A DNA stretch of 31,521 nucleotides from a virus. Where the stretch lies: IMG/VR virus record IMGVR_UViG_3300024520_000331, positions 1-31,521 of that record. One strand, 5' to 3'. Shown in pieces: positions 1-31,521 of the stretch (position 1 is the stretch's first letter; each line of letters starts with the position of its first letter). The notes beneath the pieces are model-generated. The model worked only from the letters and a program-made list of their open reading frames with translations. It was not told where the DNA came from and ran no database searches. The translations under genes and the position numbers were made by a program.

Positions 1-170
1 GTCGTGCGTTTCTGCCAGAAGTTTTCCTCGGCCATCCTGTGGAATGAAGATCCGAAGGCAGTATACGCGTTCCCTTGTCGCGGAAGTTTCAGGCAGTAGT
101 CATAGTAGAACTGCCGCGGACACTGGCGGTACTTGTTGACCATTGACGGCGATAGGCTGGTTATGTTCAT
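1..170 (-). CDS. PD-(D/E)XK nuclease, RecB/Cas4-like, N-terminus only
   Basis: Partial gene: the first 56 codons, with the rest lost beyond the left edge. The start ATG (170-168) overlaps the stop of the upstream gene as ATGA. The translation begins with a Leu-Ser-Pro-Ser-Met-Val pattern, followed by KYRQCPRQFYYDY and, about 20 residues later, AFGSSFHRMAEE. The order 'LSxSxxxxYxxCPRxFxY ... GxxxHxxxE' is the characteristic N-terminus of the PDDEXK_1 (RecB/AddB/Cas4-type) nuclease superfamily. The Cys of CPRQF is often an Fe-S ligand in that family, and the His is part of the nuclease core. The acidic and Lys catalytic residues lie outside the window. In phages such proteins serve as recombination or end-processing exonucleases. 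Placement in the early-type operon fits this role. Confidence 0.75.
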   Translation of the reverse strand, partial: MNITSLSPSMVNKYRQCPRQFYYDYCLKLPRQGNAYTAFGSSFHRMAEENFWQKRT

Positions 171-367
171 TTGTATTTCCTCAAGGTATCCAGAGCATCC
201 TCGATAACGTCTTCCGCTTCCTCTAGCTCTGCTTTCAGCGTGGTAATTTCTTCTTCTTTCTCCGCCAGTTCCTTCTTCAAGTCGTCCATCCGATCAGACA
301 ATGAGTCTATGTCGTCTTGCATCTCCTGAAACTGCGCGTCCACATCCGGATCTTTGTATTTCCTCAT
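167..367 (-). CDS. small acidic coiled-coil protein
   Basis: 66 residues, almost entirely heptad-like and charged, rich in Glu, Asp and Lys with regularly spaced Leu, Ile and Met. It is predicted to be one long coiled coil from about residue 15 to 62. There is no catalytic motif or membrane segment. Its start overlaps the preceding stop as ATGA, and its own stop overlaps the start of the PD-(D/E)XK nuclease in the same way, so translation is probably coupled through all three genes. It may be an oligomerisation or accessory factor for the nuclease, but that is only inferred from position. I do not recognise a named family. Confidence 0.65.
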   Translation of the reverse strand: MRKYKDPDVDAQFQEMQDDIDSLSDRMDDLKKELAEKEEEITTLKAELEEAEDVIEDALDTLRKYK

Positions 368-633
368 TTGTCAGCCTCCACCGGTTGCGCTCTGAGATCG
401 TCGTTCTGGTTTATCAATTCGCCGCATTGTACCCGCCAGTTAGCATTTGACGCCTGAGCCTCAATCAACTGCTGTTGAAGCATGGCGTTTTCCTTTGCGA
501 GTCGCTGTATGTCGTTCTCAAGATCATTTATTGTGCGCTCAGGATCATACGCATCCGATCCCATAAGTCGATGTACCGCCGCCGATCTCTCCGCTTTCAT
601 TCTGTCAACTGCTCTCTTTGCTGAGTGTTTCAT
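364..633 (-). CDS. small coiled-coil protein
   Basis: 89 residues. A basic N-terminus (KHSAKRAVDRMKAERSAA) is followed by a Leu/Gln-rich heptad region at roughly residues 35-80, which predicts a coiled coil. The start at 633 has a GAGGG ribosome-binding site a few bases upstream. The 3' end overlaps the next coiled-coil gene by ATGA. It lies downstream of the XRE-type regulator in the left operon. The function is unknown. The basic N-terminal part could contact nucleic acid, but no DNA-binding fold is recognisable. Confidence 0.65.
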   Translation of the reverse strand: MKHSAKRAVDRMKAERSAAVHRLMGSDAYDPERTINDLENDIQRLAKENAMLQQQLIEAQASNANWRVQCGELINQNDDLRAQPVEADK

Positions 634-656
634 TTTGCCCTCGCTTGTGTTGTGGG

Positions 657-890
657 TTAGTCCGCATCCCCATTATCTGCCACTGGAACTAATAGCATAA
701 ACGGGTCAATCCCGAATGCTCCTGCCAGCTTGCCAACTACGTCAATGCTTGCGCCGCGTTCGCATCGTTTCAACTTATATATGGCGTCTATGCTCACATC
801 GGATCGTCGCGCCAATTCGGCGTTGTCCATCTGCATCCTCTCTTGCCATATACGAATCTTCGCGCTCAGTATCACTCTCAAATCTTGCAT
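657..890 (-). CDS. XRE/Cro-CI family transcriptional regulator
   Basis: 77 residues forming a single helix-turn-helix domain. After a short N-terminal helix come the pattern NAELARRSDVSIDAIYKLKR (helices 2 and 3 of the HTH_3 fold) and the closing helices with LAGAFGIDPFMLL, which matches the usual 'LAxALGVxxxxLL' end of the XRE/Cro-CI family. It has no extra effector or peptidase domain, so it is Cro-sized rather than a full CI repressor. The start is fixed by a near-perfect Shine-Dalgarno AAGGAGGTGA about nine bases before the ATG, the strongest in the window, which suggests high translation. It probably regulates the early operon or the early/late switch. Its operator is not identified. Confidence 0.82.
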   Translation of the reverse strand: MQDLRVILSAKIRIWQERMQMDNAELARRSDVSIDAIYKLKRCERGASIDVVGKLAGAFGIDPFMLLVPVADNGDAD

Positions 891-923
891 CTAAAATCAC
901 CTCCTTCCAGTTATCCTCATCAG

Positions 924-940
924 GGCTGGTACATCCAGCC
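924..940. other. 6-bp hairpin in leader of the regulator gene
   Basis: Perfect inverted repeat GGCTGG/CCAGCC around a 5-nt loop (TACAT). It lies in the 77-nt gap between the 78-residue gene and the XRE-type regulator gene. No T-run follows on either strand, so it is not a standard terminator. It could be an operator or an mRNA structure upstream of the strong ribosome-binding site. The evidence is only the symmetry. Confidence 0.25.
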
Positions 941-967
941 GACGCCCCCTGCGGAGCGTTTCGGAGT

Positions 968-1204
968 TTATACTTTTGCGTATGTTCGATCAGGTTCCTG
1001 AGTGAGATCCCAGGATATGATCACGCCATCATCAACCCATTGGTCTAGGTCGAAATTTTGAGATGCTATTTCCATCGCCTCATCCCTGTCATCTGCCTCG
1101 ATAGCCTCGTGCTTGATGGAGTAATCAACGTCCGCCCAATGCAATGCCACTTCCCAAAAACGCTTCCCATGATCAGTGATACAAAAACAAAGATAAAACA
1201 TCAT
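968..1204 (-). CDS. hypothetical protein, 78 aa
   Basis: 78 residues from the ATG at 1204. A second ATG follows immediately, and an in-frame TTG precedes it. AAAGG lies about six bases upstream. The sequence is short, acidic and mixed: an N-terminal beta-like segment with two Cys (FYLCFC), then a helix pattern with DDRDEAMEIASQNF, then a Trp-rich segment. This resembles the many small alpha/beta phage proteins of unknown role. There is no recognisable family. It sits in the left operon between a coiled-coil gene and the XRE-type regulator. Confidence 0.55.
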   Translation of the reverse strand: MMFYLCFCITDHGKRFWEVALHWADVDYSIKHEAIEADDRDEAMEIASQNFDLDQWVDDGVIISWDLTQEPDRTYAKV

Positions 1205-1216
1205 CAAAACCTTTCA

Positions 1217-1232
1217 GGGGGCTTGCGCCCCC
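1217..1232 (-). other. GC hairpin with GNRA tetraloop before a ribosome-binding site
   Basis: On the minus strand the sequence reads GGGGGC-GCAA-GCCCCC, a 6-bp all-GC stem closed by a GCAA tetraloop (GNRA class, known for high stability). It lies just after the stop at 1247 and ends a few bases before the AAAGG site of the 78-residue gene. There is no U-tract of terminator type. It may shield or present the ribosome-binding site, or protect a processed mRNA end. Confidence 0.5.
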
Positions 1233-1246
1233 GGTTCGGTGTGTGT

Positions 1247-1579
1247 TTATTCGTGGATGCTCTCGTTGAGAATCTGTCGGGCGTTTTGCTGTTCGTATGC
1301 GTCCCACTCTGCCTCTGCGACCTGAGCGGAGTCGCTGTCGTTCCAGAGAATTTGCCGGGCTTCTTTTTCTTGGGGGCTATCGTCCTCTATTGCCGCCTCG
1401 TCCAGGTGGGCGCGCCAGAGTTCGGAGAGTTTTTCGTGTTCCGCCTTGAATCGCTCCGCTCTTGCGAGTTCCTTCGTAAGGTATGAGATCTCTTTATCCA
1501 TACCAGTGATTTCCAATTCCAGATCGCCGATTACCGAATTTCCCATGATCATTGTTTCGTTCTGCATTGTGTGTCCCAT
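1247..1579 (-). CDS. hypothetical coiled-coil protein, 110 aa
   Basis: 110 residues from the ATG at 1579, chosen because AAGGAG lies about nine bases upstream. A longer version from a GTG at 1645 would run into the -10 box of the promoter at 1636-1664, so it cannot be the main product. Residues about 15-60 form a Glu/Lys/Leu heptad region (coiled coil), followed by an acidic, Gln-rich tail with the phrase ARQIL occurring twice (EARQILWN and ARQILNES). This may be a small internal duplication. It is the first gene of the left, early-type operon. The function is unknown. Confidence 0.65.
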   Translation of the reverse strand: MGHTMQNETMIMGNSVIGDLELEITGMDKEISYLTKELARAERFKAEHEKLSELWRAHLDEAAIEDDSPQEKEARQILWNDSDSAQVAEAEWDAYEQQNARQILNESIHE

Positions 1580-1635
1580 TTCGTGTATCTCCTTTGCTGC
1601 GTTTCGTTGAGTAACTCGTTTTGTCTTATGCTTAT

Positions 1636-1664
1636 AGTATAACACATATTCCGGCCATAGTCAA
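1636..1664 (-). promoter_or_regulatory. sigma70-type promoter for the left operon
   Basis: On the minus strand TTGACT (-35, 1664-1659) is separated by exactly 17 bases from TATACT (-10, 1641-1636). Both hexamers match consensus at five of six positions and the spacing is optimal. Transcription would begin near 1629, about 50 bases before the ATG at 1579, and run leftward through the small genes, the XRE-type regulator and the nuclease. It is the only convincing promoter I see in the window. Confidence 0.8.
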
Positions 1665-1916
1665 GGATATTATTAGACTTTTCGCATATCGCCGCCGTTT
1701 TATTTCAAAATAGTTTTTGAGTGATAGAGCGGGGAGAGGTCGTCTACCAGGTTCAGCTCAGGGAATGACTAAAGGCATAATCATTTAGAGCTGGCTCCAG
1801 GAAGATCCATCGATGAAGCTGCTGCATGTGGTTGGTTATATTGTATACAGGGGCGCTCCCCGCCTGGATGGGAAAGGGAGAGAATATAGAACAGAGAGCG
1901 CCATAAAATGTGATTA
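1665..1916. other. non-coding gap between late and left operons
   Basis: About 250 bases without a convincing gene separate the last late gene from the left-operon promoter. Visible features are a 7-bp inverted repeat GGCGCTC (1852-1858)/GAGCGCC (1896-1902) with a long spacer, and the perfect 8-bp palindrome TGTATACA (1842-1849). Neither is followed by a U-run, so a rho-independent terminator for the late transcript is not evident. The palindrome could be an operator. A 35-codon plus-strand reading frame (1813-1920) exists but lacks support. Confidence 0.4.
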
Positions 1917-2072
1917 TTAAAACAGATCCAGCACTGCGTCAATAGCTTTCTGCTTGATATTCGCCTTCTCTTCAGACGTGACCTCGCGATCCAACGCCGC
2001 CCAGATCACCGTCAGGATCACGTCAATCAACTTCTCGCTTTTCAGCACCTTTTGTATTATTCTCTTGAACAT
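1917..2072 (-). CDS. small holin-like or membrane-active protein, 51 aa
   Basis: 51 residues from the ATG at 2072, which has AGGTG seven bases upstream and lies just after the stop of the preceding gene. A 47-residue upstream extension exists in frame but is Cys/His/Trp-rich, lacks a ribosome-binding site and overlaps the previous gene, so I exclude it. The protein has a basic amphipathic N-terminus (FKRIIQKVLKSEK), one short hydrophobic stretch (LIDVILTVIWAAL) and a charged helical C-terminus. Last position in the late operon, directly after an XhlA-like protein, suggests a lysis accessory or small phage membrane protein. This is an inference and no family is assigned. Confidence 0.55.
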   Translation of the reverse strand: MFKRIIQKVLKSEKLIDVILTVIWAALDREVTSEEKANIKQKAIDAVLDLF

Positions 2073-2080
2073 GGTACACC

Positions 2081-2437
2081 TCACTCCGCTAATTTCTTGA
2101 ATACCGTGGCAATGGCAGAGAGCTTGCTTACTGCGCCAAGTATTAAAGAACCAATCGCAATCATCACAGGAACAAGCCAACGCCTGCGCTTTTTGTCTTC
2201 TTCCAGAATGCACACTCGCTTCTCCTGATCATTAACCACCGCCAGGATCTTTTCCATCGCTTCGGTATTTTTATCCAAAGCAGCCAACAAGGTTTCCTGG
2301 CGCTCTCCGCTAAATTCTTCGGTTACGAAATGCTCATGAATATATGCCATCTCTTCACCAGTCAAATCGCGCTCCTTTTTGTCTTCTAAATATGTTTGCA
2401 TGTCAACAATCGCGGGCATCTCTGGAATGTTCGTCAT
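2081..2437 (-). CDS. XhlA-like holin or lysis-associated membrane protein
   Basis: 118 residues. Residues about 1-50 are acidic and helical. Residues 50-80 form a short coiled coil (NTEAMEKILAVVNDQEKRV), then KKRRRW leads into one hydrophobic transmembrane segment (VPVMIAIGSLILGAVSKL) near residues 90-108. Coiled coil, then basic patch, then a C-terminal single TM is the architecture of the haemolysin XhlA family of phage lysis proteins. Those are usually about 80-90 residues, so this one has an N-terminal extension. AGGAG is placed upstream of the ATG. It sits at the end of the late operon, as lysis genes often do. No endolysin is visible next to it, so the lysis role is provisional. Confidence 0.5.
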   Translation of the reverse strand: MTNIPEMPAIVDMQTYLEDKKERDLTGEEMAYIHEHFVTEEFSGERQETLLAALDKNTEAMEKILAVVNDQEKRVCILEEDKKRRRWLVPVMIAIGSLILGAVSKLSAIATVFKKLAE

Positions 2438-2486
2438 TTTTAGTCATCTCCTATTTTAGGTGTTTTTTTTTAGGGATGACCTCTAG

Positions 2487-2741
2487 TTACGTTATATATT
2501 GGTCCAGTTCGGCTATGTGTGCATCAAGCTCCGCCATCTCTGTCGCCGCGTCATTCAGCCAGTCATCCTTCGGGACGATCAAGCCACTTTCAGTATGGAC
2601 GACATATCCCGCAGGCTGGGCCGATACATAGTCAATATCAGATTGATGCTTCTCTTTGTACTCTATATACGTCTTGCGCTGTCCAGCCAGTAAAGTCTGC
2701 ATGGCTGGCGACGTTCTTATTATCCTGTCGAGTAGTCCCAT
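2487..2741 (-). CDS. hypothetical phage protein, 84 aa
   Basis: 84 residues. The start is preceded by a G-rich GGGGGG site. The N-terminus is helical and basic. A central segment (GYVVHTESGLIVPKDDW) looks like a beta hairpin, and the C-terminus is an acidic helix (EMAELDAHIAELDQYI). Small proteins of this type commonly follow tail-fibre genes and can be fibre-assembly or tail accessory factors, but no signature here proves it. It lies 15 nt after the RCC1 fibre gene and 49 nt before the lysis-like gene. Confidence 0.55.
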   Translation of the reverse strand: MGLLDRIIRTSPAMQTLLAGQRKTYIEYKEKHQSDIDYVSAQPAGYVVHTESGLIVPKDDWLNDAATEMAELDAHIAELDQYIT

Positions 2742-2756
2742 GATCCCCCCTGTTGG

Positions 2757-4985
2757 CTATAATCTGATTATCGATAACTGAATGCTCTCCGTAGTCATGT
2801 TGGTCGCATCGCTAATATTTTTCATATGGACCTCAAGAGTATCACCACCTACAAGAGCAGCAATGCCCCCGCCAGAAAAACTCCCCACATCCCCTGCGCC
2901 TGCGCCAAACATCCTGTGAGCGTGAGCAACATCCACACAGGTAGCTAGAAACACTGTGCCACCCGAGGTGTATGCGCCATAGCCAGTTGTATTGATGTTG
3001 CCGCCATTATCGTCATTTAGCTGGAAATCGTTTGCTCCAGCCCCTGTAACGGTATAGATTTGACCGTTCACCTCGGTCATTCCACTGACGCCGCTTATTT
3101 TTACTCTATCACCATCGTTGAAAGAATGTCCTGTTATATTCACGACACCTGGATTTGCCTGAGTGATCCCCCCGGCTGTTATGCTCTCGCCTGAAGCTGC
3201 AATCATAAACACATCAGTCTCTAGGACTTTATTAACTCCCGCACTTTCGGCATTAATGTGTATGTTTACATTATAATCAGCACTTGCACCTATGGTGATC
3301 TTGTTGTTGGCGAAATCGCCGCTACTGATTATCTCTGGCATATTGACGCCCGACACTGTTCCTGCACCAAATACCAAGACAGGCTCATAGGCATCCTGCA
3401 ATAGGAACACCATCTCAACTTCATTATCATCGACATAAATACCAGCATAATCGCTCGTTACAATGCGATGTTCATCACCTGCGCCATCCTGGACATAAAA
3501 CCGATTATCAGCCTTGTTGTACACTTTCCCATAACCAGCGACTGCCGATGGTGTTGTTGTTTCTGCCAGACTCAACACGCCCCGTTCCAGAGTCAGATCG
3601 ACACTATCTATACGCCCCTGCAATGTTGGAGAGTCCGAATCGTTGGTGTCATTTATGAGAAACTCTATCTTACCCTTTTCATCATCCGCCGCGCCATCAT
3701 GCGAACCGCGTATCATTGCCAGCGTATTCAATTCTCCGCCAGATTGTTCGCCTTTCCAGCGAATCACGCTCTCTCTGCCGCCGTCGCTATCCTCTTCGGT
3801 CGTGTTGTGCAAGAGAAGCTCCGGCGCTGTTGATGGCGGCAGATGTCGAGGTTTCTTCTTTGAGTTGAAACTGCCGCCGCCCATTATGCGGGCGCGAGGA
3901 ATTACTATTGGATCGTGGTCAGGTAATGACACAAACGTAAATCCGCCAACTACAAGAACTGGAGAGCTTGTATCGGTTGCAGAATCATTCCCTAATTGCC
4001 CACGGTCAGCATCACCCCACGACCAGATCTCCCCATTTGCTTTCAAAGCCAGCGAATGAAATTCACCACCTAATATCTGGGTAAATGAATGACCCCCAAC
4101 GACAGAAACTGGACTGCTCTTAGAAGTTGCTGTGCCATCTCCGAGTTGACCGCTAGTGCCGAACCCCCACGCCCAAACGGATCCATCTGACTTCAACCCC
4201 AATGAATGAGCGCCGCCAGCCGATATAGAATCAAAGGAATGCCCGCCTATGACAGCAACAGGGCTGCTTTTGCTGGTTGCTGAGCCATCGCCCAACCGAC
4301 CGGATGAACCATTGCCCCATGCCCACGCCGTACCATTAGACTTCAACCCCAACGCATGAACAGAACCGCCTTCGACTTTATCGAACAGATGCCCTCCGAC
4401 AACTTGGACAGGACTGCTCTTATCAGTCGTTGAGTTATCCCCAAGTTGACCAGAACTGGCCTCACCCCATGCCCAGGCCTCTCCATTGGACTTCAACCCG
4501 AATGCAAACTCATCACCCGCCTCAACATCAGTGAAATTATGATCCCCAACAACTGAAACGGGACTGCTTCGCACCGTTGTTGAATTATCTCCAAGAGAAC
4601 CAGAAGCATTGACCCCCCATGCCCAAGCATCACCGGCAGATTTTACTCCGATACCGAAACGCGACCCGCCAGCAATTCGATTAAACGTATGGTTGCCCGC
4701 TACCACAACAGGGCTGCTTTTAGAATCTAGTGTGTTGTCTCCAAGCTGCCCGCTAGTACCGAATCCCCATGCCCATACTGAGCCATCCATTTTCAAGCCA
4801 TAGGACGCGTTTTGATCGCTAGGAAATGCCCTTCCCATCGCAAGAGCAACAAATAGATGCCCGCCCACAACAGCAACCGGGCTGCTCCTGTCGGTGTTGG
4901 TTTCGTCTCCAAGCTGCCCGCGAAGATTCCGACCCCATGCCCAAACTACCCCAGTTTCTAGTATCCCAAACGATTGATCAGCCAT
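2757..4985 (-). CDS. RCC1-propeller tail fibre / receptor-binding candidate
   Basis: 742 residues in modules. Residues about 1-360 contain seven RCC1-type repeats of about 50 residues, each with a core like VWAWGxxxxGQLGD followed by SSPVxVxGGHxF. Seven repeats make one complete seven-bladed beta-propeller. A linker (about 365-420, basic then acidic) follows, then a beta-rich fibre-like region. Next, near residues 620-680, comes a segment GHSFNDGDRVKISGVSG ... NGQIYTV ... FQLND resembling the domain annotated as 'E1 FCCH-like' in phage proteins. The C-terminal ~60 residues (FSGGGIAALVGGDTLEVHM ... LSIIRL) resemble the TNF/C1q-like trimeric tips of phage fibres. There is no signal peptide. The ATG overlaps the GT8-GT9 gene by 8 nt. 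It is probably a virion surface protein that binds host receptor, perhaps a sugar. The propeller's ligand is unknown. Confidence 0.78.
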   Translation of the reverse strand: MADQSFGILETGVVWAWGRNLRGQLGDETNTDRSSPVAVVGGHLFVALAMGRAFPSDQNASYGLKMDGSVWAWGFGTSGQLGDNTLDSKSSPVVVAGNHTFNRIAGGSRFGIGVKSAGDAWAWGVNASGSLGDNSTTVRSSPVSVVGDHNFTDVEAGDEFAFGLKSNGEAWAWGEASSGQLGDNSTTDKSSPVQVVGGHLFDKVEGGSVHALGLKSNGTAWAWGNGSSGRLGDGSATSKSSPVAVIGGHSFDSISAGGAHSLGLKSDGSVWAWGFGTSGQLGDGTATSKSSPVSVVGGHSFTQILGGEFHSLALKANGEIWSWGDADRGQLGNDSATDTSSPVLVVGGFTFVSLPDHDPIVIPRARIMGGGSFNSKKKPRHLPPSTAPELLLHNTTEEDSDGGRESVIRWKGEQSGGELNTLAMIRGSHDGAADDEKGKIEFLINDTNDSDSPTLQGRIDSVDLTLERGVLSLAETTTPSAVAGYGKVYNKADNRFYVQDGAGDEHRIVTSDYAGIYVDDNEVEMVFLLQDAYEPVLVFGAGTVSGVNMPEIISSGDFANNKITIGASADYNVNIHINAESAGVNKVLETDVFMIAASGESITAGGITQANPGVVNITGHSFNDGDRVKISGVSGMTEVNGQIYTVTGAGANDFQLNDDNGGNINTTGYGAYTSGGTVFLATCVDVAHAHRMFGAGAGDVGSFSGGGIAALVGGDTLEVHMKNISDATNMTTESIQLSIIRL

Positions 4986-6585
4986 TATATTTTCCTATCG
5001 CTGCCTGGATCACCGTGTCAGGTTCAGGTAAATAATCCAGCATGTCACCATTCACGAACTCACCCGATGTGTCATACATAGCTGTAGGTTGCTGGTTTAC
5101 ATCATCAATGGTCAGCTTTTTGTATAGTGCTGTAGCTTTATGAGATACACCGCCGTTTCGATACGGGAGCAAATGATCAGGATGCTTGCACGTCGGGATC
5201 AGTATAATCTCATTATCGAATGCACCAGCGATATGTATAGGAGACGAATCGTTTGATACCAATATTTGCCCCTGCGATATAAGAGCGATAAACGCTCCCA
5301 GATCAAGCAATGTCCGCGTATCTATCATGCCATCACGAATCTGTAAGTCAACTGTTCCGCGCTCAATAGTATCAGTCCCGCGCAGATAGTCTTGTTTGCC
5401 TATAATACACACGGGCAATCCAGCATCATGTATGCCATCAATAACCTCTTGCCACCACGAATCGGGAAACGTCTTTGACTCCCAGTGCCGCCCCGGATGT
5501 ACCAGGACCAACTCAGCTAAGTCTATATCGCCTATTATGGCTGTCAGGTTGTCCATGTCGCCCTGTGTGACCTCCAAGTGTATCTGTCTATCCTTCATGG
5601 GCAAAGTGCGCTTGAGCAAGGCCATAGAGCAATAATCAACAGTGTGGCACATGAGATTCGATACGATAGCCCATTGCATGAGCGAAGGCCCCGGGAGCGA
5701 TAGGCGTTTATGGTACGGTGTATCAGGCTCAGGGATGAACGCTCCATGCTCATATACATCAACATCTAAATGCTGGAATATTCTGGGGAAATGAGCCGCG
5801 ACAACAATGTCATCATCAGGATAAATCCACTTTTCCATGAATCTGACAGATGGTTCGGCGTCGATCTGGTCTCCAAGTCCGCCTTGAACGTCAACGTATA
5901 TGTGCTTCTGATATTCATAAGCTGGGGAATCTTCTTCCCATTTTGCTATATCTTTCGGAATAAGGCTCAAGACAAATTTCATATCAGGAACACCAGCATA
6001 ATGAACGATGTACGAGTCGTGTCGTTCTTCGCCAGTGAGTTGATCCATACAGGTCATACGGTTGAACTGATACCGGAGATCGTGCATCCATATCCCCTTG
6101 AGTGCTATCTGTAAATTTATATATGATTGTTCATAGAATATACACGACTCGATCTCCGGCTTCTGGAATAAATACTTATGCGTTCTGGAAATAACCATCA
6201 CGCCAGAATTATAATATTTGCCGTCCCAATTCGGAACGGTAGCATCATGAGCCTGACACACTTCATACATAGCTGCTTGTCGACCGTCTGGCACGAATGG
6301 AGCCTCGTTAAACATTCCCAGTTCCGACACTGGCACAACGTCAAACAGATTCGGGCAGTCATCCCTGACAATCAGATCTGTATCAAGGTATATGATTCGC
6401 TCATACTTGTTGAGCAAGTCGAAGATCTGGAACTTCTCCCAATGGGGCGTTGATGTGTTCGACTCGTCTATACACAGAAAGTCCGCCCCTATCCTCTCGG
6501 CGTAAGCCTTGATAGTGGGATGCGTATATGATGCCATCTGGCAATAATCATCACCAACGGCTATTGTCAAGACTAAATGTTTCAT
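4978..6585 (-). CDS. two-domain glycosyltransferase: GT8-like + GT9-like
   Basis: 535 residues from the ATG at 6585, whose ATGA overlap with the methyltransferase gene decides the start over an upstream TTG. Residues 1-~225 are GT8-like: an N-terminal Rossmann strand, the metal-binding DTD at 68-70 (IIYLDTDLIV), NSG at 126-128 (YYNSGVMVI) and a later HYAG. Residues ~230-490 are GT9-like (ADP-heptose:LPS heptosyltransferase superfamily): GGLGDQI at 235-241, LVHPGRHWESKTFP at 361-374 and VSNDSSPIHIAGA at 443-455. The protein would transfer two sugars in sequence. There is no membrane segment, so it is cytosolic and presumably uses host nucleotide sugars. It lies between a methyltransferase and the RCC1 fibre gene, hinting at virion glycosylation. 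The exact donors are not predictable. Confidence 0.82.
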   Translation of the reverse strand: MKHLVLTIAVGDDYCQMASYTHPTIKAYAERIGADFLCIDESNTSTPHWEKFQIFDLLNKYERIIYLDTDLIVRDDCPNLFDVVPVSELGMFNEAPFVPDGRQAAMYEVCQAHDATVPNWDGKYYNSGVMVISRTHKYLFQKPEIESCIFYEQSYINLQIALKGIWMHDLRYQFNRMTCMDQLTGEERHDSYIVHYAGVPDMKFVLSLIPKDIAKWEEDSPAYEYQKHIYVDVQGGLGDQIDAEPSVRFMEKWIYPDDDIVVAAHFPRIFQHLDVDVYEHGAFIPEPDTPYHKRLSLPGPSLMQWAIVSNLMCHTVDYCSMALLKRTLPMKDRQIHLEVTQGDMDNLTAIIGDIDLAELVLVHPGRHWESKTFPDSWWQEVIDGIHDAGLPVCIIGKQDYLRGTDTIERGTVDLQIRDGMIDTRTLLDLGAFIALISQGQILVSNDSSPIHIAGAFDNEIILIPTCKHPDHLLPYRNGGVSHKATALYKKLTIDDVNQQPTAMYDTSGEFVNGDMLDYLPEPDTVIQAAIGKYNG

Positions 6586-7169
6586 ACTTGCACCCACCAA
6601 TCAGGAAACGCGTGATCCCCTGCCACAAATAGATAATATCCATGTAGCTCAATCCAGGCGTCAACAACGGGCTTGACCTCTATCTGGATCGGTTCGCCGT
6701 CTTCCATCAGATACAACTCATTGCTCACATATACGTCGCCCAAAGCATAATCATGGCCGCCAACGAATCCGCCCGGCTTCACTTTGGGCGCGTAGTTTTC
6801 AATATCGCCCTTCACCCATTCAGCATAATGATTCCCGTCAATGTATACGAAGTCCAGAGAATCAGTAATCAACGGGGCTGCGGCATCAGAAGTCATCCAC
6901 CACCACTGGATCACATCAGAATAGCCCTGTAGCCGCTCCTGTGCTTCCTGGCTGGCTCCTTGTAGGTTCGGCCGCGCCAAGTCTCTGTAGTTTTCATCCT
7001 CATAGTCGTATGGGTCTATCAAATGCAGCTTCTCTATGTTGAGTTTCTGCAATATATATTCAGACCCCTCACCACGAAACACACCAATCTCTGCGCCGAC
7101 AACAGGCTTGCCGCCGAACTCCTGAGCGATATAATCTATCATTGCTAATTGTCTGCCCATGTCAGTCAT
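6582..7169 (-). CDS. class I SAM-dependent methyltransferase
   Basis: 195 residues. Motif I is AEIGVFRG (26-33), the acidic end of strand beta2 is in HLIDPYD (49-55), and SLDFVYIDGNHYAEWVKGD (104-122) followed by KPGGFVGGHDY matches the Methyltransf_24/rhamnosyl O-methyltransferase type fold. These enzymes often methylate sugar hydroxyls and are found next to glycosyltransferases. The start at 7169 has AAGGTG upstream. A second ATG three codons later is possible. The stop overlaps the start of the GT8-GT9 gene as ATGA, so both are co-translated. A role in methylating the glycan built by the neighbouring transferase is likely but inferred. Confidence 0.8.
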   Translation of the reverse strand: MTDMGRQLAMIDYIAQEFGGKPVVGAEIGVFRGEGSEYILQKLNIEKLHLIDPYDYEDENYRDLARPNLQGASQEAQERLQGYSDVIQWWWMTSDAAAPLITDSLDFVYIDGNHYAEWVKGDIENYAPKVKPGGFVGGHDYALGDVYVSNELYLMEDGEPIQIEVKPVVDAWIELHGYYLFVAGDHAFPDWWVQV

Positions 7170-7172
7170 GTT

Positions 7173-8357
7173 TCACCTTATTATATAAGTCATCCAGACA
7201 TATAAACCATCTATGTCCGTCGCTGGTAAATCCACATATACAATGCTTCCAACATCTACATCTGGATTGTCTATTGTTCCATCGTCTTCGGCTTCTGTAG
7301 AGCCTGACGTTGCCACTGTTTCTATACTCACCGGTGAACCATCCGAAGGGCTTGCAAAGTTCTTGAATATGACAGAATAGGTAGACGATGGATCGGTAAT
7401 TATTCCGCAATCTGTAACCGTGATTCCGTCAGGAAACCGGCTGGAGTGGACGTTCAAGAGGGGTACTGGTTCATTCGTTACCGTGTCAGGATCGTCAAGC
7501 GTCCAGTCAACCATATCAACATCCCCATGGTTGTGAATCCTATACCTGATCCAGCATGTGAGTTGATCTATATCTGTCGCCGGCAGGTCTGCGTATACAA
7601 TATCACCTACCGCCACTACAGGATTACTTATCGTGCCATTATCCTCTGCCTCCTGCGTGCCTGCTGTCGCTACTGTTTCTATAGTCACCGGTGCACCATC
7701 CGAGGGGGATGTGAATTTCTTAAAATCTACCGAGTAAGTGGACGATGGGGCAGTTATGATCCCGCAGTCCGTGATTGTAATTCCGAATGGAAACCTGGAA
7801 GCGTGGACATTCAGTAACACAAACGGTTCATTCGCTATACTATCAGGATCGTCTGTAGTCTTTTCCGTGGAACCCTCAGTGCCGTAAAAAATAGGAGTAG
7901 GAATCTTGTAAGTAATCCAGCACGTCAACTGATCAATATCCGTTGCGGGCAAATCTACATACACAATATCGCCAGCGGGCACAGTGGGGTTGTCTATAAA
8001 TCCATCGTCCTCAGCTTCTGTCGCTCCGGAGGTAGCCACGGTTTCTATGGTTATCGGTGAACCATCCGAGGGGGATGTGAATTTCTTAAAATCTACCGAG
8101 TAAGTGGACGATGGGGCAGTTATGATCCCGCAATCGGTGATAATGATCCCGTCAGGAAACTTTGACGCATGAACGTTGAGTAATACTTGAGGATCATGCA
8201 CAGAAACGTCAGGATTGTCTATAGTCTTCTCTTTGTAGCCCACCCTGGCGATAGTTCCGAATATACCAGGCGTACCTGGCGCGCTTGGTCCTCCGAAGTT
8301 CAAGACTTCCCGGAACCAGGCATCCTGATCAATAGGTAATCGAAAGCTGTCATTCAT
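7173..8357 (-). CDS. three-repeat beta-rich virion protein
   Basis: 394 residues: a short N-terminal part (MNDSFRLPIDQDAWFREV) followed by three tandem repeats of about 110-120 residues. Each runs from a DDPD..xNEPxxLLNVHAS start through GITITDCGIITAPSSTYSV, FKKFTSPSDG, IETVATxG and ADLPATDIDQLTCWIxY. This looks like a chain of three identical beta-sandwich (Ig-like) domains, each with two conserved Cys. Start and stop of this gene and the hub-like gene overlap as ATGA. The position after the tail hub and before the glycan genes and fibre suggests a tail-tip or fibre component. Repeats two and three share a stretch identical at DNA level. The family is not recognised. Confidence 0.65.
   Translation of the reverse strand: MNDSFRLPIDQDAWFREVLNFGGPSAPGTPGIFGTIARVGYKEKTIDNPDVSVHDPQVLLNVHASKFPDGIIITDCGIITAPSSTYSVDFKKFTSPSDGSPITIETVATSGATEAEDDGFIDNPTVPAGDIVYVDLPATDIDQLTCWITYKIPTPIFYGTEGSTEKTTDDPDSIANEPFVLLNVHASRFPFGITITDCGIITAPSSTYSVDFKKFTSPSDGAPVTIETVATAGTQEAEDNGTISNPVVAVGDIVYADLPATDIDQLTCWIRYRIHNHGDVDMVDWTLDDPDTVTNEPVPLLNVHSSRFPDGITVTDCGIITDPSSTYSVIFKNFASPSDGSPVSIETVATSGSTEAEDDGTIDNPDVDVGSIVYVDLPATDIDGLYVWMTYIIR
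7695..8132. repeat. 72-bp identical direct repeat inside the three-repeat gene
   Basis: Positions 7695-7766 and 8061-8132 are identical over 72 bases, 366 bp apart, within two of the three protein repeats. The third repeat (about 7340-7410) encodes a similar protein but differs in DNA. Perfect identity next to diverged flanks points to recent gene conversion or duplication. Confidence 0.85.
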
Positions 8358-9508
8358 ACCTTATATCCTCTGAACTTAATAGAGCCTTGAGAGAAGTCCA
8401 TGTCTACAGATTGCATTCTGAAAGTATCACCACTGATCCCTTTGAATGCTTGCGTCAAAGTAATAAGATCGCCTACATCTGTCCTGTAATGATAAAAGGA
8501 TGGTCCCATAGGCAGTGCGACAACCAAAGGATCGGCATATTTAGCCAGGAATAATGTAGATGCAGCCGACGCGCTCGCTGATGTAGTGTGCCAGATGGTC
8601 CTGTCTTCAATAACGTGTGTCTGCGCCCCGAAATCTGATTCACTCCCTGCGTCATTCCCGGCAAATGGACCTGCTGTACTCCACGCTCTGTTAGTCGGGT
8701 CCCACCCGTATTCTACATCGTAATTGTTGATGATATTCTCCATACTAATATCTACATCAACCGTTTTGAATGTGGATGTGGTGAATGTATCACCTACTGT
8801 GAAATTAGGGGCAAACGCAAATTTACCAGTATTGTCAATCCAGATCATTGAGGTTGTGAGCCGGGCTATAGTCAATAGTGCCGATCTTATTGACTGCCCT
8901 GTAAAGAGTGCTTTTAGATCCGTGCTGGCGATCTGGGCATTGGCGGCCCAATCAACCCAGGAGTCCCAATCTATATCGGTATTGGTATCATTTGCTGTAT
9001 TGTCAAGCCCCCCATGTGTCGTCAGTATCTCCCACGCCATGACTGCCGCCGTTTGACCCGAAGAGGCGAACACGCTCAGAGGCGATTGCCCAGACCCCAG
9101 AGGGAACTTCAACAAGCTGGCAAATCGGTCCTTGATATAGATAAACGCATCAGGATCCCGAAACTTAACATCAAAAACTATACCAGTCACCAGCGGCATG
9201 AATACAGCATCACCAGACCAATACAACGACACTGACGCGGCGTTTCCCATGTTGGAAAGCGTATCGTAAAACTCTGTACTCCACGTACCATCTGCGTTAG
9301 ATGCTTTCACCACCGATACGCCGGTATTGAGTTGATCATCCCTGTGGATCGTGCCGATATTCCAGACATATTCATCAAAATTAGATCCGTCATAGGTGAA
9401 ACGGATCAAGGGCATATTGCTCTGAGCTTGCAACTTCGTTATGAAGCCAGCACTTAATGGGTTTCCGTCTATATCTTCAGTTATCATAGTATGAAAGAGC
9501 GCCTCCAT
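8354..9508 (-). CDS. tail hub / tail-associated protein (Tal-like)
   Basis: 384 residues from the ATG at 9508. An ATG at 9487 is an alternative (GGAGG lies further upstream), and a TTG at 9517 is less likely. The sequence is beta-rich with mixed helical insert. Residues about 25-120 have a pattern typical of phage tail hub proteins (FTYDGSNFDEYVWNIGTI ... GIVFDVKFRDPDAFIYIKDRF). The C-terminal part shows VGDLITLTQAFKGISGDTFRMQSVDMDFSQG, the closing strand pattern seen in tail-tip or hub proteins such as gp27/Tal/J-like folds. The order tape measure, small distal tail protein, then this gene matches the siphovirus tail-tip block. It lacks the long peptidase or fibre extension of many Tal proteins. 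Confidence 0.6.
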   Translation of the reverse strand: MEALFHTMITEDIDGNPLSAGFITKLQAQSNMPLIRFTYDGSNFDEYVWNIGTIHRDDQLNTGVSVVKASNADGTWSTEFYDTLSNMGNAASVSLYWSGDAVFMPLVTGIVFDVKFRDPDAFIYIKDRFASLLKFPLGSGQSPLSVFASSGQTAAVMAWEILTTHGGLDNTANDTNTDIDWDSWVDWAANAQIASTDLKALFTGQSIRSALLTIARLTTSMIWIDNTGKFAFAPNFTVGDTFTTSTFKTVDVDISMENIINNYDVEYGWDPTNRAWSTAGPFAGNDAGSESDFGAQTHVIEDRTIWHTTSASASAASTLFLAKYADPLVVALPMGPSFYHYRTDVGDLITLTQAFKGISGDTFRMQSVDMDFSQGSIKFRGYKV

Positions 9509-9563
9509 CGTGACCAACTAGTAAAGGGGCCAATTGATAACACCACGACAGAGGCGCACAGGT

Positions 9564-9935
9564 CTATATCTCGCCTATCCTGAGTGTCATCGTATACCAA
9601 CCCCCTACTTTGGTAAACTTGACAGCGCCAGGGGTCTGTTGACCCAGGAGTAGAACGCTTTGCGATGAGGCTGTGCCAACGTCGAATTTGTCGTAAAATG
9701 TGAGTAGAGTTCCGGCAGCGTGCCACGTGTCTATCTGCGTCTTGTCTGCCAGGTTCATCACGACCGTTGTTTCTACCAGCAGCTTTTGTCCGAATATCGA
9801 CACATAGAGCGTGCCGTCTTCAGCCCGGCGCTCACGGCGATTGTGGAAGTCCGGGCGACGCGGCTTGCCGAATAGATCATCAAAGCTGATCTGTGATGTT
9901 GTAGCTCCCACCGCCAGAGCCATTGTTTTAGCCAT
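9564..9935 (-). CDS. small tail protein after tape measure (distal tail type)
   Basis: 123 residues. AGGTGA precedes the ATG, and the gene starts eight bases after the tape measure stop. It is beta-rich, with an Arg-rich loop (RRPDFHNRRERRAEDG) and phrases such as TQIDTWHAAGTLLTFYDKF and GGWYTMTLRIGEI, which fit a tail-tube-like beta sandwich. The slot between tape measure and hub genes is normally filled by distal tail (Dit) or lambda M/L-like minor tail proteins. This one is shorter than a full Dit (about 250 residues), so it could be just the ring-forming N-terminal domain. The assignment rests mainly on position. Confidence 0.55.
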   Translation of the reverse strand: MAKTMALAVGATTSQISFDDLFGKPRRPDFHNRRERRAEDGTLYVSIFGQKLLVETTVVMNLADKTQIDTWHAAGTLLTFYDKFDVGTASSQSVLLLGQQTPGAVKFTKVGGWYTMTLRIGEI

Positions 9936-9943
9936 GATTCACC

Positions 9944-12900
9944 TCATGAAACCATTAGATTGTCGCTACGGACCACGCGGAATCCAAGCGATTCCAAAGC
10001 AGGGAGAACACCATCCCGCGTAAATATCTCCATGTCTGCGGAATCCAAATCTCGTATATCTGTCACATTTGGCAGTACCACACTTATTTCTACCTTCACA
10101 TCACCCGCTCGCCCAGGGGCCGCAGGAGCCATTGCCGGAGTAGGTGCTATTGGTCTACCGAAACGGTCTATACCTTCCTGTCGTCGCGGCACAAAAGGCT
10201 GTGGCGGAGCTATTGGTTCTGCTCCAGTTACACCAGTAGCAATAGGCGTGCGAGTCACTCTACCACCAATCTGGGCAGCGATAAAGCTGCGCGCAAGCTG
10301 AGGACGCCCACCACCACGACGCCGGACAGTACGCGCTCGCGCTGCCTCTTCTCGCGATTCCTGATCCACTGGCTCGCCGCCCAACGTCCTGCGCCCCTGG
10401 ATAATGTCTTCCGCTTCTGTAAATGTAAAGCCCCTGTCCATCAGACGCTCTCGCCTGCTCGTATCTTCTGCTCTGTCCAGTCTTGCCATATCCCTTCTGG
10501 CGTTATGTATGGAAGTAAGAAGATCTGCCATAGTTCCGAAAATAGATACTGCACTCCCAGTGATGGACTTAGCCTTTCCAGACCAGAGATCTGATACGGT
10601 ATCCAGGATTCTTCTATTGCCAATAGCCCAGTCTGTCAACGTTCCGATCCACGTATCGCTAAATGCGTTATTTTTCTTGGTGACACTTGCAAAAATATCT
10701 ACAACCGCATTCCCGTAATCCACCCATGTCGTCTCAGCGCTTGCCAGTAAATCCGTTTGTTTTTCAAACTCTTTTTCCAACTCAATCCCGCGCCGCTCGC
10801 CTGCTGCTATTTGTGCCGTCGTGACAGCGTTTATGTCTTCTATTTGTTTCTTTGCAACAGCCCCTGAAATTTGTAATATCTGAACGCTTCCGTCCTTCGC
10901 TATCTTCATAGAATCGGCGGCTGTCTTCTGCCTGGACTTAATGACTTTTTTCGCCTCTGTTTCAGGTACAAATAATGTACCAGTCAAGCCTTCATCTCTG
11001 GCCTTGCGCTCTTCCTTCTGGGCATCCTCTCGGATCTTTCGCTGCTCCTTAGTCTCGTCACCCAGAAGAGTCAATCGTTCATCAACATTCTTTTCCACCA
11101 AACCCAACTGAACGATCCCGTTGGTTGTAATCCAGTCCGTTTCAAACGCAGTGCGCTGTTTCAGGATTGCCACAGCTTTGTCAGCGTTACGTTCTAGCTG
11201 CGTCGTTCCTACGCCTGCAGCAGATGGGAGTGTTAAGAGAGTTGTACTGAGATTGTTTACTTCTTTCTCCAGAATGGCCATCTCGCCAGCGAGTCTCTTT
11301 GTTTTTGTCGCTGCGTCTTCTTGTGGTGGCCCCAGCTTTTCAATGCCGCCCGCGAGCTTCGCGACTTCCTCTGACGTTCTTCCGAAGTTCCTGGAAAGCC
11401 CCGCATATACTCTGCTGGCATTATCTGTTGATACAAAGAGGCCTTTGTCGCCCCCTAGTATCTTATTTAACCGATCTGCATCAATACCAAGATCCTGCAA
11501 CGTTGCATCCGTTCTATTCCCTGTTTGCTCAAATACATTAAGCTCCCCGCCTATCTGCTCCAACGCTAGTTGTAAATTCTCTTGTCGCTCCGTGAATGTC
11601 TTGGTTCTTATAGACGCAAGATCAATATCGCGCGTTGCTGCATCCCAAATTCGTTTAGTCGCCCATCCAACCAGGATTGCATCAATGGCAACTAAAGCAC
11701 CAAGCGGCGTGACCAGGAATTTTAATGCTTTGCCTGCTCTGATAATGCCCGGACTAGCAAGGCCAATCGCCCCTGCACCTAGAGCAACGCCACTGATGGC
11801 GGCTCCTAACTTAACAAGTACTGAAGTGACCCCTTTATTCTCCGCAGCCCAATCGCTGGTATCGTTGATTATTCCCGCTAATCTGGTGGTGTAATCGGTA
11901 AGGACGGGTAGTAGTTCATTACCTACAGTGATCTTTAATTCCGAAACGGCGGAGTTTAACAGCTTCATCTGTCCCGAGAACGTTTCAACCTGCAATGCTG
12001 CTATCTCTGCCGCCTTGTCCGTGCCCGTTATCTCCTTAGTCAAATCCTCGATAGAGTCTGCGCCTTGACTGACCAGCGCCAACATTCCAGGACCAGCGCG
12101 CACACCGAAGATGGATAACGCATCAGCGGCTTGCAGATTTGCACCTTCTAAATCCCTAACAATGTCGGTCATGCTTCGCAGTTTACCGCTACTATCTACC
12201 GTTTCCACGTTCAATCGCTTGAGTGCTTCCTTAGCATCGTCTGTGGGCTTCAATAGTTGCGCTATGGACTGGCGCAATGAAGTTCCAGCCGTAGACGCAT
12301 CAAGACCGGCGTTGAACAACCCACCGAGAATCCCTGCCGTCTCTTCCAGGGATAGACCGATAGACTTAGCCACAGGGCCGACTATACTCATGGACGTGGC
12401 CAGCTTGTCCATCGTAGCTTGCGACGCCGATATGGTGGCAGTGAACACATTCGCTATTCTATCCGACTCTGTGGCGGCAAAGCCGAATTGAGACAATGTA
12501 GAGGCGACTGTTTTGGAAGTGAAGGCGAGGTCGGAGTTAGTGGCGGCGGCGAGGTTCAGCGTACCCTTCAGGGAGTTCATGATCTCATTGGTGTTTTGAC
12601 CAGCCGAAGCAAGACTGACCATAGCATCGGCGCTTTCCTTTGCGCTAAAGACAGTCTGCTTTCCCATTTCGCGCGCAAACCCTGTCAACTGCTGCAACTC
12701 TTCGGACGTTGCACCAGCAACAGCCTGGGTGTTGACCATGCTCTGCTGGAACGTTGCTGCTTCATTCACAGCCATGCCAAAGCCGACTGTAGCAGCCGTG
12801 CCGAAGGCAACCATGCCGATACTGGCAGCCTTTATCGATCCAGCGTGTTTTTCCCATGCTTTGCCAGCACGATTGAGGGCTTTATCGGTAGTCTTTGGGA

Positions 12901-13006
12901 ACTTCTTTACATCCTCAATGATCGTCTTGTAATTCTTAGACCAATCCTTGATCGGAAGTTCAACCCCAACCCGGAGAGACCCAAGATTTCCAATGGTCTT
13001 TCCCAT
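9944..13006 (-). CDS. tail tape measure protein (TP901 family)
   Basis: 1020 residues. Residues about 80-310 carry the TP901 tape-measure core: FQQSMVNTQAVAGATSEEL, a TxFSAxExAxAMxxLAxAG pattern, and then LGGLFNAGLDASTAGTSLRQ near residue 230. Around 385-450 lie hydrophobic Gly/Ala-rich segments that probably insert in the host membrane at ejection. Long helical regions follow, then a Pro/Arg-rich stretch near 880-960 and a compact C-terminus. With about 1.5 angstrom per residue, the usual ruler relation, the tail would be roughly 150 nm long. The start ATG overlaps the stop of the frameshifted chaperone product as TAATG, with AAAGGTG upstream. It is the largest tail gene and the anchor for the tail module annotation. 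Confidence 0.95.
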   Translation of the reverse strand: MGKTIGNLGSLRVGVELPIKDWSKNYKTIIEDVKKFPKTTDKALNRAGKAWEKHAGSIKAASIGMVAFGTAATVGFGMAVNEAATFQQSMVNTQAVAGATSEELQQLTGFAREMGKQTVFSAKESADAMVSLASAGQNTNEIMNSLKGTLNLAAATNSDLAFTSKTVASTLSQFGFAATESDRIANVFTATISASQATMDKLATSMSIVGPVAKSIGLSLEETAGILGGLFNAGLDASTAGTSLRQSIAQLLKPTDDAKEALKRLNVETVDSSGKLRSMTDIVRDLEGANLQAADALSIFGVRAGPGMLALVSQGADSIEDLTKEITGTDKAAEIAALQVETFSGQMKLLNSAVSELKITVGNELLPVLTDYTTRLAGIINDTSDWAAENKGVTSVLVKLGAAISGVALGAGAIGLASPGIIRAGKALKFLVTPLGALVAIDAILVGWATKRIWDAATRDIDLASIRTKTFTERQENLQLALEQIGGELNVFEQTGNRTDATLQDLGIDADRLNKILGGDKGLFVSTDNASRVYAGLSRNFGRTSEEVAKLAGGIEKLGPPQEDAATKTKRLAGEMAILEKEVNNLSTTLLTLPSAAGVGTTQLERNADKAVAILKQRTAFETDWITTNGIVQLGLVEKNVDERLTLLGDETKEQRKIREDAQKEERKARDEGLTGTLFVPETEAKKVIKSRQKTAADSMKIAKDGSVQILQISGAVAKKQIEDINAVTTAQIAAGERRGIELEKEFEKQTDLLASAETTWVDYGNAVVDIFASVTKKNNAFSDTWIGTLTDWAIGNRRILDTVSDLWSGKAKSITGSAVSIFGTMADLLTSIHNARRDMARLDRAEDTSRRERLMDRGFTFTEAEDIIQGRRTLGGEPVDQESREEAARARTVRRRGGGRPQLARSFIAAQIGGRVTRTPIATGVTGAEPIAPPQPFVPRRQEGIDRFGRPIAPTPAMAPAAPGRAGDVKVEISVVLPNVTDIRDLDSADMEIFTRDGVLPALESLGFRVVRSDNLMVS

Positions 13007-13784
13007 TACACACCTTTTATACTGGTATCATACCCAGCGTTTGCTCTCTTAGCCATATCAGCCCAGGAAATTTTTGTCGTCTTAATCTTCCTATCGCCTT
13101 TATTCTCCACCGTCTCCCCTGACTGAAATCCTGCCGGTTTCGCAGTTTCAACCCGGGACTCCCCTGGGAACATCTGACCCTGTATTGCGAAAGCCACATC
13201 CACGACCCTGACATATGACCATTCGCAACAGAGTGTATCAAGCGAGTCATTACCGTATCTGTAAACAAAGATTATTGCTTGTTCTATGTCTCGGAACTGA
13301 TCGGCGACGGTGTAGGGTTTTCAGTCGGTGGCTCCGACGGTTCTGCTGCCTCTCGCAACTGTTCAGCACACCATCCACAATAAATCCACGCCGGGATGCG
13401 CGTTCCGCCACAATGCGGACATCTATCGAATGAGTCAACCACCTGGAAAACCCGCATCCAATGTTCTGCGACCTTCTGTTTGTCGGCAGTTCTGCCGTAG
13501 AAATAGGATAGCTCAGGGGCCAGCATCCTGACGGTATGAAGTCCTGAATCTTCCCTGGCTTGCTCAAGCGTATACTCTGGATGGTCGAGTTTGATCATGA
13601 CATACGCCATGATCGCTATTGCCTCCCAGTCCCAGTCGCCATCATCGGCTGACATACACTCTGGAATAGCAAGCCGTCCCTCTTCGGGGTTCGGCAACAG
13701 TTCTCTAACCTCATCCATCTCTATTTTCGTGGCCTTGTCACGATTAGTCCTTGTCTCTGAAATTCTGCTTAGTAGTCCGTCCAT
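13006..13784 (-). CDS. tail assembly chaperone, -1 frameshifted long product (gpGT-like)
   Basis: Predicted 259-residue fusion: 157 residues read in the zero frame from 13784 to the slippery site at 13314-13320, then 102 residues in the -1 frame to a TAA at 13008-13006. The -1 frame is open from just after an in-frame stop at 13321-13323 right to the tape measure start. It encodes a coherent sequence (YTVADQFRDIEQAIIFVY ... ISWADMAKRANAGYDT) but has no ATG with a ribosome-binding site at its beginning. This is the classical G/GT arrangement of siphoviruses, in which both products chaperone the tape measure during tail assembly. The TAATG junction couples it to tape measure translation. Confidence 0.8.
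13284..13784 (-). CDS. tail assembly chaperone, short product (gpG-like), with zinc-ribbon
   Basis: 166 residues when no frameshift occurs, ending at a TAG. It is helical with a Trp/Asp-rich middle (DDGDWDWEAIAIMAYVMIKLDHPEYTL). Near the C-terminus a four-cysteine knuckle, CPHC (122-125) and CGWC (136-139), looks like a small zinc ribbon. A Pro/Glu-rich tail (residues 149-166) follows and contains the slippery site. AAAGGGGCC lies a few bases before the ATG. Position directly before the tape measure gene and the -1 overlap identify it as the G-type chaperone. The cysteine knuckle is not a usual part of that family. Confidence 0.75.
   Translation of the reverse strand: MDGLLSRISETRTNRDKATKIEMDEVRELLPNPEEGRLAIPECMSADDGDWDWEAIAIMAYVMIKLDHPEYTLEQAREDSGLHTVRMLAPELSYFYGRTADKQKVAEHWMRVFQVVDSFDRCPHCGGTRIPAWIYCGWCAEQLREAAEPSEPPTENPTPSPISSET
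13314..13320 (-). promoter_or_regulatory. -1 ribosomal frameshift heptamer A AAC CCT
   Basis: On the minus strand the zero-frame codons are AAC CCT preceded by A, so the heptamer A AAC CCT fits X XXY YYZ exactly (AAA, CCC, T). Slippage by one base re-pairs both tRNAs on AAA and CCC and enters the open -1 frame. It lies nine codons before the zero-frame stop, as expected for tail chaperone frameshifts. I did not identify a clear downstream pseudoknot. Confidence 0.8.
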
Positions 13785-13794
13785 TATGGCCCCT

Positions 13795-14175
13795 TTACGC
13801 GGCTAACCCGCGCTGTTTTAGTTCTTTGATTAGCAGCTTCATGATCTCTGGTTTCTTCGCTAGGAAGCCCGGCAACATGAAAGCAAATTTGCCGCCGGAG
13901 ATTACTTCGACAAATTGCCCATATTCCATCCCTGCGAATATCCAGGCGATTATCACGTCTCGTTCTACCGTCACTTTATGCGTTATGCTCCGTCTGAGAG
14001 CGCCAGTTCTGTCAGTAAAACCTACACCGCTTATGGGGCGCTGGTATTGAACCTTGATGAACGTCTCTATAATGATCGCTACCTGCTCAACGCTCTCGAT
14101 CAATCCCGCCACGAACAGGCGCTGAAACCCCTTGAGGTTCTTCAATACTTCATCAGCGCCCGTCACGTGTCCCAT
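13795..14175 (-). CDS. HK97 gp10-like head-tail / tail completion protein
   Basis: 126 residues. It starts with MGHVTGADEVLKNLKGF, followed by a long helix (FVAGLIESVEQVAIIIETFIK) and then VQYQRPISGVGFTDRTGALRRSI, EYGQFVEVISGGKFAFMLPG and a basic C-terminal helix. The sequence 'helix, then xRTGxLRxSI, then EYGxxVExGxxxxPF' is the hallmark of the HK97 gp10 family, which acts at the head-tail joint. The ATG lies three bases after the tube gene stop. In most siphoviruses gp10 genes precede the tail tube gene, whereas here it follows. Confidence 0.8.
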   Translation of the reverse strand: MGHVTGADEVLKNLKGFQRLFVAGLIESVEQVAIIIETFIKVQYQRPISGVGFTDRTGALRRSITHKVTVERDVIIAWIFAGMEYGQFVEVISGGKFAFMLPGFLAKKPEIMKLLIKELKQRGLAA

Positions 14176-14177
14176 AA

Positions 14178-14729
14178 TTACGCACCAGTCTGGGTCAACT
14201 GCTCCAGAATCGTTCCGCCACCGTCGGCATCATCAAACGCCTTTATGGTCAAAGCGTGCTGGTTCCATGCAGTTCTGTCGAATGACAATTCCAATCCGCC
14301 GGAGATCTGATTCCTGGATGAATACCACTGGATCGGTTTTGCTAGATCAGAATCAGTATACTGAATCAGGAAACCGAAATACTGCTTTGTGGTCGTTCCC
14401 AGAATCCTATGAGCCGTGGCGGTTTCGGCTCCGACTGTTCTCATAGTAGCTGTGGCGCTGGCTGTCACCCCGAAGAATTTGGCCAGGTTTGTGCTTATGA
14501 AAGTCAACCCCTCCAGGTTGAATGTCACGTCGCGGCCTACTGTCTCGATCTTCCTGTCTACAATGCCCTGCTCACGCCACATGATCTCTTCATCAACGAT
14601 GGAGAGTCCACCTGTTCCGTCAGATGTAGCAAGCAATAAAGACGGCGTGGCAGTAACCGCCGCCGTTCCTGGTGCAATGTAGAACTTCATAACCTGCGGT
14701 ACATGCTCTTGGCCTGTTCCGTCAGCCAT
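14178..14729 (-). CDS. major tail tube protein
   Basis: 183 residues with GGAAGGAG before the ATG. It is beta-rich with few charged helices: VPQVMKFYIAPGTAAVTATPSLL, then DGTGGLSIVDEEIMWREQG, VGRDVTFNLEGLTFISTNLAKFFG and a C-terminal strand set ending in a helix-turn (LTIKAFDDADGGGTILEQL). The pattern of an N-terminal strand, the 'F.LEGL.F.s..La..fg' helix and final beta strands fits tail tube subunits of siphoviruses (gpV/gp17-like), about the usual size. The gene lies between the terminator and chaperone genes, which is where tube genes sit. Confidence 0.8.
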   Translation of the reverse strand: MADGTGQEHVPQVMKFYIAPGTAAVTATPSLLLATSDGTGGLSIVDEEIMWREQGIVDRKIETVGRDVTFNLEGLTFISTNLAKFFGVTASATATMRTVGAETATAHRILGTTTKQYFGFLIQYTDSDLAKPIQWYSSRNQISGGLELSFDRTAWNQHALTIKAFDDADGGGTILEQLTQTGA

Positions 14730-14775
14730 GATTATACTCCTTCCGTATGGCCCCCTTTCGTTGTATTGTTATTTT

Positions 14776-15189
14776 CTAAATCGTCACCTTGCAAGTATAA
14801 TGAGTCGTGAGGCTCCAGGTGTCAATATCGACCTCCGGCTCGTGAATAGATTGAGTCCCGAAAACTTGCCGGAACTCGTGGAATGTTACATCTGAATCAG
14901 TAATATCAAGAGCGGCTCCGCGCCGACCTACCAACGGGAAAACGATATTGTGGATCCCGCTCAACGCCCTGTCCTTCTTTGCGTCCTGAGTGTATATCCT
15001 GATATAAAACAGTCCTTCAAGGTTGTACTCGTTTCCGTCCTCTATCAAGTCCTCGGACAAAGTGATCGCCGGATAGACGACCGGTAATGTACCTCTGGCG
15101 GCTATTATCTGGGCAGCAGGGACTAAGGCAATCAGAGCGGAGTCTCCTATCAATACATTCCTGACTGCCTCTATCACATCAAAATTCAT
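14776..15189 (-). CDS. tail terminator / tail completion protein (DUF3168-like)
   Basis: 137 residues. The N-terminal helix (FDVIEAVRNVLIGDSALIALV) leads into a short loop, then YPAITLSEDLIEDG and strands with YIRIYTQDAKKDRA. A helix (LSGIHNIVFPLVG) and the terminal strands (DTWSLTTHYTCKVTI) follow. This matches the fold order of DUF3168/gpU-like tail terminators that cap the tube. Its start overlaps the stop of the preceding gene as ATGA, and it lies directly before the tube gene, the expected place. Confidence 0.7.
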   Translation of the reverse strand: MNFDVIEAVRNVLIGDSALIALVPAAQIIAARGTLPVVYPAITLSEDLIEDGNEYNLEGLFYIRIYTQDAKKDRALSGIHNIVFPLVGRRGAALDITDSDVTFHEFRQVFGTQSIHEPEVDIDTWSLTTHYTCKVTI

Positions 15190-15581
15190 GAAGGATCAGC
15201 CAACCTTCCACTTTTGAGAGCGACCTCGACATGAGAATCCCAGTCGAAAACGCCAACCACTGTGAAAAAGGTATCTTCTGTCGTTCCGCCATCAGCCGCT
15301 ATGCCTACACTGTCACCGACTGTTATTGTGGATACTGTCGTGAGAAAGAACGCCACCGAGTCAGCCGCTATGTTTTCTCCTTGCAGTAATAAAGCCAACT
15401 GCTTGCTCATGGCTTCCGCCGGCTGTATATCCACTTTCACATCGCTATTAACAGCAGTCCAGTCGAATCCGCCTTCCCAGTCTGCGCTGCCCCTGGTATA
15501 CGTGTTGCAATACTGGAAAAACCCGTCAGCAAAGTTCATCTTCGGGACGGCTGCTTTTTTTGGCGATGCTGTTAGAGGCAT
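15186..15581 (-). CDS. putative head closure / neck protein
   Basis: 131 residues. The start has AGGAATC upstream and overlaps the previous stop by 10 nt. After a basic N-terminus (MPLTASPKKAAVPKMNFADG) the protein is beta-barrel-like: VDIQPAEAMSKQLALLLQGEN, then FLTTVSTITVGDSVGIAADGG and FFTVVGVFDWDSHVEVAL. The 'strand, GD.V..., then VVGV.d...H..v.l' pattern resembles head-tail joining or stopper proteins (HK97 gp9/SPP1 gp16 type). Being next to the tail terminator supports a neck role. The match is by pattern and position only. Confidence 0.5.
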   Translation of the reverse strand: MPLTASPKKAAVPKMNFADGFFQYCNTYTRGSADWEGGFDWTAVNSDVKVDIQPAEAMSKQLALLLQGENIAADSVAFFLTTVSTITVGDSVGIAADGGTTEDTFFTVVGVFDWDSHVEVALKSGRLADPS

Positions 15582-15859
15582 AATGATTCCTCGTATTCTT
15601 TGGCTTCTGTAAGTGTGCGTATCTGTTCTGCCTGGGAGTTTATATGTGCTTCCAGATGGACCACCAGGGCAAATAGTTTCTCTATGGTGTGAACCATGCC
15701 ACAGTGAAAAGACTTGAATTTTTCAGCCAAGACCTCTTCTCGATTCTCAGCGCCAGGGCAACCAAGTTTGTGCTCTTCAGTAGCCATCCTGAGTTCATGC
15801 GGTATATCGAAGGTCTTTAACGCCTCCACAGTGCGCCTTATTTCGTCCGCTAACTCCAT
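15572..15859 (-). CDS. small helical coiled-coil protein
   Basis: 95 residues, nearly all helical: an acidic N-terminus (MELADEIRRTVEALKTF), a loop with one Cys and Gly-Ala (KLGCPGAENREE), and a long C-terminal heptad helix (IEKLFALVVHLEAHINSQAEQIRTL). There is no known family. It lies between the GT2 gene and the neck gene, overlapping the latter by 10 nt. GGAGG lies about 12 bases before the ATG, inside the end of the GT2 gene. The function is unknown. Confidence 0.6.
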   Translation of the reverse strand: MELADEIRRTVEALKTFDIPHELRMATEEHKLGCPGAENREEVLAEKFKSFHCGMVHTIEKLFALVVHLEAHINSQAEQIRTLTEAKEYEESLCL

Positions 15860-15861
15860 AA

Positions 15862-17049
15862 CTAATCAGCCTCCATTGTCAGTAGTTGTTTTTTTGGCTT
15901 ATCCCAGGAATCAGGCTCAGTAAGCTGCACGATCTTCGCTTGTGCTGGCTGGCTATCTCCCAGCAATAAACACAGAGCGTTATCAGTATTGGCAGCATAT
16001 CCAGCTATATCAGGTTTGTGCTTTGCCAGCATTTCCGCCCTCATGAAAAATAACGATGCTTGTATTTTATTGCCCAGGAATGAAGTGCAGATGCCCATGT
16101 TCTGAAATACCTCCGCCCTGCTGCCCCATGTGTGATATACGACGGTATGATCAGTTCCTTCAAGCTGCAAGCTGGCTCTGACCTTGATGTATCTGGCGAA
16201 GCAGTCCAATGATAATTGCCACGCTTCATCTTGCATATAGGCAACCCCAAGATAGAACAGAGCATCCAATGATTCAGGATATTCTTTCAACAGCTTCACG
16301 CCTGCTGCCTTAGCCTTCACATTGTCACCCAGCGCGTTATACGCCACGATAGCACCTGCGGCGGCTTCCTGGTATATGCCAGGGTGGGCATTTAGCTTGT
16401 TGAGATGCTCACCCAATACCGCCAATACATCAACATGGCGTTCCAGTGAGCGATAAGTCTGGATCAAAAACCTGACATTCCGCATGATATATCCGGCGTC
16501 GTCTATGTCCATCAATAACATGCGGAGCGTATTTGCGTATTTCGTCTTGAGTTCCTCTGGCGAGGCATCATATCCATAATGCAGGAAACTAAATCGCGAT
16601 AACGCCGCTTTGCCTTCGTCGATAACAAGCTGATTATGTACCCGCCACTCATAATGACATTTGGCTGGCTGGTAAATCCTCTCAAACTGATGCACCGATA
16701 TTGTGCCACCTATGACATTATGGATAGGCGTCATGTATGCAGAATGTTGATCATCCAGCTTGTCCAGTTCAGGGATTGAGATCGCCGGAACTTCCTCATC
16801 AGCGTCGATCTGTAACGCCCATTTGGTCTTGACCTTCCCTTTAATCCAGTTCCGGGCTTCTGAAAAGCTGTCCTGCCACGGATGCTCATATACCTCTGCT
16901 GTATAGACGCGCGCAATCTCCATCGTGTCATCAGTCGATCCTGTATCAGCGATCACGATAGGCATAATATCAACGACGCTTTCCAAGCAACGCTCCAGAC
17001 ACGTCGCCTCGTTTTTGACTATCATTGCTGCTGTGATGTTATCATACAT
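15862..17049 (-). CDS. GT2 glycosyltransferase with TPR-like C-terminus
   Basis: 395 residues. Residues 1-~170 are a GT2 (GT-A fold) domain: the N-terminal MIVKNEATCLERCLESV, VIADTGSTDDTMEIA (32-46), FSEARNWIKG and the metal-binding DADEE at 82-86. Residues ~190-370 form helical pairs with TPR-like spacing (AGAIVAYNALGDNVKAKA, then ALFYLGVAYMQDEAWQLSLD), which probably recruit the acceptor protein. This combination of GT2 and TPR is known in bacterial and phage protein or surface glycosylation genes. The start is supported by AAAGGGGCC before the ATG. The gene overlaps the upstream transferase by 28 nt. It is cytosolic. The sugar and acceptor are unknown. Confidence 0.8.
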   Translation of the reverse strand: MYDNITAAMIVKNEATCLERCLESVVDIMPIVIADTGSTDDTMEIARVYTAEVYEHPWQDSFSEARNWIKGKVKTKWALQIDADEEVPAISIPELDKLDDQHSAYMTPIHNVIGGTISVHQFERIYQPAKCHYEWRVHNQLVIDEGKAALSRFSFLHYGYDASPEELKTKYANTLRMLLMDIDDAGYIMRNVRFLIQTYRSLERHVDVLAVLGEHLNKLNAHPGIYQEAAAGAIVAYNALGDNVKAKAAGVKLLKEYPESLDALFYLGVAYMQDEAWQLSLDCFARYIKVRASLQLEGTDHTVVYHTWGSRAEVFQNMGICTSFLGNKIQASLFFMRAEMLAKHKPDIAGYAANTDNALCLLLGDSQPAQAKIVQLTEPDSWDKPKKQLLTMEAD

Positions 17050-17969
17050 CTTGGCCCCTTTGTTGCGGCGTCTATCGCCGGTAGAATATACTCATTTACG
17101 AACTTGATGCAGTTATGGTTCTGTGAAACATGCTCATAAACCGCTTCCTGCTTCTCAATTACCTCATCCATATCCATCTGCTTAACTCTGTTGCACACGT
17201 CTACGAACTCCGCCCCTGTGTTGAATATAAACACCTGGTCATCGTCAAAATAGCGGTCCAGATGCTTTGTCGGCGGCGTTATCACCAGCGCCCCACATGC
17301 AGCAGCTTCCAGGACCTTCCCGCGCGTCTCTGGAGATAACTGGCTCCCCGTGGTGATGATTGCTCTGGCGTTTTGCAAGTATTCAATATAAGGCTGACCA
17401 TTTAGATCTCCCGCCATGTTGCACATATCCAAAAATAACTTCCCGCCATGCTGTCTATTTAACTCTCTAAGGGCAACGCGCAACGGGTACGCCTCATTGG
17501 ACGCACCCGCCATAACTATCGGCTCACCGCCGTACACAGGCGTACACTTGGTCATGTCTACACACCAGGGGATGAACGTCCCATCTACCGGGTAACATCC
17601 ATTCTTATCTGCCATCCGGTAGAGGATGCGATCCCACACTTGATAAAAAGGATCGCCCCATGAGTCATAACAGGAATCGCCCGCGCGGAGAATCGTTGGA
17701 ACATCAGCGCCCTGAATAAGATTGAGCCATTCCGTCGCGCCAAAATAGCTGAACCGGGATTCCGCAGCACACATGCTGATAATACAGTCTATCCAATTAG
17801 CATTCAGAAACGTATCCAATTGCTCAGGAAATGGTATGTCGTCAACAAACCACTCGAAAGGCGTATATAGCCCCGCGTCGATGCCACGCTGCACCCATCC
17901 ATAATTGAGGGAAAAGTTGTACCGCTCAGGAACGTCTATGCGGTTTTTGAGGAATAGGATTCGTTTCAT
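17022..17969 (-). CDS. CgeB/GT4-like glycosyltransferase
   Basis: 315 residues. The N-terminus is MKRILFLKNRIDVPERYNF. The middle carries PTILRAGDSCYDSWGD and a helix before the C-terminal Rossmann domain. Near residues 207-233 it reads TTGSQLSPETRGKVLEAAACG followed by ALVITPP. The 'RxxExxACGAxxIT' pattern is the nucleotide-sugar-binding helix of the CgeB/Glyco_trans_1_2 branch of GT-B transferases. A PGxSN-like donor loop is not obvious. The ATG overlaps the stop of the GT4-methyltransferase gene as ATGA. It is the middle member of a three-gene cassette and is cytosolic. Substrates are not predictable. Confidence 0.7.
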   Translation of the reverse strand: MKRILFLKNRIDVPERYNFSLNYGWVQRGIDAGLYTPFEWFVDDIPFPEQLDTFLNANWIDCIISMCAAESRFSYFGATEWLNLIQGADVPTILRAGDSCYDSWGDPFYQVWDRILYRMADKNGCYPVDGTFIPWCVDMTKCTPVYGGEPIVMAGASNEAYPLRVALRELNRQHGGKLFLDMCNMAGDLNGQPYIEYLQNARAIITTGSQLSPETRGKVLEAAACGALVITPPTKHLDRYFDDDQVFIFNTGAEFVDVCNRVKQMDMDEVIEKQEAVYEHVSQNHNCIKFVNEYILPAIDAATKGPRCMITSQQQ

Positions 17970-19894
17970 TCTGCGATCTCCCGTTCCATTTCGTATAAGA
18001 CACCCGAATACAATAGTGTTTCTTCAACAATATCATCGCCCTCTATCGCAGGGAAATCCTGTATTGTTGCCTCTGATTTACATATCCGCGCATATATCTC
18101 AAGGCTGTGATATTGGCTCTCATGATTGTTGTATACCTGATAACCATACGCCTCGTCAAAAAAATACTTCTCAACGAAGGCTCCAAATGGGACAACGTTT
18201 TTTTGCTTCATGAACGCTGGCGCATTGTCGGCTTCCATGAAGAACCATCCGCCCCGGAGCATTTCATATGTGGAATCAGGGAGAAAGAACCACTTGTGAT
18301 CGGGATCCCAGTGAGCAAACCCGACATTTGTAGTGATGATCAGGCATCCATCAGGCTTCAACACGCGCATGAGTTCTTTCAGATCTTCGGGATTCTCCAC
18401 GTGCTCAATCACCTGAGAGAGGATCACTGTATCGAATGATTCATCATCGAAGGGCAATGACCTGATTTCTGCTTGCTGGAATTGGAGATTCTGGGGGAGA
18501 TCTTCCAGACTAGCAAGCTGGTCGGCGATTTCAATATTGCTTGCGTTTTGATCGACCCCCACAACAGACCATTCCTCGCCTGTAATCTCATTCCAATTTA
18601 ACGTATCTATCAACTTCTCAGCCAACATGATCGCCAGCGCCCCATGTTTGCATCCAACATCCAGGATGCGCCCCTTGAGCATGGGATCTGCCATAATCTT
18701 ATTGAATCTGGCATATATCCGGGTATCTGCTTTGGGTAAAGCATCAGGGGAGTCCCCTTGAATCAGCGACGTGATATTGTCAAGTTCGGAGGATGTTCCA
18801 GTTTCCCACCTCTTTTCCCCCAGTTCCAGAATGAGCTCCCGGAGTGGGAGGGAATTTACTTTCCAGTCCCATTCATATCTAACTTCATCTGTGATAATGT
18901 GTCGCATTTCACTCAACAGATCACCATTGCGTGCCAGAACATCCATTCTCCTGGTAATCCCGCGAATATGTGGAATCATACCCGGAACAAATATATCAGA
19001 ATGCTGCTTCTGGCTGGCTATCTCACACCAGAATCCAGTATCGCCATTTTTCACAAACTCATTCATGGGGGGAGCGTCCACCGTAATGATAGGCAAGCCG
19101 CATCCAATAGCTTCCAGGAACGTCAGGCCCAACCCTTCCCACTTGGATGGGAGTATCGCCACATCAGATTCCTGATACATCTTGATCAACATATTTCTGG
19201 GAACTGTGCCGTTTATCAGGCTCACCCCGTTCTGCTGGTGCATACTGACCGCCTCGTGCTGCGTATGGATCAATAGCTCTGCATCGTTCTCCATCAGCTT
19301 AAACGCCGCAAGCACAAATTCAGTCCCGCGTCTGCCGTGCATTCCGCCCCATCCCGCCGGATGGAAGAATCGCACAGGATCATTCGGCTCTCTTATTGCA
19401 GGCTTGAATACGTCTAGGTCAACGCCCCATTTTATGTGATGAATATTCTTGACCCCCAACTCCCCGAACCGCTGGAAACATGCTGTTGTCGGGCATACAA
19501 TGGCGTCATATACCGCATTGCACGGGCCTGTATATGGTGGATTGAATAGCTCCCAATAATAGATCCCCATCGTGGCCACGCCCATTTGTTTGACCATTGC
19601 CACCAGGTTGAAATCGTATTCCTCATTGAAAAACACCAAGTCAATATCGTTATCCTCGATCCATCTCTTCAGTACAGATTGAGGTATCTGGTATTGATCA
19701 TGCCGCGTGAGATTCGGTATATCCCACTCACCACCTGAACCTATGGGGTTGACGGTATCGCTCCGGGCAAACACAAACACCTCGCAATCATCCTCTATAG
19801 CCTGGATCACGTTCTTCGTGACGTAAGCCTGACCACGCTCAAACCAGTATGAAACAAATCCTATTCTCATCACATCAAATTCTTTGCGTGTCAT
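17966..19894 (-). CDS. fused GT4 glycosyltransferase - SAM methyltransferase
   Basis: 642 residues from the ATG at 19894, which overlaps the preceding stop as ATGA. ATG 19924 (ten residues longer) or 19870 remain possible. Residues 1-~360 are a GT4/GT-B transferase: MRIGFVSYWFERGQAYVTKN, PAGWGGMHGRRGTEFVLAAF, then PSKWEGLGLTFLEAIG near 249-264, the donor-binding signature E(x7)E. Residues ~390-560 are a class I methyltransferase: ILDVGCKHGA (motif I, 410-419), VVGVDQN, then PFDDESFDTVILSQVIEHV (481-499) and VLKPDGCLIITTN. Thus one protein may both add and methylate a sugar. A C-terminal stretch of about 70 residues has no clear domain. There is no membrane segment. Confidence 0.85.
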   Translation of the reverse strand: MTRKEFDVMRIGFVSYWFERGQAYVTKNVIQAIEDDCEVFVFARSDTVNPIGSGGEWDIPNLTRHDQYQIPQSVLKRWIEDNDIDLVFFNEEYDFNLVAMVKQMGVATMGIYYWELFNPPYTGPCNAVYDAIVCPTTACFQRFGELGVKNIHHIKWGVDLDVFKPAIREPNDPVRFFHPAGWGGMHGRRGTEFVLAAFKLMENDAELLIHTQHEAVSMHQQNGVSLINGTVPRNMLIKMYQESDVAILPSKWEGLGLTFLEAIGCGLPIITVDAPPMNEFVKNGDTGFWCEIASQKQHSDIFVPGMIPHIRGITRRMDVLARNGDLLSEMRHIITDEVRYEWDWKVNSLPLRELILELGEKRWETGTSSELDNITSLIQGDSPDALPKADTRIYARFNKIMADPMLKGRILDVGCKHGALAIMLAEKLIDTLNWNEITGEEWSVVGVDQNASNIEIADQLASLEDLPQNLQFQQAEIRSLPFDDESFDTVILSQVIEHVENPEDLKELMRVLKPDGCLIITTNVGFAHWDPDHKWFFLPDSTYEMLRGGWFFMEADNAPAFMKQKNVVPFGAFVEKYFFDEAYGYQVYNNHESQYHSLEIYARICKSEATIQDFPAIEGDDIVEETLLYSGVLYEMEREIAE

Positions 19895-20142
19895 TCCGAT
19901 TTTTCCTGCGCCGTGTTCTGCCATCCCTCTATTTCTACTTTGAGCGTCTCTACTTCCGCCTCAAGCCCTTCTGTGTGCTCCTTCGATTGCTGTAACGCGG
20001 CCGCCTGCTGCCGTACTAGTTGCTGCAATTCCACCACTTCATTTCGCGTAGCAAGTAGCTCCCTGCGTTCAGCCGCAAGCGTCAGCAGTGCTTGGTTGTG
20101 GGATAGTTCGTTGATCTGCGCTACATTTCGTTGTTCAGTCAT
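19891..20142 (-). CDS. small coiled-coil protein, 83 aa
   Basis: 83 residues from the ATG at 20142, chosen because GAGGGGCC lies six bases upstream. An earlier ATG (20166) would overlap the previous gene and lacks a site. The sequence is one long Glu/Gln/Leu-rich heptad region (VVELQQLVRQQAAALQQSKE, then EAEVETLKVEIEG), a predicted coiled coil over most of its length. Its stop overlaps the GT4-methyltransferase start as ATGA. The function is unknown. It could be a trimerisation or scaffold element of the neighbouring virion proteins, or a partner of the transferase. Confidence 0.6.
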   Translation of the reverse strand: MTEQRNVAQINELSHNQALLTLAAERRELLATRNEVVELQQLVRQQAAALQQSKEHTEGLEAEVETLKVEIEGWQNTAQEKSE

Positions 20143-20152
20143 TTTGGCCCCT

Positions 20153-20437
20153 CTATGGTGGTTCATTGATGTCTATGTCGTGCTCTCTCCGTGTTACCGT
20201 CGTATCATGATCCCTACCCGTTGCCGTTGTATTCTGTGTCCTGCGTGTTGCTGTTAGATCGTGCGTCCTACTTGTTGCCGTTAGATCGTGATCTCTGCGC
20301 GATGCTGTTGTTGTGTGGAGAAGTATCGGACTAGGCGTTACCGAAGTAACCGAAAACATCCATACTACCGAAGGCTTTATCATATAGCCAACGGCGTTTT
20401 GCATCGAATTCAGGCGCGTTCTCCAGTGTATTATCAT
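20153..20437 (-). CDS. small protein with five 9-residue repeats
   Basis: 94 residues. The start overlaps the stop of the 1780-residue gene as ATGA, so it is probably translated by coupling. The N-terminal half (MIIHWRTRLNSMQNAVGYM ... VTPSPILL) has a weakly hydrophobic stretch. The C-terminal half is five tandem 9-residue units of the type RDHDLTATR (RDHDLTATS, RTHDLTATR, RTQNTTATG, RDHDTTVTR, REHDIDINE), matching the 27-bp DNA repeat exactly in phase. It is rich in Arg, Asp, His and Thr. No family is recognised. The sequence composition is unlike its neighbours, so it could also be a decayed or non-expressed frame. Confidence 0.45.
   Translation of the reverse strand: MIIHWRTRLNSMQNAVGYMIKPSVVWMFSVTSVTPSPILLHTTTASRRDHDLTATSRTHDLTATRRTQNTTATGRDHDTTVTRREHDIDINEPP
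20176..20310. repeat. five tandem 27-bp repeats
   Basis: Five adjacent units of exactly 27 bases (20176-20202, 20203-20229, 20230-20256, 20257-20283, 20284-20310). Units are similar but not identical; on the plus strand they share a core like GTGATC followed by a GTTGCCGTT-type ending. Being a multiple of three, repeat number can change without shifting the frame of the gene. Confidence 0.85.
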
Positions 20438-23400
20438 GACGTGGTCTTAATTGTGATAAACGTATCCATTGCACCAGTAGCGGAGAATCTAAATGTCAAT
20501 AAATCCGCATTCATATCGGCGGCTGTGGCGTCTATCGCGTATATACCATTCGAGATCTCTGATATTGTTCCAGCTACCGACGCGAAAGCGCCGCCGTCCT
20601 TAGAGACCCGGCCGATAATAGTAAGCCCTACCTCCGGTGTTGCAAAGTCAGCTTCATCGACCATTAAGAATGTTAAATCGTTCAGTGCTGTGTTTTTCTG
20701 CGGCGCTTCTGGTAATAGAGCAGTGGCAGTATTGATAGTGTCAACATTTGCATCAATTATATCCTGCTTCGCCTCTGTCGCCAATAGAGCGTGAGCCGTA
20801 TCCATTTCGGTCTTTGTTGGCCCGTCATAGTCGGATAGAGCAGTATCTACTTCCGCATTCACTTGAGCCGCCGAAAGGTCATTCAGCGCAGCGATCAAGG
20901 CGTCAGTGGTGGTATGTAGCCCCGCCGCTGTGCCTGCCGCGTCTGGCGTTGTCGTGTTGAACCCTGTAGCTGTTATCCATTCAGCGTCGCCCCTGGTCCT
21001 GATAGCGGACAGTCCAAACGTTCCATCATCTAATCTATCCGTCACCAGTAAAGTATGGAGGTCTTTGCCAGCGACATCAGGTACGCCCAAAACATCAAGC
21101 AACGATTGATCGTTGGTACGCCCTGAAAAGTCGCCAATGTCTGTCTGAATAGCATCTACCTTGCCGTCTGTCGTACTGTGCAGCCCTGCGGCAGTTCCCG
21201 CAACGTCTGGGACAACTACATTAAATCCTGTGGCAGTTAGCCAGTTCGCCTCGCCTGTAGTATAAATGCCCTCCAGACTATGAATGGCGGCGTCAAAATT
21301 AGCCCCGCCGTTATCATCAGCCAATTTAGCTATAGCTGCGCCGATAGTCTGCGCCCCCCCATCTAATGCCGGTATAGTTCCTATCTTGGCGAGTTCCGTA
21401 GAGTTACTATCCATCTCCTGTCGGTTTTCGACGGCGGTTGGAGCAACGCCGGCAGCGTCGGGGACAGTCGTGTTAGCACCGTCAGTCCCGCGCATATCTG
21501 TATTTGTAGTAGTAGTGTCCACCAATACGACACCCTGTACTTTGTCAGTGGCAGGATCATAGCCGTCGTCGGCAAAATCTTTTAAGTCTGTTGCACTCTG
21601 GACAACGCCACTCATCTGTAACAGGTTGGATTCTACAACGCCAGCTGCCAAATTGATATTAGCTGCAAGCAACGCGCTATCAGTTCCTCGCATAGCCGCC
21701 CCGTCTATATTAACGACATCAGCCGCAACAGTATCAAGAATCGCGTCCAGCCTACCCGCATCGGTCCAGTCGCCTTGCAATTCATTCGTATCAGCCAATA
21801 TATCACTCACATCGTCTATCGTTAGATCCGTTGCTATAATGTCAACAATATCAGTTATCGCCATTGTAAATATGCCAGGATCTTCCTTGAGCGTAATCGT
21901 TTTGGTCGCTCCCGTGTAATCCAGAATACGCCCTACTGCCTTTTGAGTGGCCGTTACCGCATCAGTCACCACCATTATACATTCATTATAGGCGTTATCG
22001 TCGGCACTTCCAGCCGTTAGAGTGAAGCTGGTCTGACTTGCCAGCGTTGCAATGGTGGTATTCTGCAAAAGGTTGGGAGGGTCTCCACCCGCCCCTGTAG
22101 TCCACGCGGCGTCGCCTCGCGTTCTAAGAGCTTCAAGAGCTTCGTTAGCCGGTGTGAACCCGCTCCAGTCACCATCGCTGGCCGCTATCTTAGCCATAAT
22201 GGAATCATCCACAACATCGTCGGCATCAGCCACCGCTACCAGATGATCGAGTTTCTGAGCTACCAAAGCATCATTACATTCGCTCTCAACTTGTGCATCC
22301 CAGGCGGCATTCCAGGGAACAGCCGAAAGCCCCGCTCCTGCCGCCCCGATCTCCCCTGTATCGGTAACAATAGCCGACAACTGCGTCGAGTTGCTGTCCA
22401 TCTCCTGCCTGTTCTCTACAGCAGTAGGAGCAACACCGGCGGCATCTGGCACTACTGTATTCGCTCCGTCAGTGCCGCGCATGGCGTCGCCGTTCAAGCC
22501 TGTCACATCAATGTGAATAGCCCTAATTACTTCCGCAAGTGACACGCCATTGCCCGGCGCGGATTCAGCAGGAAATGTTACTACACCGTCAGTTCCAACC
22601 AATATATTGATCAACTGTTTCGCATATTGCATCACGGTATCTGACGCTGTTGGGTCGCCATCGGCCGCCGCATCTGCTAATGCACCTAACACGGATGCTA
22701 ACGCTGCGTTATCAGTACCTCTCATTGCTGTTGTCGGAATTGCGGCGAGAAGCGTCTGTAACGCTGAAAGACCAAAGGTTCCGTCGTCCAATCTATCAGT
22801 CACCAGCAGAGTGTGAAGATCTTTCCCTGCAACGTCTGGGACACCTAGCACGTCCAGCAATGTTTGATCATTTGTTCTGCCTGAAAAATCTCCCAGGTCT
22901 GTCTGGATGGCGTCCACTTTCCCGTCAGTGGTAGAATGCAAACTTGCCGCTGTTCCGGAAACGTCTGGGACTGTCGTATTTGCCCCGTCAGTACCTCTCA
23001 TTGCAGCGCCGTCAAGATTAACCACATCGGCGGCGATTAGATCCAGTATTGCATCCAGTCGGCCCGCGTCCGTCCAATCACCCTGCAATTCGTTGGTATC
23101 TGTTAGAATATCGCTAACATCGTCTATCGTTAAATCGGTCGCTATAACGTCAACTATATCAGTGACCGCCATTGTGAATATAGCGGGATCCTCTTTGAGC
23201 GTTATAGTCTTACTCGCTCCTGTATAATTCACAATCCGTCCTACTGCTTTCTGGGTAGACGTCGAAGCATCTGTCACTACAATAATGCACTCGTTATAGG
23301 CGTTATCATCTGCACTTCCAGCCGTTAAAGTGAAACTGGTCTGAGTTGCCAATGTTGCGATGGTTGTGTTTTGTAACAGACTCGGCGTAGAGCCGCCCGC

Positions 23401-25776
23401 GCCAGTGGTCCATGCCGCGTCGCCTCGCGCCCGTAGTGCCTCCAGTGCTTCATTCGCCGGGGTAAATCCGCTCCAGTCGCCGTCACTTGCCGCTATCTTA
23501 GCCATAATGGAGTTATCTACAGGGTCATCACTGTCGGCAACCGCTACAAGATGATCAAGTTTTATGTCAGAAAGCCCAGTATCCACTTCGGTGTTTACGC
23601 TCGCCTTCATAGTGGCAGTCAGATCCCCGTTGAGATTCGCTGTTACAAATCCGCTTGCATCGGTGACGATCTTCTGCGCCGGCGTTACCAGAATGTCCGC
23701 GGCTATTTCATCTACAGCGTCAGCGGAGAGTGCGTCAGCATCTATGGAGTCTGTCGCCATCACTGCTGCTGTGATAACACCCGCCGTCATTGTCTTTGTA
23801 TTTACGTCGAGATTGCCAGATAGATCTTGAGCATCTGTCGAAATAAGTATCTTGTTATCCGCCCCTAGCGCGTTCTCCACCATCAGTTCCAGCAGTGGCG
23901 GAGCTGCGTTATCGTCTGATATTTCATCAATATTTACGTCGGGCTTATTCCCTGTACTCAATGTTACCGCCTGTGACAACCACTCCATAGTATTAACATG
24001 GAAGCCCGTCGGGTCGGCTTGGCTCTGTGTCTCCCACTCGTCAACTATTTCCGTCGCTGTTGGCGGCTCTGACACCATATCGGTGTTGGTTGTGGTCGTA
24101 TCTACTAATACCACGCCCTGTACTTTATTCGTACCAGGATCATATCCTGCGTCAGCAAAGTCTTTAAGGTCAGTAGCACTCTGAACCACGCCGCCCATTT
24201 GTAATAAATTAGATTCCACAACGCCGCCCGATAAGTTAATATTGGCGGCAAGTAACGCACTATCGGTTCCTACCATATCTGTGTTGGTTGTAGTAGTATC
24301 TACGAGAACAACACCTTGCACCTTGTTTGTCCCAGGATCATAACCGGCATCGACGAAATCCTTGAGATCGGTAACGGATTGATCATCATTCTGAATTGTA
24401 CCCAAACTCGAATCGGCCGCCTGTATTTCATATGTGGTATCGGCTCCAGGATTGGTAATCCAATCGGGAGCAATATCGGCTACTTTAGTGCCGCCATCGT
24501 AATCAGTAATGATGCGTGATTGACCAGCACCAGTCCCACCCGTAGTTAAAATACGGCAACCATTAAACAAATCATTTGTCGCCGATGCTCCTGCCGTAAG
24601 AGTTATCGTGCCTGCTGCCCCTGCCTGTGCCGTCCCGGTAGCCAAAGAGGTCAACCCTGTGCCACCGCCAGTAGTCCATGCGGCATCACCACGATCCCTA
24701 ATCTCTTGCAATGAATCTGTACCGGCATCAAAGTCTGCCCCGCCGTTATCGTCAGCTAACTTGGCAATGGCCGCACCAATAGTCTGCGCTCCACCATCCA
24801 GAGCGGGGATAGTTCCTATCTTAGCCAATTCAGTAGAGTTAGAATCCATTTCCGCCCTGTTTTCAACGGCAGTGGGCGGCTCTGTCACCATATCCGTGTT
24901 GGTGGTTGTAGTGTCAACAGTTTTTACGCCCTCAACCTTATTGGTCGCAGGGTCGTAACCGGCATCGGCAAAGTCTTTAAGATCGGTTGCACTTTGCACT
25001 ACCCCACCCATTTGCAATAGATTGGATTCTACAACACCAGCCGCTACATTAACATTCGCCGCCAATAAAGCCCCATCTGTGCCAGCCATATCGGTGTTGG
25101 TTGTGGTAGTATCTACCAATACAACACCCTGTACTTTATTCGTACCAGGATCATATCCTGCATCAGCAAAGTCCTTCAGGTCAGTAGCGGACTGAACTGT
25201 GCCGCCAAGTGCTTTGGTGTTTACATCTAATGACCCAGACAGATCCTGAGCGTCGGTAGAAATAAGTATCTGATTATCTGCGCCTAGTGCATTTTCAACC
25301 AACAATTCCAGAAGTGGCGGCGCTGCACTATCATCGGAAATCTCATCTATATTTACATCGGGCTTATTGCCCGTACTTAAAGTCACTGCCTGGGACAGCC
25401 ACTGAACAACATTAACCTCGTTAAACCGGTTCTCTATAGAAAACGTGCCTACACCAGCGTTAATTGTCGCCCCATCAACAGTCGTGCCCTCAATACGCAC
25501 CATATAATCCGACCCAGTTACCCAGAACGCCGCCACTGTGTCATCGCTGGTATCTATCTCTATCAGATGAGTTCCTGTTATACCATCAAAGTCCACAGAC
25601 ACCGTAATTCCAGCAGCGTTATTCCTCTGCGCCACCGCACCGTCTTTATGTATATGGACGTCAGTGTCGGCGAAGTTGGTAATGGTAGAGGACGCGCTGG
25701 GATCGTTAGACGTATAGGTGTTGAAATACATATATACAGTCTCGTCTTCTAAAAAGTCCCCCTGATATTGTATCAT
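20434..25776 (-). CDS. giant mosaic repeat virion protein (fibre / surface candidate)
   Basis: 1780 residues, the largest protein here. Residues 1-~130 are a beta sandwich (MIQYQGDFLEDETVYMYFNT ... DYMVRIEGT), and the last ~85 residues (VGLTIIGRVSKDGGAFASV ... LLTFRFSATG) are another of similar type. The middle is built from repeated blocks. Five copies of TDLKDFADAGYDPGTNK continue into VQGVVLVDTTTTNTDM. Two copies of WLSQAVTLSTGNKPDVNIDE occur. There are two copies of a ~190-residue block from LDHLVAVADADD to AAMRGTD, and two copies of a VDAIQTDxGDFSGRTNDQ block. It is very acidic, poor in Lys and Arg, with only a few Cys and no signal or membrane segment. GGAGGG lies before the ATG. Such acidic phage repeat proteins are usually long fibres or capsid-attached appendages. 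The exact role is unknown. Confidence 0.7.
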   Translation of the reverse strand: MIQYQGDFLEDETVYMYFNTYTSNDPSASSTITNFADTDVHIHKDGAVAQRNNAAGITVSVDFDGITGTHLIEIDTSDDTVAAFWVTGSDYMVRIEGTTVDGATINAGVGTFSIENRFNEVNVVQWLSQAVTLSTGNKPDVNIDEISDDSAAPPLLELLVENALGADNQILISTDAQDLSGSLDVNTKALGGTVQSATDLKDFADAGYDPGTNKVQGVVLVDTTTTNTDMAGTDGALLAANVNVAAGVVESNLLQMGGVVQSATDLKDFADAGYDPATNKVEGVKTVDTTTTNTDMVTEPPTAVENRAEMDSNSTELAKIGTIPALDGGAQTIGAAIAKLADDNGGADFDAGTDSLQEIRDRGDAAWTTGGGTGLTSLATGTAQAGAAGTITLTAGASATNDLFNGCRILTTGGTGAGQSRIITDYDGGTKVADIAPDWITNPGADTTYEIQAADSSLGTIQNDDQSVTDLKDFVDAGYDPGTNKVQGVVLVDTTTTNTDMVGTDSALLAANINLSGGVVESNLLQMGGVVQSATDLKDFADAGYDPGTNKVQGVVLVDTTTTNTDMVSEPPTATEIVDEWETQSQADPTGFHVNTMEWLSQAVTLSTGNKPDVNIDEISDDNAAPPLLELMVENALGADNKILISTDAQDLSGNLDVNTKTMTAGVITAAVMATDSIDADALSADAVDEIAADILVTPAQKIVTDASGFVTANLNGDLTATMKASVNTEVDTGLSDIKLDHLVAVADSDDPVDNSIMAKIAASDGDWSGFTPANEALEALRARGDAAWTTGAGGSTPSLLQNTTIATLATQTSFTLTAGSADDNAYNECIIVVTDASTSTQKAVGRIVNYTGASKTITLKEDPAIFTMAVTDIVDVIATDLTIDDVSDILTDTNELQGDWTDAGRLDAILDLIAADVVNLDGAAMRGTDGANTTVPDVSGTAASLHSTTDGKVDAIQTDLGDFSGRTNDQTLLDVLGVPDVAGKDLHTLLVTDRLDDGTFGLSALQTLLAAIPTTAMRGTDNAALASVLGALADAAADGDPTASDTVMQYAKQLINILVGTDGVVTFPAESAPGNGVSLAEVIRAIHIDVTGLNGDAMRGTDGANTVVPDAAGVAPTAVENRQEMDSNSTQLSAIVTDTGEIGAAGAGLSAVPWNAAWDAQVESECNDALVAQKLDHLVAVADADDVVDDSIMAKIAASDGDWSGFTPANEALEALRTRGDAAWTTGAGGDPPNLLQNTTIATLASQTSFTLTAGSADDNAYNECIMVVTDAVTATQKAVGRILDYTGATKTITLKEDPGIFTMAITDIVDIIATDLTIDDVSDILADTNELQGDWTDAGRLDAILDTVAADVVNIDGAAMRGTDSALLAANINLAAGVVESNLLQMSGVVQSATDLKDFADDGYDPATDKVQGVVLVDTTTTNTDMRGTDGANTTVPDAAGVAPTAVENRQEMDSNSTELAKIGTIPALDGGAQTIGAAIAKLADDNGGANFDAAIHSLEGIYTTGEANWLTATGFNVVVPDVAGTAAGLHSTTDGKVDAIQTDIGDFSGRTNDQSLLDVLGVPDVAGKDLHTLLVTDRLDDGTFGLSAIRTRGDAEWITATGFNTTTPDAAGTAAGLHTTTDALIAALNDLSAAQVNAEVDTALSDYDGPTKTEMDTAHALLATEAKQDIIDANVDTINTATALLPEAPQKNTALNDLTFLMVDEADFATPEVGLTIIGRVSKDGGAFASVAGTISEISNGIYAIDATAADMNADLLTFRFSATGAMDTFITIKTTS
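21680..23559 (-). repeat. two-copy ~570-bp block inside the giant gene
   Basis: The segments at about 22987-23559 and 21680-22251 encode near-identical ~190-residue blocks (LDHLVAVADSDD ... NTTIATLATQTSFTLTAG ... GDWTDAGRLDAIL ... AAMRGTD). DNA differs mostly at third codon positions while protein is kept. This indicates an old duplication held by selection on the protein rather than a recent copy. Confidence 0.75.
24080..25193 (-). repeat. TDLKDF repeat copies 1-4 (a fifth lies at about 21495-21600)
   Basis: Copies of a ~35-residue unit lie at about 25090-25193, 24890-25003, 24280-24380 and 24080-24180, with a fifth further along at about 21495-21600. Each has the core TDLKDFxDxGYDPxT followed by VDTTTTNTDM. 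In between lie single-copy inserts, so the gene grew by block shuffling rather than simple tandem expansion. Confidence 0.75.
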
Positions 25777-26300
25777 CCTATAGGCCCTCCAAATGGCCCT
25801 ACCAATGGCCCGTAAAACACACCAGTCGGAGCATTACCCCCAGGCGTCGGCGTATATGTTACCCTTACTTCTACTTTAGCAATAAACATGGTATTACCCT
25901 TGCCAACATTGTCTTTCTGTACTCTTACATCGAAATTCTGAACGTCCGTCCAATCCCAGGGATTAGGAGCTTCGGCGTCGTCATATAAATCACCTAGATA
26001 AGAAGTCCAACCTGGCGAACCCGGTATTGTGGAATCGTAAGAATTAGCCGAAAACGTCGAGCCACCATATAGAGCGCGCCAAGTAATTTCATCATTACCA
26101 TCGCCATCACCATAAGCGCGAACCTGCACATTGGTTATAGTTCCCAAATCAGTACCCGGTGCTGTGCTTCCATTCAGTACCTGCCTATCCCCGCTCGACG
26201 CCGTGGACGCATAATTCGTGAGGATATTGTCTACCATATTACCTGGATTAGTCCAGTCCGAAGTGCTATAGCTGTTGTAGTAATATGTTATAAATGCCAT
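25773..26300 (-). CDS. beta-rich structural protein of unknown role
   Basis: 175 residues from the ATG at 26300, which overlaps the previous TGA as ATGA. An in-frame start 11 residues earlier would lie inside the upstream gene. It is Tyr/Asn/Ser/Thr-rich with strands throughout (MAFITYYYNSYSTSDWTNPG ... GTITNVQVRAYGDGDG ... FIAKVEVRVTYTPTPGG). The C-terminus is a Gly/Pro-rich tail ending in FYGPLVGPFGGPIG. The fold resembles a jelly-roll or carbohydrate-binding-like sandwich. The gene is coupled by ATGA to the giant repeat gene, so a joint role in a surface appendage is plausible. No family is recognised. Confidence 0.6.
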   Translation of the reverse strand: MAFITYYYNSYSTSDWTNPGNMVDNILTNYASTASSGDRQVLNGSTAPGTDLGTITNVQVRAYGDGDGNDEITWRALYGGSTFSANSYDSTIPGSPGWTSYLGDLYDDAEAPNPWDWTDVQNFDVRVQKDNVGKGNTMFIAKVEVRVTYTPTPGGNAPTGVFYGPLVGPFGGPIG

Positions 26301-26641
26301 CAGAGACCCACTTCCGACAGATAGAATCCACAACCATCAGGCGGTTTGTAGCCTTTGTCCACCATATCAGTCTCAAGTGGATAGGGGGGGCAATTCCTTT
26401 CATACCAATCAATCTGCGCCTGGGTGACGAGCCGTCCCTCTGCGTCCACCACTGCTTCTATTGCGCCAGCTCTGCCCATGATCAAACAGTTACCAAACTT
26501 TGCGCCATTGGGTTTGCCATAGAACTTGCACTGCTTCTGGCCTCTATCAATACAAGGATTCAGAAACATTACGGGCGGCTTACAGCACTTCCCGCAATAA
26601 ACACATGATCCTTCGCGCTTTTTGACACCTATCTCGCCCAT
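26300..26641 (-). CDS. nine-cysteine YkgJ-like metal- or Fe-S-binding protein
   Basis: 113 residues with nine Cys at 13, 16, 19, 20, 30, 38, 52, 84 and 104. The opening CVYCGKCCKPP (CxxCGxCC) and the later CPPYP and DGCGFY resemble the YkgJ/UPF0153 zinc- or iron-chelating family. It is soluble, without a membrane segment. The function of the family is not known in detail; metal or Fe-S binding is inferred from the Cys pattern. It lies between a connector-like gene and a beta-rich structural gene, an odd place for a metalloprotein. The ATG lies three bases after the connector gene stop. Confidence 0.65.
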   Translation of the reverse strand: MGEIGVKKREGSCVYCGKCCKPPVMFLNPCIDRGQKQCKFYGKPNGAKFGNCLIMGRAGAIEAVVDAEGRLVTQAQIDWYERNCPPYPLETDMVDKGYKPPDGCGFYLSEVGL

Positions 26642-26643
26642 GT

Positions 26644-27468
26644 TTATACAAGCCGTCCCTTCTGCGGCCCTGATGTTGCGCGGAATCTCTTTGCCATATC
26701 AAGAAAACTATCATAAGTATAACTGACACTACCCCGGCTCCATGATGTTGCTCTCGCTGTATCAGACGCCAGTTGTTCGTAAGCCTCAGCAATAGCCCCG
26801 TTGACGTTATAACTGTAGGCGTCCAGGTAGTATGGCTGTAGTGTCTGCTCTGAATCAAATCGAAACGTCCCGGATGTCAGGTTGAAGCTCGTGGGAGTCT
26901 TGAAGGTTGCATCCCTTCCTGATCTATCCCAGATATTGATCTTCTCTTCTGGATCCCCTGTTCCCGACCAGGTAACAACACTGCCCTCAAGCATGGTGTG
27001 GCGCGCCTCAAACACTTGCGAGTCAGGATCTACGTCCAGCTTTTTTCGATTGATCCGCTCTCGATGGAGATCAAGAAATACCTGAAGCTCATCATCAGTC
27101 CATGTGAATCGCTCAGTCAGATACACCCGGAATCTATCAGGCCATTGGGTTGCTTCACCATCTACTGAGCCGCCAAACACTACCTCCCAATAGCCCTCAA
27201 TGGCTGTCGGAGCGAATAGATAGAAATATACACCTGTTGCGGATTGCGTCGGAGTAGCATCGTCCACAACTACCGTACCATTCGGATCGGTAATGGTCAC
27301 TGTAGGTGATGTGGGATCCGTCGCTACATCATCCAGATCGTTGTATGTATTACCCAGCTTGATAGTGTCGCCAAAGTAATATTCATCATCCGCCAACGGC
27401 AGAGGCGTAGCATCGTTCAGCTTCAACCGAAGATGCTTGATAATGTGGTTCATTGTTATGCGCGCCAT
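26644..27468 (-). CDS. head-tail connector-like protein with Ig-like N-terminus
   Basis: 274 residues with GAGGTG before the ATG. Residues about 50-120 form an Ig-like beta sandwich (PTVTITDPNGTVVVDD ... GYWEVVFGG). Residues 125-274 include a helix (WTDDELQVFLDLHRERINRKK), a strand region and a final helical part (AIAEAYEQLASDTARATSW ... YDSFLDMAKRFRATSGPQK). The C-terminal helices resemble HK97 gp6-type head-tail connectors, where a short helical bundle ends with 'LxxxAxxLRxxxG'. Lying after the capsid genes fits a portal-associated connector, but the Ig domain is an uncommon addition. The evidence is pattern-based. Confidence 0.5.
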   Translation of the reverse strand: MARITMNHIIKHLRLKLNDATPLPLADDEYYFGDTIKLGNTYNDLDDVATDPTSPTVTITDPNGTVVVDDATPTQSATGVYFYLFAPTAIEGYWEVVFGGSVDGEATQWPDRFRVYLTERFTWTDDELQVFLDLHRERINRKKLDVDPDSQVFEARHTMLEGSVVTWSGTGDPEEKINIWDRSGRDATFKTPTSFNLTSGTFRFDSEQTLQPYYLDAYSYNVNGAIAEAYEQLASDTARATSWSRGSVSYTYDSFLDMAKRFRATSGPQKGRLV

Positions 27469-27480
27469 CGTGCACCTCGG

Positions 27481-27903
27481 TTAAATCTCCAATAGCGGCT
27501 CTATCGCAGCCATTTCGATTGGCGTCAATTCGACGTTTGATGTATCCAGATCTGCCACTTTGAGTAGCGGAACTTCAACCTCAACCTCTTGACTCAAAGC
27601 CTCAGTCCATTCTGCATTGAGTGGCTCTTGATCGGGGATCTGATACTGCATTTGCCCCCTGATGGGCTTTTCATCATCGCCCAACAACGGAACTTGAATC
27701 GGCTCGCCTTTGTCGTCCTTGTCGGCATACTTCCGCATAAGCCCCACTCGCACCTCTTCGGAGTCCGTAGCGTGACCGCTAAGGACCCGCCCCTGACGCG
27801 CCACAACCAACGATGTCATAGCTTTCATGGGCTGGTTTTGTAGTCCCTTGAGTACAGGCAAGGCTGCTCTGATCTGAATGTAGCTCAGTGTAATTTTGGT
27901 CAT
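27481..27903 (-). CDS. small phage protein, DUF1617-like
   Basis: 140 residues. AAGGGGCC precedes the ATG. The sequence is helix-rich: LSYIQIRAALPVLKGLQNQPM, then RVGLMRKYADKDDKGEP, then LNAEWTEALSQEVEVEVPLLK, and finally LTPIEMAAIEPLLEI. The order of a helix with LPxLKxLxxQxM, a KYADKDDxGEP turn, ExxxLxxExVEVExP and LxPxxxxxLEPxL resembles a small protein family common in siphoviruses and labelled DUF1617-like. No molecular role is established. It is translated after the GC-rich hairpin. Confidence 0.5.
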   Translation of the reverse strand: MTKITLSYIQIRAALPVLKGLQNQPMKAMTSLVVARQGRVLSGHATDSEEVRVGLMRKYADKDDKGEPIQVPLLGDDEKPIRGQMQYQIPDQEPLNAEWTEALSQEVEVEVPLLKVADLDTSNVELTPIEMAAIEPLLEI

Positions 27904-27925
27904 GATGGCCCCTTATGTGTTGAGT

Positions 27926-27953
27926 GACCCGCGGAGAGTTCCCCCCGCGGGTC
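27926..27953 (-). other. strong GC hairpin between two late genes
   Basis: Perfect 9-bp inverted repeat GACCCGCGG/CCGCGGGTC with a 10-base loop (AGAGTTCCCC on the plus strand). It lies in the 68-base gap between the five-repeat protein gene and the DUF1617-like gene. No T-run follows on the minus strand, so it is not a textbook rho-independent terminator. It may reduce read-through, mark an RNase processing site or protect the upstream capsid-region mRNA. Confidence 0.75.
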
Positions 27954-27971
27954 GTCGTATTTGTAGCATGA

Positions 27972-29675
27972 CTACGCTATCGTTATGGTATGCTCCGCGC
28001 CTGTTCCGCCTGCCTGCGCCAGATAGCGCCAGACAGTACCGTCACAGAAGAAGTACAGCAATGCTCCGATCTGCTCGCTTGCGGTTGTATAGGCTACTGA
28101 CGAAGCGGTTGCATCGTTATATGCTACAATGTTGTTACCTTCAGGAGACGTGACTTTCAACTCATTGTCAGTGTCCTGTGTAAACCAATAGTGTAGTCCC
28201 GCTGCAAGCGCGGGGAGAGTGTATTCTATGTCGTCACCATCGCCAGCGTTGGTGAAGATCGTTCCTGTATCAGCCGCCGTTACCACATAATCTGCGGTTT
28301 TGTTAGTGATCAGCGCCATTGTGGTCACGCTGAGAGCCAACGAATACGCACCAACAAAACTCATTTCAGATGCGCCCGCGTCAAACAGTACATAATCTGC
28401 ACCATTGGCGGCATTACCATATACCTTGATGTCAAACGATTTCTGTGTTGCGTCAGAGATACCGAACTCAATTACAGAGTCATCCGCGGCGGCGGCAATT
28501 TTCACGCCCCCGCCAGCAGTCCAGTATATCTCAACGTCCGAACTGTCGCCCAGGAGCAACTTGTCGTCATCGTTCATGCGGAGATCGACCTGCTCAAATA
28601 TTACCTGATCGGCGCTGGCGTCAAACAGCACGATATTGCTTGCCGTCTCGCCAAACCACTTTACGTCAATCGATTCCGTGCCGTTACCAATGGAGAAAAC
28701 GTCATCATCAGCAGCGGCAGTCAGCGTCAGGTCAGTGGTGTATTGAAGCACCATATCCTGACTATCGCCAAAACTAATATTGTCGTTGTCGCCCAGATAC
28801 AGGTCCACATCGTCCAGGGTAATCGTATCGCCAGATGCGTCTATGGTGATAGTCTTCGCTGATGTTGACAGATTCCAGACCATATCGAAGCTGTTTCCTG
28901 TAGCTCCCCATGTGATCACAGAATTATCAGCCGCCGCCAGGATGTTCAATCCACCGCCAGCAGCCCAGGCGATAGTCACGTCTTTGGAGTCACCAAAGGA
29001 CAGAACATCATCATCTTCCAACTGTAGGTCAACGCCATCCAGGTTCAGGATGTTGCCAGAAGCGTCAAATATGATGTTGTCATTGGCAGTGTTTCCATAG
29101 ATCCACACATCGAAGCTGTTTGTTCCGTTACCGAACTTGATCACTTGATCATCAGCAAGAGCCAGGATGTCCAGGTCGGTTCCATCCCACCTGACTTGAA
29201 CATCGTCACTATCACCGAATGCCAGTATGTCCGAATCATTCAACCTGAGATCCACGCCCTCGAAGTATACCTGGTCCGCCGATGCGTCAAAGTATACATA
29301 ATTGGATGCGGTTTCAAAGAAAAACTGTTGATCCAGGCTGTTTGTGCCGTTGCCCCATTCCCACACTACATCATCAGCAACCGGGGTCAGCGACTGCATT
29401 TTCGTTCCGTCAAACACAAGATTGATGTCTGAATCAGAACCGAAGAAAAATGCCACACCATCAGCGCGCGTAGAACTTGATGTAGCAGGGATGACCAATG
29501 AGGTCCCATCAACATAGATCTCTACGTTATCCCCATTGGTGTCCTTGAATTGCAATCTGTTGCCAAAAGTGATGATCAGGGTGTTATCCAGACCGTCATT
29601 CATGGCATCGAAGATGTCCCGGGCTATCCCGGCGTCTATAGTCGGCTCTATCGCCGACAAGTCTACAGCAGCCAT
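27972..29675 (-). CDS. five-repeat beta virion protein beside the capsid gene
   Basis: 567 residues with GAGAGG before the ATG. After an N-terminal helix region (about 1-60) come five repeats of about 74 residues. Each has a core such as FGDSDDVQVRWDGTDLDIL, followed by ADDxVIxxGxxxxSFDV and FDASxDxxxLDxVDL. The C-terminal ~130 residues form a separate domain (KTADYVVTAADTGTIFTN, then TLPALAAGLHYWFTQD and FFCDGTVWRYLAQAGG) like those closing other phage surface proteins. It is very acidic, with a regular beta pattern. Together with its place two genes after the capsid protein, this suggests a head decoration or head fibre. No named family is assigned. Confidence 0.65.
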   Translation of the reverse strand: MAAVDLSAIEPTIDAGIARDIFDAMNDGLDNTLIITFGNRLQFKDTNGDNVEIYVDGTSLVIPATSSSTRADGVAFFFGSDSDINLVFDGTKMQSLTPVADDVVWEWGNGTNSLDQQFFFETASNYVYFDASADQVYFEGVDLRLNDSDILAFGDSDDVQVRWDGTDLDILALADDQVIKFGNGTNSFDVWIYGNTANDNIIFDASGNILNLDGVDLQLEDDDVLSFGDSKDVTIAWAAGGGLNILAAADNSVITWGATGNSFDMVWNLSTSAKTITIDASGDTITLDDVDLYLGDNDNISFGDSQDMVLQYTTDLTLTAAADDDVFSIGNGTESIDVKWFGETASNIVLFDASADQVIFEQVDLRMNDDDKLLLGDSSDVEIYWTAGGGVKIAAAADDSVIEFGISDATQKSFDIKVYGNAANGADYVLFDAGASEMSFVGAYSLALSVTTMALITNKTADYVVTAADTGTIFTNAGDGDDIEYTLPALAAGLHYWFTQDTDNELKVTSPEGNNIVAYNDATASSVAYTTASEQIGALLYFFCDGTVWRYLAQAGGTGAEHTITIA

Positions 29676-29688
29676 TTTTATACCTCTC

Positions 29689-29967
29689 TTATAGGGCTTC
29701 GGCTGCGCGGATCTTTGCCCTTATATCAACGGCTTTATCTCCGCGCTCAAGCGATACATCTCGTTCTTTTGCTATCTTCCTGAGTTCGCCAATTTTTACA
29801 ACCTTGTCAAGCATGTCTTTTATTCTGACTATGACATGCCTGTGCTCACTCATTGCCTTCGCAAAATCACGATCTTCCGTATACTTGATTTTACCTCGTC
29901 CCATAAAATATCGCCGCCCGTTTATAGGGAAATCGCGCGCGGCTCCATTGTTTCGTACAATATACAT
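29689..29967 (-). CDS. small basic protein after capsid gene
   Basis: 92 residues with AGGTGAGATAA before the ATG. The N-terminus (MYIVRNNGAARDFPINGRRYFMGRG) looks like a short beta hairpin, and residues ~30-50 read KYTEDRDFAKAMSEHRHVIV. The C-terminal 45 residues form helices (VVKIGELRKIAKERDVSLER followed by KAVDIRAKIRAA) like a SAP/HeH helix-extended-helix domain. The arrangement of a short beta part plus HeH-like C-terminus is common for small virion proteins next to capsid genes. It might be a head accessory or head-tail adaptor. This is inferred from fold pattern and position. Confidence 0.55.
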   Translation of the reverse strand: MYIVRNNGAARDFPINGRRYFMGRGKIKYTEDRDFAKAMSEHRHVIVRIKDMLDKVVKIGELRKIAKERDVSLERGDKAVDIRAKIRAAEAL

Positions 29968-29988
29968 TTATCTCACCTATTGCCGGGA

Positions 29989-31125
29989 TTACTCGCTAAA
30001 ATCACCATCATAGATCAGCCTCTTGAGCAGAACGGCGGCAGCCACATCTTCTACCTTCGCGTCAAAACGAATAGTATAGACGATATAGGTCTGCCTGTTG
30101 ATAGCGTCCCGCTGAAGCTCAACTTTGATGTTCCGCTGTATACCTACTGCCAGGTTCTTCGGCGGCGTATATATCCCAAAGGAATATGTCCCGTTGGTGG
30201 CGTCAAAGTTATCCTTCGTGATGTTGCCCGATGTGGCCTCCATCGTCAGCGGTATAGACGGCACGGACACTATAGGGACTCTGCCGTAGGTCATTGCTTG
30301 ATTGCCCAGAATGGCCTGATCGCCCAGCGTGGTCGCCCGTGCGCTCAGAGCAGCAACATAGACGGCCTCGACTTTAGGAGCTATATAGAACCGCAACTCT
30401 TGGAGCGTGAACTTCTTGAGATACCTGGTTGGCAGATCGCGCAACATGGCATTGAACTTGAACTCCCATCGACCGCTAGTGTCGTCCTGCTCGGCTATGT
30501 TTCCGTCAAGCTGAAAGTCTGACGTGTGATCACCATAGTTACCGCCATTGATAAGGTTGGACGCGTCCAACATCACCGTTGAACCTGTGACGGTGTTGTT
30601 ATATGTCTCGCTTCCAGTTGACTGGCTGTTGTCCAACTGTCTGAACCAGCCGTCCATCTGCTTCCTCGCGTCCTTTGCTCCGAAACCGCTGGCGGTCGAA
30701 GTGTCTCCAATCAAGGCGACCTCTTCAAGCTCATTGGAAATCTTCTTTGCTGCTAACTCCATGACATGATCGAAATACCCAGGGCCTTCAGGCAAGTCCT
30801 CAAGGTCAGTATCCTTGATGGGTATAACTCCCACCAATTCCTTAGCCGCCAGACCGATCAGATTTTCATCGAGTTCTGTTAGGTACTCACCAGGCCCAAG
30901 CGTACCTGCGTATAATATCCTGTCGCTAATACCAAGATGACGGAGGTTCTTCTCGTTCTTCTTCATCCTGATAAAGTTGGCGTTCTTCCACAATACCGAC
31001 TCATCTTCCAGTACGTCCAAAAACGCGTCAGCTTCTTCCGCTTCAAGCACAATATTCGGCAAAGAGACGGCTTTCATGACCTGATCTTTCCCGATATTCC
31101 GCAGAAGGTTTTGATTTGATAGCAT
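29989..31125 (-). CDS. major capsid protein (HK97 fold)
   Basis: 378 residues from the ATG at 31125, which has AGAGGTG about eight bases upstream; a GTG at 31134 falls inside that site and is rejected. The N-terminus is a helical arm (LSNQNLLRNIGKDQVMKAV). Then come strand and loop segments: LWKNANFIRMKKNEKNLRHL and ENLIGLAAKELVGVIPIKDT. Next is the spine helix, DHVMELAAKKISNELEEVAL, ending in IGDTSTASGFGAKDA and a MDGWFRQL turn. The order 'I..DTDL-F-V--A-KI--ELE---L-GD---DGW' is the usual HK97-type core. The C-terminus has RVPIVSVPSIPL and IQRNIKVELQRDA, typical of the A-domain. No sign of a fused protease. Confidence 0.8.
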   Translation of the reverse strand: MLSNQNLLRNIGKDQVMKAVSLPNIVLEAEEADAFLDVLEDESVLWKNANFIRMKKNEKNLRHLGISDRILYAGTLGPGEYLTELDENLIGLAAKELVGVIPIKDTDLEDLPEGPGYFDHVMELAAKKISNELEEVALIGDTSTASGFGAKDARKQMDGWFRQLDNSQSTGSETYNNTVTGSTVMLDASNLINGGNYGDHTSDFQLDGNIAEQDDTSGRWEFKFNAMLRDLPTRYLKKFTLQELRFYIAPKVEAVYVAALSARATTLGDQAILGNQAMTYGRVPIVSVPSIPLTMEATSGNITKDNFDATNGTYSFGIYTPPKNLAVGIQRNIKVELQRDAINRQTYIVYTIRFDAKVEDVAAAVLLKRLIYDGDFSE

Positions 31126-31159
31126 GGTATTCACCTCTGTTTATTCTGTTTATATCAAA

Positions 31160-31178
31160 ACAGGCTTACAGAACCTGT
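31160..31178 (-). terminator. weak hairpin with short T-run before the capsid gene
   Basis: On the minus strand ACAGG (31178-31174) pairs with CCTGT (31164-31160) around a nine-base loop, followed by TTTT overlapping the stem end. It lies immediately after the stop of the upstream gene. The stem is only 5 bp, so at best this is a weak or leaky terminator or an mRNA processing hairpin separating the upstream gene from the highly expressed capsid gene. Confidence 0.25.
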
Positions 31179-31181
31179 CGT

Positions 31182-31521
31182 TTATGAATGTTGGAGAAGC
31201 TGCATACCCCAGTTTGATTGCGCTTTGGGATAGAGCGTCCCATATTTCTTGAGTCGTTCCTCCTTCGTTAGCTCGCCGTCCGCACTGAGATCTTCGCCCG
31301 CATCTTCACCCTCATCTTCGGAGACGCCGGTAGTTTTCTCCACCTTCTCGACTCGTTTGACTATCGCTTGGAACATTTCCGCGACAGTTTGTGGCGCATC
31401 ATCGCCAGAATCTTCAGGCTTGCCCCTTTTCTCAAGGGCTGCGAGAATAAGCTGCAAGTCGCTAGGTTCCTCTACCTTCATAACGACGCGCTCTGACTCA
31501 GGAAGCATATTGTTGAGCCTG
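31182..31521 (-). CDS. acidic protein before capsid gene (scaffold or maturation candidate), 3' part
   Basis: C-terminal portion; the frame remains open to the right edge, so the true start probably lies outside. At least 112 residues are visible. They are acidic and helical: a region with VVMKVEEPSDLQLILAALEK, a low-complexity acidic linker (SEDEGEDAGEDLSADGE) and a C-terminal helix ending in NWGMQLLQHS. A charged coil with acidic linker directly before the major capsid gene is typical for scaffolding proteins or the scaffold-like tail of a prohead protease. No catalytic residues are visible here. An internal ATG at 31508 could be a start, but nothing marks it as such. Confidence 0.5.
   Translation of the reverse strand, partial: RLNNMLPESERVVMKVEEPSDLQLILAALEKRGKPEDSGDDAPQTVAEMFQAIVKRVEKVEKTTGVSEDEGEDAGEDLSADGELTKEERLKKYGTLYPKAQSNWGMQLLQHS

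Follow-up and report, generated by a model that had tools for sequence, protein, structure and literature searches.

The lactococcal baseplate upper protein BppU (PF10651) is a multi-domain linker that bears receptor-binding proteins and has a beta-rich N-domain. The protein described here, referred to as the arm (P0001), resembles BppU as a multi-domain linker with a beta-rich N-domain; BppU_N (PF10651) had no match at E<=0.01 in the window, i.e., the whole 31,521-nucleotide stretch of viral DNA that was analysed (IMG/VR record IMGVR_UViG_3300024520_000331), and matched one of 30 records (the L045 contig; L numbers denote loci or contigs of relatives). In podophage GP4 (PDB 8JOU), an adhesin is joined by a dimeric fibril to the Ig-like collar adaptor gp77 on the virion (PMC13243795). 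In Alishewanella phage LSH1, three genes that reportedly always occur together, gp34-gp36, encode a beta-helix protein that ends in a disordered chain, a protein that resembles a fibril and weakly matches GP4, and an Ig-fold protein (PMC13243795). The arm and its flanking genes resemble the LSH1 set as likened from its published description; unlike for the arm family, no docking code is reported for that module. LtfA/LtfB of the T5-like phage DT57C and the tailspikes of Ackermannviridae are described as several receptor-binding proteins in one branched complex (PMC4728585, PMC11414711); the docking proposed here would differ in being that of an adhesin C-terminal peptide onto the N-domain of a separate arm.

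Like the GP4 set, some relatives of the arm have homologues of PF23148 (GP4 fiber-tail adaptor) or PDB 8jou_D encoded directly downstream: PF23148 matches 5/111 downstream neighbours and occurs on contigs L126 and L016, and the +2 protein of L126 matches 8jou_D (E 7e-8). Unlike the GP4 set, the window, a linear record that is possibly a fragment, contains no match to gp77 (PF23148), and the arm has no trustworthy PDB chain match. Sequence/profile searches of the PDB returned no convincing relative, the GP4 fibril (8JOU chain g) was not among the matches listed in the sequence/profile and fold searches with the arm, and no arm homologue of BcepMigl gp57 or BcepIL02 gp56 was found in the PDB. 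In the literature on GP4-like sets other than the original GP4 paper, no mention was found of the pairing reported below.

The ORF singled out in the sequence-only reading exists, begins with ATG and lies on the minus strand. That reading had placed it between head and neck genes; the order found in the window is head, arm and tail genes, with the arm gene following the capsid gene and preceding the tail genes. The arm and its two neighbours (-1 and +1), joined by a 4-nt overlap at each junction, are as follows.

20434..25776, minus strand: arm protein P0001, 1780 aa, with ATG start in the ORF list
25773..26333, minus strand: upstream partner (-1), 186 aa as listed, whose stop overlaps the arm ATG by 4 nt
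25776..25835, minus strand: C-terminal 20 residues of the -1 protein, ..GVFYGPLVGPFGGPIG, a putative docking tail of type T2
20153..20437, minus strand: downstream partner (+1), 94 aa, whose start overlaps the arm stop by 4 nt
20156..20299, minus strand: microrepeats of 9 residues within the +1 protein, RRDHDLTATSRTHDLTATRR.. (period 9, p 0.005)

The probable start of the -1 protein is the ATG at 26300. Glycosyltransferases also adjoin the arm in the window, and being an uncommon neighbour class among relatives they were left out of the interpretation.

Relatives of the arm are encoded on >200 viral contigs, and their complete ORFs have a median length of 557 aa. Family members range from 207 aa, in the record of the sequenced Microcystis phage Mvi-Yong1342-1 (PP496355.1), to ~3200 aa; that phage record has a minimal cassette made up of a putative adhesin of 849 aa, the 207-aa arm and a +1 protein of 70 aa. 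By HMM positions and module matches, the relatives share a layout of an N-domain, a reshuffled linker and a C-terminal domain, and the window arm has the same layout, with an N-domain of known type, reassorted linker modules and a distinct C-end. The arm has no Pfam match at E<=0.1 and no significant PHROG match (best E 0.0097 across 19 residues), and its relatives yielded only weak or low-complexity-type matches to unrelated curated families. The family is large, unnamed and uncurated, and the window protein is exceptionally long for it.

The type of the arm N-terminal domain is matched to the tail, 20 residues long, that ends the protein encoded just before it. In Mantel tests on 110 dereplicated loci with 2000 permutations, the N-domain correlated with the 20 C-terminal residues of the upstream protein (r=0.60, 0/2000 permutations) and showed no correlation with the body of that protein (r=0.013) or with the tail of the -2 gene product (r=0.004), and the N and C ends of the arm gave r=0.047. 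The boundaries are sharp on both sides: upstream, residues -20 to 0 correlate (0.46-0.51) whereas residues -30 to -20 do not (0.03), and in the arm, residues 1-120 correlate (0.42-0.56) whereas those beyond 160 do not (0.05). Among loci found through the N-domain alone, ~9 contigs of which were already in the first locus set, the T2 tail was present in 40 and the T1 tail in none of the 62 with an adjacent upstream ORF; in a strict held-out set (n=29), the mean tail rank of 0.19 was below all 2000 permutations (minimum 0.233).

The window follows the same pairing, that of an N2 domain with the T2 tail GVFYGPLVGPFGGPIG, and the N-domains nearest to that of the window, in L259/L260, stand behind the upstream tails GPIVGPFGGPI / GPLMGPFGGPIQ. 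The upstream proteins of the window and L170 have homologous bodies (40% / 161 aa) and different tails, and their arm N-domains cannot be aligned; those of L170 and L167 have unrelated bodies, with last 20 residues 60% and N-domains 74% identical. Tails are thus shared by upstream partners that are carbohydrate-binding-like yet unrelated to one another; one tail type is common to Laminin_G, DUF2341 and CBM96/Disaggr_repeat bodies. The final Gly-Gly codons of T2 tails (GGAGG) resemble the arm gene's Shine-Dalgarno site, which offers a different possible reason for the conservation of these two residues.

Because tail and N-domain are adjacent in DNA, co-inheritance could mimic co-evolution, and the chief alternative explanation is cis-linkage alone: the two would form a single recombination cassette that tends to break within the Gly/Ala-rich linker and the repeats, and contact between the proteins would be unneeded. 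This agrees with the overlap or abutment of the three genes (4 nt in the window) and with the patterns used having found no second tail copy elsewhere in a locus; nor did they find natural tail-arm fusions. The cassette, however, spans a gene boundary, ending 20 residues inside the upstream C-terminus and running ~360 nt downstream, whereas without a protein interaction a break at the stop/start junction would do the least harm, and the tail is kept although its gene is non-adjacent in two loci only (L287, L298). We regard linkage without contact as unlikely.

At the other end, the C-terminal region of the arm is matched across the family to the start of the next small protein (Mantel r=0.33, 0/2000 permutations, 110 loci). 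Many of these downstream proteins have microrepeats of 8-10 residues, which are significant in half of the testable +1 proteins. A candidate anchor in the window is the following.

27118..27468, minus strand: Ig-like N-terminal domain of the gene at 26644-27468 (phmmer 6e-10 to 1e-5)

This domain is a homologue of the small Ig proteins whose genes follow the arm gene in L114, L120 and L164, and in the window it lies upstream of the arm, not downstream. Its identification as Gp77 was rejected, as no profile match was obtained (shallow alignments). The gene was also considered as an Ig domain fused to a proven head-tail connector; its C-terminal half gave no assignment, the one similarity seen, to a gene of L170, being short and weak (E 0.012), and the gene has no close relatives in IMG/VR.

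Ig-like folds are also predicted by AlphaFold for both ends of the arm itself.

25423..25776, minus strand: N-terminal Ig-V-like domain of 'N2' type, aa 1-118 (AF2 pLDDT ~90)
20719..20814, minus strand: long helix before the C-terminal Ig, aa 1655-1686 (AF2)
20437..20709, minus strand: C-terminal Ig-like domain, aa 1690-1780 (AF2 pLDDT 96-98)

The N2 domain is N-terminal in ~30 first-round relatives and was found in 80 loci by N2 alignment search, and the C-terminal Ig falls in the HMM family that makes up the N-terminal domain of >100 (most) relatives. The similar beta sandwiches noted earlier at both ends hold for the fold and not for the sequence families, as the two profiles show no similarity (hhalign probability 0.4%); the ends are therefore different domain families, and their origin as duplicates was rejected. 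The neighbours listed by Foldseek/VIA were generic Ig folds only, and the N-terminal model matched shark VNAR with a VIA Z of 8.7.

Phage surfaces often carry Ig domains; T4 Hoc is described in PMC10385173. Such domains, and the capsid genes near the arm in the window and L006, would suit a decoration or head fibre that attaches directly to capsid or neck through its Ig domain and displays a linker of its own, the flanking genes encoding independent virion proteins, but both arm ends covary with the neighbours, and some relatives lie far from capsid genes, as in L003, where tail-type genes stand on one side and a lysin-like gene on the other, and in Microcystis phage Mvi-Yong1342-1, after a lytic transglycosylase gene. 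A stand-alone fibre is accordingly judged highly improbable.

The middle of the arm is a reassortable linker, extended here to 1780 aa through block duplication.

25186..25416, minus strand: block A copy 1, aa 121-197, WLSQAVTLSTGN (self-comparison)
23767..23997, minus strand: block A copy 2, aa 594-670 (self-comparison)
25087..25206, minus strand: TDLKDF unit 1, aa 191-230
24889..25008, minus strand: TDLKDF unit 2, aa 257-296
24274..24393, minus strand: TDLKDF unit 3, aa 462-501
24076..24195, minus strand: TDLKDF unit 4, aa 528-567
21493..21612, minus strand: TDLKDF unit 5, aa 1389-1428
22981..23616, minus strand: block C copy 1 (212 aa), aa 721-932, with an RGDAAW motif and, after it, a segment that looks strand-rich (self-comparison)
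21673..22308, minus strand: block C copy 2 (212 aa), aa 1157-1368 (self-comparison)
22753..22986, minus strand: block D copy 1, aa 931-1008, VDAIQTD (self-comparison)
20995..21228, minus strand: block D copy 2, aa 1517-1594 (self-comparison)

The shuffled, non-tandem construction proposed in the sequence-only reading was confirmed, with 74% of the residues inside internally repeated blocks and internal segment scores of up to 899 versus 47-49 for composition shuffles. The five TDLKDF units (motifs at aa 198, 264, 469, 535 and 1396), two WLSQAV units (aa 126 and 599) and two VDAIQTD blocks (aa 954 and 1540) were all recovered, and the pair of long blocks is present, at 212 aa (83% identical) rather than ~190 aa. 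Synonymous sites are saturated in most block copies while the protein is conserved (pS 0.76-0.87 and pN ~0.11 in the best blocks), which bears out the proposed old duplications under purifying selection. Across all block pairs the same codon is used at 40% versus 34% expected, i.e., synonymous choice is near random, and codon diversification against inter-repeat recombination was rejected, as overall synonymous identity is not under expectation. The exception is aa 171-230 / 508-567, copied recently (89% DNA identity, 73% same codons).

The matching of both arm ends to peptides of the flanking products suggests a linker of a multi-gene appendage. Family context, with Laminin_G/DUF2341/CBM96-like proteins upstream and, in some relatives, GP4 adaptor homologues downstream, supports the appendage role suggested earlier, and the arm is probably such a linker and not a filament standing alone. 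An intracellular or secreted repeat protein co-expressed with late genes would fit the signal-peptide-like starts of the L002 and L109 relatives, but virion, lectin-like and adaptor proteins are neighbours in many unrelated phages, and a non-virion role has very little probability.

We consider it likely that the arm is a modular linker that joins an adhesin, probably a sugar-binding one, to the particle, its ends paired with the flanking proteins; its binding, virion location and oligomer state are what we infer. The upstream lectin-like protein would be the adhesin, whose C-terminal peptide would dock on the arm N-terminal domain, perhaps by adding a beta strand to it. The arm C-end would bind the small microrepeat protein, which would in turn meet an Ig-like adaptor fixed to the neck or tail of the particle, so that the gene order in most relatives, adhesin, arm, microrepeat protein and Ig adaptor, would run from distal to proximal. 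A swap of adhesin bodies behind a constant tail would change the bound target and leave the arm untouched, and linker changes would alter reach. We also think it reasonably probable that this widespread arm family follows a plug-and-socket code, in which the adhesin tail fits the N-domain type and the C-end fits the microrepeat connector, so that bodies are exchanged while tail type predicts arm type.

An appendage of the adhesin-linker-adaptor kind is known already, and what is new is the pairing of tail with N-domain and of C-end with +1 protein. An uncurated family on >200 contigs of uncultivated phages thereby gains a testable architecture, and an odd giant gene is explained as one of the long members of a family of linkers. 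A short C-terminal tail can flag a candidate adhesin beside an arm where similarity of the adhesin body fails, and, if binding is confirmed, the pairing would provide a simple natural rule for the exchange of adhesins by phages.

The minus-strand ORF at 20434-25776 is real, and its 1780-residue product (P0001, here called the arm) is, as the sequence-only reading had held, assembled from shuffled blocks: ungapped segments score up to 899 in self-comparison versus 47-49 in shuffles, and 74% of the residues lie inside at least one repeat. After the N-domain and a first block A come two TDLKDF units (1 and 2) and a stretch with an RGDAAW segment at its end; two more TDLKDF units (3 and 4) and a second block A precede the 212-aa block C and block D, and the protein closes with a second C, TDLKDF unit 5, a second D and the C-terminal domain. 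The translation has no Pfam match and no meaningful PHROG match. In the best repeats pN is ~0.11 and synonymous sites are saturated, which indicates old duplications maintained by selection, again in line with the earlier reading; the exception is a recent repeat pair (aa 171-230 and 508-567), so reshuffling is still going on.

The arm of the window belongs to a large family that has no name, and is one of its long members. Four loci with relatives were found in a first scan and ~240 after searching with alignments of linker units and the C-terminal region; an ORF matching the arm is present in 225 of these, 185 of them complete (median 557 aa), and the longest relatives reach 2302 to ~3200 aa. 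Thirteen loci came from a genome scan, all in MAGs of scattered phyla. The sequenced Microcystis phage record Mvi-Yong1342-1 (PP496355.1, L243) encodes a minimal arm of 207 aa at 11992-12615; there the upstream protein has the tail PIPVFMNHYLQQGIR, and the arm is followed by a 70-aa MAIDTAAKRAS protein. At locus L002, the stretch that separates the capsid gene from later virion genes (4421-11151) contains several genes with signal-peptide-like N-termini, an unusual feature for virion proteins; the arm relative (8171-9637) is one of them. At L004, a reverse transcriptase gene (5496-6560) adjoins a protein (3632-5224) with a variable-looking GGRVSF-type C-terminus, of which 5281-5499 holds a short repeat; judged by its sequence, this region near the arm cassette (3632-6560) looks like a diversity-generating retroelement.

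The record of the window is linear (31.5 kb), and the arm gene overlaps each neighbour by four bases. On the minus strand, the capsid-type gene, a 567-aa repeat protein, gene 26644 and two small genes precede the arm; it is followed by a small gene with repeats, by three genes of glycosyltransferase type, and then by the Neck1/tail-completion gene and the tape-measure gene. The landmarks are:

29989-31134, minus strand, capsid-type gene (PHROG 1623 virion structural protein)
27972-29675, minus strand, 567-aa protein of repeated units FGNGTNSFDV.. / DILAFGDSDDVQVRWDG..
13795-14175, minus strand, Neck1/tail-completion gene
9944-13006, minus strand, tape-measure gene

Relatives of the 567-aa protein sit upstream of arms in L215, L216, L222 and L223. 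Glycosyltransferase-type and methyltransferase genes amid the structural genes (4978-6600 and 15862-19924) could be modifiers of the Thr-rich arm. A phage gene with RCC1-like propeller repeats (2757-4985) has one relative, in L232.

The product of the gene just upstream of the arm (the -1 protein) frequently carries a short C-terminal tail that recurs among loci. A listing of neighbours showed that tail type tracks arm N-domain type: (I/V)PVxxHHYxQ tails occur with LRQSTA-type N-domains, GPLxGPxGGPI tails with GDF-type N-domains and NPWYYYAQQ tails with DVDAAL-type starts. Loci L301, L304, L318 and L337 present a further matched subtype, with MNYVGDFAADET-like N-domains and VGxGLxxxxKLxRxRL tails. 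Across 110 dereplicated loci the two covary (Mantel r = 0.60, 0 of 2000 permutations), unchanged after removal of upstream-body similarity, while controls with the upstream body, residues -60 to -25 and the tail of the -2 gene were near zero. A sliding test confined the covariation to the last 20 residues upstream and roughly residues 1-120 of the arm. Since gene starts came from a simple ORF caller, some tails classified as "other" belong to wrong neighbours. The tail patterns, written after inspection of the first locus set, were kept fixed for a second set of 80 loci found by N-domain similarity alone (about nine contigs being already in the first set): the predicted tail was present in 40 of the 62 loci with an adjacent upstream ORF and the other main tail type in none of the 62. 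Matching also beat all 2000 permutations in a stricter set (n = 29), whose N-domains resembled none of those in the first.

Co-inheritance of adjacent DNA can also keep a tail and an N-domain together, and the loci that speak against it, where the tail is kept with its gene non-adjacent, number only two. At the sequence level, the window, L170 and L167 provide a natural experiment: the -1 proteins of the window and L170 have homologous bodies (40% over 161 aa) and different tails, with arm N-domains that cannot be aligned; L170 and L167 are alike in the tail and in the N-domain (74% over 115 aa) and have unrelated upstream bodies. One tail type was found on Laminin_G, DUF2341 and CBM96/Disaggr_repeat bodies, which argues that upstream bodies are swapped in nature behind constant tails. 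In loci with T2 tails, the type found in the window, such as L259-L332, the last Gly-Gly codons of the -1 gene (GGAGG) resemble a Shine-Dalgarno site, and codons for the other tail residues vary; GGAGG probably also serves the arm gene as its Shine-Dalgarno site, a putative case of dual coding.

Both ends of the arm give confident Ig-like models (AlphaFold), with unrelated profiles in profile comparison. The model of the N-terminal domain is similar to Ig V domains (Z 8.7; 94 residues superposed at 2.8 Å), a common fold that is no pointer to function. HMM searches place the C-terminal Ig domain in one family with the domain that most relatives carry at their N-terminus; the arm's own N-terminal domain represents a second anchor type. 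The last 100 residues of the arm covary with the N-terminal 45-60 residues of the downstream (+1) protein (Mantel r = 0.33), and the N and C ends of the arm are nearly independent (0.047). The +1 proteins are mostly small, and half of the 68 testable ones, the window's included, contain significant microrepeats, mostly of 8-10 residues. A small Ig-like protein often follows; that of L126 is homologous to the podophage GP4 fiber-tail adaptor (PF23148; PDB 8jou_D, E 7e-8), with homologues in phages of Mycobacterium, Gordonia, Burkholderia and others, those in BcepIL02 and BcepMigl being annotated as virion-associated. The Ig-like domain that opens gene 26644 is homologous to small Ig proteins downstream of the arms in L114, L120 and L164, a hint of appendage anchoring near the head-tail joint. 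The hint is tempered by the position of this domain in the window, upstream of the arm, and by the remainder of gene 26644, for which searches gave no assignment.

The suggestion that the protein is a long appendage gained partial support. We infer that the arm is part of the virion; the covariation of tail and N-domain would reflect physical contact, the -1 protein would be the distal adhesin, and gene order would mirror physical order. Phage LSH1 possesses a module made up of a beta-helix protein whose C-terminal chain is disordered, a GP4-fibril-like protein and an Ig protein, left without an assigned place by its authors (PMC13243795), and the outline of this three-protein module is the same as that of the arm cassette. 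What is new here is the code of matched ends between the arm and its neighbours.
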